Shown: in pieces, positions 1 to 64,000 of the stretch | How positions within the stretch are numbered: the stretch's first letter is position 1 | Layout: each line of letters starts with the position of its first letter | Source of the DNA: Polytrichum commune | Lineage: Eukaryota > Streptophyta > Polytrichopsida > Polytrichales > Polytrichaceae | DNA length: 64,000 bases | Reading direction: 5' to 3' | Assembly: GCA_950295325.1 (NCBI GenBank) | Contig: OX485808.1 | Span: 11,782,501-11,846,500, forward strand | Translations under genes and position numbers: made by a program | The notes under the pieces: model-generated | The model's database searches: none | What the model saw: only the letters and a program-made list of their open reading frames with translations | What the model was told of the DNA's origin: nothing

Positions 1-591
1 TTCATAAAGAGCAAGCTAGTTCACCTCCGCCCGTGGCTTCGGACCTTCCTCCAGATCGCCCAACAACGATGGTGGGTGGTCGTGTGGAGCTCCATGAAGG
101 CCGAGAACACCAATGCAGTCGTGGAGTTCATCTTCAAGGGCATCGAGCCCCCCTGCATGGTCCTAGCACAGGAAGCCTGTAGAATATTGTACACACCGGA
201 CGGCAAAGTCATCAAAAAACCAAACAACCCCGCTTCCCCCCAATACCTCAAGGTCTTGAAGCCCATTTTTTGGGACCAGCGTCCGTCATTGATAGGTGTC
301 CCCTACGACGTCCGTCCCACCCGGGAGAGCACGCTCATGGTGGACGACAGTGCCGCAAAGAACATGTTGAACCCGACGGCCAACTTAATAGTTTGCCCTA
401 CGTGGACGGTCGAGAAGGTCCGGGACCGATTTTTGTTAGACCTTAGTAAATACCTCCAGGCGCTCAGGGGAAGCGGACTACCTGTAAACAATTTTGTTAG
501 GAATAATCCGATAGGCGAGAGATACTTGGATCCACGAGACCATTTGTACAGAGAGTTGTTCTCTCACGCGAAATTTAACAAGCTCATTTGA
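1..591 (+). CDS. FCP1/NIF-like HAD phosphatase, C-terminal part (5' truncated by window edge)
   Basis: The frame is open from base 1 to the TGA at 589-591, so the start lies upstream of the window. Early residues (LRPWLRTFLQ, then VVVWSSMKAEN) match the R-P-G...VWSS block of FCP1/NLI-interacting-factor (HAD superfamily) phosphatases. LMVDDSAAKNMLNP matches their late acidic motif (DDS...NP), and FLLDLSKYLQAL is the usual closing helix. The DxDxT nucleophile motif would lie upstream and is not visible. Such enzymes dephosphorylate Ser in proteins such as the RNA polymerase II C-terminal domain; the substrate here is unknown. A (TG)n tract follows about 10 bases after the stop. Family call fairly sure; whether it is a functional host gene or a multicopy relic is not. 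Confidence 0.7.
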   Translation, partial: FIKSKLVHLRPWLRTFLQIAQQRWWVVVWSSMKAENTNAVVEFIFKGIEPPCMVLAQEACRILYTPDGKVIKKPNNPASPQYLKVLKPIFWDQRPSLIGVPYDVRPTRESTLMVDDSAAKNMLNPTANLIVCPTWTVEKVRDRFLLDLSKYLQALRGSGLPVNNFVRNNPIGERYLDPRDHLYRELFSHAKFNKLI

Positions 592-595
592 GGCA

Positions 596-598
<3 letters not shown>

Positions 599-630
<32 letters not shown>
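599..630. repeat. (TG)n dinucleotide microsatellite
   Basis: An almost pure TG run of about 15 units directly after the phosphatase stop codon. It probably lies in the 3' untranslated region. Confidence 0.9.
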
Positions 631-632
<2 letters not shown>

Positions 633-705
633 CGCCCGCCCACTTTGTGTAATATATGCTTCATATGTATCTTGATTTTCACGCGCTCTAGCAAACCCTC
701 TTCCT

Positions 706-1119
706 TTGGGTTTTGTTTCGTTTCCTTTTTTGCGCCAGCGTTTGGAGCCCTCGATTGACATCGTCAGCGAGTCAGAGTTGGGGAGCTTCTTCTACGAGAC
801 CGTTTACGACGCCGCGTCAACCATTGACTACTCCAAGGAGCCTATTGACGCCGGCGTCGTCGATAGCCCCCCACCCAAGCAAATCTTACGGCGATCTCCG
901 TCCCCGTCGCCGCTCAAGGGCATAAATCGCAAATGCGTCCGGACATCCCCCTCTCGGCCCGGCGGAAGTATTACACCTCAACGGCGGCTGCGGATGGACG
1001 CACGGCCAACGAAGAGTGGAACCCTTCCTATTCCTTTGCGGGACGCCTTGCCCCTCCTTGCCAACTCCGATGGGAACGCCCCCGGTGACAAGGTGAACCC
1101 CCCCCCCCCCCCTCTCTAA
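706..1119 (+). CDS. Hypothetical Ser/Pro/Arg-rich ORF, possibly an exon
   Basis: Open reading frame of about 137 codons beginning in a T-rich stretch and ending in a C10-type homopolymer that encodes Pro residues. The composition (RRSPSPSPLKG, TSPSRPGG, TPQRRLR) is that of a disordered, basic, SP-rich segment. No domain is recognised. It follows the phosphatase ORF on the same strand and could be a downstream exon of that transcription unit or an unrelated gene. The first ATG may not be the true start, since the frame opens upstream through a polypyrimidine tract that could be a splice acceptor. Confidence 0.35.
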   Translation: MGFVSFPFLRQRLEPSIDIVSESELGSFFYETVYDAASTIDYSKEPIDAGVVDSPPPKQILRRSPSPSPLKGINRKCVRTSPSRPGGSITPQRRLRMDARPTKSGTLPIPLRDALPLLANSDGNAPGDKVNPPPPPL

Positions 1120-1204
1120 AACATGGTTAACCGCACATTACAATCATTTTGCACTTAAAAAATGATCGTGTGACACGTTTGGGTCTTCCTCCCTAAACTA
1201 ACAC

Positions 1205-1549
1205 ATGTGGTCTTGCAATGACGCGTTGCAGGTTGCTCCCACCCGTAAACCTATGCGGTCTAGTGCGTCCATCGAGTTCGAGCGTATGTACGCCATGACC
1301 AGAAATGCGAGACAATCCACTTCATCGTATTCGAATTCTTCGACGTATATTTCGGGCGGCCGACGGACTCCAAAATGTCTTATGGATGGCGGTCACCCCA
1401 AGAATGGCTATAGTCGCGGGGCGGAGATTTTCAGGAATGTTGAAGCAATGCGAGCAAAAGAAGCCGCAGCAAAAGAAAAAGAGGCAAAAGAAAAAGAGGC
1501 AAAAGATAAAAAAGCAAAAGAAAAAGAGGCAATCTCCGAGGCTAGATAG
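1205..1549 (+). CDS. Hypothetical ORF ending in Lys/Glu/Ala repeats, possibly an exon
   Basis: About 114 codons. The N-terminal half is Ser/Arg-rich with no recognised domain. The C-terminal 35 residues are a charged repeat built on the units AKEKE and AKDKK, predicted to be a single alpha helix or coiled coil. The frame ends in TAG. It lies 85 bases downstream of the preceding SP-rich ORF on the same strand and may belong to the same gene. No function can be assigned. Confidence 0.35.
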   Translation: MWSCNDALQVAPTRKPMRSSASIEFERMYAMTRNARQSTSSYSNSSTYISGGRRTPKCLMDGGHPKNGYSRGAEIFRNVEAMRAKEAAAKEKEAKEKEAKDKKAKEKEAISEAR

Positions 1550-1689
1550 GCCATAGTAGGCGTAGGGTTTTGGGCCATAGGCAACATCATTTTGGGTCGC
1601 ACTATCCAATGTATGTGTGGTGTTAGCATGCTATGCATTTTACATGCCATACTTTGTATGTTTTTTTTGCAATAATATAAGTGTCACAT

Positions 1690-1965
1690 GATTTCCCCTT
1701 CAATATGGTCCAAGGTTTGGATTGCCCTAACTAAACCATCACAAATATGAGTTTGGAATATTTTGTATGTTATATTATATTGGTTCACATAGTTCCCCTT
1801 CAATATGGTCTAAGGGTTTGGAGTGCCCTACCTAAAACATATTCATACAAGATCTCATATTTTGTGTGCGATAATATGAATGTTTTAAGATTTCCCCTTC
1901 AATTTGGCCTAAGGTTTGGATTGCGCATCCTAAACAATCCCAAATATGAGTTATTAATGGGGTTC
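1690..1965. repeat. About 100-bp tandem repeat, three diverged copies
   Basis: The phrase TTCCCCTTCAATATGGTC, followed by a GGTTTGGAxTGC block, recurs at about 1693, 1793 and 1892, giving a 99-100 bp period. Copies differ at several positions. No coding capacity. Confidence 0.75.
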
Positions 1966-1979
1966 TTGTTCTAAATACC

Positions 1980-4570
1980 CGACACAAAGTGTTCGCATCT
2001 TACAACTTTCTCCAATATGTGTTTCATTTATCCTTGTTCTTATTTATGTGAATGTCTCAAAATGCCCAAAAAGTCTCAATTTAACGAATATAGTGTTAAT
2101 TGTTAGAGTCAAAATCAGTAGTATCATCTTCACCTTCAAGAGGAAAACGCTCTGAAAGGTATCTTTGTGGATGTGAAACAACCATCTAAACTTTGTAGAG
2201 TTCCTCCATAAAGCTATGGCTTCCATTAGTACGTTATCAAGATCACCACAAAGATCTTCCATAGACACACTCATAACACATTCTAAACGCTAGCCGTCAA
2301 CAATGAAATGCAGTAATGAAGCAAAAACTTCGCCAATCCACTATTCACCAAATCACTATAAGCCTACAACGAACACATAACCTAAACCCTAGAACCAGAT
2401 GATATCCGCCCCTAGATGAATCAAACCGGATGAAATCCGCCTATTTCACAATTCATCCGGGTAAAAATCCTCCTCATTAAAATGGTTGCCGATTGAAATC
2501 CGTTTTTTCTTTAAAACACCAGTTTCACATCCTCCACTTTCCCAATTCAATCGAAGTTTTCACAAAACCAACCGGCCGCCATTACACTAAATACCGGTTC
2601 TCCCTGGACATTGTTCGGCAAAGGCTGTTGAGATTTCCAGGAAACACTCCGACTTGGATACTCCATGATCTCAGAGGTACAATGTTGACAAATCCACCCA
2701 TGCTCTTGAAGAAATTTCGTCAACCAACATGTTGAATTCATTGCGCTGCAGTACGGCGTTGGAAATTATCCATGTGGTTCCGACGTGATGTCAAGACATT
2801 GTGAAGCTTGCTGCTGATTGCGTCCTTCAACATGGAGTGATGGACTGAAATGCATTGGTTACCAGAATGATTACGGCCTGTCAACAAGAACCGATTCACA
2901 AAATTAACGCAGGTTCATCTGGCCACGGGGGACTTAGTCGTTATTAGTGATGTAGATTTTTTTCGATGACCACGTCCGTTGCATCTCACAGTCCTGTTCC
3001 TGATCGTAGCTAATTCTTATCTATGCTTCGCAATGTCAAAATTAATCCGGTTGCCTGCGTCGCAGTGAGAGTTGAGCTATGCGGCGGTTGCTCATTTGCG
3101 AGAACTGAAGTTTAGATTAAATTTATTCAAGCTTCTCAAAAGAATGAAGATCGTACCAGGAGATCAATGGCCGGAGACGTACAAATCACAAGTGAGAGAT
3201 TAAGGTCTATGCACTCAGTTGACCGATCCTGTAGGTGTTTTTGTATTATTAACTAATGCCAGATGTGAATTTAATTGGAAATTTTACAAAGAACGAGCTG
3301 TAACAGGAGGCGGCTCACCAAAGCACGACAGAGGTTTATGAAGTTTTCAACAGAAAAGTTCGCATTTCGGACACTAATTCTACCAGAAATCAGACAGCTG
3401 GATCCTCTCTTAAACCACACTTCATGACCTGCCGGTAGACATGTTCGGGGGATGTTCCTCTCAAAATTCCCTCTCGCATTGTGCGCTACACTATTTATGC
3501 TCTTGATTAATTACGACGTCTAATGTGGAATCACACCAATCGTATGAATAGGAATGATTCTCACATGCATCAACCGTCTCAGCATCGATTTATTACAAGC
3601 ACACCGCTTCACAACTTCCTTGCAAACAGTGACGATAATGTGCAGTATGTATTGGAGTTGGTCTTATCTTCGGCTATCTGAGAGTTACCCGTCAGAAGAA
3701 CCTGCAAATGTCTATGAATTGCTTGTTTCATGCAGTTGGCCTCATTGTCACTTAAACCGACTGCAATGAACCATGGCGCAGGTTTGTTACTGCCGGGAAC
3801 ACTTGTTTCAAATGTACGTACCTTGCGCTCGATGTATTTGTTAAATTTTTGACGTCAGGTCGCATCGGCATTCTCGCACTGTGGCTACTTATCGGGTGCC
3901 TCTCAATACAGAAGAAAGATCAAAGGGCTAGATATCGGACCCTAGAACAGCTGACTGAGCATTGTATCCGATCAACGTTTCATTCAATGCTCCAAGACAA
4001 GATCTTGCCTCTACATAGAATTGAATTTTGAGTTTGAGTTTCTTGATACTTCATTACAATGTTATCGGTGACCGTGAACACGGATTTACTAGGGACTTCC
4101 AGATTCCGCAAAGCTTGGCGTTCAGTTGGAGGTGATTTTGCAATATGCTTGCACTTTGCAAATGGGGGACGTTAAATACTCCCCCCCCGAACTTTTCGGG
4201 GTGTCAGATTCGGGCTGGGGCAGCCGCCCGTCCAAAAAATCTGGATTTTTTGGACCCGACCGAAAACTGCTGCCCGCCCGCCCGATTTCGAAAAAACCAT
4301 TGCCCTTGCATTCTTGAAGGCCACTTACTCACAAATCCCATATTGAGTGCACTTCACCTTCAAGGGCCAAAATCCAATATATATGTTCACTTCCATTGAG
4401 TAAATAAGCAATTGACTGGGGTTTCATTATCAAAGTGAAACCGTCAATAAAACATGTAATTAACTTGGAAGTCAAAAATATTACAAAACCCTCACTAGCA
4501 CTAAGGTTATAATTTTTGTGACTCACAATTTGAAATTGTCTTTGTCATTCTAAAATGACACTTAAATTTA
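1980..4570. other. No gene recognised; unique AT-leaning sequence
   Basis: Only short ORFs of 60-84 codons on both strands, none with a recognisable motif or coding-like composition. One perfect inverted repeat and a C/G-rich patch lie at 4170-4300. Confidence 0.5.
4231..4254. repeat. Perfect 11-bp inverted repeat (short hairpin)
   Basis: TCCAAAAAATC at 4231-4241 and its exact reverse complement at 4244-4254 are separated by two bases. A second small hairpin (CCCCGAA/TTCGGGG) lies at about 4185-4201. They sit in a C/G-rich island in otherwise AT-rich DNA; significance unknown. Confidence 0.6.
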
Positions 4571-4572
4571 GT

Positions 4573-4922
4573 CAGGGTTGTCTATCCCGACGTCATGACG
4601 GTGTCGTGCCGTCATGACGTGTCGTGTCGTGACGGACCCCTCTGTCACGACACAATAGGGTCCACGTAGGGTCAACCTAGGGGAAAGCTAGTAGGGTGGG
4701 TAAAATACTTACCTTCTTGCCAAGGTGGCGTCCTATGTGGCAGAAAAGGCCGACGTGGACGTGGATATGCCTAGCGTCAGGTAAACCATTTTGCCATTCT
4801 GTTTATCATTCTGTTAAAATCAAAGTAGTAAAATATGACTAAGGAGGGTGTGGGGCGGACGGGGGACGGGGGTGGGGCGGACGGGGGGGGGGGGGGGGGA
4901 ACGGGGGGGAACGGGGCGGCAA
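4573..4922 (+). mobile_element. 5'-end fragment of a hAT-like non-autonomous element
   Basis: This starts with CAGGGTTGTCTAT, identical to the terminus of the complete element at 61172-62028. It stays closely similar over about 280 bases, including the shared phrases GGGTCCACGTAGGGTCA, CTAGTAGGGTGGGTAAAATA and TTATCATTCTGTTAAAATCA. It then enters a G-rich minisatellite (GGGGCGGACGGGG type) and stops at about 4920 with no right inverted terminus, so it is truncated. Non-coding. Confidence 0.75.
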
Positions 4923-5487
4923 CAAACATTTCAAAAACTGTTTCTTGAGCAAGAAGTATCCACCTCTGTGCACTGACCACAAAACTGATGCCTATGCTAT
5001 CATTACAACAATGTTTTGACGAATATAGATTAATGGCTCAACCTGACACTTCTGTAAAAAAAATCCATGACATTTTTTAGCACCACAATAGCACTTAACC
5101 CTTTCCCCGTCCATTCTGTTATTAATATCGACAACAGATGTTGAATGTAGCCATTCTCTAACATAAGAAGAAGCTTGACTTCTTCATTTTGATGTGTCGC
5201 AGGTTACTCTCTATTTTTTTTCTTGCATAGCATTGCATACTAATCTAAATGTTTTTGTTTTGGATTTACTTTTTGCACTTCCTGTAGAAATATGTGTAGG
5301 TGTGCTGAAATTCAAGTTCACCTACATATATGGAGCAAAAGCCTCACGGAGTAGGAACATTGCACTAAGATCCATAAACCTCATACAATATACAAGTTTT
5401 GTATGAAAAATTGATGGCTTTATTTACATCTCCAGCGGTTACAAAATTGGTATGATTCAAAATTGATGCAAAAGAAACTAAAAAATT

Positions 5488-7403
5488 CTATTTTGCAATG
5501 TCACGGAAGCACATTGTCGGGTTAGCCATGTTGTATGGAGGTGACTTCAACATGTTCACTACGTGTGTGATGGTTGACCTTTCCGCTGGATTGGTCTTCG
5601 TCAATGAATCCAATGCTAACTCAAACCGCATCTTCAAGCCATTTGGATCACTGTTTAGCTGAAACAAGGGGGAAGTCGAATCCTTGGCATAAATCTTCCT
5701 TGCCAAAGCACCCACTGAGAAGGACTCCGAGAGAAACGTGTGCCTATGTTTCCGAGCCATCCTCACCGGAGAGGTGGATGTTCCACGTTGCCCTCGTACA
5801 TGGAATAATTCTGGACCAGCACAGTTGTATTTTGCTTTGTGCTTGTTCATCTCATCCACTGAATCTCTTCCATAGTTGGAGGGTGCGTCTTCATCTCCCC
5901 AGGATGCCATGCCCCAATCACACACACCAATGTAAACCGTGTTATCACGATCTTGTGGAAAATACAGCATGACATTGTTGGGATTAAGGTCATTGTGCAA
6001 CACGTCATGCTTGTGCACTACATCCACAATGCACATTAGAGCCCATGCCAAATAAGCTCGATGCCTTCGATATACAACCAACCGTTTCCGTGCTTCAAAG
6101 TCTAGCCCAAGCATTTGAAGGATTGTGCGCTCGTGTTCTTCAAGTCATAGACCCTCATGTTCTTCAAGGAGCCTTCATTCCACCACATCGAATAGGATTC
6201 GTATGTTTTCATATTGAGGTATTGTAGCTTGATTACCCCAGGATGATCTAGTGGACACGCCAATGCTTCAACTGAACGCTCCTTTCGGTTCTCCAGACTA
6301 TTCGTGGCCTTCATGGTCTTCCCAGCCCACTCTATCCAGCTAGGGATGAATGATGCTCCATGAATTGTGACCCTCCGCACCACTCCGTAGGTCCCTTGAA
6401 AGATTTCCTTATCCAAGGTTTTGATCTCCGCATTTCTAGGCAGCCATATGACACCCTGCCGGCCCTGAGTGGCAATGTTGTCTGCCATTTGTTTGTCAAT
6501 AAAAATGGGAAGGTTGCGGGCGGATGTTCCTTTTGCTATTATTACGTCTCTTCTCCAATTCTCTAGCTTCTCGTACAGCTCAAACTTTATGCCAGTACTA
6601 CTTCCCTCACCAGGATGCACAACATCATATGTCATTGTTGGATTGTAGATTGTTTCCCTGGCTTGTTGTTCAATCCAGGTGTCCCAATCGCTCATGCCCC
6701 TAGCTTCTTCAAACTCCGCTCCAGCCGTGCCTTCCGTGAGAGGAAGCATCAAATCGTTCTTCACCAACTCTAAACCCTTTATACTATTATTGAGGTATTG
6801 TTTTTCCAAAAAAACCATGATGTTATTTCTAAACCATTCCAAAAGCAATGTCCTACAATGGTTTCGAATCTCATCGCTCCGTTTATCACGTTTGCCTCTA
6901 TTTTTCCTTTTCTTTGATTGCGAACCTGATGTCGTGGACCCCTCCTCCATCCCTTCCGAATCTGCTGCGCGTTTCAATCCCCGTCGTTCATCAATATCCG
7001 AAGCCAGAGGTACATCACGTGCAGGGCTATGTGGTCTTGATGTCCGCCGTGTCGGAGATCGTGGTGGCACGTGCTCCCCACGAGTGGGTGCATGTATACC
7101 AGTGGAACTGCCTGAGCTTGGTCCCCTTCCTGTTCTCCCTCTATATCCACTATTTCCCCGACTCCCACGTGTTCCACGGCTTCCCCGTGATTGGCTGCCT
7201 CCAGAATGACCAACAACAAAAAACTCCTGATCAAATTCAAAAGGATCTCCACGTGCTCCACGTGCTCTACGTGCTACAGGACTTCCACTTCCGGGCTCGC
7301 TTCCCATACCCTCGCCAGTATTCGCAGATGCATTGCTTTGGAGCCAAGCACGGTGCAGCCTTGAATCCTCGTCTTGGTAAGGAGCAATGTCCTCCCCCTC
7401 CAT
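5488..7403 (-). pseudogene. Protein kinase with long disordered N-terminus, split by a frameshift
   Basis: Likely start is the ATG at 7403 (MEGEDIAPYQ), downstream of a TATA-like box; an in-frame upstream Met at 7583 lies in leader-like sequence. About 290 N-terminal residues are Ser/Gly/Arg-rich and disordered. The kinase N-lobe follows: glycine loop FQGTYGVVRRV and an AGKTMK lysine. The frame ends at CLG-stop near 6102. The C-lobe resumes in another frame overlapping that point: HNDLNPNNVML catalytic loop, CDWG in place of DFG, AGPELF in place of APE, ending at 5488. A single-base indel near 6105-6115 would explain the break; no splice signals fit so short an interval. It is either a recent pseudogene or a sequencing error. 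Ser/Thr-type kinase fold is likely; substrate unknown. Confidence 0.7.
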
Positions 7404-7608
7404 CGTGAAAAAAACTGCGTGAGTGAGTGAGTGTAAAAATGAGTGCGTGAATCTGAAGAAAAAAATTGCGAGGGTTACCCCACAATTTGCCCTGCCCTCC
7501 CAAAACCCCTGAGACCCGCGCGGTGTCACTGTACCTTGGGACGCAACAAGGTCTCGGGTCCCAATGTGGTGGGAGGAGAGCAAAAGTGATTGGAACTAAA
7601 GCCCCCCA

Positions 7609-7620
7609 GCTTTATATAGG
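7609..7620 (-). promoter_or_regulatory. TATA-like box upstream of the kinase gene
   Basis: On the minus strand the sequence reads CTATATAAAGC, about 210 bases before the proposed ATG at 7403, with a pyrimidine-rich leader between. A plausible core promoter by position only. Confidence 0.4.
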
Positions 7621-7677
7621 TAAAGGGGAGCTTCATCATGATGGGGGCTTCATCATGATGAGATCCCGATCGGATTT

Positions 7678-7905
7678 GACGGGGGAAACGGGGCGGACGT
7701 AGGGGGGAACGTGGGAGTGGGGTGGGCGTACGAGGGGAACGGGGGCGGACGGGGTGGGAACAGGGGCAGATGGGGGGGGGGGGGGGGATGGAGTGGACGG
7801 GGACGGGAACGGGGGCGGACGGGGACGGGAACAGGGGCGGACGGGGGCGGGAACGGGGCGGACGGGTTCGGGAACGGGGTCGGACGGGGGGAACGGGGGC
7901 CGTAG
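7678..7905 (+). repeat. G-rich minisatellite (GGGAACGGGGGCGGAC type)
   Basis: Irregular repetition of GGAACGGGGGCGGACGGG-like units, with a run of about 14 G. The same core is found inside the hAT-like elements at 4573 and 61172, but here the flanks do not match their ends. Frames through it are spurious Gly/Arg or Pro-rich translations. Many G4-capable runs. Confidence 0.8.
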
Positions 7906-7982
7906 TACAAATCGACGCAACGAGCTGAAACGATTGTTGAAGGATGTATTTGAAGAAGATTATGTAGTGGTTTTACACATTC

Positions 7983-9425
7983 ATGCAATACGGTAATGTC
8001 ATGACCTACTCACTACAATGCATGCTGGCGCTATTGGAATTATTCAAAGATGAAGAGCCGCATTGGTATGAGATCATATGTTTTTTTAAATTATATTTTT
8101 ATTTGAACTTGCTTGAAGATGTTTTACAAGAGTTGAATAAATTGAATATGAAATTTAAATATGATATGGTTGATATCACAACTATTAATGCAATCATTAA
8201 TTTCATTATTTCAATTTATCACGTCATTTTAAAATCTAGGAATGGACCTATGTTGGGTCGTACAAGCAAGAATTTTGGAAAATTCTTGAGGAAATTTCCA
8301 AGAAATCTTCAGTTGAGTTATGAAAACAATACAAGATATTGTATTATTCATGCATTGGCAATGATGGGCATAACATTAAGTAGCAAGCCCGCATTGACCT
8401 TCTCAAAAGAGCATCAAACCGGCGTGTGCCGGTTTGATGCTCTTTCTTGAGCAAAGGTAGAACAAAGTTTGAGTTTTATTTAAGCTATTCTTAAACTATT
8501 TGGGTAGTTACTTTCAATGTTTAAAATTAATTATGTCGGTTTCTAGGACAAAACTAATGCCAAGTGGTGGTAAAGGTTATAATCTAGGCTAAATTACGAT
8601 CTAAACAAATCTTAATAGCTATAAAGCAATCGAAAAGTTGGTGAGGTCAAAAATGTAGTTGCACTTTTTGGAAAAGTCTCCCGACACCCGCATTGGAAAC
8701 ATCTTTGATGCCTTTTTGAAGCTTCTATATTTGATTAATTATCCATTCATTCACCCTTGCTTTGCAAGCTTTTCCCTTCTTGTTGAGGTAAATTTGCGGG
8801 TACTCAAAGGGTACCCTCCTAGCATTGCTACTTGATGTTATGGGCCCAATGAACTACAACCATTCATATTATTGGGTGCATCTTATGTACAAAAAGTTGT
8901 TCATGCTTTGAATGATCGTTTTCCAGACCTCCCAATATTCAATGCAGCCAAACTTTTTAACCCTCGTAATTATCCAAGCGATGATAGTGACCGAATCACA
9001 AATACCGAATTGTGGTTCAAAAGGATATTGTTGGAGTTTCAATACACTGAAGAAGAAAGTGACATGTGTAAGGGAGAACTCTTAGAATTTAAGGAAACAC
9101 TTCGACATGAGTATGAGAACAAAACAATGGCACATATGTGGTAGCAATTTGGAATGGCACACAAATTGGCCTAAACTTATGTAACTTTGGAAAATTATTA
9201 TACTCATTCCCTCAAGTATAGCTATTTTTTAGAGAGGATTTTCCAAACAAGATGCGATCAAAAGCCATTTGCGCAATAGGTTGAATTTGAAGACCCTTGA
9301 TGCTCTTATGCGGGTCTCTATTTATGGGCTTGAAGTGGATGCAATGGATTGGGCTACCATCTTCAACATTTGGAGAAACATATGAGACCAAAGGATACTT
9401 ATGCCCGATTGATAGTTTTTTGTTA
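7983..9425 (+). pseudogene. Decayed hAT-superfamily transposase
   Basis: Several plus-strand pieces in order resemble the C-terminal half of plant hAT transposase-like proteins. 7983-8390 holds LALLELFKDEEPHWYEI and LEDVLQELNKLNMKF. 8640-8770 holds a broken piece. 8872-9144 holds ALNDRFPDLPIFNAAKLFNP and a tail. 9230-9420 reads, in another frame, like the hAT dimerisation region (RLNLKTLDALMRVSI then WATIFNIW). Stops and frame changes separate the pieces, and a perfect hairpin at 8406-8445 interrupts the first. Non-functional. No terminal repeats were found. Confidence 0.6.
8406..8445. repeat. Perfect 18-bp inverted repeat with 4-base loop
   Basis: AAAGAGCATCAAACCGGC (8406-8423), loop GTGT, then the exact complement GCCGGTTTGATGCTCTTT (8428-8445). 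The flanks (CTC / TTGAG) extend the pairing with a two-base bulge. It would form a very stable hairpin if transcribed. It sits inside the hAT transposase remnant. Confidence 0.9.
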
Positions 9426-9479
9426 CAAATCAAGATTGTATTTTTTATTATTTAGGATATTAGTTTTTCTAAAATATTG

Positions 9480-9960
9480 TGTAACCCAAAATTGAGGTGA
9501 CATTTTAGAATTAAATGTATATGTCATTTTGACATTCATTTTTATTTTTGAAAATGTCACATGACACTTTGTATTTGGAGTTGAATGTCAAATGAAATTT
9601 GTCAAACATACACACTGTACGGGAGCATAGGGGGGGAAGGCTGGGGGATGGGGGGAAGCAGTGTGTATATTTGACAAAGGTTTTGCAAGTTATTCACTTT
9701 TGACATGCAAAAACTCGCAAAAAAAAATGCATGTCAATTGACATGCACAATTGAGAAGTTGACACGTACTGTGACTTGTGAAGAAAAAAACCACACGTCA
9801 ATTGACATGCTAGAAATTGAGATGACATGTACTACTAGGCAACTTAAGTACTATAAACTGCAATTCAAGTATGTGGAAAACATAACGCATAATAGTTAGA
9901 GAACTTCTTACACTCACTTACATACTTAACTTCAACCTTGTTCTTGTAATTTGCTTTGTA
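9480..9960. other. No gene recognised; AT-rich with short TGACA/TTGACAT repeats
   Basis: Contains recurring ATGTCAATTGACATG-like palindromic words (about 9545-9830) and a G-rich patch at 9625-9660. The only ORF (64 codons at 9705) has no recognisable feature. Confidence 0.5.
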
Positions 9961-9974
9961 ACCAGGAAGGCCCT

Positions 9975-10098
9975 ACAGTTGAGACGGTGATCGATCATAG
10001 AGGTGGTGGAGGCTCAGTACAAGGCCCACAAGACCATTGTTCCTGGTCTCTTGCAGATGTATTTCCACGATTGTTTCGTGCAGGCATGTGAATGAATA
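9975..10098 (+). pseudogene. Class III peroxidase exon-1 fragment
   Basis: One frame reads VVEAQYKAHKTIVPGLL then MYFHDCFVQACE and a stop. FHDCFV is the distal-haem signature of plant class III peroxidases, where the His is catalytic and the Cys forms a disulfide. Just upstream the frame is broken, consistent with a small insertion near 9985. The first intron of these genes commonly follows FHDCFVQ; here the next bases are GCATGT, which fits a GC-type donor. No other peroxidase exon is seen nearby, so this is a relic or captured fragment. Confidence 0.6.
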
Positions 10099-10439
10099 AT
10101 TTACCCTAACAAATCTCGAAGAGTGATGCTTTGGCTGGTTAAATATTGGGTTAATTATGAGGCATCTTAGCTTGACACTGGGATGATTTGAGGTAGACTT
10201 TGCAAAATGCAGAGATTCCCTTTAATTTGAGTGTAATGTACAATGTACAATTCCCAATGCCTTAATTGAAGATAAATTGGAAGCAATATTGTTGTTGGGT
10301 TTGTGATTTGAATGTCAACAACGTTCACAGGTTCCCAAAGTTTGTCACGTATTCTAGGCCAGTGGTAGATGATCCACTCTCACTAGTTGCACCGCCTACA
10401 TTTGTGATAGATACTTTGGGATGGTCAATTCCTAAGTCA

Positions 10440-10957
10440 TTTGATTTGAAATTTGTGATTTATTGAATGAAAGTGGCCTTGGAATACGTGACATGGGTTG
10501 TGAAACCATATGAACCACTAAGGTTCAAGCACAAATATGTGATTTATTAATGAAAATGGCCTTGGGATGCATGTGGGTTGTGAAACCATATGAACCACTA
10601 AGGTTGAAGCACAAATTTGTGATTTTTTTGAATGAAAGTGGCCTTCGGATGCGTATGGATTGTGAAACCATATGAACCACTAAGGTTGAAATACAAATTT
10701 GGATTTTTTGAATGAAAGTGGCCTTCGGATGCGTGTGGGTTGTGAAACCATATGAACTACTAAGGTTGAAGCACAAATATGTGATTTATTGAATGAAAGT
10801 GGCCTTGGGATGCGTGTGGGTTGTGAAATCATATGAACCACTAAGGTTGAAGCACAAATTTGTGATTTATTTAATGAAAGTGGCTTTCGAATGCGTGTGG
10901 GTTGTGAAACCATATGAACCACTAAGGTTGAAACACGAATATGTGATTTATTAAATG
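10440..10957. repeat. About 81-bp tandem array, six or more copies
   Basis: The phrase CATATGAACCACTAAGGTT recurs so that CTAAGG falls at 10518, 10598, 10680, 10760, 10841 and 10922, a period of 80-82 bases. Each unit also carries GAATGAAAGTGGCCTT. Minus-strand ORFs across it are translations of the repeat, not genes. The array abuts the inverted hAT fragment at 10965. Confidence 0.9.
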
Positions 10958-10961
10958 AATG

Positions 10962-11078
10962 GATAACTAATCAAATATAGAAACTTCAAAGAGGTATAAA
11001 AAAAGTTACCAATGCGGATGTCGGGAGACTTTTCTAAAAAGTGCAACTACCTTTTTGACCTCACCAACTCTCTTTTTA
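10962..11078 (-). mobile_element. Inverted fragment of the hAT transposase remnant
   Basis: This is close to the reverse complement of 8640-8755. It shares GTCGGGAGACTTTTC, AAAAGTGCAACTAC, TTTTTGACCTCACCAA and GAATGGATAA(C/T)TAATCAAATATAGAA. It is therefore an opposite-strand scrap of the same transposase sequence, next to the 81-bp array. Confidence 0.7.
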
Positions 11079-11417
11079 TTCCTATTATGTTGTCTTTATT
11101 TTTCCAACGAGAATTGGATCCTCTACATCTTGGATTACATCAAATATTATATATTTCATGAAGTTCTTTGAGCTCAATATATAAGTAGAGCATTTAGACT
11201 CATACATATAACGAGGGTAGAGTATCATGGATAGGATGGAAGAGGAGAGAGACACGTTTGAGGTTCTATGATGGGATGAGGAGATAGAGAATTTAGGAGA
11301 TCTCCATATTCCATTCAATCCATCATCCAAGCGTGAGATAAATGAAAGAAGTGTTAGAGATCGATTTCGTGATGAGTATGTCATCACCCCTTCTCACAAT
11401 ATACACAAGCATGGAAG

Positions 11418-11642
11418 TTGAGGGCGGAGGAGGACCAACGACGATATGCGGACAAATTTGAGATCGATGCGGTGAAGAATGACCTAACAAAATGCGTGGG
11501 TAGAGATCCAAATGATGTGGTTCATTTGAATGCGGATATTTTACGGAAGCCCGTGAATGTGGATGTAGAGGACAATTCAATCGACATTGAAGAAGTCAAG
11601 ATAGCGGGGAATCTTCAAGGACTTTGCATTTTTCGTAAATAG
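11418..11642 (+). CDS. Short hypothetical ORF
   Basis: Seventy-four codons (start MRAEEDQRRYADKFEID), acidic and hydrophilic. Sequence just upstream in another frame (SSKREINERSVRDRFRDEY) also looks protein-like, suggesting a frame-broken larger gene. No family recognised; no homology to the flanking transposon pieces seen. Confidence 0.25.
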   Translation: MRAEEDQRRYADKFEIDAVKNDLTKCVGRDPNDVVHLNADILRKPVNVDVEDNSIDIEEVKIAGNLQGLCIFRK

Positions 11643-11649
11643 ATGAGAG

Positions 11650-13080
11650 TATTATCGCCGCATGGGCTACCGTTGAAGAAACGGATGAAAAACCGAACGA
11701 TTAGCTATGTTGATTTACTTCGGCCGGATTTTCTTCCGCCAAGAATGGACCCTCGACGGAAGCAACGAACGTCTACGAGGTTGGCATGACGGAAGTCAAG
11801 TTGACGGAATGAAGTGAAATATTAGATTATGCATGGTTTGTTCATGTATACGATTTATAAAGGGCATTTGTACCGTCGTCATAGTAATAAAATTATTACT
11901 TGTATAATATATTGTACCACTTCTATGATTTTTTACTGCATACTTCTATGACTTTAGTACAGCATAACAAACATATAGAAGCTCAAGAAAAATGAATATT
12001 CTCATTGACGATCAAGTAAATGGACCTATTGCTGCGAGCATAAATTTTACATGGCTCTTTAGGATAATTTAACGAGTAAGCATTTTCATATCAATAAAAT
12101 TCGCAGCCAATCTTTACTGTATTGTTCACATCTGTGAGAGTTCACAAAATGTCATTTTTAAATCAACAAAAAATTGGTTGCCTAAGTTATAGACTTATAT
12201 TCAAACTTCTTCGTAAATTCATATCGTAAATAAAAAAATCCTAAATTAAACATTGGGGTGCGACTATGTTAATATGTACCATTTAAAACCAATCTTCATC
12301 AAACTTACCTAGGAAGTCTAACTTCCGTGCATCTTCAAGTAAAATCATCATACCCAACCTTAAAATCCGAATTTTGTGCCTCTTATCGGAGGTGATCTTC
12401 CTTTGCTTCTGAATGGCTTCATTGTGTTGAGCGCTCGTCCTCTAGCTTTCATTAAGTGCCTCAAGTGAAGCCAACATCCTGTTCATTGATTGACTGTTTG
12501 TAAGACGGTAGCTGACTGCAGCTCGTAATGACTCGACCTCGGACTAAATGGAAAGAGTAGCCTCTCTTCCGTACACTAATGAGAAAATAGTGGTTTGAAT
12601 AATCACTTTGAACGTTTATTCAAATCTAAACATCAGATATAAAACTAATAAAAATAAGAAATTATGTATATATTTTATATTAAAATTAAAATACTAATTA
12701 AAATATAACATTATAACATTAAAATTGTCCTAGTAGTATTAATTAAATTTGGTTTTTAAATACTTATTATTCGAATAATCCAAATATTTGAAAAATATAT
12801 GTTTTGATTTATTATTAAGAAATTAATATAAAATAACTAAATATAAAATATTTTATTTTATTTGTAGATAAAGTTCAATTTTGAATATTCGATCCTATGT
12901 GCCTATAAGATGAAATCTTGCAAAAATCATTTTTTCAAATATAATATGTTTAGAGGAAGCCAAAATTACAAAGTAATAAGCTTTGAAAGTATGTACGATG
13001 AATCAAGTAATGCAAGGAAAGATTGACGCTTTGCAAAAAGAGGTGGTGGACATGCTACTCCACGGCGGAGCTTAGAGGGG
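11650..13080. other. No gene recognised; strongly AT-rich
   Basis: Long AT-rich stretch (notably 12600-12900) with no ORF above 60 codons and no clear tandem structure. Confidence 0.5.
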
Positions 13081-13081
13081 G

Positions 13082-13512
13082 ATGAAAGATGGACGGAGCC
13101 GCACCCCTCGCAAACTTTGCCCGTGCATCCCGGGTGGCCGGCATCTGCCTAGTAGAGCCAAGCCGACAACGAATACGATGAAGAGAGGTATAACATTGGA
13201 ACACGCACATAAAACTGGCAGAATGAAAATTTTAATGAACCACATTGGCAGGATGAAGGAATGTCGTGCAATGTTCGGCGTGGCGGACCATGGCGGGGCA
13301 AGACGCCCATTGGGAGACCAAATGCACCGCGGTCACGATATCCTCGTGATCGCGGATATATAATGGATCCGGTTTACATCGACATGAACGGTTATGCAGT
13401 GCAACATATCGAAGGACGGGATATGTACGAGGAGGGCGACTTGCATGGCTATGGCAGGGTATACATTCGGTATAGGAGCAACCAGCCTCGTATTGGCAGC
13501 GCACCTCCTTGA
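13082..13512 (+). CDS. Hypothetical overlapping ORFs, Gly/Arg-rich
   Basis: Two overlapping plus frames (13082-13363 and 13261-13512). The second is Gly/Arg/Tyr-rich (GRPNAPRSRYPRDRGY, then MYEEGDLHGYGRVY). The GC content is higher than the flanking AT-rich DNA, which supports a past coding role. No recognised domain. May be the start of the same broken gene as 13692-14830. Confidence 0.25.
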
Positions 13513-13691
13513 ACGCCCACAATCTCTCCCATTATGTCCATATACCCTCTGTCTACAAGGGGGCCGGTGTCGTGATGTGGGCCGACTACTAGTTAGAATT
13601 TGGGCATTTTCCAAGACAAATTGCAACAGGTATTAAAGCTGGATGCAGACGAGACCCTTGCGGCGAATACGAGCATTGGTAAGACAATCTA

Positions 13692-14228
13692 TTGTCCTCC
13701 TCCTCCTCCGTCACTGAACCTGAAGGCGCGGAGCGCACTCGATATTACACACGAGTGCATTCCGGAAGTCGGGGCAAGGAGGTTGTGAGAGGACCGTGCC
13801 CCCTGCCTTCCAAAAACGTGGAGGCAGCACCTGCGGACGAGGGAGCAGGGGGGTCCATGTCACCCGGCTCGGACTGCGCTTTGATTTCACCTCCGGCAAA
13901 GGCGCTCAAACCTGCAACTACGCCGAGGAAGAGAGCACCCGCGAACGCACGAGGGAAGGCGCTTGCGAAAGAGAGGGAAGTGGGCACCGACAACGATGAT
14001 CTGCCCGGGTCCGGCACGGCATTGATCGCCCCGCCTGTAAAGAATGTAAATAACAACGAAATTGTATTCGCGAATATTAAAATAGCAACCAGTATGAAAC
14101 GGGTAGCAAATATTCCAACCCCCAATATAATATTTGCATGCGAGCAGAACGTACACCCAAATGTGGTCATGACCGAGAATGTCGGTGGGCGGAGTGATGG
14201 CTGCGTTATTTATGAAGGTCAGGGCTGA
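13692..14228 (+). CDS. Hypothetical basic, Ala/Pro-rich ORF
   Basis: 178 codons. The N-terminal part is Ser-rich. The middle is Ala/Pro/Lys-rich (PATTPRKRAPANARGKALAK), and two copies of a phrase like ALISPPAK / ALIAPPVK occur about 50 residues apart. The C-terminal third is more ordered (IKIATSMKRVANIPTPN). Could be a retroelement gag-type protein, but no diagnostic motif is present. Confidence 0.3.
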   Translation: MSSSSSVTEPEGAERTRYYTRVHSGSRGKEVVRGPCPLPSKNVEAAPADEGAGGSMSPGSDCALISPPAKALKPATTPRKRAPANARGKALAKEREVGTDNDDLPGSGTALIAPPVKNVNNNEIVFANIKIATSMKRVANIPTPNIIFACEQNVHPNVVMTENVGGRSDGCVIYEGQG

Positions 14229-14459
14229 ATTGAATTTGTTTTTGCTCAATCTGATATTTGTGTTTTTTAAATTAGAAATAATCTATGTTGGCCTTGTGGC
14301 GGGCATATGCAGAATGCCGGAGCAACGAGGGGAAAGACAACAGCAAAACATCAGCATGCCAATCAAAATCTGAGTGGGCGTTGGACCGGAAGAGAATGCC
14401 CCAACCGCCGAAGAATATACATTATGTATGAATTGTGACACCCACGGGGTATATTAACC

Positions 14460-14830
14460 TTGAACTTCATAAGGGAGCTCTACTTTTGTAAGAATTTCAA
14501 CCGTGCTAACCATTGTCGTGACCCTTGTTTATGCGCCCAGGGAGCATGGGCAAAAAGGGAGCTGATGGATTTATTCCACCCCGATGAGTCGGACAGAAAG
14601 GTTGCGGAGTGTTGCACTGTTTCGGCTGTGCCGGAGAACCATTCCATGGCATGAATATTGCGCCAGGAATGTTCAAGGTTAATGTGGGCCGGATTTTAGT
14701 TCAGGATTGTCCGTTGTTTGTGACTGTGGAGGACGACATGCCTCTGCAGCTTACACTTTTCAATATGAGACGCGGGATGACGGTGTGGCCAGGAGCCTAC
14801 CTGCGCCCGTACGACAAAAGTTCGGAATAA
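14460..14830 (+). CDS. Cys-rich ORF pair, possible zinc-binding gag-like tail
   Basis: The first frame has CKNFNRANHCRDPCLCAQGA, a Cys spacing reminiscent of zinc-binding tails of some retroelement capsid proteins, then HPDESDRK. A second frame (14609-14830) continues CFGCAGEPFHGMN and FVTVEDDMPLQLTLF before a stop. The two overlap around 14610-14650, suggesting a frameshift. Family uncertain. Confidence 0.3.
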
Positions 14831-14834
14831 ATAA

Positions 14835-16550
14835 TACGGGCTAATCGTTATAACTAAATATTATGAATAGATACGTAAATATGTTCATATACAAGGCGCA
14901 TGAACTTGGTAATAAAATGTATTGCTATTATTTCAGGAGTCATAATCCAATATTGAGGCATTATAAAGATGAATATGGATTTTGAGGATAGACATCACAT
15001 ATATCTTGATTTGAGATGGAGATTGATACGAGTGAACACATGACAAATCAAATTTTGGCATTCCACCAGGTACTTGAGGATTTGCTGCAAGTATTGATTG
15101 AGCATCGTTTTATTTAAAGTTTGTTGAATCTGGACGTGGGTTAGAGTCATTGCCATGTTGTTCTCATTCTGATGTCATTATAGAATGTCTATTGGAATGT
15201 CCCTTATTGTAGTACAAATTGGGGTGATAGATTTTAAATTCTTATTATTTTCTATGTTTTTTTTGACAACCATAGTAGCTAGTTAGTGCATTGCCAAGTT
15301 TGGTGAAAGCCACAATGGCTTGTGTGCCAAGAATATATGCGAATCGAGCTAACATTGAGGTTAATCCTGCTATTTTTTAGTGGCACGCGTGTACAGACAA
15401 CTGCCGATTGCTTTTGAGGGGAATAAGGCTATGTATGGGTAATTTGGGTTTGGCATTTTTGGCATTATTGACATTCAGGTTGATCCTGCTAGCTTTTAGT
15501 GGTTCTCGTGTGGATGCACTGGCGGATTGCATATTGGGGGAGTAAGGCTCTGTATGGATGATTTATGAAGGGTATTTTCGACTACCTATGCAATGCATCT
15601 TGCGGGGGTGATACTACATTTGCAGTGTTTCAACAGTTGGTAATTGACTACGTTGTTGGTGAAATTTACAAGGACCCATGCCCTTACAGGAATGGACCTG
15701 CTGCAATGTTGCGAATGTTAGGAGTCATCCAAGAAGGTGACAATTGCCTCCTCACTAGAATAAAACGCACATTTTATGACTGCAATTTATGATTGCTTTA
15801 AGTCATAAAATCCCAAAATATGAATGACGAGACTTCGGATGAGAATGACGCGCGCGGTGACTGGGTCTAGTCATTACCGACGAGTCGCTTCGGACATGAG
15901 TCACATGAATATATACGGTTGTGGGGGCATATAAAAGAACAGAATCTATGATCCCCACAACACGTGGGGCATACCTTGACTAGCTTTGGAGTCTGTGCCC
16001 TTCTTTGACCTGCCTGGACAGAAAAAATACCAATCCGACATAGCATGTAACTCCATGTAGTCATGTTTTCTGTTGACGTGTAATATGATTTGTCTGTGTC
16101 ATAATTTTGCCGACGTGGTAGGCCACGTGGAATGTAACTGCTAGTTTTTTTACTGCTTGTAGTCATGTTTTTTGGGGCGTTAATCGCATTTTCTACGGGG
16201 ATGACATTATTATATGACGTCCTATAGTCATATTCTAAGTAACATGTGATGCACAATATGACATGATGGAGTGATATTCTCTGAGATGGAGAGTCACATT
16301 ACGTAGTTCTTTGTGCGTAGTTGTAACTGTATTGAGTTATATTCGTATTACTTGCAATTCTGAATGTCAGTCACATTTCTGGGCACATTCCAAGCAATGA
16401 CGACACATTCAAGTCATGCGCTACATGACTGAGCCAAGTAAGAAATTGAGCACACAAATTGAACAGATAAATTTAAATAACTTGAATGAAATTATGTAGT
16501 CCATGTCTCCAAACATATCCAAATGTGTTCATATTTGCCACATTTTCCAT
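14835..16550. other. No gene recognised; scattered short ORFs
   Basis: One plus ORF of 75 codons at 15565-15792 (MKGIFDYLCNASCGG) and one minus ORF at 15867-16256 have no recognisable motif. A direct repeat of a TTGAGGTTAATCCTGCTA-like phrase occurs at about 15354 and 15475. TAGTCATGTTTT-type words recur at 16050-16220. Confidence 0.4.
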
Positions 16551-16554
16551 AAAT

Positions 16555-16953
16555 GCGTAAACTACCGAATTCTAAGAGGCTTGTTGAGGTTTCTCCGAGA
16601 TAGCCTTCAGTGTTTCCATTGGCCACTTGGTGATGGACTTCAGTGCATCGCCTAAACGTAGCATCGGCGAATCGTCGTCGTTGTTGCCCTCGTACAACAA
16701 CACATATTCTTTTTTTGATTTTTACATTTAGGTCCTTAGCGTGGTGGATCACTAGATCCGGGCCCCACTCTCTCCTATCGTGTAGAGGTCTGATATCGCA
16801 AAGAAGTCCTACGACATTCAACACTATAATCTTTCTACGCCCGGAGTCCGACACTCTTACCAAGGGGACCTTCGCGGCTAACGGCTGGATCTTCGGAGCA
16901 TTGACAACCTTCTTCTTCTTCTTCTGTGGAATGTCTCCTTTATGTGCCCTGTG
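16555..16953 (-). pseudogene. Exon of an unidentified gene, frameshifted at poly-A
   Basis: On the minus strand a good acceptor (TGTTCCCACAG) is followed by coding-like sequence: KKKKKVVNAPKIQPLAAK, then RRKIIVLNVVGLLCDI. The last phrase is loosely like the N-terminus of NIF/HAD phosphatases (KKLLVLDxNGLL) with the catalytic Asp replaced. After a run of seven A the likely frame changes and continues YVLLYEGNNDDDSPML and LGDALKSITKWPMETLKA to a TAG. It faces the exon-like pieces at 21050-21629 across the TCCGGA-rich element and may once have been joined to them. Confidence 0.35.
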
Positions 16954-17429
16954 GGAACACGCGAACACCAACACATCCGGATTGGTGTTTTTAAGTGCCT
17001 AATCCGGTTTTGTCCGGATGACCCTAGTATCGTCCAGGGATTTTGTGAAGTGTATGAGGTCTAAAGCACTCCGTACCTGCTTATTTTCTCTTCCTTAGCC
17101 AAATTTCCGGAAACCCTGATTTCCGGATTTTTGGTCTTTGGGACACTCTTCTTCCTCTTCCGGAGTGTGCCTTTCCGGATGGTATCTCTAAGTCCTAATT
17201 ATAATGCTTATCCCCTCCTCTACACCTACCCTCTAAAATGGGTGGTTTCTTCCGGTGAAAACATCCCTTGTAAGATTTGAATCCGGAAACTCCCTCACAA
17301 TCAATCCGGATTGATCAGATCCGTCTTGGAAGGTCACACAGAGAGATCCGGATTATTTCTTAGGATTCCAATGACCAGAGGAGTCCGGATTCCAACCGGA
17401 GATCTGACTCGACGGGATAAGGGGGGTGA

Positions 17430-17885
17430 CCCGTACCACTTTCCGGATTGTCCCGTCCACCGGCGCTGAGACCTCTTCGGAAGATCAGATTGGCGCAAGT
17501 CCGGATCCCTTCCGGTCCTTTGCCCAATCCTCCCCACGGCTATCTCATCTAGACGTTACCCAGACATCCGGAACAATGAGGTTCCCTTCCCACTACACTC
17601 CGGAAATGACCTCCACCCCGGAACCCTAACCATTCCGGTCCTTCTCTTCTCCTTCGGCCGGATCGGTCCAGTTTCCTCTACCTTGGATTCTGCTCAATCT
17701 GAGATAACTGGGCGATCCGTACCACTTTCCGGATTGTTCCGTCTAAGGGCGGTGGGACCTCTTCAGAAGATCAGATTGGCATAAGTCCGGATCCCTTCCG
17801 GATTTCACCCAACCCTCCCAGCGGCTATCCCACCTAGACGTTACTCAACCATCCGGGTCAGTGAGGTTTCCCTCCCACTACACAC
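17430..17885. repeat. Direct duplication, 286-bp spacing
   Basis: CCGTACCACTTTCCGGATTG and about 150 following bases at 17431 recur at 17717. Both copies include AGATCAGATTGGC and CACCTAGACGTTAC-like phrases. Non-coding; it could be an internal repeat of an LTR or untranslated region of the surrounding element. Confidence 0.75.
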
Positions 17886-18338
17886 AAAGAGGATCTACAA
17901 GGCAATAACCAGATCTGATCCGGGTTTCCTCTCCCATATCCTATCCGGAACTCCTATCCCTCATACTCTCCCTCCTCCGTTAGACGACCTCCGGATCATT
18001 CGTACAAACATCAATCAGGGAAAGTCAATGAGTGAAAAAAACGACAAGGAACTTATTAGAGTAGGAGCAATCAGAATACAACAATGGAGAAGGAACCCTT
18101 CCCCAACTCCTTATTCAGCCTTAAGTAGAGGCCCAAAATCCCTAACCTGAGGGTGGCGGCTCAGGCGGCCGCCCCTAAGGAAAACCCTAACTGCATCCGT
18201 TCTCCCGGATTTCCCAGATCAAGATCCGGATTTTCCGCTGACAAACTCAAGGGAGAATTTCATCCCTCATCTTCAAAAACTTCTAAGTCTTACCTTCCTA
18301 CCTCTATTCTACCTAACTACTGTAGCTGCCATTCTAAG

Positions 18339-20378
18339 CTAAGAAGAGCGGGGCTTCTTCGGAGCCGATCCCTCCTTCGAATGGCTGCCTAGTCCATTGA
18401 CGGCGGATGAGCCGCCTCCCGGCGACGCCTTCTGCAGCCGCGTGAGCATCCTCCTCATGTTCGGAGAAGGGGCAATCTCATCCTCCGAGTCCGCGGTTCT
18501 CTCAGTCCCTGGGGTTCCGGAAACTGTACTCCCCTTCCGAATGCTCCGGACCGGAGAAGGATCGCTTCCGGTACGCTGTTCCGGATTCTGCCCGCCCGAG
18601 ATCGAAGCAGTCCGCGGATCCCTATTGGAGGCCGCTCTTAAAGGTGGCGGACGGAATGGACTAACCATTTGGCAGTCCGGAGGAGAAGACGGTGAGGCTT
18701 GAGTCATAGGGGTCTTACCCCTACTCGGAGTTGCCTCCCGATCCGAAGTTTGGTGCCGAATTGGCGTCCTAGCCCTATCCGGAGTCCGGGACCGATCTAA
18801 GGTCCGCGGAACAGGGGACTGGCCTCGTCCGGATCGAACAGACCCGGTGCTCTTCCTCCTCACCTGGGGAGAGCGGACCCTTTCCGGAGCCCCTCCGGAA
18901 CTACCAGGCCGAGAGCCGCCTCCCTGCTAGCTGGGTCCTGCAGACGTCGGCGGATTCTGAACCAGGGCCACTTCACCAACCACCTCATAGAGGGTTCCGG
19001 TTGGTGATCTAGGCGGACCCGGATAGAGTACCCGCCGGGGTGTTCCGCTTGGCGGAACCACTTTCTGGATTTCCGCCAGGAGATCCTTCATCGTCCGTGA
19101 ATACTTCACGAGGATGGGGAGGGTCTGCCTGGCGGAAGCGGGTTCTCCGGACTCCATCATCCGGTCATAGAGACGCGCCTTGTTGACGATCTCCGCCGGA
19201 TGCCCCACCAACTCCCGGATCCGATTGAAGACCATTGCCTGCTCCGCGTGGTACTTCCGGATCTCCTCGCTCTTCTGACTCAGCTCTTGAGTCATGGCTG
19301 CCACCTGCGCGGCGAGGTGAGCATTCTCTGTCTTGACCTGCTCGAGCTCCTTCCTGTCCGCCCTCTTGGCCAACTCCCGGAGAATATTTCCGGGTCCGCA
19401 GTCGTCCAGGGCCTGGTTTGCTCCTCGGACGATGTGCTCCAACCGGTAGTCAAAAGGATCTTCAAAAGGATCCTCCATCCCCTCCTGGACCCGCTTGAAG
19501 GGATTTTCCAGAAAGTCCCAAGTGGAGAGGTCCACATTCCGCCAAGTGGTCTCCCGGCTGGGCCCGGGTTCCGGATGAGGAGGAGGAGGAGAGAGTGGCC
19601 TCGAGATGGTGGGCGGCGGGCTCCCGGGTGTGGAGGGAGGTGCTCCCGGAATGATTGGGTCGCTGGAAGTCTCTGTCTCGAGGTCTCCGGCTTCCGGAAG
19701 GAGCTTGTAGGTGACCTCGTCCGCCGCTATCGTTAGCAGGTCCTCCTCCTCTGCCAAGATGCAGTCGAAATGCTGGTAGAGATGCAGAATGAAGGGGGAG
19801 AGGAAGGAGGGTTTCCGGCCAATATGGGGGAGGGCCCGCCCTACTATTTCCTGGATAATCAGCCCCCAGTTCACAGGCCGGACTCTGGACATAGCACCGA
19901 ACAGGGTGTTAGCCATGGTAAGGCTAATCCGCTTCGGCTTGTCCGGGTTAAGGATAGGCAGGAGGAACTCTAACACCCTTCTCTCTCTCAGGTTCCGGCA
20001 GTTCCCGGGGTGGAAGCCGTCCTTCGGATCCGCGTCCCCTCTGAATTTCCCGGCAAACAGGCCGTCGCGGCGGCCGGCCCACCCCTCTGCAATCCCCCTA
20101 GGAAACCCGTAGACCCTATTCCAAGTATCCGGAGTCCAATTTTCCGGATCCCTCCTCTTTGTTCCTAGCCACTGATTTCCTCTCTCGAACTTGAATTCTC
20201 GGAGGGTATCTTCTGCTCGGAGGTTCCAGGGTTTGGAGAGCAACCCTGCGTAGCCCATAACCCGGAGATCTTCCGCGAGCTCCTGCAACTCCCTATCCTC
20301 CCTCGGGATGGCAGGGATGAGGGCTTTGAGCGGAATCGGGATGGGTTCCCTCTGATCCTCTTCCCATGCTTCCGGCAT
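18339..20378 (-). CDS. Gag-like ORF interrupted by one in-frame TAG
   Basis: The ATG at 20378 opens 483 codons ending at TAG (18927-18929). The same frame then stays open for about 195 more codons to the TAG at 18339. Residues about 1-230 look globular (NTLFGAMSRVRPVNWGLIIQ, then IGRKPSFLSPFILHLYQHFD). Residues 240-290 are Pro-rich, 340-420 are a heptad-rich coiled coil, and the part after the TAG is Ser/Pro/Arg-rich and disordered. The fold recalls uncharacterised plant retroelement or plant-mobile-domain-like proteins, but no firm family. The stop context is AGC TAG CAG GGA. Either a nonsense mutation or readthrough would explain the arrangement. Confidence 0.5.
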
Positions 20379-21049
20379 TTTCCTCTCCCTTCTAAATTTC
20401 CAGCTCGACTACGGAAATTTTCTCTCTCCCCTCCGGATTCCCTCTCTTCCGTCTAATGGCTACAGAGTCCCGGCAAGCCAACTGCCGGTGACTGGAAAGT
20501 GCGGAGTCCCAGCAATCCAACTGCTGGCGGCTCAAAATGACAGCAAACTCACCACTCGTTCTCTCAACAACTTGCCTTTTGTGAACAGAGAGAAAAAAAA
20601 AGTGGAAAGGAGAAGGAAGGGACCCTTAAATATCCTTCCTCCCTCTTCCTTCCCCTGTTACCGTTTGGTTTAACGGAAAACGGTTGCCAACCGTTTTCCG
20701 GCGGTTTTTACCAACGGTTTTGTTAACAGTTTTACCAACGGCTTTCTTTCCCCCCCCCCCATCATCATAAGTCCATTGTAACTGTCTCTCCACTTCCGGG
20801 CCGTTAGTTGAACGTGGCATAACCGTTACTTGGTCCGGCCCAGCGGTCCGGACCATGATCAAACGGTCCCCCTAATCCAATTTACCGAACCGGTAATCAT
20901 ACTTTTTTCTTTTCTTTTCATCACGCGAGACGGATTTAGATCGTCCTATTTCCTAGTACCCTAAATTTTAACCTAAGAGACCCTATTGTCCTCATGTAGG
21001 TAAGCAAAAATATGGAAAATGAATCCGTATTTCCGTATTTCCATATTTC

Positions 21050-21629
21050 CGTCAAATTTGGACTCCCACATGCCCGTTTCCCTGCCCTCTTCGCCGCAGG
21101 CTCCTCGTGGTCCTCGTCCTCCTCCAATTCCACGGGTTGTTTCTGACTCGCTTCAAACATCATAACCTGGAGCGCCACGACCCAGTAATACAAACACAAA
21201 AGATTATGACTCGGCCCTATCATACATGACTACTTGTGATAACCTCATGTCATGTTATATAATTGCTACTTGTCATGTTATATGACTGCTTACAGTCATA
21301 TTATGTGACATAGTCATATGACTGTCCAATGTTGAGGCCAAATCTAAGATATGAAACTTGCGAGTAAGTATGACTACCAGACAAGTATGATGAGCATATG
21401 GCAAGAAGGCCAACCTCTTTCTGTCGAGCCATTGCACGCCGGGTAGGCCGTGCATTCCGATCCGCCAATAGCTTCTCCGCTTCGCCCTTCCTCTTCTTGG
21501 CAATGGGTTTCTCCTTTCGAATGTCAAGTTGGCTGCCCATATCTGCTAGGGTGTTACGCAGGGGCTCCGATGCAGCAGTCGACCCAGTATGCCCGGATTT
21601 CGCCGACTTCCCAGTTGCCTGCATGTCCT
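21050..21629 (-). pseudogene. Two exon-like fragments of an unidentified gene
   Basis: Minus strand: an acceptor-like ATTAG precedes DMQATGKSAKSGHTGS and a basic stretch (AKKRKGEAEKLLADRN) ending near 21405. A second piece follows CGCTCCAG at about 21180: MMFEASQKQPVELEEDEDHE and AAKRAGKRACGSPN. The composition is nuclear-protein-like (basic clusters and acidic runs). No family recognised. They may be upstream exons of the piece at 16555-16953, separated by the inserted TCCGGA-rich block. Confidence 0.3.
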
Positions 21630-22024
21630 AATGATCCACATGAGGCGTGTATTAGTGAACGATTACTGTATTGCGAGTCATATTTTTGAATTTCGTCCCC
21701 CCAAAGGTCGAGGCCTGGTGTGGTACTTTTGGACCACCCCCTTTCGAGGGAGCCTAAAAGTATCACACAAGCCCTTCGGTGAAGGTGGCCTGCATTTGCA
21801 GGCGCCCAAGCCGAACCCGGATGATAGGTGTATAACGTGAGTAGTTAGATTTTTAAGGGAGATTAAATATGCGTCGTAGTACCTCCGGAGGTTAGGCCTT
21901 AGTTTTTTACTAGTGTGGTTTTAAACTCCACTAACCAATTTCATATCTAGTTCTAACCTTAACCTACAACCTATTCTACGCGCAGACGCACCAGCCTTGA
22001 AACCAAGGCAATCCTAATTTGTGA

Positions 22025-24600
22025 ATTGGGATGGTTCTGATACACCCAACCGGGTGTGACTCATACCACCCTAACTCAACGAACGGAATAACGACAATTT
22101 GATGGACCATTCAATTCTTCCTACTTCTTTATTTAGTTCTATTTAGTTTTCTAAGCGGGAGAACTTGGCCTAAGTCCCACCCTTCACACAAATTCCTTCT
22201 TAATTACTTACTTTTGTTTGCACGTCCTAACTTACTACATTAACATATTAGGCATCACCCCTTACCTCGGGTCTCTTGCCAACAAGGGTTTACGATTTAT
22301 TTGGTATGTTTTGATTGTTAAATGTGTTTACACTGGATAGACCACGAAATGCAACTCAATGGGACCAGGGTGACGGGCGACCTGTAGGTTCAACCTGTTG
22401 CGCAATCTTCATAAATTGGGGCCATTACTCCCAATCTATGGGGCCAACAACATAATAGTGGATTCGCGGGTCATTAACCCCACCTTTCCACCAACAACAT
22501 TCAGAGTGGTCGTGTCGGTGATTAATCCGACTTACCACACACGAAACTTGCTAATAAATGAAGCTACTACCACAAAACATACCAAGGGCCCCGAAAACAA
22601 TGGAATTGGGTACTCCCTTGGCGGTCAAGTGGTCAAGCCACTTGACCTTACGAGATAGGTGAGTGGGTTTAGAAATGCGTACTTTAGCCGTGCTCCCTCC
22701 AATCCTAAATGGAAGGCTTAAGGTTAGTTAATTTACCTCAATTTTCCTCGGTTGATTTGGGCTTGATGTAGGCCGAGCCGCTACCTCCTTCCTTGCTCCA
22801 CTTTCCGAGCGTCGACCTTGCCTCCTTCTTTGTAACTAGTTTGGTAGTAAGCGTACCTTAGTTAACAATTAAAATATAAAGTGTTATTCTGCCCTGTAAT
22901 TTAATCCTAAGCATAATATTTATACTTAGTGCACCAAATTATCTTTCCAATGATCTAAAAATCACTCTAATCGGATAAGAAATGCAAAAGTTATGAGGGT
23001 TGGAAGTGTGAGGTCGATTCAACCGACCCTTCCAACCCACCTATCTACCTTCTAACTTCAAAAATTCATAGCACATTCCTTACTACTTGGATCTAGGCTT
23101 TCCTTATACCATTGGAAAGCTATGAACAAGCTCTAACTAGAAAAATTATGACATCAGCAGGTTAAGCTAATAGAAATTCAGCGGACTCCTTGTAACACAG
23201 CAGTCAATCAAGAAGGCTTAAACTATGTATCTCGCCTTCAACAATTCATATCTAATTCAAATCTTAGTCAAATCAAACGTTCTATATGACCCTAGAGAGA
23301 TATTAAAAATATGTATTTGATAAAAATATGTGATTAGAAAGGTAAGCCGAAGTGAACCCAGCAGGTCCTCTGTAATGCAGCAGTCAACCAAAAGTTCTCA
23401 AACTATGTGTCCCATCTTGCACAATTCATATCTAATTCAAATCATGCTCAAATCAAATGTTCTAAGCCATTTTGGAAAGCTACACAAAAGTTCTACTTGG
23501 GAAAAATATAATTTCTTGGAATTAAAATTCCTATTGGGCTCGCAGGTCTGATCCAGCAGCCGCTACCCACAAGACCACCCAGTTTTTCTACTCCATCTTT
23601 GAAAATCCATAACTAATTGTCATCTCAACCAAATCACAAATGGGAAACGGCTATGGATAGCTATATGAAATCTCTCTAAGAGAAAAATGATAAGTATCTT
23701 GTTCTAGCTTTTGAACTAAGCCTTCAGGGCATTGGCAGATGAGGTCTATAATGCCTCTACTCAAAACTCTACCATCCAACCTACCTCTACAAAAAAAGGA
23801 ATAATTTTGTTGGTGTGTTAATAAACACACAACCTAACTAGGAGAGAGAGAGTAGAGGAGGTTCTCAAGCCTTTCTTTTAGACCATTGAGAATACATGCT
23901 AAAGGATTTTTTCCTAACTACATTGAAGCAGGGCTTCGCCCAAAAACTAGAGAAAGAGAGAGAGCTACAAGGTGGAAGGAGGGGTTTTTAAACCCTCTCA
24001 CAAAAGGGTTGGACCCCTCCTCCACCGGATCCATTTTTCAAACCCTTTCCCGAAATTTTGGCTCGGGGGTTTTCCCGGTTGAGGTTGCCACCCTCTCGCC
24101 GAGGTGGCTCCGACAAAAAACCTTTAGAAATCTTTCTAATTTTTCCGCCATCGAGTTGGCAAGGGGGCAAGTGGGCAAGTATCCCCCTTGCTCTCTTTCT
24201 TTTTTGTCTTCAAAATTCTTCACGCCGATTTTATCTTCTTACGTAAAACACCTCCAATAGTCTTGTGTGCCTCACACTAACTAATAAACTAACACTTGCT
24301 TAGCTAGCATCTACTAACATTTGCTTAATAACTAGCATCTACTAATATTTGCTTAGCTAGTTGTTTTTACTAGCTAGCACATTTTTTCTACTTTGCTATC
24401 TTCTAGCACTGCTTAGTTTCATTTTGACCTTCCTTCTTCTAGGCTAAATGCTAAATGAACTAATTTTTCCTAAATTCCCTATCAATTCTAACTTTTAATG
24501 CTAACATTCTAACTAAAAGTGATCCCACAGAGTGGTGGACCACTCAAAGGGTTCACACCTGGCCAAATGTGACACCCTGTAGTCACCAGTCATCCCCAAT
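22025..24600. mobile_element. LTR-like or leader region of an unidentified retroelement
   Basis: GGTTCTGATACACCC at about 22034 resembles the reverse complement of an initiator-Met primer-binding site (TGGTATCAGA), which would suit a minus-strand element with its 5' LTR to the right. At 22465-22540 the phrases GGTCATTAACCC and a GTCGGT-ATTAATCCGAC block recur with similar spacing at 42012-42100, in the leader of the gypsy element. The interval also holds a 180-bp tandem array and a short GCTTAGCTAGCATCTACTAA repeat at 24290-24370. No protein domain. Ends not fixed. Confidence 0.35.
23045..23705. repeat. About 180-bp degenerate tandem repeat, four units
   Basis: AATTCATATCTAATTCAAATC-like phrases at about 23060, 23244, 23424 and 23604, each followed by a TTGGAAAGCTA-like phrase and a GCAG(G/C)T block. 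Period 180-186 bases. Confidence 0.7.
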
Positions 24601-24609
24601 CACATTTCT

Positions 24610-25505
24610 TTCGTCACAAAATACCCAATCTGTTGTAGTGCCTCCTCGATTATTGGTTTCCGATGTTTTTGTTAGCTGAGTTCCGGTTGTTTCTTGATTG
24701 GCCAGGTTTTTATTCCAAAAAATTGAACTCTATGAACATGCAATTTGATGTGCAATATTGCAGAGTTTAGATTCTGGTTTTACCCCACCAAAATGTCATT
24801 GTCCATACGGTATTTGTTCAAATTTCATGTGCAGGGTTTAAGGATTAAATGGCACCCAAGTCTCCACACAGAAGGCGTTCGAGGCCCATACTATTCATTT
24901 TTTCCTTAGTTTCCTAAAGACCTATCTTATGCTCTGTTGCATGATTGTGATACACTGAAGTCACACAAGCACCATGACACATTTCTGGAGCCATTGAAGA
25001 TTCAAAGAAAGATATTCTATTATAAGCTTAAAAGAGATTAGCCTTCAGAGGCAGACTGGACAGATTCTCAACCTCTCGCATATATTTATGCGAGAGAAGG
25101 ATTATCACACATGAAGAAACAAGAGCAAAGCATGTTGATATCTGATATTTGAGACAATTTCCATAGTAAAGTTATACTCCATGTGTCGGAGCCACTCCAT
25201 GGCGAGCTCCGGGAATTTTAGGGGATGCTTCATGTGGATATTCTTGGCTTGTCTACAGTTGGAGCTACTGCATGACTTGATATGAGATCTTGAGTGGGAT
25301 CATTACGTTTGGAGGATTTCATAAAGACACAAAGAGACATATTACATGGTGCGAAGCATGAATTGGATCCAATTGTTGGCCCTGGAGTTTTACCATCATT
25401 GCTCAAAGCATGTCGGTCCCTCAATCCTCAAAAATTGTCCACCATTTCTTCATATATGCACAGTATTGAACTATATCGATCTTATTCTTTTGCTATATTT
25501 TGAAA
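24610..25505. other. Exon-like but unidentified sequence upstream of the POLD1 fragment
   Basis: Plus-strand stretches look protein-like but match no family I recognise: THKHHDTFLEPLKIQRKIFY near 24960 and the 70-codon frame at 25294-25503 (LRLEDFIKTQRDILHGAKHE). They may be further captured gene fragments in the same cluster as POLD1, F-box and COQ6. Confidence 0.35.
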
Positions 25506-25510
25506 TGCAG

Positions 25511-26360
25511 GGTATAGTGTTTGTTGCAATATACATGGATTTTAACCCTACTTCTACACCAGCTATCTTGGTGGCATTGGACTAGATGATCTTACCAAAT
25601 TCTGCACCACATTTGAGGTGGGCAGATACACCTCATTTCCCACTTTGTATAAATGCCCAATGCTCGCGAAGACCTCCAAAATGGGTTCTCGTGTGGGCTA
25701 GAAAATGACATGTATCAAGGTTTTGTAACTGTCTATTTAATACCATTGCCTCATATTCTGCCGGTCACGGTGTTAAATATGTTGTTATGAAGGCTCATTT
25801 CAGCCCAGAATGTTGTGGAAACCTTGAGATCCCAGATATTGTGGCTATTAATCTGAATGAGATGTTGACAAGGCGGCATGCACGCATGAGAGAGGCAAAC
25901 AGGAATGGCAAAGCACAAACTTTTATTACCAAGATTGACATTGTCCAGAAGCGCAGTCTCGTGTACTACCAAGCGCAAAAATCTCAATCCTCCCTGAAGA
26001 TTTATGTTGCTCTTCCAACTATGGTGGCTGGTTGTCGAGGTATGTTTGAATCATGGATTCACATCTTGGTTACAATTAATTGTGATGGCATTATTGAAGA
26101 TGTAGTTTTCAACTTTTGTAATTTGTGGATTAATTTTCTTTTTTCTGCTGAACATTGTTGGCCAACTTGGGATCTCCAGGAGTCTTGGAGAGAGGTATCA
26201 TCAACATTGAGGGTGTGGGTCAACGGTCCTTATTGACGTATGGGAGCAATGTGGTTTTTGCATTGTGCTTCATGATTGATTGTGATGTTGTTGGTAGAAA
26301 TTGGGTTGAGCTGCCTGCTGGGAGTTACTTGAGGAGTTCAAGGCAGTTGTCCTATTGACA
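25511..26360 (+). pseudogene. POLD1: DNA polymerase delta catalytic subunit fragment, three exons with introns
   Basis: Exon 1 (25511-25617), after acceptor AAATGCAG, reads YSVCCNIHGF-stop-PYFYTS then GIGLDDLTKF and donor GAG|GTG. Exon 2 (about 25850-26039) reads MREANRNGKAQTFITKIDIV, VQKRSLVYYQAQKSQ and VALPTMVAGCRG, donor G|GTATG. Exon 3 (from 26180, after CTCCAG) reads VLERGI, YGSNVVFALCFMIDCD and NWVELPAGSY. This is the N-terminal region of the replicative polymerase, before the exonuclease domain. Intron positions are kept, so genomic DNA rather than mRNA was the source. An in-frame stop and missing flanking exons make it non-functional. It lies directly upstream of F-box and COQ6 pieces. 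Confidence 0.75.
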
Positions 26361-26499
26361 GCTGGAAGTGGACATACAGTATCCATTGTAACTAAAATGT
26401 ATGTTTAGAAGATGCATTGTTTCAGTTATTCTACTCAAGAGATTCCGAAGTTGTGGGAGCTGCTGCAGGATCCGGAGAAGAGAGGATATCCTTAGAGGT

Positions 26500-26712
26500 G
26501 GCAGGGATGGCATTACCATCTGAGATCATCAAGAGAATACTTTCTCTCCTTCCTCCCCGGTGTATATTCAAACTGCGCTCGGTTTCTAAGAAGTGGAACC
26601 TAACCCTATCCCCACATCCCTTTCTAAAGACATGCGTGCAAGAGTCTCTTGGCCAGCCCATGCTCTTTACTTTCACGGACCATTGGAGCCGGAAAGTCGC
26701 AGCTTGGAGCTC
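26500..26712 (+). pseudogene. F-box domain fragment
   Basis: MALPSEIIKRILSLLPPRCI then FKLRSVSKKWNLTLSPHPFL is a clear F-box (the Skp1-binding LPxExxxxILSxLPxxxxxxxRxVxKxW pattern). It is followed by LGQPMLFTFTDHW. In plants such proteins are substrate receptors of SCF ubiquitin ligases. Only about 70 residues are present and no kelch or LRR substrate domain follows; the sequence passes straight into a COQ6 exon in another frame. A fragment joined to unrelated gene pieces. Confidence 0.7.
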
Positions 26713-26714
26713 CA

Positions 26715-26928
26715 AAACATTGTGGGTTGTGTCATCGACAGGGTTTCATTTCCATTGTCTTTAATGCATGCAACCAAGTATGTGAGCCACTGTGTTGCTC
26801 TTGTTGGTGATGCTGCATATACAGTGCATCCCCTTCCTGGACAGGGTGTCAATTTATGGTTTGGAGATGCTGATGCGCTTACAAAAGTTCTGCAACAAGG
26901 CATACACAGTGGCCGCGATATTGGAGAG
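26715..26928 (+). pseudogene. COQ6: COQ6 (ubiquinone biosynthesis monooxygenase) penultimate-exon fragment
   Basis: The frame reads SFPLSLMHATKYVSHCVALV, then GDAAYTVHPLPGQGVNL and FGDADALTKVLQQGI, ending DIGE at a canonical donor (GAG|GTATGTG at 26928/26929). GDAAxxxxPxxGQGxN is the second FAD-binding motif of UbiH/COQ6-type flavin monooxygenases, which hydroxylate the ubiquinone ring in mitochondria. Substitutions at conserved sites (HTVHPLA is replaced by YTVHPLP, and LGF by LWF) suggest relaxed constraint. The matching last exon is at 59007-59195, 32 kb away on the same strand, with the transposon nest between. Confidence 0.75.
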
Positions 26929-27099
26929 GTATGTGTAAATTATGTTGTTCCAATGTCTTCATTCTTCCTTTCTGGTGAAGTTGAAGCTGCTGATGATGTG
27001 ATTTCACTATGTGAGGAGAGATGTTTCAACGTAACCACTGGCGTGCATTATAGTGTTGCTTCATCTTCAAATTAGTCCTATTCTGTATGTATTCCTGAA

Positions 27100-27726
27100 G
27101 CAGACATCACAAGATTTAGAGGGACCCTGAAGAATACTCCCTCTATCATAGGTGAACACCCTGAATGGGCGTGAATAATCCAAGTTGCACCTAATCTCCC
27201 TCAAGGCCAAGCCTATAGGCTCCCACATGGGTGGTTGAAAATATCGGGTTCACCCGCATACATGCACTATGATTGGGTGGAGTACCCATCTGACCACTAT
27301 TCTGGCCCAAGGCATCTTAACCTTGGACTCCCTATGTGATGTGGGTTTATTCCTTGGGTTTAAGCCACCCTTTTCGATATGTACAACTAAAGTGAACATG
27401 CTGAAATGGTATTATGTGACTATCTCTAATTAATTCATTATCACATTTTAGACAATTGTACTGGAAGAATATGAAGGAGAGCGAAATGTCGTGTAAATAG
27501 CAATCGTGTGTCACTGCAGCTCGAGTACCAACCACCACTAACAAACAACACTAAAACATAGCAAAGTCACACATAAACAACACACCTCGACATGCCCCCC
27601 CTCAGCTGACTATGGAGTCCCGCCAAGCAGCTAGGACCAATGCCAATTTAAAGGGCATGGATAATGAAAGATTGCTCCGCAACTAACTAGTGTGGTAAAC
27701 GTTATTCCAAGGAACTGTAGGCTGGG
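27100..27726. other. Non-coding; possible LTR edge with polypurine-like tract
   Basis: After the COQ6 intron start there is no gene. TGCCCCCCCTCA at 27593-27604 is a minus-strand polypurine tract (TGAGGGGGGGCA) followed, on that strand, by TGTCGAGG. This is what would be expected at the 3' LTR of a minus-strand retroelement. I found no partner LTR near 57.4-59.0 kb, so this remains unproven. Confidence 0.3.
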
Positions 27727-30438
27727 TGTGAGCCCAAAATGGTGCCCACATGTGGTGATTAATTCTTCGAAACCAATTTTAGTTTGACTTTGATGTGTTA
27801 TGATTATTCACAAAACATAAAAAGAGTGAAGTGTGGTTTGGATTTAAGTTTAGACTTTAGAATGTGTTGGGTGGTTATTTCAAGATTTAAGTTCAATAGG
27901 ATAATGCCTTGATTATGTGAGTAGGGGGTAAGGTGAGGCAAGGTGAGCTCCACGGGTTAAATGTCCACTTTTGGATCCACCTTGGTAGTTTAGGAAGAAG
28001 GAAGCTTGGTGTGAGCCCAAAATTGATGCCCACATTGGTTGTTAACACTTGTAAAACATTACAAGTGGTGTTTTGGTGATTTATGATTATTCACAAAAAT
28101 ATAAAAAGAGTGAAGCTTGAAGAAAGCTTAGTTTGAAGCATTAGGCTTTTGTGGAGTGGATTTAAGTAGGAGAAGGACAAACCTTGGTAAAGTGTGGTAG
28201 GTAGAAAGCCAAGGTTAGTTAAATGTTTGAATTAGGATCCTTGTTGATCATTTGAGGGAGGAAGGCTTAGGAGATAGGATAAGAGCCTACAAAGTAGGAG
28301 GAAATCTTGAGGGCTTATCGTGAGCCTTGAGGGTGTCACCCCCTCAAACTCACTATATAATCCCTCATTCTTCCCTCACTCATCCTCTCTTTCCTTCGTG
28401 CTCCTTGGCACTCCACGTGTTATAAGTGTGGGTGCGTGGGAAGCAAGATAGGAGCACGTGTGTGTGCATGGATGTAAGGTTAGGAGCCAAGGCTAGTTGG
28501 CCTTGAAGAGGGCTTAACCTCTTGTTAGTAATAGTTGGGCGTGAATGATTTAAAGTTCAATTTATGGCTTTGTTTGAATACTTGGATTTATATTGATTAG
28601 CCTTATACTTATGCGGATGTGCAAAGTCTCTTATTGGAGCATTTAGTTTTGTTGGACTTCATATGAATTTTTGAAAGCCAAAAAACTGAGACTATGTCCA
28701 AACTTCCAAAAACTAGTGAAAAAGTGTAGGTTCAAAGGGAACAGCGTAGAATTGCGACCATATACTTTGTGGCAGTAAAAATATTATTGCATATTCATGT
28801 AGAGGACTTCATTACCTATCCATGGATACCAAGAACTCATTTTTTGGACTTCATATGAATTTTTGAGAGCCAAAAAACCGAGACTATGTCCAAACTTCCA
28901 AACTTCGAGATTAAGGAGTGTAAGAAGACATAGTATAGACTTGGCTAAGTTGCATATATTCCAACGATAGATTGGAATCATACATTGTGTTACAAAGAGA
29001 GAAATCTCTACATGTCATTATAAACTTCTCCATTCGGGCTAGGATGAAATTGAAGGGTGGAGGCTTTTTGGTGACACTTGGTGGAAGGGGATTAGTCCCT
29101 ACTTTGAAGGTGAGGGTTAATGGATTGTGATTGGAGGTGTTAATCCTCTCATCCTATCCTCACCTCTCTCTCCCTCTCTCCCTCTTTGCTACTTAAGGTG
29201 GTTTCTCTCTCATTTTCCTCTCTCTCCATCAAGCGCTCTCAAGGGAGCAAGCTCTTCAAGAGCTTGAGCCACGTGTGTGGATTGTTAGTTCTTAGTAAGG
29301 TTAATTATTTGAGCTCTCTCTCTCTCAAGGCCTCACAAGTGAGTGAGCTCTTAGAGTTTAAGATTGCATATAGGGATTAAGTGGTAGTTAGTGAAAGTAG
29401 TGTGTTAGATTAGTTCATGACTTAGGAGCAAGGAAAATAAAATAAAAGAATAACTTAGGAAACCTTTGATTAGTGAATGAGAGGGGGTGTATTAAGGGTA
29501 GCTAGTAGATGGACTTACTATATAGTCACTAGGACCTTGGGCAGAACTAAGCTGTTGGGCAGCCGAAGGAGTAAGCTGTTGGACCCTGGGCAGAACTAAG
29601 CTGTTGGGCAGCCGAAGGAGTAAGCTGCTGGCCCTGGGCAGAACTAAGCTGTTGGGCAGCCGAAGGAGTAAGCTACTGGCCCTGGGCAGAACTAAGCTGC
29701 TGGGCAGCCGAAGGAGTAAGTTGTTGGACCCTGGGCAGAACTAAGCTGCTGGGCAGCCGAGGGAGTAAGCTGCTGGCCCTGGGCAGAACTAAGCTGCTGG
29801 GCAGCCGAAGGAGTAAGCTGCTGGCTCTGGGAAGGACTAAGCTGCTTGGCAGCCGAATTAATCAAGGGGCTGCCGGTAACTAGGTGTGAGTTGTACCAAT
29901 GGTTACTTAGACAATTGGTAGGTTTAGCAAGCTAAGGCTAAGATTGTGTGGAGGTTGCCACTAAACTATCCAATAGGGTGTTAGACCAATCGTAGAATAA
30001 AATAGTTATTAAACAAGTGTTAAGCTCAATAGGATAGGCAAGGTGTGTGGGAGTCTCATGTGATTGTACGTAACATTGACTATAGAATAAAGTGTTTTTC
30101 AACACTTGCATCTATCGTTCAAAATAACTTACTTGCATCATTAATGGAGAATGTGAAGGACTCTTACAATGGCAAGAAAAATGGGGTGAAGATCAAAAGA
30201 ATGAGGGGAATGTCCGTAAGGGCGTGTGCGGCTAAAGCCGCGGGTTGGACTCTTGAGAAAGCCAACTCTAGCACAAGCCAAGAGACCAACATTAATAAAG
30301 TACAATGAGTGAGACGATACATGTTCATTTGAACATGAAAATTACCTTGCACATGGTTCAATGTTGTAATAGATAAATGTGATTCTCAAAGTCATCACCC
30401 GGACTAGGACGCTTAAGGGTGGTGGATTTGGCCTCACA
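27727..30438 (+). mobile_element. LTR-like element, copy A (TGTGAG...CTCACA, 5-bp target duplication)
   Basis: It begins TGTGAGCCCAAAATG and ends GGCCTCACA. It is flanked by the direct repeat CTGGG at 27722-27726 and 30439-30443. Length 2,712 bp. The 5' 283 bp are duplicated (a second TGTGAGCCC at 28010). A TATA-like CTATATAATCCC at about 28351 precedes a pyrimidine-rich start region. A short ORF near 30141-30300 has RGMSVRACAAKAAGWTLE, also found in copy B (44145-46463) as RGISLRACVAKAAGWTLE. TG...CA ends and 5-bp duplications fit a solo LTR or a non-autonomous LTR element; no gag or pol. Confidence 0.75.
29533..29868. repeat. 48-49-bp tandem array in copy A
   Basis: About seven units of CTGGGCAGAACTAAGCTG then TTGGGCAGCCGAAGGAGTAA. 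GCAGAACT falls at 29541, 29590, 29638, 29686, 29735 and 29783. It occupies the same relative place as a different tandem array in copy B. Confidence 0.85.
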
Positions 30439-30593
30439 CTGGGTGCAAGGTGAGCCCCATCCTTAATCGCCTCTGATGTTTGGCCATCAGATCCCAAAGA
30501 ATTAAATCCACCGCCTCATGTTGATTGCGTCTCTATGCCATAACTCATCATTTTCCATTTGGACAGGCACAAGATGATGAAAACCACACAGGA

Positions 30594-31650
30594 TCATTCA
30601 GTACGATTGGTGGAAACACCAAGTACCGAAGATCCTCGACAGCGAGGACAACTCCACTGTCCAGATGGTAGAGAAGTCAAGGGTGGCCTCAAGCATGCCA
30701 TGTGCCAACCGCGTTGACACTGATCACACAAGAGCATAGTAGCCGCTCCTTTCTTCTCTCCACATACAAAACATGAAAGACCCTCTGGTACGACAGCCAG
30801 TTCATGATGAACTGTACCCTCAATAGGTAGATGACATGGGGCACAGTTTTTGGAATGCTCGCGACATTCCCTGCCATCCTTGCCTTCCAACAACAACAAA
30901 CCACTCGGCAACACCTCCTTCACCCGAAGGATAGTGCGCCCCGCCCTGACATCCAATGTCGTAGGCGTCTCACGTTGAAGATAAACATAATCCCCTTGCC
31001 GAAATCTCCGCAACTGAGGTCGGTAAGCACCACTGCGAATGCGTGCATAACGCAATGTGTCACGGTGCTGAGCAATGGACAAATTCTCCATGGCCATAGG
31101 CATGGCTCTCTGGAAGAATTGAGCCCGCTCCTGCAAACACTCTGCCCAAAGGTCTGGGTCATCCAAGTTCACAACAGGAGCTAGTTTTTCCCGAATAGAA
31201 CTCGGGAGTATAGGCTCACGTCCATACAATAATTGATACGGGCTGTAGGATGCCAAAGAGGCCTGCCTACTAAATCGATAGCCCATAGCAATCCATGGCA
31301 ACATAAGGTCCCAATCCCGGTGGCTTCCCCGAAGTAATCCATACTTCCTCAAGCCACGCTTGGTTGTCTGAACAACCCGTTCAGCCAAGCCATCTGCCTC
31401 CGGATGATCCCGAGAGGTGGTGCGGTGATCTATAAGAGCCTTAGTGCACAACTTCTCAAAAGCACCAAGGAACTCCCTCCCTTGGTCCGTCAACACCTTA
31501 GCTGGTGCTCCAAAACGTGCTAACACACGATCCAAAAAGGCGGCCGCGGCCAACTCTGCAGAGTTCTGGGGTAGAGCAACAAGCTCAATCCATTTGCTAA
31601 AATGCTCCACCATCACCAAAACGTATTTTGCTCCACGTGGTGTAACCACC
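30594..31650 (-). pseudogene. Ty3/gypsy integrase core and C-terminal PHD finger (frameshifted from RT)
   Basis: The frame resumes inside the integrase at VVTPRGAKYVLVMVEHFSKW. It has the second catalytic Asp (VLTDQGREF) and the Glu (HPEADGLAERVVQTTKRGL), then FRQGDYVYLQ and a chain resembling a GPY/F module. It ends with CFVC, CDQC, WHMAC and CPRC, the C4HC3 spacing of a PHD finger (about 30620-30780). PHD fingers read histone H3 tails; in an integrase this could steer insertion. The segment with the first catalytic Asp is deleted at the junction with the RT frame, so the enzyme is dead. Confidence 0.8.
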
Positions 31651-33715
31651 AACGGTAGCCTAATCCTATGATAGGTAAGGGCTGTAACTGAGGTGATAAG
31701 GTGTGAAAGCTAAACCTGACCCGGTCACAAACTTCACACCTCCTGACATATGCAGCCACCTGCTGATACATGCCAGTCCACCAATATTGGCCACGCAACA
31801 TCGAATGTGTCCTGCGTATGCCAAAATGGCCAAGTTCCTCGTGCACTTGTCGCACCAAGGAGGCCCTCTGATCCGGCCTAGGAACAATACGCCTTGTCCC
31901 ATCCGGCCACAATCGAAATAACAAACCGTTCTCCCAACGGAACCTTGTTATTCGATATCCAATCCTATCCCTTTCCATTGCCGAAATAGACAAAGGAAAG
32001 GTACCCTGTTGAAGCTTATGCAATACGGGAAGATCCTCCCATATATCCGCAATAGCTTGAGGCCGATCAGTCTCATCATCCGAACCCTGTATCGGAATCT
32101 CAACAGATGCACCAGAAAATAAAGTGAGGTAGGCAGCCGCGTGCCAACCTGGAACCGCCTCTCGATCACAATCTCCATGCCACCTGGCCCCGGTCAAGTC
32201 CTCATCCGAAGGACTTGGATTGCGCGAGAGTCCATCTGCATCCAGGTTGGTAATTCCAACACGGTGTACCACCTCAAAGTCATACTCTTGGAGCAACAAA
32301 GCCCACCTAGCAAGCTTCCCAGTAAGCTTATCCGACTCCATGAGCCACCGTAACGGCTGATGGTCAGTCACTAAAGTAAAGTGCTGACCATAAAGATACG
32401 GCCGAAAATGAGCAATAGCCCATACCGCCGCCAATGTTTCTCCCTCGTAGGATGAATAATTAGCCTCCGCCGTGTTATTGCTTCGCGAAGCGTAAGCAAC
32501 AACATACTCCCGGCCAAAATCATCCTTCTGAGTGAGAACTGCTCCCAAATCCAATGAACTCCAATCTGTATGCAACTGGAAAGATTTGGAGACATCTGGA
32601 CGTCGAAGCACTGGAGCCGTACCCAGTTTCTGCTTCAATGTTTCAAACGCCTGTTGTTGCTCACGACCCCAAGTCCATGGTTGGTCCTTGCTCGTGAGAA
32701 TGGTGAGAGGCTTGGCGATCAAGCTAAAGTTCTTGACGAATCGCCGATAGTAATTCGCCAAGCCCAAGAAAGCACGAAGTCTCGGCACATCAACCGGTGC
32801 CGGAATCTTCTGCAAGGCGTCCACCTTAGCTTGTTGTACCCCAAGACCTCCTGGAACAATCATATGCCCTAGATATGCCAGCCGGTCATGGAAAAACTTG
32901 CACTTGCCGTGGTACAAGCGCAATCCCCACCGCTGCAACCGTTCAAAAATGGCTTGCAGATGCCTCACATGCTCCTGTGGTGTTGTGCTAAAGATGATCA
33001 CATCGTCTATGTAACACCGAGCAAGGGACAAGCCAGAGAGAACCTGATCCATCACTCTCTGAAACTCAGCAGGCGCATTCTTGAGGCCAAATGGAAGAAA
33101 CTTCCAATGGTATAGTTGATCCTTCCCATCACGATCAACTCCCCAAAATGCGGTTTTCACCCGATCTCCCGTAAGTAATGGGAGTTGGTGATATCCGGAC
33201 CTCAAGTCCAAGGTGCTAAAGACCCGAGAAAATCCAATGGCATCGAACAACTCCTCCGGGATTGGCATGGGATACCGATCCGACTTGGTCTTCCGATTAA
33301 CTGGACGGTAATCCCCGCACATCCGCTTCTCCGTCCAATTGCCAAAGATATCATTTTTCGATGGCATAACCGTAGCACAAGCATACTCCTCATTGGAAAG
33401 TTCGATTAGCCTTGCTGCCAAAAGCTCTCGGCAACGAGCCTGAACGCCACTCCGCTCGGAAACACTGAGCCTATAAGGTCTCCGAAAAATGGGATGGTCG
33501 TCCTCCAACTGAATGTGGATGGGCTTTCCTTTATAACCTTCAAGATCTTGAAGGCTAAAAGCAAAACACCTACGATACGAGCGAATAAATGCTCGTACTT
33601 TCCGTGCCTCAGCACCAGTGAGATGAGGGCCCAATTCCAATGGCCAATCATCAAACTCTGTAGTCTCCCTCTCCACCAAAGAAGAACCACCTGATGCTGG
33701 CACATACTCTAATTG
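31613..33715 (-). CDS. Ty3/gypsy reverse transcriptase-RNase H and integrase zinc domain
   Basis: The pol frame continues directly after a UAG at 33716-33718. RT: YRLSVSERSGV, MCGDYRPVNRKT, FSTLDLRSGYHQL, FGLKNAPAEFQRVMD and the catalytic ARCYIDDVIIF. RNase H: HTDWSSLDLGAVL, YEGETLAAVWA and VTDHQPLRWL. Integrase N-terminus: a HELGHF..H..C..C zinc site (VHEELGHFGIRRTH, then RRCEVC). The RT frame is otherwise intact over about 690 codons. It ends in a run of wrong-frame residues at 31613, where a deletion shifts into the integrase frame. Confidence 0.9.
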   Translation of the reverse strand, partial: QLEYVPASGGSSLVERETTEFDDWPLELGPHLTGAEARKVRAFIRSYRRCFAFSLQDLEGYKGKPIHIQLEDDHPIFRRPYRLSVSERSGVQARCRELLAARLIELSNEEYACATVMPSKNDIFGNWTEKRMCGDYRPVNRKTKSDRYPMPIPEELFDAIGFSRVFSTLDLRSGYHQLPLLTGDRVKTAFWGVDRDGKDQLYHWKFLPFGLKNAPAEFQRVMDQVLSGLSLARCYIDDVIIFSTTPQEHVRHLQAIFERLQRWGLRLYHGKCKFFHDRLAYLGHMIVPGGLGVQQAKVDALQKIPAPVDVPRLRAFLGLANYYRRFVKNFSLIAKPLTILTSKDQPWTWGREQQQAFETLKQKLGTAPVLRRPDVSKSFQLHTDWSSLDLGAVLTQKDDFGREYVVAYASRSNNTAEANYSSYEGETLAAVWAIAHFRPYLYGQHFTLVTDHQPLRWLMESDKLTGKLARWALLLQEYDFEVVHRVGITNLDADGLSRNPSPSDEDLTGARWHGDCDREAVPGWHAAAYLTLFSGASVEIPIQGSDDETDRPQAIADIWEDLPVLHKLQQGTFPLSISAMERDRIGYRITRFRWENGLLFRLWPDGTRRIVPRPDQRASLVRQVHEELGHFGIRRTHSMLRGQYWWTGMYQQVAAYVRRCEVCDRVRFSFHTLSPQLQPLPIIGLGYRWWLHHVEQNTFW

Positions 33716-33718
33716 CTA
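33710..33718 (-). promoter_or_regulatory. Leaky-type stop UAG CAA UUA between upstream ORF and RT
   Basis: On the minus strand the upstream ORF ends CAT TAG. The next codons CAA TTA continue in the same frame into RT with no other stop. UAG-CAR-YYA is the established tobamovirus-type readthrough context in plants, and this is an exact match. It would let a minority of ribosomes make the fusion with RT, as gag-pol needs. Confidence 0.65.
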
Positions 33719-34400
33719 ATGAGAGGAAGGGGCATTAACCATGCCCCCAGTCTCGGTGCTAGCACTAGAGTCTGACATTTCTTCATCACCACCAATATGT
33801 GATGATGAAGCCACCACCGTAGGCGAAGAAACCGAAGCAGTGTAAAAATGTTGAGCTCGAAGCTCCTCCATTACATGCTGCTCGAATTGAAAAATTCGTT
33901 CGGCTTCTCCAACCATGGCGTGAATTCCCTCCTCCATGGGTGTGGACCGTTGTGCCCCCTGACCAGAGTCCTCTGCCCCCAGAGACAACCATTGGTCACC
34001 ACGATGCCTTTGCAATGAAAGGTATAAAGCAACAGTCCACACCATGGTATAAAGATCCATGGCTTGGCCCAACACGAAGCGTCGTTGGCCCTCAGAAAGG
34101 TTAGGAGCTGCGGTGGTGCCAGTGCGGAATCCCATGGCCCGCTCCCGTTCGTCAGCCAACGGTTCGGTGTGGATTTTGGTGTTAGCATCCCACACCATAC
34201 CTGGCCCCCGATCGCGGAAGGCGAATGACTGTGGAAACGTCATAAAGGTGGGAAAGGCCTTCCGTGGTGCCCCCACTTTGTTGACCAATGCCAACGGGGG
34301 TAAATCATCTCGAACAACCGGCAAAGAGGTCCGGTTTGGATCCAAGATGTCATCCACCTTCTGATCCAAAGGTGAAGACACTACAGAAAATGCTGCAGCC
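33716..34400 (-). CDS. Cytosine-C5-methyltransferase-like C-terminal segment in the gypsy polyprotein
   Basis: The frame is open from the CACTA junction at 34400 to the UAG. The core reads KAFPTFMTFPQSFAFRDRGP, then EPLADERERAMGF, then LSEGQRRFVLGQAMDLYTMV. The pattern ERxxGF...T...RxxLGxxxDV matches motifs IX-X of DNMT3/DRM-like cytosine methyltransferases, and the preceding stretch fits the end of a target-recognition region. Motifs I (SAM), IV (PC) and VI (ENV) are absent, having been lost or displaced where the CACTA element inserted. The last 60 residues are acidic and Ser-rich before the stop. Methyltransferase capture by retrotransposons has been reported in some algae and dinoflagellates. 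Assignment by eye. Confidence 0.55.
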
Positions 34401-34885
34401 ACTACTACAAAAACATGGCTTAATGTCTTGGCACAATTGACTATCCATGTTTATTTAGCTGAGGTAGCCCGACCTCATAGTCAGGGTGGTTTTTGTGACT
34501 GACCATAGTCCCAAATCACCCTTGGTTTTTTTGACTCAACAATCTAATCGCACTTATTGACTAAACATAGTCCACAAAGTCAGAGGAGGCATACATTATT
34601 GGGAGCGAGCAAACTATGCATTGAATATGTTTTTTTGACTCAAGACCCAATCACACATTTAGCCTAACTACGGTCTTAAAAACTTGAGGGTTCATACATT
34701 ATTGGTAGCAAGCAACCTATCTATTGCATATGTTGTTTTTTTTACTCAGTAATTTGTATGCATGCATGGCACATGATCCTACATAAAGTTTGGGCATATC
34801 AAATACAAATTGAATTAGAAGCATGGCTATGTGCACCTTGTAATAACTACTTTGTACGTATGAGATACACAAGCCGGTATGACAT

Positions 34886-36415
34886 TCATTCTTCATCTGA
34901 AGATGAAATTCCAAGGTAATCTGAATTGTCCTCTAAGTGTACAGGGTCATTTATGGCTCTAGGTTTTCTCCCTTTAGCAATCCATTCATCCCGCTCTGTA
35001 GCATTTTTTATAATCTCGTCTGTCAAGAGTGCTCGTGGTTTTGTCCTTTTTTCTATCTTGCCATTGAACCAGCTTTTCTTTTTTCAGTAAGGATGTGGGC
35101 GAGCGAGTAGGCGTCTATGACCAGTATAGATCATTTTCCGCATAGGTTTCGAGTACCTTGCAATTGTATTTGGCCTGCAATTTGGACAAGCCTTGTAACC
35201 CTTGGTTACACACCCTGAAACAAGACCTAGGGCTGGGAAATCATGTATGGTCCACATCAAAACAACTTGCAACAAGAAGCGATGGTTACCATTAATTGCA
35301 GCAACATCATATGTCCACACTCCTTGCCATAGCTGGAGAAATTCTTCAATGACAGGTGCTAAATAAACATCAAAGTTATGATCCTTAACCGCATCTTTCC
35401 CAGGAATGATGAGAGCCAATATGACGAAAAATCTTTTTGTCACAAGCCATGGAGGTAGATTATAGTTTAAAAGTACCACTGGCCATGTAGAATGTTTCAA
35501 GTTGAAATCACCAAATGGGTTCATCCCGTCTGTAGCTAGACCCAATCGTATGTTACGGGTGTCAACAGCAAAATCCGGCCACATACTGTCAATGTGCTTC
35601 CAAGCCTTGGAATCTGCTACCGATCGCACCAAATTCTCATTTTCTGCACTTGTTTCAAGAGATCCTGTATCTTTTGGTCGATTATGTGCATGATGTTGCA
35701 TAAGCCCAGCTATGGATTTGCAACGGTACATTCGTTTAAGTCTTGGGATCAAAGGGAAGTGGCGAAGTACTTTTCGCGGGACTGTGGACGACCCTTTCAC
35801 ATATCGGCTGCAATCGCACTTTGAGCATTTGTCAAGATCCTTGTGCTCCCCTCGATACAATATGCATCCATTTTCGCAAGCGTGTATAGAGTCAGAAGAC
35901 AATCCAAGGTTTCTTAGAAATTTTTTGGCTTCATATCTTGATTTCGGCAACAAATTGCCCGGCTCCAATATATCCTCAGAAAGGAGAGTTAATAACTCAT
36001 CAACATGGCCATTCATAGTACCATGCATTGTGCATGTATTAAGAATAAGCAACACAGCCTGTAAGAGCTTCACTTTACTCCCTGGATACAAAGGAGTGTT
36101 AGCCCACTTAAATAATTCATCCAAATTGGGGTCCACCACAGGATCTCCTGAGTCCAATGTATGCCCATCCTCATCATTTTCCACCTCATCAGGAATGTCA
36201 TCTTCGCGTGAGCTATTCCCATGGACTTCGTCATAGCGGATAAATGCTTCATTACACATGCGATGCAACTTAGTTTCAGGATCTATGCTTTCATTGAATG
36301 AACCTGTACAAGGTGCTTGAATTCGATTGCCATGACGACCCAATGTATGGGGATATTCACGATTTGACAGTGAATAAGGATCACAACCCAATGGTGCCAA
36401 CTCGGGATCCGGTCC
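34886..36415 (-). CDS. TNP2-type CACTA transposase (Transposase_21) with one in-frame TGA
   Basis: Starts after acceptor TTTGGCAG at 36415 (PELAPLGCDPYSLSN). Diagnostic TNP2 blocks: CENGCILYRGEHKDLDKCSKC, PRLKRMYRCKSIAGLMQHHA, WPDFAVDTRNIRLGLATDGM, NPFGDFNLKHSTWPVVLLNY, PPWLVTKRFFVILALIIPGK, GCVTKGYKACPNC and MIYTGHRRLLARPHPY. A TGA at 35084-35086 then interrupts, after which KKKSWFNGKIEKRTKPRALL and 45 more residues continue in the same frame to 34886. A CGA-to-TGA change at a CpG would explain it. Full-length TNP2 proteins are usually longer, so this is partial. Cut-and-paste transposition enzyme. Confidence 0.85.
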
Positions 36416-36614
36416 CTGCCAAATTTTGAAATTAAATAATAAAGTGTAAAGTTCTCAAGTCAACCAAGACAAAAATAAAATGTTTTGAAATTTATAGTAA
36501 AAAATGGTTATTTGGTCCATTGCTAACCTCAAAGTCTCAAAAATTTACTTTATAGTATGCAAATAGTTCTTCTCCTGCTTTGATAGGCCTAGTTGACCTA
36601 GTCATTACATATCC

Positions 36615-37424
36615 TCATTCTTTCTTGTTCCATGGTCTAGGATCCATATCATGATATTCCCAAATGACATTCTCAATCTCCTCACGCCTATCAATAGAGT
36701 TATTGATATAGCCTGCAACATTCCCTTTTTCCACATCCCCATCAATGTAAAATGTTTTTTCCGCATTCAATGCATAGCATTTTACTCTTGGAAAATAACC
36801 TTGCATCTTCTTGTATTGGTTGGTTGTGTAGCAAGGCCCCGTAAATGGAATCAATTCTTCTTCTACTTCCAAATTTTGAAGTGTAAATAGACCCCAACCC
36901 ATGTACGGAAATGTGGATATTCTAATTTCCCATTGACGGTTCCACCATGTGAAGGGGGTCATCCGTGGGATTGGTAGAGTAGGCCATTGGCCATAGTTCT
37001 TCCCCACGTCAAAATTGACCAATTGGGTTATGGCCTTAGGCATAAATGAAGCTGACATTTCTTGCTTGGGAAAGCCTTCCCTAAGGAAAGCCTTTAATGC
37101 CAAGCTCATTGATTTTTTCACTTGTGGGCGATGTTTATCCTACACCATACATAAATGCAAAACATCAAGCTTTGATGTCCATGTTATCTACATTATGTTG
37201 CAAACAATGAAATTGATCCAACTATCAACATTGCATGAATAAATAAAACTCACCAGAATTGATTGTGTGAAGAATTCGTCATGCTTGAACTTTCGGAGAT
37301 GTGCTCGTATCATCGTTCGGTTGAGCACTTGAGAACCATGACATTTGTTGCATGGACAACGATATTCATGTAGCTTAAGACGATTTGCTTGTAGTTCTTC
37401 TCTAGCACAAAGGGCAGCCTCCAT
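36615..37424 (-). CDS. SET-domain protein with CACTA-type zinc module, two exons
   Basis: Exon 1 (37424 to about 37247) encodes HEYRCPCNKCHGSQVLN then MIRAHLRKFKHDE, a CPCxxC...HL module like the transposase-associated zinc region of CACTA proteins. Donor CTG|GTGAG and acceptor GTGTAG give an intron of about 106 bases in phase 0. Exon 2 (about 37140-36615) encodes a SET fold: YMGWGLFTLQNLEVEEELI, FTGPCYTTNQY, TFYIDGDVEKGNVAGYIN. The usual NHSC is NNSI and the final N-x-x-W block is ENVIWEYH. SET proteins methylate lysines, often on histones; the altered NHSC makes activity uncertain. It lies just upstream of the transposase on the same strand. Confidence 0.7.
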
Positions 37425-37734
37425 GGTGTTGCATTAAGTTCCCCTTCCACCATGTTTGCTGTAACAATTATTAGATAATACTATAATAATTATATTGATA
37501 CATTATGCTAATATACATATTAGTATGCCACAAAATTAATTAAAACACTATTTGCCATGTAGGATATTGCAATACATAGGTCTTTGCCATATACACTAAG
37601 GTTAGTCAATAGGTGCTTAATTGACTACATAAGTCACAGAGGTGCTTATAAATTTTTTTTTGTTGACTGGATGTCACATATTGTGAGTCAAAAGGTAACT
37701 TATTGACTACATAGGGTATTTAAAATTTGAACGT

Positions 37735-38560
37735 TTAAAAAAAAGGCGGGAACATGGTTCTATGGAGGCGGGAAAGGCCAGTGAAACAAGTGGAACAAGG
37801 AATGCAAGGATGTATTGCAAGTGAAGCAAGAAATGCAAGATGTATTGCAAGTGAAGCAAGGAATGCAAGAATCGGATACAAGAATCGGATGCAAGAATTG
37901 AGGAATGCAAAGAATCCAAGAATGCAGTGAGGAACAGTAAGGGTGGACAATTGTGGGTTTCCTAGTGAGAGTTTGTAAGTGAGGGTTTCCTACTGAAGGT
38001 TTCTAAGTGGTAGTTTGAGGGTTTCAGACAAGGGTTTGAGTTTCAACAAGATAGCAGAAATCATCTCAAACAATAGTTTCAGAAATCATCTCAGAAATCA
38101 TCTCAAGCAAGCAAGGGTTTGAGTCTAAGGGTTTTAGACAAGGGTTTGAGACATCATCAGAAATCATCTCAAACAAGCAAGGGTTTGAGATCTGAAGTGG
38201 TTTGAGACAAGGGTTTGAGCAAGGATTTGAAACAAGGTTTCTAAGTGGTAGTTCTAAGGGTTTTAGATTGTAGGTTTCACCAAGACAAACCAGAAATCAT
38301 CTCAAACAAGAGTTGAACATACAATCAGGCAAGGAAGGCAAGGGTTTGAGGACATACAATCAGACAAGGAAACATTAAGGGTGGATAGGGTTTGAGGACA
38401 TACAATCAGGCAAGGCAGGCAAGGGTTTGAAGCAAGAGCAGGCAAGGGTTTGAGGCAAGAGCAGAAATCATCTCAAAGAACTTCAAGAGGCAGACAAGGG
38501 TTTGAGGCAGAGCAAGCAAGGGTTTGAGGCAAGAGCAAAAATCATTCCAAATGTGATCCA
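37735..38560. repeat. Low-complexity region: CAAGGGTTTGAG and GAAATCATCTCAAACAAG words
   Basis: Irregular repetition of CAAGGGTTTGAG, AGAAATCATCTCAAA and AGGCAAGG from 37735 to 38560 inside the CACTA element. Minus-strand frames give Leu/Ser/His-rich products that I regard as spurious. A TTGACTAC-rich stretch at 37590-37720 resembles the subterminal repeats of the element. Confidence 0.7.
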
Positions 38561-39460
38561 CATGTGATTTTCTTTTGTTAGGTGCCATTTTTCCTCTAGG
38601 ATTCTTCACTTTGCTCCTCTTTTCCCAAACGTGCAGAAGCTCCTCCTACAAATCACATACAACTGCTCAATAGATAGTTCATTCAACCACACACCACTCA
38701 AATACAGCTGCTCAATAGATAGCTCATAGAATGGGAGGCTCTCTACATAAACCCATATACTTTTGTATACTTTGTATTCATGGCCGTGCTAATTCATATT
38801 GATGTTTGTCTTCTAGTTTGAGAGACAGGCAGAAAGAGAATCAGCTGGGTTGTTTCGAGTGTTTGAATACCAATTGCTCAAATACATTGGAAGAGAATGT
38901 TCACTTGAAACTAACATGTGATTTATTTGTGGATGTATGCAGTGGAAGGGGTGTGCAGGTGTGGATATAATGGATCCGAATTTTAGTTTAGTTGCTCAAG
39001 GACAAATTGCAGGTTGTCCAGGTGACAACTACAACAGAGATGAAATTCCAGAGGGATGTTTTAGTGTTTTGGTAAACAAAGTGTAGGTACAAGATGCGAA
39101 GTTGCAATATCCAAACCTTGCGGGGAATCCTCCACAAGTACGGATGAAAGACTCTCAATTTGCACCAATTTTGTGGAGAAAAGAGGATCTGGTTCTTCTT
39201 GGTGGACTAGGGAACTCATTGTAAACTGTCGTGACTTCATATATAGTAAAGGTCCACATACTTTTTTTTGTCTACCTAGCCTCATGTTGCAAGTTTTATT
39301 GACTCTAATGAAGACTAATTTCAGTCTTATGAATGTGTTTGATTGGTTTAAAAGACACAACTTGCCATCTTTTCTTAGTCAATTTGCAAAAGAACCCAGT
39401 GTAATATGCTCTTTTTTTACTGTAAGATATTGTAATGTTGAAGTTCTTTGCACTCCAAGT
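38560..39460. other. CACTA element interior, no recognised gene
   Basis: ORFs of up to 113 codons (39173-39514 plus, 39061-39360 minus) without motifs. Possibly untranslated leader of the SET/transposase unit or a captured fragment. Confidence 0.4.
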
Positions 39461-39601
39461 AGACAAACGACTAGTCCATTATGCCCAACATCATATATCG
39501 TACACAAACGATAGTCAATTAACCATATAAGTCATATTCTTATTGACTAATAAACCCTACCATAATATAGTCAATTACTATACACCAAGTAGTCAACAAC
39601 G

Positions 39602-41887
39602 TCACAACAAACTATGTTTTAGACCAATGGATGTGACAATGGTGAATGGACAGGGAGCCAAATCCTCGGCCGTCAACCTCAACTCTTGGGCAAGCCTCTT
39701 GCCAATCATAACTGGCTGTGCCCCTGAATCCATCATCACACAACGGGGAGCAACCCGAGTAGCATTGCTCCCAGTGCGACTGACCACCAAAATTCCGATA
39801 TCATTGACCATACGCACAACGCCGGGTCGAATGCCGCGGCACTCACGGACAGGTCTAGCAGCGACATCAGACAGATAGGTTGCACCCGTGGATACTGGTG
39901 AGTCATAAGACGTGGTCGGTGCTTTGTCATCTGAGGCGTGTGCGTCAAAAGACGCAATGGTCTCTGCCGCAAGTCTCGCTCGCCGTTTGGCCACATCCTC
40001 AGGATCTTTAGAAGCAGGGATGTTCGTAGTGGCTTGAGCCACGGTCAGAGAAGGTAAGGATGTCTTCCCTTCCAAAATCCTACCTGCTAAGTGAAAAACC
40101 TTAGCAGGTTGGAACTCTGGCGATGACCACTCCATGGCCGTGAACAAAGGTGTGTGCAACACCTTGGATGCCAACGTGTGCGCCACATTGGTCGCTGAAT
40201 GTGAAATCTCATCGTTCGGATGACGACCACTGACAAATTGGACGGCATCGGCCAATCCAAAAGATAATGGTAGTCGTGCCTGACCAATTTGGTCCGCAGG
40301 CGCATTGCCCCGAGCTCGCGAGCTTGCCACATATTCATTTGTGGTCGAAGGTATGGATTGTGACACGGCTTGAGCACGTGTCATGGCTGCGGAACTCACC
40401 ACCTCGCCCGAGGTTCCGAACATATAGTAATCCGGAGTGGAAGAACTAGCCTGAGCTCCGGAGGAAGACGGTGAGGCTAAGATTTGGCCGGATGATGCCA
40501 AGCTTTTGAACCTCTCCTCCATGGCTCCAATCTTCGCCTCAAACGTCTTCTCCCGGTCGGAAGAAGGACGTTTCTCAGGGTGGAGAGCAAAGCAGTTCTC
40601 CACCGCGTGATTGTTCCGCCCACAATGGGAACACTTCAACTGGTTGGGTAACTGATTACCCGTCGTCCCCTTCGCCGAGCCCTTAGCGGGAACAAATGGT
40701 TTCCGCTTCGGAGTAGTGACGGTTTGGGCTTGCCTTTGCTTCGAAGGACAGTCCTTCTTAGCGTGGCCGGCCTGCCCACAAGACCAACAATACATGGTCT
40801 TGTCTACCTCGGCCTCCGCCAATCCCGCAGCCGCAACCGGAACTCTTCGGGATTTGCTAGAATCTACTAGCAGGGACACCAAATCAGTGGCGTCGTGCTG
40901 ACACAATGCACGATCACATTGCTCCACAATGGTGAATGCCTCTGCGAATGTCGCCCGACCACCATAATTCATGATGATCCTGGGCAGCGCCAAGTCAAGA
41001 AGGCGTTTGTCAATCTTAGACAAAAACACCTTCACCAATTGACTTTCCGCAAACACACCTCCAGATTCTTTGGCAAACCTCGCCAACCTCGTATACATGG
41101 TACGAGGTGTATCGTCCTTCTCCCGTCTAAAATCTTGTATCCGCTGCATCTGGTCCCGACGGAAACCTCCGTACTCCTCATGTAGATGCAGCTCAAATGC
41201 CCGCAACGGCTCAAAAACTGGCGGAGCCCCCAAAGAGGCTAAAGCCGCCTGGGTAGCTTGGGCATAACGGGAGAGTGGAAGAATGGGGCTCGACGTACTC
41301 GCCACAGCGGGAGCAGAACCCTTATCCTTGGATTTACCAGGAGAAGCTCCCTCCACGTCCACTACAAATACTCCCTCCGACACCTCTGATTTAACCTCAG
41401 GGACGGCCATGAAACTGGAAGCTGCGCCTTCCTTCAATGCGGATACCAACTCAACCCGAGTCTCCCAGTACCGCTCCACCTGGCGCAGCTCCATCCAATG
41501 AGCCTCCGTCTACTGCTCATAAGTTTGGAGAGCTTCATGCTCCAAATGCTGAGGCAGAAGCTTGAATGCATACCAATCGTTAAAATTGATATTGCGTTGG
41601 CGTTTCTCTCGCATCCACGTACGAAACCGGATTTTTCAGTCTTGCAGAGAAATGGTCCCTGCTCGACTGGAAAACCGGTCTCGTATCCCTCCCCTAGTCT
41701 CGTCCTCCATATCGTCAAAGGTTCCCACCCACAGGACGTGAGACCGAGTGATAGTCCCCCACGCCGAAGTAGGCTGAAAAGCCTCGTTAGGTGCTACCAC
41801 TGGTTCAACGTCCGAGAGGTCCGAGGGATGACCTTCTGATGCTCCTGGGGACGGAGAACGATAGTGTTGAGTACGAGTTGTAACCAT
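39602..41887 (-). pseudogene. Ty3/gypsy gag and protease start, with two in-frame stops
   Basis: The ATG at 41887 opens a frame continuous in phase down to 39602, broken only by TGA (41636-41638) and TAG (41510-41512). Gag features: WYAFKLLPQHLEHEALQTYE (between the stops), FELHLHEEYGGFRRDQM, FRREKDDTPRTMYTRLARFA, then two zinc knuckles CWSCGQAGHAKKDC and CSHCGRNNHAVENC. A Ser/Ala linker leads to the aspartic protease start MMDSGAQPVMIGKRLAQEL. The protease is cut off where the CACTA element begins. Gag, the methyltransferase-like segment and RT all share one reading frame. Confidence 0.85.
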
Positions 41888-42186
41888 AAACCCACAATGG
41901 GATGGTCACCGAATCAACAACCCAAAATGAATTAGTATCCACGTATAAAGAGAAAAAAGGGTCAAAGGCAACCTGCACCTGCAACCACCACCAAAACTTA
42001 TGGTCTGCTGGTCATTAACCCAGCCTCACCACAAGTGAAAACAAGCACCGCCCACTTGGTGCACAAACAAAGGTCCCGTCGGTCATTAATCCGACCTCAC
42101 CTCCATAGTACCCTATTACAATCTATAACAACACAAAATGGGGCAATGCCGACAACTGTCAGCAATACAACAGGGAGTGCTATCTT

Positions 42187-42425
42187 GTGAGCGGTGAGCG
42201 ATGAGCGGTGAGCGATGAGCGGTGAGCGATGAGCGGTGAGCGATGAGCGGTGAGCGATGAGCGGTGAGCGATGAGCGGTGAGCGATGAGCGGTGAGCGAT
42301 GAGCGGTGAGCGATGAGCGGTGAGCGATGAGCGGTGAGCGATGAGCGGTGAGCGATGAGCGGTGAGCGATGAGCGGTGAGCGATGAGCGGTGAGCGATGA
42401 GCGGTAATTTGTGAGCGGTGAAGAA
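42187..42425. repeat. 14-bp satellite (GAGCGGTGAGCGAT)n at the left end of the MULE
   Basis: About 16 near-perfect units of GAGCGGTGAGCGAT directly inside the left inverted terminus, built from alternating 7-mers GAGCGGT and GAGCGAT. The right terminus has a shorter, more diverged version in inverted orientation (57307-57383). Probably an expanded transposase-binding repeat. Confidence 0.9.
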
Positions 42426-42429
42426 AACA

Positions 42430-43030
42430 AAATATTTGGTAATAGGACCCCGAGTATCCTATAACCGTGGCCTAAAGAAATATTTTTTTAGGGTTCAATA
42501 ATAAGAAGATTGGGGAGGACAAATAATATGAATGCTAAATTGCAAGTAGTGAGCAATAAAAAAGACCAATATGTACACGACTCGGGGTTGCTAGTATGTG
42601 AGCATGCGAGCGTGAACATGTGAGCCTTCAATTTTTTCCCGGTTATGGTTTGTAAATCCGTTGGGGGCCTATGACTGTGGAATTACATGTAAGGGTCTAT
42701 AGTCCAAATGAACAACAAATGAGAATGTTGCTATAACAATTTTGTACTAAAAATGAACTAATATACATTTAATTGTTGAGATAATAATAATGTAATTGGA
42801 GACAATGTGTAAGCAAACTCATGTTGAAAACAAGTGTAGCATGTTAGAATGTCTCACTATAATACACATCAATGTAAAATTTAAATACATCATAACACCA
42901 TCATGAGGGTGACATTTACGAAGTCCAAAACATAAAGAACAACAAAAATAGATTGTAGATATAAATCGGGTAGTAAATTAAAATTGTTGAAGTTCTTGGA
43001 AATCAAATTTCAAAAATCAAATCATGAATA
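42430..43030. other. Non-coding MULE interior downstream of the methyltransferase gene
   Basis: AT-rich, no ORF. Contains TTAGGGTT near 42489, which also occurs at the matching distance inside the right end. Likely the 3' untranslated and terminal region. Confidence 0.4.
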
Positions 43031-43035
43031 CAAAC

Positions 43036-46000
43036 TTAAATATCGTCGGACTCAGATGCACTGAGTTCAAAATAAGCACATACTCTAGTATCATAATATC
43101 TACGAGGTGAAGGTGAAATTGAAGATGAAGTAGATGAAGCATTAGCATAAGCTTCAGCTAAAGCCTCAACATACACAGGGAGGCTCTGAGGACTAAGAGA
43201 GGGGCTTCTCAATAATCCACGGTGCCGATAAAATGACGAGATTTGTATCGGCGATGGATTCATCCAACTACAAACAACAAACCATGTATTAGAATATGTA
43301 ACAACAAATTAGAATACAAAATCTAGAATTTGCAATTGAAGTTGTTGAGAAAAAAACAATGAAAAAACTTACTCACATAAGTTAAGAAGTGCAGCGTCTT
43401 CTATTGGAGTATCATCATCAAAGTCCATACCATCGCATGAGGTATCATTTGTAGGTGTTTGAAGAGGTTTTAGTACATCATCAAAGAGTTCGGCATCACT
43501 TTCTAATGCTAGAATATGACGATTAGATGAATGAGCCGCTCTAATAGAAGAACCTGGATGAAGCAAAACATTAATTAGAAAAATACGAACATTGAAGTAT
43601 GAATTAAAAAACATATGAACAAATAATTGGATACTGTAATATACAATACCTGTAGAAGCAGTCATGTCTGCCACAATACTGCCTACAGGACTCAAACCAT
43701 GAACAAATAACTTCATTAAAACTTCAGACTTCTCCTTTGCACCCCTCCATGGCTTGCCATCTCTTTGTCTACATAATTGAGTTTCCATAGTAATAGAGTT
43801 GAAGAGAACGTCATCTGTGGCTAAATCGACCTCAGGAATTGAAGGATGCATGGTGATCAGAAGTTCTTGAGGTTGCCTCGCAATGGGAATTGAAAATGAT
43901 CGAACCAATAACAAAGCCTTGAACTTCAAAGTCTGAAAGTCAATATAAAATTGAAATTAAAAAATATACAACACATAAAAACAAATTCAAATATGAACCA
44001 ATCAAAATGAAATGTCATAATTGCTACTTACATTTTTGGACGGATTCATAGGATTTGCCAAGTGCAAGGAATTAATGATAGTCCACTCATCCTTGATTTT
44101 GAACTTATAGTTCTTGAAGAATCCTGCCACTTCTCTCTTCACGGTGTGAGGCCAAACCCCCCACCCTTAAGCGTCCGTAGTCCGAGTAGTGGGTTTGGGC
44201 TCACATTCCTCCGCGGTATTGGATTTGGACTTGGATGAGTCCATAGTGCAAGGTTCACCCTTCAAGTGGTCTTGGATTTAACTGGAATTTCACTTTTAAC
44301 AACTCAATGTACGATTTCAATACGTATGTGGAGAATGCACAAGTTAACTATGTTATTTTAACCTCCTTATGCTCGGGTGCTATTTTGTCTTTGTTTGCTT
44401 CTAACGTCCATCCGGCTGCTTTAGCTACACAAGCCCTTAAGGATATCCCTCTCCTAAATGGAGTCCGTGCCGTTGACTCTATACTACCACTTGAACTATC
44501 ACTTGTGTATTCCGTATCGCTACTATAAGAGGTCTCACTTGGTGTCTCCATACGTACATAAGCCTTTAAGTATTAAGAAATACTTATGTGACTTATGTCA
44601 ATCTCTCCCTCGCACCTTTGGTCTTTGCTTCCTTTGTCTTGCCATCGCGAGAGTGCTCCACATTCTCCATTAAGTTGTGCACGTGGTTTATTTTTAAAGA
44701 GAGGATGCAAGTGTTAAAAAAAACACTATTCTCTATAGTCAATCTCAAATACATTTACTTGTGAAAGCCACACATAACACTAACTAGCATAATGTAACTA
44801 ACTACTTGTCTATGAGCTAATTAGGTAGGCTATCTACTAAGCTCCTTCATGAACCCATCTCTTTACTTTCTAATTACATAAACCTAGCTCCTTCATAAAC
44901 CCAGCTCCTTCATAAACCCAGCTTCTTAGCTTCTAACTAAACAAACCCAGCTCCTTCATAAACCCAGCTCCTTCATGAACCCAGCTCCTTAGCTTCTAAC
45001 TAAACAAACCCAGGTCCTTCATAAACCCAGCTCTTTACTTTCTAACTAAACAAACCCAGCTCCTTCATAAACCCAGCTCCTTCATGAACCCAGCTTCTTA
45101 GCTTCTAACTAAACAAACCCAGCTCCTTCATAAACCCAGCTCCTTCATGAACCCAGCTCCTTAGCTTCTAACTAAACAAACCCAGGTCCTTCATAAACCC
45201 AGCTCTTTACTTTCTAACTAAACAAACCCAGCTCCTTCATGAACCCACAACTTTGTAGTTGTAATCCCCAACTACCTCACTAATTATTCAAGCCCTTAAC
45301 TAATCTTCCTACCTAATTTCCCTAATTCTACTAACAACCCCTTTCTAATCACACAATTCTTCTCTAATCCTAAAATCCTAAAATCCTAGAGAGGAGAGGG
45401 GGAGAGAGAATTTCCTAACTTCACTAAGACTAACTAATCCACACAAGTATATTTTTGCACTTATCACAACATCAAGTGCTCAACTCTTAAACATGGAACT
45501 TGCAACCACGTGTATTCAAAACATGAACTTTAAGTACCACAAATTGGAATCATGAATTAACTTTAAAATCCTTCACGTCAACACTAATTCTACCAAGAGG
45601 TCAAGCCCTCTTCAAGGCTAACAAGCCTTGGCTCTCAAACTAAAAACTAAGCACACACATGTGCTCCAATATGGCTTCCCACACCCACACTTATAACTCG
45701 TGGGGTGCCTTGGAGCACAAAGGAAAGAGAGGATGAGTGAGGGAAGAATGAGGGATTATATAGTAAGCTTGAGGGGGTGAGCACCCTCAAGGCTCACGAT
45801 AAGCCCTTGAGATTTCCTCCTACTTAGTAGGCACCAATCCTATCTTCTAAGCCTCCCTCCCTCAAATGATCAACAAGGATCCTAATTCGAACATTTAACT
45901 AGCCTTGGCTTTCTACCTACCACACTTTACCAAACTTGGGATGCTTCAACCCAAACTTAGCCTCCTTCGCTTTCCGCCGCCATAACTTTCTCCCCTTACT

Positions 46001-49000
46001 TTCCCAAATCGTCGCTCACCACTTAATTCAAACCACGATGCTTAACTCGTGATTTGATTGGTGCTTTGAGAATTTGCTTATCCTCCACCTTGCATTCTTC
46101 CTTGGGCCTTCCCCATTAAGTGGCCATGATGAGGTGGTCCACTTGTGCGCTCCATGTGATCCTCCATTCATCCCAATTCGAATGCACTTGCCTCTTGAGT
46201 CACTTTGGTTGTCTCCATCCATTTGTACTAGCCTACTCACTAACTACTCAATCCAAGTTCTCCTTACCTATCCTCATTCACTCAAATCCTTCCGAAGGTA
46301 AAAACACAATAACAACTCACATCCTAGCCTCTTACAACATGGTACTTCTAAGACTAACATTTCACTCTTTTTATATTTTTGTGAAGTAACATGCTACTTC
46401 AAAGTGCATCAACTAACGTTTCAAGGGTCTAAGACTAAATGTGGGCACCCTTTTGGGCTCACACACGGCAGAACTGTCAGGATAAAGCAAAAGGAATGCT
46501 CCATCATCATGAAGATAGGTAAGAGCAAATGCCATCAATATGTTGAGAAAACTTGGAATGTTGGCATTCCAAGGGGGAATTTGAGATGGCGGATCCGAGA
46601 CACCTGGAACCCGAAGACCATCTGGGTAATCCGCAACAATGAGGTCCACAGCAGGTTTCTTTTGCAATTGGCCATCAAAAAAAAATTGTCTACCTTCACC
46701 AACCTACAAAGATAAAATATAAATATTACAATTCATGAATAAAGACGACAATTAAAAATATAAAATAAAATAACGTAACAAAATACGAGTGAAACTTTAT
46801 AAAACTTTAATAAAGTAAAAACTGTAAAATAAAATGAACTCACCTTTGATAGAAAAGCCACAATGTCGTCATATGGTGCACGAAATGTACCTGTTTGCTT
46901 CTTATCCTCGATAATCCTCACAAAAGAATCATTCAAGATTAAATCCGAAGATGTATGATTTGCAGGTAAAGGAGGCAAGATATTCATCATACCTCTAAGT
47001 TTGGGAGGCATATCCAAGGTAGGAGAAAGGGTTGTTTTCTGCCGCTTTGAAGTATGAAACGTTGCCTCTAGATTTGAAGAAGAAGGTTCAGTAACTACAA
47101 GGTTGTTGAGACTGCTTTGAATTGGAGCATCCTCATCGCTATCATGAATGAGGAGGATTGGTCTTTTAGGCTTAGATTTTTTTTTTTGGCATCTTGGCTG
47201 CATCCTCATTCATTATAGAAGGAACAATTTTAGTTGTACCCTTGAGGGCGGGTTGAATGGAATCTCGAAGGGCAATATCAAAAGTGGGAGGTGATTTAAG
47301 AGGACAATCCAAATACCACCCACATTTTTCAAAATGCACAGGATCCCAAGATTTCATGATCCCCTCTGTGAACATGCATTCTTCACTTTCGATATCCAAA
47401 TAATTAGCCAAAAAAATGGGAGATTTGGAAATGGCTTTCGCAGGAAATAAGACATATTTGAAGTACCTATAAAACACCCTTCGCATGGCCGGATAAAAAT
47501 TGAGTTGCTTGTCAATGTTATGATTTTTGTGAACTCCCTTATCCACACCGAATTCACGAAAAAATGCAGTATCCCACAATGATATGCGCATTGCCTCCAC
47601 ATAATCAAAAATAGTGGGCAAAGGATCCATACCATCTGGAAGGTAGTTGATGGACACATGCATATCAGCCACAGTAGCATCAAAGAGCTTCTCGGTCTCA
47701 ATAGCCAACTGCCAAATACAAAATAAAGATTAGAAGAATTAAATGATTGAAAATAAATTAAAAATAAATTAAAAACACAGACCAAAAATAAATGAACCAA
47801 ACATAATAGAAGGACAAAAATTATCACATGAGCCCACCAAGTAGCTTTATGAAGCCACTTAGGAAACTCTATATCATTGAATTTTGGTTTCGGAAACTTG
47901 AGAGCCTCACGAAGAGCAGGGGGACTGTTCCACCTCTCAAGCCACTTAATCTTCATAGATGTGTCAATTGCCGAAGTTGCTAACATCCAAAGTTTTTCTT
48001 GAGTCATCTCAGGGTTCTCATCGTGAGTTTCATAATGAGACTTCACCTGCTCTAAGAACATAGGAGAATGTTTAGGATCCGCAATGGGAAGTTGTTTCTT
48101 CAATTCCAAATGAGAAGTCAATCTCACCCTCTCAACAGCTTTGGAAACAAATTCATCTACTGCACTCGACGTCCAATGCGCAGGATCAGGATATTTCTCA
48201 TAAAATTTCCTTTGAGCAGTAGCAGCAGCATCTCCCAACTCTTGCTACACCAACGAAAAAACATATAAGAGTATGAATAATCACACACTACAAAAATAAG
48301 ATGCAATAGAAAATATAGTTATAGAAATCGAAATAAAAAGAAAACAAAAATCGTGAAAAACAAATACTTCAGAAAAAATAACCTGGTATAGAAATCCATT
48401 AAGAGCCTCAACAGTCAAAGTAAACCAAGTCCTATGTTTGGATTTTTGTTTGGCATCAGCGGCAGTAAGATCTTCTTTGGAAACAAGTTTCTCAAAATAT
48501 GAAAGTGGTTGTCCAGCAATGCTTTGAATGCGGAAAAGCTTATGAACAAGATTGGTACAAACATGAGATTTTTCGTTCCTCCTGTCAAAACAAAACATCC
48601 AATGATAAGCAAAAAAAAAAAGATATACAATAAAAAAAAAACTAAAAAAAAAACCAAAAAAACCAAATAAATAAAAAGAGAAGAATGAAGTAATTACCAA
48701 TTGACTTCATGTAAAGCTGCCAACATGGTTGCAATATCTCCTTTGACGTCCAAAATAATACTTTCAATAGCATAATGCCAAACCGGATCATGTGTGTGAT
48801 CTCGATTAATAATGGGCAACCATGCTTGCAAACGGTGATTTCCGTCCCACACCATGAACATTTTCCCAGAAAAAACTTTGAGGTCCTCATCAGCTTGCAA
48901 TATTTTTTCAAAGGCATCATTAGCCCTCACCCAATTTTCACTCCAAGATTCAATGATACTATCGGTAACATCTACTGTTTTCCCCTCATTGTTTTCCAAG

Positions 49001-50778
49001 GCCACATAAAAAATCCCATTGCCCTCCATATAACCACAAGCAACAAAATGTGCAGCCAGGTTCATAACGTCATTTTTTAGAAAAGGCCTTACATTAGGCA
49101 ATGCAATCATTCGACATAGTGGAATGTTGAGTTTGATTTTGCCCTTGGTTGATACCTCAACCGTTCAAGACGGGAAGATGTGTTGACAGTTTCTTTGTTA
49201 AAAAAATGCATGCAATTGCATTTCCAATTGATCTTCAGAAAGATGTACAACTTCCAAATCTAAAGCACAAAACATATCACCCACTTGAGAAACAAAAATA
49301 AATCAAAAGAAATATATACATAGGAAAGAAATCATATATGCAAACTAAAACAAAATGAAAAAACATTAAAGAAAGTGAGAGTACATATAAGAGAGAAAAC
49401 CACATATTCCCAAAAAGTCTAAATTTTGAATATGGGTGGCCGTTAACGGCCACTCTTCTTGGAGAAAAAAAATGAAGGAAATGAATGCATACACACATGC
49501 ATGCATACATGTAGAAACAAAATTTGAAATATGAATAAGGGTGGCCGTTATACGGCCACCCTTTTTGAAGCCGAAAAAAATGAAAGAAATGGGAGTGTAC
49601 AGGTAGAGAGAAACCCTTATGAAAAAAAATCCGAAATGTAAAAAAGGGTGGCCGTCAACGGCCACCCTTATTGAAGGACAAAAAATGAGAGAAATGGGTG
49701 TATACATGTAGAAAGAAACCCTTATGAAAGAAAATTTGAAATGAGGATAAGGGTGGCCGTTAACGGCCACCGTTATTGAAGGACAGAAAATAAGAGAAAT
49801 GGGAGTGTACATGTAGAGAGAAACCCTTATGAAAAAAAATCTGAAATGAGAATAAGGGTGGCCGTTAACGGCCACCGTTATTGAAGGAAAAAAAATGAAA
49901 GAAATGGGTGTGTACATGTAGAAAGAAACCCTTATGAAAGAAAATCTGAAATGAGAATAAGGGTGGCCGTTAACGGCCACCGTTATTGAAGGACAAAAAA
50001 TAAGAGAAATGGGAGTGTACATGTAGAGAGAAACCCTTATGAAAGAAAATCTGAAATGAGAATAAGGGTGGCCGTTAACGGCCACCGTTATTGAAGGAAA
50101 AAAAAATGAGAGAAATGGGTGTGTACATGTAGAAAGAACCCCTTATGAAAGAAAATCTGAAGTGAGGATAAGGGTGGCCGTTAACGGCCACCCTTATTGA
50201 AGGACAGAAAATGAGAGAAATGGGAGTGTACATGTAAAGATAAACCCTTATGAAAAAAAATCTGAAATGAGAATAAGGGTGGCCGTTAACGGCCACCCTT
50301 ATTGAAGGAAAAAAAAATGAGAGAAATGGGTGTGTACATGTAGAAAGAAAACCCTATGAACAAAAATCCGAAATGTGAATAAGGGTGGCCGGTGACGGCC
50401 ACCCTTGTTGGAGGAAAAAAAAATGAAGCAATTGAGTGCATACACGAAGAAGAAAACACATATGGAGAAGAGTCTGAAATTTCAAGGACAAAAAATTTAA
50501 GGAAATGTGTGTATATTTGAAGAAAGAAACACATATACTCAGAAATATAAGATGCAACAAAGGGTGGCCGTTAACGGCCACACTTTTAGATGAAACAGAC
50601 TACAACACAGAAGTGGGCATCATAGAAAAGGTGGCCGTTAACGGCTACCCATTTGGAAGAGAAACTCACCTTCATTTGAGTCGCTTTCCAGAGTTGCAGC
50701 TTCTTTGTCGCTCTTGCTCGTTTTGTCTATGTGCCCACGTCGCCGCCTGGAACTTGTACCAGCATCTGCATCCTCCAT
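43036..50778 (-). CDS. ParB-like / N6- or N4-type DNA methyltransferase-like gene, nine exons, split by an LTR-like insertion
   Basis: Exons (minus strand, all GT-AG and in phase): 50778-50670, 49259-48698, 48581-48383, 48244-47828, 47708-46844, 46703-46464 plus 44139-44032 (one exon, interrupted), 43932-43650, 43553-43373, 43267-43036; roughly 1,060 residues. Exon 2 has MVWDGNHRLQAWLPII, like the ParB/sulfiredoxin fold. Exon 6 has VDLIVADYPDGL in the place of motif IV (DPPY). Exon 7 has GKPWRGAKEKSEVLMK then GSIVADMTASTG (motif I), and exon 8 has NRHILALESDAELFDDVL. The IV-before-I order fits class-beta amino-MTases. ParB-MTase fusions are known in bacteria and phages. PILLIHDSDEDA in exon 5 resembles a SUMO-interacting motif. 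Single-base indels at T7 (49200-49206), near 49160 and A11 (about 47177) break the frame. Confidence 0.65.
44145..46463 (-). mobile_element. LTR-like element, copy B, inserted in a methyltransferase exon
   Basis: Minus strand: begins TGTGAGCCCAAAAGGGTGCC (46463) and ends GGCCTCACA (44145). Flanked by CACGG at 44140-44144 and 46464-46468, a perfect 5-bp target duplication. 2,319 bp. Homologous, in inverted orientation, to copy A at 27727-30438, including the TATA-like region (45750-45770) and the RGISLRACVAKAAGWTLE ORF (44551-44348). Removing it and one CACGG restores the host exon in frame (SSA / VKRE). Confidence 0.85.
44880..45248. repeat. AACCCAGCTCCTTCATA-type tandem array in copy B
   Basis: 17-bp units AACCCAGCTCCTTCATA/G are arranged in higher-order blocks with TTAGCTTCTAACTAAACA spacers, about five blocks. 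It occupies the position of the unrelated 48-bp array in copy A. Confidence 0.8.
49430..50650. repeat. 105-bp tandem array built around a 20-bp palindrome, in intron 1
   Basis: The palindrome GGTGGCCGTTAACGGCCACC or a close variant recurs twelve times. GTGGCCGTT starts at 49436, 49541, 49648, 49753, 49858, 49963, 50068, 50174, 50279, 50385, 50564 and 50631. The first ten are 105-107 bp apart. The sequence between is AT/GA-rich with GAAATGGGTGTGTACATGTA. 105 is divisible by three, so minus frames stay open across it (239 codons at 49366-50085), but these lie within the intron of the methyltransferase gene. Confidence 0.9.
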
Positions 50779-51321
50779 GGTGCGCGCTCTTGCTTCTTGC
50801 GTATGTTGTTGCCGCCGCACTTCGAAAGAGGATGTCTGAAGACATTACGAAGAGTATGGCTTCAAGAGATTAGGGTAAGTCGGACTCTAAAAAAAACAAA
50901 TAAAAAAAAACAAATAACAATTTGGTAGATTTCAGTCTATGGAATCTTTGCTATAACTTTTTCAAATATCCTAATTAATTTCCACAAAAAATCTAGTGCA
51001 TAGATTTAAGCCTTGCCATTCAGTCCATTTTTTTCAGAATTATTGGAGATAATATCAATTTTACATAAATCGTCAAAGTCTACTAAAATTAATATGGTTA
51101 GATTTCCTGCATAAAATCTTCATGTTTTGAAGATTTTAGAAGAATCTAAGATGCTCTAATTGTTTTTTGGCTCTAAAACATGCAAAACAAAATTATTTTG
51201 TTCATGCTATATACCGTTGGAATCCTATTTTCGGTGTGCACAATATAGTATATATTATATACCTCTAAATTGATTTTCATTTTAAATTGCTTCTCCTATC
51301 ATTTTTTTCGTACAACTTACC

Positions 51322-52124
51322 TCCAATTCCGCCTCAGAAGATTGTTCTTCTTTTTCGTATTGTGTGGCTTGCTCTTCGTCGATGCCTTTATCATAATCTT
51401 CCTCCTCTTCATCTTCTTCATTGCATTCAGAGACGATATGTGGTTGAGTTTCACATGTAGGAGTTTGGTGTTCGAAGAGATCTTCCGTTATCATTTCGCA
51501 TGCCACAATATCTTCGTACGTCAAATTCCTTATTGTACCTGATAGGTCCACTCCTTTCATTCGAGGAATACGTCTATTCATTCTAGCCCTTGACAATTGT
51601 CTCTTACTTGAAAAACGAAAACTACTTTTTTGCCTACTTTTTTTCCTACCCTTCACTGGAGTAACCACTGCTAACATGAATAAATGACGTTCTTTTACAT
51701 TTAAACGCATTCAGCTACCCTCTGCACTACATTGTTACTCTCAACAACATACATTTCATGGATGTTAATAATGATTCGGCCACTAAATTTATGAACTCCA
51801 AACAGAAGCCACGGTCTCAGCATAGATAAGGAGGCTTCATGAAGGTGATGGATTTGCTAGAAATTTTGGTTCTTCAAAAGAAGATCGCCAACGTCACATT
51901 ACTAGCACCTGACAACATAGATGTGTTAATACCCATCATAATTCAACTAAATACATACATAATATAATACAAATAAAAATTATACAATCAACCATATGAA
52001 TATTTCGAACAAGATAAACAAACAACATCTTGTTAAGGAATACATAACAAAATAATTTCAAATCAAACAATTTCAGAAGCTGACTTACCTTTTTATTTCT
52101 TCTGTTTTGTGAACTCGTCTTCAT
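51322..52124 (-). CDS. Probable 5' exons of the methyltransferase gene, or a separate small nuclear protein
   Basis: The ATG at 52124 gives MKTSSQNRRNKK followed at once by a perfect donor (AAG|GTAAGT). A second coding-like stretch (about 51660-51322) is basic then acidic: VKGRKKSRQKSSFRFSSKRQ, LSGTIRNLTYEDIVACEMI, ECNEEDEEEEDYDKG, ending GAG|GTAAGT in phase 0. An acceptor at about 50821 (ATGTCTTCAG) would join it in frame to exon 1 of the methyltransferase gene (TSSFEVRRQQHTQEAR...). The link between the first two pieces is out of phase in the simplest model, so an exon may be missing. No domain recognised. Confidence 0.4.
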
Positions 52125-52129
52125 TTCCG

Positions 52130-52876
52130 ACTCCGAAATACCATGGTCTGCATGCTCTCTGCACCTTCATCGTCCTCCGCCTTCCTAGTATGTCTTCTTT
52201 TCCGCCTCACTAGTGTTCTCTCTACATGTTCCACTATCATTGTTATCTATGATATATCTTCTACCACTCCACTTTCATACACTTGTTTAGTGTTTAGAGC
52301 TCACTTAAACCTAGCGCACATTACGATCATCAGTGTTGCAATTGGCGTCCAATGATCAAGTTGTTTTAACGCGTCTTTTACTCTGCTTCTATTTTTATTA
52401 TATCCGCCAAATTTCTCTGATATCCCAACCTACCACATTGACTTTGTTCTATTTATAATGGCCAATCATTTACTTTGCCGGCCAATTTTAATTGTTCTTG
52501 CATCTACATCCAGCATACACAGTCGTATTTTAAAACTCTGCCAACTTGTTTATTATTTGATGCCGTTTTCTCCATGATATCCGTGCCCGCATTTCTCCCA
52601 TGTGATAATCTTATATTAGACAACTCCTTTGTGGGTTCAAGTTTCCTATGGCTTAGTTTCTAAAGGAGATATTTTTTGGGATCTGATTTAGGATTCTATA
52701 TCTTCCTTGCGAATATTCTCTGTCTACTATTATGATCTGTCTTCTTTTGTATTATTGGATGCTATGGTATCACCTCTTTTAATTTATATCCATTATTATA
52801 TTCTCCATCATTCAATACAAAAGCGATGTTGATCTAAGATTATTGTCATGTGTTGTTCATCTTTTCCTTCTTCTCC
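52130..52876. promoter_or_regulatory. Divergent intergenic region between methyltransferase-like and transposase genes
   Basis: About 750 bases without ORFs of interest, pyrimidine-rich on the plus strand, between two outward-facing starts (52124 minus, 52877 plus). Likely holds both promoters. A shared promoter is inferred from geometry only. Confidence 0.45.
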
Positions 52877-55800
52877 ATGGCTACCATTAGAGCTCACGAA
52901 TCTTTTGTTCCCTTCATTTTGCCACTTCAAGATGATGGTCATGTCAATGTCTCAGAGGATTTGCTTAGTCTGAGATTCAACCTCCAGATAGGAACCATGT
53001 ATTTAGAGCAGGAGATGTATTCTGTAGATGGAGAGGTATATGAAACGGTTTTGGTTCAAAAAAACAGAACCGAGGTTGGTTTTATGTGGATCTTAGGACC
53101 TGGTTCATTTAGGATAATAGGTCTTTATGAATCTCAGATGCAAGCTTCAACTGTCATCTTGACAAACGAATCCGGTACATCCACCGTTCAAATTCCCTAT
53201 GTCGCACCTGTTAAATTTGAACCCACTGATGACTGTGTGTTTGTGCTATCAGATTCGGAAGATGACATTTGTGCATCTGTTGATCTTTCAAACACATCGC
53301 CGTTTCCATTTAAAAGTCTTCATTCCACTTCTTCACAGCTTCCTATACATGTAGCCAAATCTCCATGCGGTCCTATGTACAAGAGTTTGGTTCCCCAGCT
53401 CTCACCTTCTCAACGTCCTCCACTACACCCTTCACCTTCATCTATAGGGTTGACTATCGTTGATGCTTTGAAGCTTACAAAGTCTAAAAAAAGATCAAAG
53501 TCAGATCTCGCATCCATTGATTTTGATAGTATAGATGTTCATGATGTCAAGTACTTACCATCTTCTTTTAATGGTGATGTTTTGTTTCTCTTACCCCCTG
53601 TGACAGTTAAAGCTCCAAGTACGTATGGCCGCTCAATGGACGGCATGGACAAGATGTGCGACGGTCACCCTTGGTGCACCACCAAAACCACCAATATCCA
53701 AAATGATTTTGGATTGTCCTTCCGGCGCTCCACTTGTGCTGGTCATCTCCAATGTCCTAATGACTACTGTGATTACATGAATCGCAATGGGGGCCTCCGG
53801 AACAACACTGAATGGGCCGGTTCAACTCCTCTCCCATTTGCTGTGGGTAATGTTCCTCCTTCTAGGTCCACTGTCGAGTGTAAGGTATGTCGTTGCACAC
53901 CTATGTGCATTGCTTTATGTCATGCTCGAATCCTATACATCCATTCCACATCTGTTGGAATGTCCAGGTCTTGCATTCATATTGGTGTACATGATCACCC
54001 TGTGGCCAATGGCACATGCCGTGAGTCATTGGACATGGCATACCAGTGCGTTGCAAATGAAGTATTGAAAACACCCACAGCCAAAAATTCAGCCATAGTT
54101 ATGGCAGCAAGCAAACAATTCTTGGCCGATTACCTTCTCAAATCTCCCGCAAATGTCGAAGGCCATCACTTGGTTGGTTCATCCCTAGAGGTCGTCATGG
54201 ACAAATTCAGCACTCTTGCGTCCCCGAATTGTCGTAACTTTGTATCCGGATCAAAGCGTTTTTTGCGTAGTGGAATGGGAACTATGGATAGTATTATGGT
54301 ACTCAAAGACCACTCTGCTTTCAAGTTCGTCCATGGTAGTCGGTTTCCAGGGCAGTCAAAGGACAAAGTGTTTGTTTTCAAGATGTCTGTAGACCTTCCA
54401 GGTAGTGGTGTGGAGCTTGTGAAGAGGATGCAAGTCGGTGGGGACATGGAGAATTCATGGATTATGTTTGACCATGTCAAACGTTTGAAGGACTGGACGA
54501 CCATGGCTTGCCATGTGTACGACAGTCGATACTGTAAAGTGTTGACTATTGCGTGTTATGACATGCAATCTGAAGATGGTGCAGCACAAATTCTCTTTTG
54601 GGAAAATTTGAATAATGTCATGGCAGAAAATGGTGTACCACACGTAAACTTCAAAGGATTTATGGTTGATAGTGCTCAAGCTAATTGGAATGCGGTGAGG
54701 GCGATTTACGGGGATGGTGATCCAAGTCTACCCATGGTTGCACGCGAGCGTACATGTCTTTTCCATTGGTCTGCAAGCTTGGATAAGGTGACCCAAAAGT
54801 ATATCAAACCATCCTTGCAGTTTCAACACAAGCAAATATGCAAGGATTACAAAGACGCAAAAACAATGGACGACGCCGAGACCAAGTATCATGTGATTCG
54901 TTCTTGGTGGTTGTCATCCGGAGCTGCCTCAGAAGAAGGCATCCTTGGCCTTTCAGAGTGGTTGGGTTTTTGGCACTTTCGTTACAGACAATGGGGTGGT
55001 CATATGCTATTTGTAAGTACATATCAAATTTCATTCTTCAATGTCATTCATTTTTCTTCCACTGTTATATATATCTTCTATTTTTCTTATCCTCATATTT
55101 GTGTGTTGTTCATAGGATATGACAATAGAAGAACGTGCGGAAATGCCAACATGCAACCTTGCAGAGACTGTACACAACAAATGGCTTCAACAGTCCGGCA
55201 ACAAGATGACTTGTTTATATGAAGCTACAGTGGACGACATGATTCGTGCCTTCATGCAAATTGCAAATTACCGGACATGGTTGAAAGGGGGGTCTGATGG
55301 TAAAGGTCCTGATTCGGCATCCTTGAAAGTCAAAGCGGCTGCCAGGTGTGGAGATCCAAAAATGTTGGCCGATGCCATGAAGTCTTATCCAGGGGCAGAA
55401 GACGTCAACACGAGAGATTGTGCATTGGATGGGTCAGAGCTCTTTGGTTCCACCAAACACAAACTCAACCTACCACCGGGTGCTGATTGTGACTCTCATC
55501 GACCCGACAAAGTGAATTATTCCATTCCTCGTCCCAACACCCGAGCAACTCGTCAACGCATAGAGGAATCGTTGAGTTCTGCAATTCATGGTGTGGCTCA
55601 TACTACATCCGTGTTAGAGACTGATTGTCTTGCTTCTAAGTGGCACATTGCAAGATTGCCATCCAACTCAGCCAAGCGTTGTTGGGCACTGCAGGCCATT
55701 ACAGGGACTATGTGCAATGCCAAAGTCGGGACTGGGAAACATGGCACACCTGCTCCAACATACAAAGGGCTCAGGAAGGAATTTCGCTCTCCCAACAATG

Positions 55801-56483
55801 TGGAGTATGAATTTTGGTTTTGTCCTGACGACATCAAACGTTGTGTGAGTGGCAGTAAGAAGAAATATGTGTTGGATTGGCCTATAGTACCCAACACGTG
55901 GCCAGTGAAGATAGGTACCAATCTATCGAGAGAGGAGGTTTTGGCACTTGAAGATGCTGGATTTCAACTACAGCAGAGGGAGGCATTGTCTCCTCGTCGT
56001 AGGCTTTCAACAATCGCAACTCTTCCCATCCCTCGATTGCATTTTTCTATGCCACCAAACCCAGACGCCCACCCTACATTCAGATTTGGGAAGACAGTTC
56101 GTCGTAATCCAACAGCACCTCTGGCGGATCACAAAAACAAATGGGAGAGCGCCGGACTCATGGAAGGTTACTATGTGGTTGGGGTCACTGCCATTCCATA
56201 TCCGGGCTTTGGAGTGATAATCAACATTGTCTCCAAGCAGGATATCACCTACCATGTCACAATTGGCGATATCCCGCATTGCACATGTCCAGATTTCACG
56301 AAAATGTCCTCTCATGCATTGGGAAAGAAAGGAAAATGGGTGTATTGTAAACATCTTTATTATGTGTTTAGATTTTTGTGCAAGGTGGATTACGAGAGTG
56401 ACAAGTTCATTCATGCACCTACATATACCTATAATGAGGTCATGCGACTACTTGAACTTGCTGGTATTGTAGAATGTGAGTAG
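52877..56483 (+). CDS. Mutator-like (MULE) transposase with GCM/WRKY-type zinc region and SWIM finger, two exons
   Basis: Start ATG at 52877 (TCCATGGCT context); exon 1 ends 55012, intron 55013-55115 (GTAAGT...CATAG, phase 0), exon 2 runs 55116-56483; about 1,167 residues with no internal stop. Residues about 115-130 are CVFVLSDSEDD, a SUMO-interacting-motif look-alike. About 255-385 is a Cys/His-rich region (CDGHPWC, TCAGHLQCPNDYC, VECKVCRC, HIGVHDHP) of the WRKY-GCM1 type known in MULEs. About 480-700 is the MULE core, with GFMVDSAQANWNAVR and ERTCLFHW. About 1100 is a SWIM finger (HCTCPDF...WVYCKHL). It catalyses cut-and-paste transposition. Appears intact. Confidence 0.8.
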
Positions 56484-57180
56484 TATTGCAAGTGTTCTAT
56501 TAAGCAACATATATTTGAATGTCAATAAATGACATGTTTTGGTTTGGATTATTATAATAAAAATTAGCAGTGGACTGAAAGTATTTCGAATGATTCAGTA
56601 ACTTCATTTTTATTTAGACTGCGACCCAACCATGTATGGTTTAATTGATTCACACGGATAAATAATATCATGTTTCTAAAAATAATTAATAGTTAAGAAG
56701 ATTCTACGCACATCCGCGTAGTAACGTCTTCTTGGTATCCGCCTATAGATTATTCCTGCTTTATCACTAGCTTAATTTGGGATAGCACCAGTCAATGTAA
56801 CCAACCGGATTCGAACCCGGGTTGATCCAGACTTAATACCAGTCTCTTACACAACTCGCATCCACAGGCGGATGTCTCAAAACCTAGTAGCTTCCTACAT
56901 ATTCACTATTTCTAATATATAATTTTCTTTCTTTTGTAGATTATGGGCCTTTATTCAACCCGTGAGCAGTTTGAGTGGCTCACAATTATGGCACCGACAT
57001 ATATGTATAATGAGGTTATGCACCTACTTGAATTTGCTGGTGTTGTAGAATGTGAGTAGTTGTACAAGTGCTAGTTGTAGCTACATGTATAAGGATGTCA
57101 ATATATGACATGTATTGGTTTGAATTATTATAATAAAAATCAGCAATGGATTGAAAGTGTTCTAAATGATCCATGGAAAT
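56400..57180. repeat. Direct duplication of the transposase 3' end
   Basis: The last codons and trailer of the transposase (from APTYTYNEVMRLLELAGIVE through the stop and about 110 bases) recur at 56993-57170 (APTYMYNEVMHLLEFAGVVE, same stop, same GTCAATAxATGACATG trailer). Between them lies about 400 bases containing a tRNA-like piece. The second copy has lost the rest of the gene. Confidence 0.8.
56800..56885 (-). mobile_element. tRNA-derived SINE-like fragment
   Basis: The minus strand carries a perfect B box, GGTTCGAATCC (56807-56817), and a weaker A-box-like stretch about 45 bases upstream (GATGCGAGTTGTG). The anticodon arm and T stem do not fold as in a real tRNA, so this is better read as a tRNA-derived repeat. 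Confidence 0.4.
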
Positions 57181-57306
57181 AGGGCCCTTTCACTTGTGCT
57201 TCATTTAAAATATTGGCAATTTATAATTGAAAATATGCAATTAATTTGTCAAAAATTTGGTTGTAAACCCTAAATCTGTGTGTCTTTACTAAATTTGGAT
57301 TCATTG

Positions 57307-57396
57307 CTCATATGTTACTGCTCATTGCTCATGTGTTACTGCTCACCGCTCACCGCTCACCGCTCACTGCTCATCGCTCATAAGATAGCTTCCCTC
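57307..57396. repeat. Right inverted terminus and short satellite of the MULE
   Basis: GCTCATTGCTCATGTGTTAC, then four CTCACCG/CTCACTG-type 7-mers, then TCATAAGATAGCTTCCCTC. It is the inverted, shorter counterpart of 42172-42425. Confidence 0.8.
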
Positions 57397-57406
57397 GCAA
57401 TACAAC

Positions 57407-58160
57407 CCGCCACGGGGGAAGGTACCAAAACAAAAGATAGAAAACAATACAATTTTCAGCACTGGATCCTCTTCCCCAAACAACATTTAAACAAAAATTG
57501 AAAGCGACCGCGACCAACCGGCACCCGCCTGCGGTTGGTCGTCAAAATGAAGAGCCCCTGTTGCTTAAGAAAAGAAAATGCACATCTCTCATTTTCCCAC
57601 CACTACCTAAGAATCTCTCCTCACAACAATGCCGGGAATATGTGTTGATAAACACAATTCGACCTTAATAATAATTTATTTTAGGCCGAACGTAAATTAC
57701 ACATGCCACCCAATTCCCAATAACATTTCTCTCGGAAATTTTGTACAACACCACCCCTAAAAGAAATCCCAAGTATGTTTAATACTTCATCAGAGCTTAA
57801 GTTTTCTTCCTTGTATTCTTGATTAATGAACCCAAGAAATTAACCTCTTAGAGAGAAGAGAAAGGATTAGAAATTGTAGGAATCTAAAGTAATTAATTAA
57901 TTAATTAAAATTTTAAAAAACCGGTTTTAATTAATTAATTAATTAATTAATTAAAGCACAAAATTAAAACAAAACAAAAATAAAATGTAAACGGTTGGAC
58001 TTGCAAACACCTGTTCCCAACCAATTATGCCCAACAAGCTCCCCGATCGGGGAGGCAACCTCGACCCCTTATGCCCAAAAATCAACCCGATCCCTTGGCT
58101 GCCAGGGAGGCAGCCAGGACCTCAACCGATAATGCTCAAAAATCTCCCCTTCATATTATC
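57407..58160. other. Non-coding flank, probably continuation of the gypsy leader/LTR
   Basis: No gene. Holds an (AATT)n microsatellite on both sides of a CCGGTT core (57888-57955) and a perfect 16-bp palindrome CTCCCCGATCGGGGAG (58039-58054). It should follow on from 42171 in the pre-insertion sequence. Confidence 0.4.
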
Positions 58161-58164
58161 TGCC

Positions 58165-58353
58165 ACCAAGCCAAGGTGGCCTAGTTGGCTGGCACCCTGC
58201 GCCACCCTTGCAGAAAGTTCCCGGTTCGAACCCGGGCTCCGGCGGGTAGCGAGGCGGGCAGCGCCACGGGTAGCGAGGTAGCCACCGAGCAGAGGTGGCC
58301 AGGAGCTCCGGCTCCCAGAGCCGACTCTTGGTGCTTCTGATTTTTTTTTTTTT
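58165..58353 (+). mobile_element. tRNA-derived SINE
   Basis: A box TGGCCTAGTTGG (58177-58188) and B box GGTTCGAACCC (58223-58233) at tRNA-like spacing, then a GC-rich body with repeated GGGTAGCGAGG, ending in T13 (58341-58353), a Pol III terminator. No target duplication identified. Confidence 0.6.
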
Positions 58354-58359
58354 GTAAAA

Positions 58360-59000
58360 TTGTTGTATATATATTTTTTAATGAATGAATCGCTTTCGAA
58401 TACAACAAGAATAGTTCCTCACAATTCAATGTTGTGAATTCAAGCTTGCTAGCAGTCAATCAACATAAAATTCTGTGGAGAATTCAACACCTTATCACCA
58501 CGATTCACCTTCAAGTGACCTTCACAAGCAAGCATTCTTCATGTTGCTTCGCAAATTCGCGGTGTTCTCGCTCCGGAACTTCACAACATCGTCACTCCTT
58601 GTCTTCACGCCCTCCCTTGCGCGTTACATCTCAAGAATGAAGAAGAAAACATCAAAGATGAAGCATTCTTGCCAAGTGAGAAGGAAGAGAATCAAACCCT
58701 TGCAAGAGCTCTAAATCTCTTTTCAAATGCACACAACTAGTCAAGCTATCTCTCACTCCACCAAGGGAGAATCCAAGAGTGTAAGTAGGGGAAGAAGAAC
58801 TCAAGATTTATTGCAAAATCATGCAATCTATACCTCAAACAAGCTCTCTCCACACACTAACTCACAAGACTTGACTTGGCAAGAATGCCAAGCCAAGGAG
58901 GAGGCTCCTCACTTAGGAGCCTTCCTCTCCACATCTAGATTCATCCATCCAAATCTAGATGGATGAAACCCAACGGATAAGGTGCGGCCGTCGACGCCGC
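58360..59000. other. No gene recognised; right edge of the nest
   Basis: Short plus ORFs (68-79 codons) with no motif. An inverted repeat around 58935-58965 (CATCTAGATT...AATCTAGATG) lies close to the junction with the COQ6 exon. Confidence 0.4.
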
Positions 59001-59006
59001 ATACCG

Positions 59007-59195
59007 TGACAGAAAGAAGACCAATATGGCAATGATGGATATCTTGGATGGCTTCCAAAAGATTTTCCGGGAGATTTTGGACCTTTTGACATAGCTCGTG
59101 CAGCCGGTTTCAATGTTGTGCATCTGTTGGGCCCTCTGAAGAAGTAAATTATCTCTTATGCCATGGGTGGTCGGAGACTGTGGTCAAATCACTAG
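59007..59195 (+). pseudogene. COQ6: COQ6 last-exon fragment with frameshift and stop
   Basis: Reads YRDRKKTNMAMMDILDGFQK, then shifts frame to DFPGDFGPFDIARAAGFNVV and HLLGPLKK, a TAA, then IISYAMGG and a terminal stop. This is the C-terminal tail that follows the exon at 26715-26928 in COQ6 proteins. About eight residues between the two exons are not found, so the junction at 59005-59010 is probably the insertion edge. The frameshift and TAA make it non-functional. It marks the right-hand boundary of the 32-kb transposon nest. Confidence 0.65.
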
Positions 59196-59199
59196 GTGA

Positions 59200-61171
59200 G
59201 CACAATTACCATAAATATCAGAAGTAGAGTCATTTATGGAGATAATGAAGTAGCTAGAGAAGCTCACAGCACAATGCGTTGTATATAGAAATGGTCATTC
59301 TGGAAGTAGTTTGAACATCGGAGTGAAGGAGTTGGACTTTCAGGGTGGGTTGTCTTTCTAGCTTAGGTTGATCAAATAGTGTCCGTATATGAAAGTCTTC
59401 TTTGATGGAAAGAAAATTGTTGGAAAATGGCCGGCTAGACTCGACACATGTTTAGGTGTTAGTGTTTACCATGTGGAAGGACTGATACACACTCGGTCTT
59501 TGCTGTAAAGGAAGACTGTAATAGGATTTGGCAAGGAATTGAAAATTGCCTTTTGATCTTTCAGATTGTGCTATAGATTGTCATCTATTACAAAGGCAAT
59601 ACAAATTAAGGTTTCACACACCTGCAGCTTACAAAGGTTCCCAATACGACTCAAGGTTTTCAGAAGGGCGTTGTCAACCCAAATTCATATTTTTGGAAAG
59701 CTCTAGCTTGTGACCCTTACAAACTCAAAGCAATCTGTGGCCGCTATTTGTTAATAGATCATAGTTTGTACAGAAAAGAGATTTCCATTATGTCAATTCT
59801 CATAAGATTAAACTACTACTGTTGTAGGTGCAGCCGAGGTTCGTTACCAATCATTATGCATCATCCACATTCCCCCGATTTGAAATCACAATAATCAAGC
59901 AATGAAAGATTCATAAGTTCAAGACTTTTGGTCGTTTATGCACCTAGAACAGTGTTGAAATATTGGAGGCACAACATTGCATGAACAATCCTGCTTTGGA
60001 TGACCTCAATGGTTGTCATGAATTTGAGGCCCTCAGGATAAAAACATAGAATGAACAGAGGAGGGGAAGGGATATTGTGCTACTTATTCCAATTTACTGT
60101 GTACTGCATTAATTTTGGAGCATCCACATGTTTGAAATTGGGTGCAGTTTACACCAATTTCAAGCCTTTATCAATTTTGGACATGATGATAATGAATGTG
60201 TAAATCAATCCTCTCGCGTCCAAATCAATATGTACGGAGTAATGTTGGACGCCCATCCAACACCCACCCAACACCCAATAACAGCCACCCACACTGAGCC
60301 ATGCACCCTAAACAGCCACCCGGCACTAACCCATCCACCAAGGATGCCCACCCAACACCACCCGACATCCACCCGGCACTGCCATGTCCACCGAGGACGC
60401 CCACCCGACCCCACTTGACCCCCACCCGCTGTCATGTAAAGAGTTATGCTAAGGGAAAACACCGGGCTCCTAGCTGCAACTAGATCAAATTAAGGACGAG
60501 AAAATCCAACTCAAAAACTTGAAAAACTTGATGAAAACATGAGAGTGTGGAAAACTGTTCAAGGAGAGAGAAGACTTCCTCTTCCCCATCTTTATATATC
60601 CATTCGCATTTTAGGCATCCATACTCCTAACTTAAGACAACTCACCTTTTCTTTAGCAACTTCCTATAGATAACTCTCAACTATCTAACTCTTAACTACT
60701 AACTTAAGATACCTCACTATCTTCTAAGCAACTTTCTATGGATAACTACCAATCAACTAACTTTTAATTATTAACTTAAGACAACTCTCTATTTTCTAAG
60801 AAACTTTCTATGAATAACTATCGACTATCTAACTTTACACAATCGACTATCTCAAGACAACTAGGTGATCACTCTTAACCTTCCTTTATACTATCTATTC
60901 TATGAAATCAAACCAAAAAAAAAATTATTTTTTTATTTTTTTATTTTTTTTGTAAAAGTTTGCTTCATGACATGAATTTTTTTGCTTCACGACACCGCCC
61001 CCCGCCAACACTTGCCAATCGTCGGTGACGCCCCCCGTGACGCCCACCCGACCCCCAAGTTTGTCCACCGTGCACTAACCTGTCAACACCCATGCCCGAG
61101 TGAACACTGGGCCACCCACACACACCGAACAACCCTCACCCATTGAATGCCACCCACTGACGGGTAACGAA
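59200..61171. other. No gene recognised; CCCA-rich and AT-rich stretches
   Basis: 59200-60120 has broken frames without a family match. 60245-60440 is a CCCACCC/CCACCCGAC-rich low-complexity tract (spurious Pro/Thr/His ORFs). 60590-60900 has degenerate repeats of ACAACTCACTATCTTCTAAG and AACTTTCTATGGATAACTA. T-rich runs lie at 60920-60955. Confidence 0.45.
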
Positions 61172-62028
61172 CAGGGTTGTCTATCGCGACGTCCTGCCAC
61201 CGTCATGACGTCATGACATGTCGTGTCGGGGCGGACCCCTCCGTCACGACATAATAGGGTCCACGTAGGGTCATACTAGGGGGAAGCTAGTAGGGTGGGT
61301 AAAATACTTACCTTCTTGCCAAGGTGGCATCCAATGTGGCAGAAAAATCCGACGTGGATGTGCATATTTCCCTTGCCAGGTAAATCATTTTGCCTTTGTG
61401 TTTATCATTCTGTTAAAATCAAAGTAGTAAAATATGGCAAATGAGGGTGTGGGGGGGAGGGGAACGGAGCGGACGGGGACGGGGACGGGGGCGGGAACGG
61501 ATGCGGACAGGGGGAACGCCGGATGGGGTACGGATGGGGGCCGGATTGGGGTTTGGATTGGGGGGGGAGGGGGTTCGGATTAGGGGGGACCGGGTTCGGA
61601 TGGGGGGGGGGAGGGGGGTCGGATTAGGGGGGACCGGGTTCGGATGGGGGGGGGGGGGCGGGTCGGATAAGGGGGGGAGGGGGTTCGGATGGGGGGGGGG
61701 GGCGGGTCGGATGGGGGGGGGGCGGGTTCGGATGGGGTGCCGGATGGGGGAGGGGAACGGGGGAGGGGAACATAGGGAACGGGGGGGGGACGGGCGCTAG
61801 TAATTTTTTTCCCACTTTACCTCTACTTTGCTGACATGGCACCATACGTGGACATCGTAAATCCTACGTGTCCTGATTGGGGTAATGTAATTACACAAAA
61901 AAATACGGTAAAATTCAAGTTCGTCAGGATAAAGACGGCATCCGGCATAATGTCGTGACAGATACGTGTCGTGACACCACGACATTATGTCGGGATTAGC
62001 CTCCGTCACGACACAATAGACAACCCTG
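61172..62028 (+). mobile_element. Complete hAT-like non-autonomous element (857 bp)
   Basis: Termini CAGGGTTGTCTAT (61172-61184) and its exact inverse ATAGACAACCCTG (62016-62028). Flanks GTAACGAA (61164-61171) and GTAACAAA (62029-62036) are an 8-bp target duplication with one change. CAGGG ends and 8-bp duplications are typical of the hAT superfamily. Subterminal GTCGTGAC/TCACGAC words recur, and a 12-bp inverted repeat CATAATGTCGTG lies at 61946/61978. The centre (61440-61795) is a G-rich minisatellite. No transposase. It shares its first 270 bases with the truncated copy at 4573. Confidence 0.85.
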
Positions 62029-62800
62029 GTAACAAATTTCACCTATTTGGTCACTTTGCCGGCCGACGTGGCATGCTTGGATAGGACAATCAGAAGCGAA
62101 ACCGGTAGTGGTGACCATGGGGGTGAGTATCCACCCGAATGTCACCTCCGTGGGTAGCCTATACCCGACCCGACACCCAACCCGGTTTATGGCAGTGCAA
62201 TATGCCACCCAATATGTCCACCCTCGGCCGGTTAGTTCGGTGACCGGTATGCTAAACCCGTGAACGGGTAACTTGTCATACCCTCCATGTACTCTAATGC
62301 ATAACGTGTCAACACATGATAGGTGAATGGCATATGTGCACCCACAACAGTAGCCATCTTCGTATGTCCACCGATTTGAGTAGATGGTGCGCACCACAAA
62401 GCACCCAATTCCGGCGCACGTCACCAAGAGGGCACTGAACTAATGTCACCCAAAACCCACTCCACCCCACCCATTGTGGTAGAATGGGCAAAGGGTATGC
62501 GTCACCCTTGGGATGGTGATCGTCACCCACAGAAGCCCCAAGGGGTTGAAAAAAACATTATTGGCTGCATCACCCGGCTTTTAACTAGACCATCAAGACT
62601 GCACCGACAGACTACTACCCACCCATACCGGTGCCCTTTTACAGTGAAATTCCAGCTACCCTGCAGGGTTGATTTGGACAGGATTCCTTCTAGTGAACTA
62701 GTAACTATAACTAGAACTAGTGAAAACTCTGACTAGAACGAGTAACTAGAACTAGAACTAGTAAACACTCTGACTAGAACTGTAGAGCCGCCTCCTAAGA
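62029..62800. other. No gene recognised; short CTAGAACTAGT repeats
   Basis: Frames are open but motif-free (for example 61996-62427 minus). 62690-62780 repeats ACTAGAACTAGT with AACACTCTGACTAGAAC. Confidence 0.4.
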
Positions 62801-62936
62801 GCTTCAATGCGAATCTCGTCCTTCATCTTCTTCCTCATTCTTCTCCAAGCTCCTCATTTTTCCATGAGAGCTCTCTCTGGCTTTGTTTTCCTCTGCTTGT
62901 TGTTACTTTGTGTGTCATCGTTCTTTTGGAGGTATC

Positions 62937-63360
62937 ATGACGAAACAAGCTGAGCGTTCCACTGTATTGTTGGAAGAGATAGATAATACTATTCGGGATG
63001 TGGTTTTTGAGTGTTTTGTACTGTCTTGTTATGGGAGCACCATGTCACCATCAAAATCTCTAACTCACTGGTTTTTCCACGCTGATGTTACGGACACAGT
63101 TGGTACAACGACTATAACCTTAAATGTGAAGGAAAATTTGGTGAAAACGCATGTGGATAAACTGAAGAGGGGGAAGTTTTTGCGGTTGGATAATTTTAGT
63201 GTGAGAAGCCGGTCAGATTATGACAAGGGAAATTCGGACTGGACAATAGATATCTCTACTGCTACAAAGGTTCCTGAGATTCTGCCATTTGATCTTCCAA
63301 TTAAACTTTTCTTCCACGTATCAGATACGATCCGTTCCTTTGCACGGCGAATGCTCCAAC
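62937..63360 (+). CDS. Possible OB-fold (RPA-like) protein, N-terminal exon
   Basis: The ATG at 62937 (MTKQAERSTVLLEEIDNTIR) follows a long pyrimidine-rich leader. THWFFHADVTDTVGTTTITL, then LKRGKFLRLDNFSVRSRSDY has the shape of the first OB-fold strands in replication-protein-A-like proteins (D..G..I...L..G....L.NF.V). After about residue 140 the sequence turns AT-rich and probably enters an intron. Such proteins bind single-stranded DNA and also occur in Helitrons. Low certainty. Confidence 0.35.
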
Positions 63361-63629
63361 TAAAACACATGTCACTAAATTATACTTGTGTAATTCATAT
63401 AATTACGGAATTATGCATAATATTTAGATCAAAGAATAAATTTTTTATGATAATATCACTTAGCAATCAAATTTATCCTTAAACAATATTGATATTCAAA
63501 AGAACTTTAGTTTTTCATTACAAATCATATGAAAAATTCCAATCGTAAAATCGATTGAATCCAAATGAAAAAAACCATACCAAAATCTAAACCCTAAATT
63601 TTATAACTACATTAATCGCTATTTGATTC

Positions 63630-64000
63630 AACACTACTATTATAAATCTCTTTCATCAGTTCGGAATGACGAGCCACATAGCTAGCATAAGCTTGTGCTA
63701 TACGTTGTGTTCATTCTAGAGCCTTCGCCTCATATTGAATGCGGTGTGCATTCACTTTAGATTGGACATAATTCTCACGCCTCATCTCTAATCTTAACAC
63801 AAAACTCAAACAAATTAGATGCAAATCATATTTCAAGCAAATCAATTCATAAAAAAATTATAAATAAAAAAATCCATAAAAAACTTTCAATCTCATATGT
63901 TCTATTTTTTTGTTTCACCGAAGAAGATCGTCGACATATTCTTTGCAAGATGTTTTGCGTTCTTTCCACGTCAATTTTCCCCAAGCTTGTTGCAAAAGAC
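63630..64000 (-). pseudogene. 3' exons of an unidentified gene, cut by the window edge
   Basis: Minus strand: the last exon reads MRRENYVQSKVNAHRIQYEA KALE, a TGA, then TQRIAQAYASYVARHSELMK and EIYNSSVESNSD to the stop near 63630. An upstream piece at 63925-64000 reads LLQQAWGKLTWKERKTSCKE then YVDDLLR at a GTGAAA donor. Helical, Arg/Lys/Glu-rich, recalling the tail of plant Myb/SANT-like transposon-associated proteins. One in-frame stop near 63711 suggests decay. Confidence 0.35.

Follow-up and report, generated by a model that had tools for sequence, protein, structure and literature searches.

Position 42172 to position 57396 of the window (the whole 64-kb stretch of DNA that was analysed) is occupied by one transposon, in which a transposase gene and a methyltransferase-like gene point away from each other. 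The features read at this locus are given below, partly by comparison with a second copy on contig C5. The limits of exon e10 were judged by eye from splice signals and reading frame.

42162-42171, no strand: left target-site duplication GCAATACAAC, whose single other site in the window is 57397-57406
42172-42186, plus strand: left terminus AGGGAGTGCTATCTT, present; a 20-mer overlapping it was counted genome-wide
42188-42405, plus strand: subterminal array of tandem repeats, 15.6 copies of the 14-bp unit TGAGCGGTGAGCGA
43036-43267, minus strand: e10, the last exon read, 98.7% amino-acid identity to the C5 copy
43373-43553, minus strand: exon e9 with HILALESD, in the region of SAM-binding motif II; methyltransferases of phages and plasmids align here
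43650-43932, minus strand: exon e8, regions of motifs X and I (IVADMTASTG); Pfam N6_N4_Mtase, hhalign 96.8
44032-44139, minus strand: exon part e7, one exon with e6 in all 21 relatives from the database that span it, and likewise in C5
44145-46463, no strand: solo-LTR-like insertion splitting e6 and e7 (TGTGAG...CTCACA), with CACGG at 44140-44144 and 46464-46468
46464-46703, minus strand: exon part e6, with VDLIVADYPDG (not DPPY) at the motif IV position
46844-47708, minus strand: exon pieces e4/e5; near 47187 the window copy has a frame break between the two
47828-48244, minus strand: exon e3, from the reading frame and comparison with the C5 copy
48383-48581, minus strand: exon e2, likewise from frame and C5 comparison
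48698-49164, minus strand: exon e1 with motif FMVWDGNHRLQAW (ParB/DndB-like motif only), from 75 relatives
49432-50649, no strand: array of about 12 palindromes GGTGGCCGTTAACGGCCACC with a 105-bp period, tandem repeats between the two genes
52877-55012, plus strand: transposase exon 1; 63 scored genome copies, 26 without stops
55116-56483, plus strand: transposase exon 2, with a C-terminal CxCx(n)CxH (SWIM-like) motif; the two-exon pattern is also found in contig L001
57382-57396, minus strand: right terminus AAGATAGCTTCCCTC, read in the window; same end in the C5 copy
57397-57406, no strand: right target-site duplication GCAATACAAC, matching the left copy

An earlier, sequence-only reading had proposed a 15.2-kb element with these limits, and both of its inverted ends were found, each adjoining GAGCG-type repeats. 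What the ends share in inverted orientation is short and imperfect, namely GCTATCTT(G/A)TGAGCG and GAGCG repeats. The perfect direct repeat reported outside the ends is also there, and its sequence has no other occurrence on either strand of the window. Genome-wide, the left-end 20-mer occurs 776 times when up to 3 mismatches are allowed, compared with 13 times for the reversed control. The search for further copies with the same ends that the earlier reading had suggested returned two more full copies, one on contig C5 and one on contig C6 (the latter of the type called S2), with ends as in the window and with duplications of their own, GTTGCCCATT(G) and ATCCTACAAG(G), respectively; the duplications measure 10 bp in the window and 10–11 bp in the other two copies. 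The methyltransferase-like gene lies within the ends, as had been claimed, in all three copies read end to end, each of which has a different duplication. As a separate observation, 11 of the 29 e8 copies have no exact terminus within 3.5 kb downstream among the 100 of 776 termini listed.

The transposase, described before as apparently intact, is indeed free of stops across its two exons and 1167 amino acids long. At least 63 copies of it were scored in the host genome, and the count of 26 stop-free ones was tallied by hand from the match list. L001, a transposase-bearing contig of a bacterial-genome collection, comes from a cyanobacterial MAG, where it is most likely a contamination, and does not extend far enough to reveal a methyltransferase-like gene; compared with it, the transposase is under purifying selection (pN 0.32, pS saturated at 0.80). 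The proposed Mutator identity is made plausible by the duplications and the SWIM-like motif, but it found no match to a Mutator profile. Mutator-like elements are reported to make target-site duplications of 8–11 bp (PMC6446971), a range into which the 10-bp duplication falls. The element carries terminal inverted repeats, as most Mutator-like families do; many of these families also have a SWIM zinc finger at the C-terminus. The Pfam SWIM profile reached E=0.075 on the window transposase (13.0 bits, cut-off 19.6) and gave no match on L001, in which CxCx(n)CxH is also visible. Pfam Mutator profiles matched none of the full window transposase, P0002 and L001 exon 2, and Transposase_mut matched 1 of the 16 members of set A1 (E=0.18). 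KDZ/Zisupton-type transposases were also considered. On this sequence evidence, the element is probably Mutator-like.

The divergent multi-exon gene of the sequence-only reading is real and conserved in databases, but its window copy is not intact. Three exon pieces match 104 proteins in a database built from public genomes and metagenomes (E 7.7e-47 to 3.1e-7), while the full joined gene returned no homologue as a query, probably through a limitation of the candidates by length; 150 matches to exon e1 were scored in the host genome. The window copy is broken by the solo-LTR-like insertion (2.3 kb, with the 5-bp duplication CACGG) and by frame breaks, one of them just upstream of e1. The insertion is missing from the C5 copy, where window positions 44141 and 46464 are adjacent. 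Since a stop interrupts e1 in the C5 copy and transposase exon 1 has stops in 4 of 7 window-type copies (L013, L014, L015 and L037), the window-type branch looks decayed. The S2 copy has exon-sized open frames in a strongly diverged version of the methyltransferase-like gene. We regard the family as autonomous, with two divergent genes (for the transposase and the methyltransferase-like protein) and palindrome arrays between them; it looks like a large eukaryotic transposon family, in a plant-like genome, that has apparently been active recently.

Homology places the divergent gene, which is real and conserved, among the relatives of the beta-class amino-DNA-methyltransferases. Alignment of the SAM-binding half by hhalign scored 96.8, whereas 20 column shuffles reached no more than 1.1, and the regions of motifs X, I and II can be aligned with DNA methylases of phages and plasmids. 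Pfam N6_N4_Mtase (PF01555) was matched by the window e8 piece at E=0.048 and by the relative P0146 at E=0.00054 (20.4 bits, below the cut-off of 26.7). When the P0146 piece was compared with plasmids, all 20 matches listed, out of at least 5000 records overall, were annotated as DNA methylase or methyltransferase (E 7e-4 to 2e-2). These comparisons show that the C-terminal half derives from a beta-class amino-DNA-methyltransferase of bacteria or phages; the protein may bind SAM. Pfam searches with the gene pieces brought up no other convincing family, the PDB contained no match for the methyltransferase half, and no relatives turned up when viral contigs were scanned for patterns.

The array of GGTGGCCGTTAACGGCCACC at 49432-50649 had been missed in the earlier inventory. 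Palindromes of two module types were recognised, GGTGGCCGTTAACGGCCACC in the window and AACCCTGTGCGTTAACGCACAGGGTT. The window palindrome has 70 exact sites in the genome (control, 0), and among the 50 listed, 43 lie at most 4 kb upstream of an e1 and 7 at most 9 kb upstream of an e8. At 9 of 10 loci, palindrome coverage upstream of e1 was higher than in any of 20 Markov shuffles, and the flank at 58000-61700, used as a control, held 74 palindrome bases. Under the strict rule no palindrome was scored at locus L051, which carries a tandem GCCGG-CA-CCGGC motif instead; the CGTTAACG core is absent from L051, L052, L053 and L057. The upstream type of S2 palindrome was present in 22 of the 23 non-window-type loci examined and the intron type likewise in 22 of the 23, and neither occurred within 1.5 kb in any of the 7 window-type loci.

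The gene and a divergent transposase relative occur together at all eight loci that were read far enough, namely the window, the C5 and C6 copies, L057, L051, L054, L055 and L056 (L052 and L053, read too short, were excluded), with gene order and orientation constant and transposase cores down to about 60% identity. By position, 7 of the 63 transposases have a divergent window-type module within 16 kb; of the other 56, the survey covered 1 by a full reading and 22 by a check limited to palindromes near the transposase, and 33 lay outside it. The one fully read, non-window-type copy has a strongly diverged methyltransferase-like gene in the same place. Transposase copies lacking the gene, which the earlier reading had named as counter-evidence, were thus not found in the part read (7 of the 63 by position and 1 in full). 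The position analysis used 64 of the 150 e1 matches (mostly at least 71%; C1:42491370, C53:15408, C1:54175388 and C5:34523499 omitted), 29 e8 matches (mostly at least 76%; C53:28889 omitted), 50 of the 70 palindrome sites and 100 of the 776 termini. We also noted an e1 of 64% identity 10.6 kb upstream of the L023 transposase. A protein matching the transposase (P0010) and one matching the gene (P0129), both on contigs 4187 long, were considered as linkage evidence and dropped as a possible coincidence.

Between the window and S2 elements, the transposase core (amino acids 431–712) is 98% identical, while e1 is only 42% identical and the palindromes are different. Similarly, L054 and L055 are 92% identical in the transposase core and 42% identical in e1; for the window and L051 the values are 61% and 67%. 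Gene and array type therefore change together while the transposase hardly changes, and these pairwise identities suggest an exchange. The gene, which the sequence-only reading took for cargo, is inside the ends as stated and now looks like a standing, exchangeable component that goes with its arrays, with one S2 copy read through the gene. A sharp window–S2 break at the transposase start, indicated by blastn, was discarded after a short-word comparison, in which similarity faded over several hundred bases.

Our preferred interpretation, to which we assign a probability of roughly 0.55, is that the methyltransferase-like protein serves sequence-specific self-recognition, acting through its own palindromes, and protects the promoters of the element. 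It would bind the palindromes that belong to its own type of element and, whether by modifying this DNA or by occupying it, could prevent silencing of the divergent promoters, with an effect limited to elements of that type. The outcome would be anti-silencing or self-regulation.

We consider it unlikely, though a serious competitor, that the protein is an active amino-methyltransferase. It would then place 4mC or 6mA on the palindromes, or across the whole element, as a private mark comparable to the self-protecting part of a restriction-modification system. Such an enzyme would be consistent with the alignment of the motif X, I and II regions, with the methylatable A and C that the window palindrome offers in GTTAAC and its CG-rich arms, and with the existence of phage proteins in which a ParB-type domain precedes an N6_N4 methyltransferase (L003 and L009). 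Against it stands motif IV: the canonical [DNS]PP[YFW], or DPPY, was found in none of the 21 e6 relatives, 14 of which carry [DE]YPDG and 7 other non-DPPY forms, with DYPDG in the window and C5 copies and QFPDG in the S2 element. The element also showed no recognisable restriction partner. The amino-methyltransferase-like motifs noted earlier thus hold for the SAM-binding half and fail at motif IV. The suggested methylation of element DNA has no support so far, given this non-canonical motif in all members seen, the broken window copy and the unconfirmed ParB part. The conserved replacement of DPPY by [DE]YPDG raises the question of whether the chemistry is altered or whether a SAM-binding domain has been retained for sensing or for binding DNA.

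About equally improbable, in our judgement, is that the palindromes are sites for the transposase, or else satellites in expansion, and that they change along with the gene from adjacency alone. The arrays do adjoin the gene, and the gradual loss of window–S2 similarity upstream of the transposase would fit. However, the palindrome types differ between transposase cores that are 98% identical, which argues against palindromes as transposase sites, and the second palindrome type of S2 elements also sits in the transposase intron, at a distance from the methyltransferase-like gene. This separate intron array is the sole argument against linkage that goes beyond the adjacency of gene and array. 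We give slightly less credence still to a plant-type DNA transposon superfamily that has turned a phage-type amino-methyltransferase into an exchangeable specificity module. Each module would recognise its own palindromic arrays and mark them with 4mC or 6mA rather than 5mC, as a private epigenetic identity of its element type, and elements would re-arm by swapping modules, in the way that restriction-modification systems exchange their specificities.

Very improbable is a partition-like system, in which a ParB-type protein and parS-like palindromes would maintain an extrachromosomal stage of the element. Clustered palindromes resemble parS clusters, phage ParB-methyltransferase fusions exist, and each residue of DGNHR in e1 is kept in 73–74 of 76 aligned members. 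This motif is all that remains of the ParB-like part claimed before: compared with nine phage ParB domains, e1 gave an hhalign probability of 0.3, within the range of the shuffles (up to 1.5). Among the Pfam families shown for the 76 e1 members, ParB was absent, DUF5531 appeared in 15 (best E 0.0046) and DndB in 8 (best E 0.0011). NCBIfam and PHROGs gave nothing convincing for e1, tblastn in phages found no match, and the PDB yielded a single chance-level match (E=1.3). Nor was a ParA-like gene recognised among the genes read in the element. Least probable and already largely refuted is a passenger gene of host or bacterial origin, captured by chance as in Pack-MULEs and of no benefit to the element, for although additional open reading frames or pieces of genes are often picked up by Mutator-like elements (PMC6446971, PMC6431247) and the window copy is broken, such a capture is at odds with the protein-level conservation over 104 database relatives, the constant arrangement at all eight loci and the exon-sized open frames of the S2 copy.

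The findings point to a relative of bacterial and phage DNA methylases as a standing component of a transposon family, with array motifs that change along with the gene. If the protein recognises its arrays, this would be a second, independent origin of the strategy of VANC, the accessory protein of VANDAL elements, which is not known to be a methyltransferase relative. It would also provide natural, matched pairs of protein and palindrome with which to study how transposons discriminate self from other and escape silencing.

Other mobile elements have taken up DNA methyltransferase genes, such as the dinoflagellate and charophyte retrotransposons that carry C5-cytosine DNMTs shown to methylate (PMC5890265); in contrast, the present element is a DNA transposon with terminal inverted repeats and a relative of amino-methyltransferases of putative activity. 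The N4CMT of bdelloid rotifers is likewise a eukaryotic N6_N4_MTase with bacterial or phage kin, permuted so that the catalytic half comes first, but it is described as encoded by the host, with SPPY and with a chromodomain (PMC8885841), whereas the present gene lies inside a transposon and has [DE]YPDG or QFPDG. In phage fusions from an Anaeroplasmataceae phage (L003, annotated as ParB-like) and a WO phage (L009, whose ParB part is our own reading), a domain with a G-H-R-type motif similarly precedes the methylase; both methylases have DPPY, unlike the element's protein, whose e1 lacks a ParB profile match. There is also a likeness to VANDAL elements of Arabidopsis, plant Mutator-like elements with an accessory gene, for whose VANC protein binding and hypomethylation have been reported, and whose short tandem motifs in non-coding regions and introns are unlike from one related element to the next and vary with the accessory protein (PMC5735166). 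The present accessory gene differs in being a beta-class amino-methyltransferase relative, with long palindromes as motifs and putative array binding, and here, too, the tandem motifs vary with the accessory gene, as array types track module types.

The ends, direct repeat and genes described in the sequence-only reading were all present in the window where it had placed them. The direct repeat, GCAATACAAC, lies at 42162-42171 and 57397-57406 and nowhere else in the window. The features of the element (42172-57396) are as follows:

Adjoining the left end: an array with a 14-bp unit, 15.6 copies
About 49164 to 43036, minus strand: methyltransferase-like gene in ten exon pieces (e1-e10), whose splice signals, assigned by eye, are plausible
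44145-46463: solo-LTR-like TG...CA insertion of 2.3 kb, flanked by CACGG and with internal tandem repeats at 44840-45247
52877-55012 and 55116-56483: two-exon transposase of 1167 aa, stop-free

Outside the element, the window holds Gypsy-type retrotransposon reading frames (30594-34450), one of them ending in what by eye is a PHD-finger-like segment, a reading frame with an apparent resemblance to CACTA/TNP2-type transposases (35084-36454) and, just outside the element, a predicted tRNA-Gly (acc; 58170-58244).

The two-exon transposase structure recurs in a contig from a bacterial-genome collection, and comparison of the two transposases gave a pN of 0.32 at a pS of 0.80 (synonymous sites saturated), indicating that the transposase is under purifying selection. 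That contig (CADCWO010000080.1), with its intron-containing transposase of the element's kind, had been binned into a cyanobacterial MAG, probably as contamination.

When three exon pieces of the methyltransferase-like gene were used as database queries, 104 proteins were matched (E 7.7e-47 to 3.1e-7), of which 75 match e1, 21 match e6 and e7 (one also e8) and eight match e8 or e8 and e9. As e6 and e7 are continuous in all 21 relatives spanning both, the insertion at 44145-46463 splits an ancestral exon of the window copy, whose reading frames are also broken at other places; a further full copy on contig C5 lacks this insertion. A profile search with the assembled pieces returned a weak N6_N4_Mtase match (E=0.048) plus one chance-level match, while the database relative P0146 matched the same family at E=0.00054, below Pfam's cut-off, and each of the 20 plasmid records listed as matching part of it (E 7e-4 to 2e-2) carries a DNA methylase or methyltransferase annotation. 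In a profile-profile test against ten phage and plasmid DNA methyltransferases, the probability was 96.8 (local) or 98.4 (global), compared with 1.1 or less when the template columns were shuffled (20 times) and 0.1 with an unrelated template. The alignment placed the VDLIVADYPDG strand on the DPPY position, and TASTG and ALESD on the SAM-binding motifs. The catalytic half comes first in the gene, a permuted order of the type described for N4CMT in part of PMC8885841. At the catalytic motif, 14 of the 21 relatives covering it carry [DE]YPDG and seven carry others (e.g. DFPDG, EYLDG, EYRDG), with DPPY in none of them.

The ParB-like part proposed for this gene fared less well: 73-74 of 76 rows retain each residue of the DGNHR motif in e1, but a profile comparison with nine phage ParB domains was negative (0.3, inside the shuffle range), so that ParB identity is not established for e1. 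DndB, which has a DGQHR motif, was weakly matched by eight of the 76 e1 members (best E=0.0011). Two phage proteins, one of them from a WO phage of Wolbachia, fuse a ParB-type domain with an N6_N4 DNA methyltransferase.

In the host genome (408 Mb, 64 contigs), all transposase matches listed fell on seven chromosome-scale contigs, with at least 63 copies of transposase exon 1 at 88-100% identity, 26 of them stop-free as counted from the list. Matches to e1 number at least 150, with identities down to 43% (scored for 150 out of 1212 candidates), and those to e8/e9 number 177, many of the diverged ones being stop-free; the left-end 20-mer had 776 near matches genome-wide versus 13 in the control. 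The C5 copy is bounded by the same ends and has its own duplication and the same gene and arrays. A module of gene and palindrome arrays like the window's lies divergently upstream of seven of the 63 transposases (e8 6.2-8.9 kb away, by position), and the exact terminus lies downstream of 18 of the 29 high-identity e8 copies among the matches listed, in 15 cases at 1.26-1.30 kb. By eye, the lists also contain e1 copies of ~80-86% identity with TGA, many ~1.7-2.2 kb from an exact terminus (e.g. C1:4051926 with C1:4054062 and C3:36371071 with C3:36369337), which are probably derivatives with internal deletions that retain e1 and one end and form an abundant class.

Transposases without a window-type module, mostly 88-93% identical to the window's, at first seemed to lack the gene. 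One such element on contig C6, S2, was followed end to end: it has the window element's ends, a duplication ATCCTACAAG and a transposase region of 92.6-94.1% DNA identity, and within its ends, in the same place and orientation, a strongly diverged gene with exon-sized open frames (frames only, without a gene model). Identity to the window gene is 42% over 146 aa in e1 and, over matched parts, 38% in e3, 39-44% in e4, 32% in e6, 30% in e8 and 48% in e9; its catalytic motif is QFPDG. The S2 arrays, AACCCTGTGCGTTAACGCACAGGGTT (64-bp period) and GTTTGGGTCGANCGACCCAAAC, are unlike the window's; GTTTGGGTCGANCGACCCAAAC is also present in the transposase intron, whose palindromes of the GTTTGGGTCGTTCGACCCAAAC type, about five in number, match those by the gene start. 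Among 30 transposase loci, the first S2 palindrome was found upstream in 22 of the 23 non-window-type loci and the second on the intron side in 22 of 23 (minus-strand loci in opposite sense; upstream type from the longest-palindrome list), while the seven window-type loci had neither within 1.5 kb and their own array farther away. At L023 (C6:42635836), an S2-type transposase with S2 palindromes nearby, the opposite strand carries a window-group e1 (64%; C6:42624752) 10.6 kb upstream, suggesting nesting or a mosaic element.

Five loci followed from diverged e1 copies (L051, L054, L055, L056 and L057) all have a divergent transposase relative (37-79% over matched parts), with intervening tandem repeats that are mostly palindromic, L055 and L056 being of one type; L052 and L053, covered short of any transposase, also have arrays. 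The core CGTTAACG is common to the palindromes of the window, S2, L054, L055 and L056 and absent from those of L051, L052, L053 and L057. Pairwise identities of transposase core and e1 disagree (98% and 42% for window-S2, 92% and 42% for L054-L055, 61% and 67% for window-L051), so a single shared history of both genes does not fit, while the pattern would fit module exchange, or old coexistence with recombination. Gene and arrays behave as one exchangeable transposon module.

On the best reading of these sequences, the methyltransferase-like protein would act at the shared promoter region as a sequence-specific factor for self-recognition. Linkage alone could also account for gene and array changing together. 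Methylation by the gene product is possible but unproven because the catalytic motif is altered. Both the arrays in the intron and the 98% identity of the transposase cores argue against the arrays being transposase sites.

Searches of open PubMed Central, a scope apart from subscription papers and preprints, turned up no such element among the papers listed, which for some queries were the top-ranked ones. The word 'methyltransferase' does not occur in the main text of a survey of Mutator groups (PMC6446971), parts of which report accessory motifs including SET, PMD and FAR1, or in a review of plant gene capture from 2026 (PMC13317346); among transposable elements, retrotransposons are known to carry methyltransferases (PMC5890265). 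The closest working parallel is VANC, the anti-silencing accessory protein of Arabidopsis VANDAL elements, which, as sections of PMC5735166 describe, binds short motifs that are tandemly repeated upstream and in introns and change with the protein.
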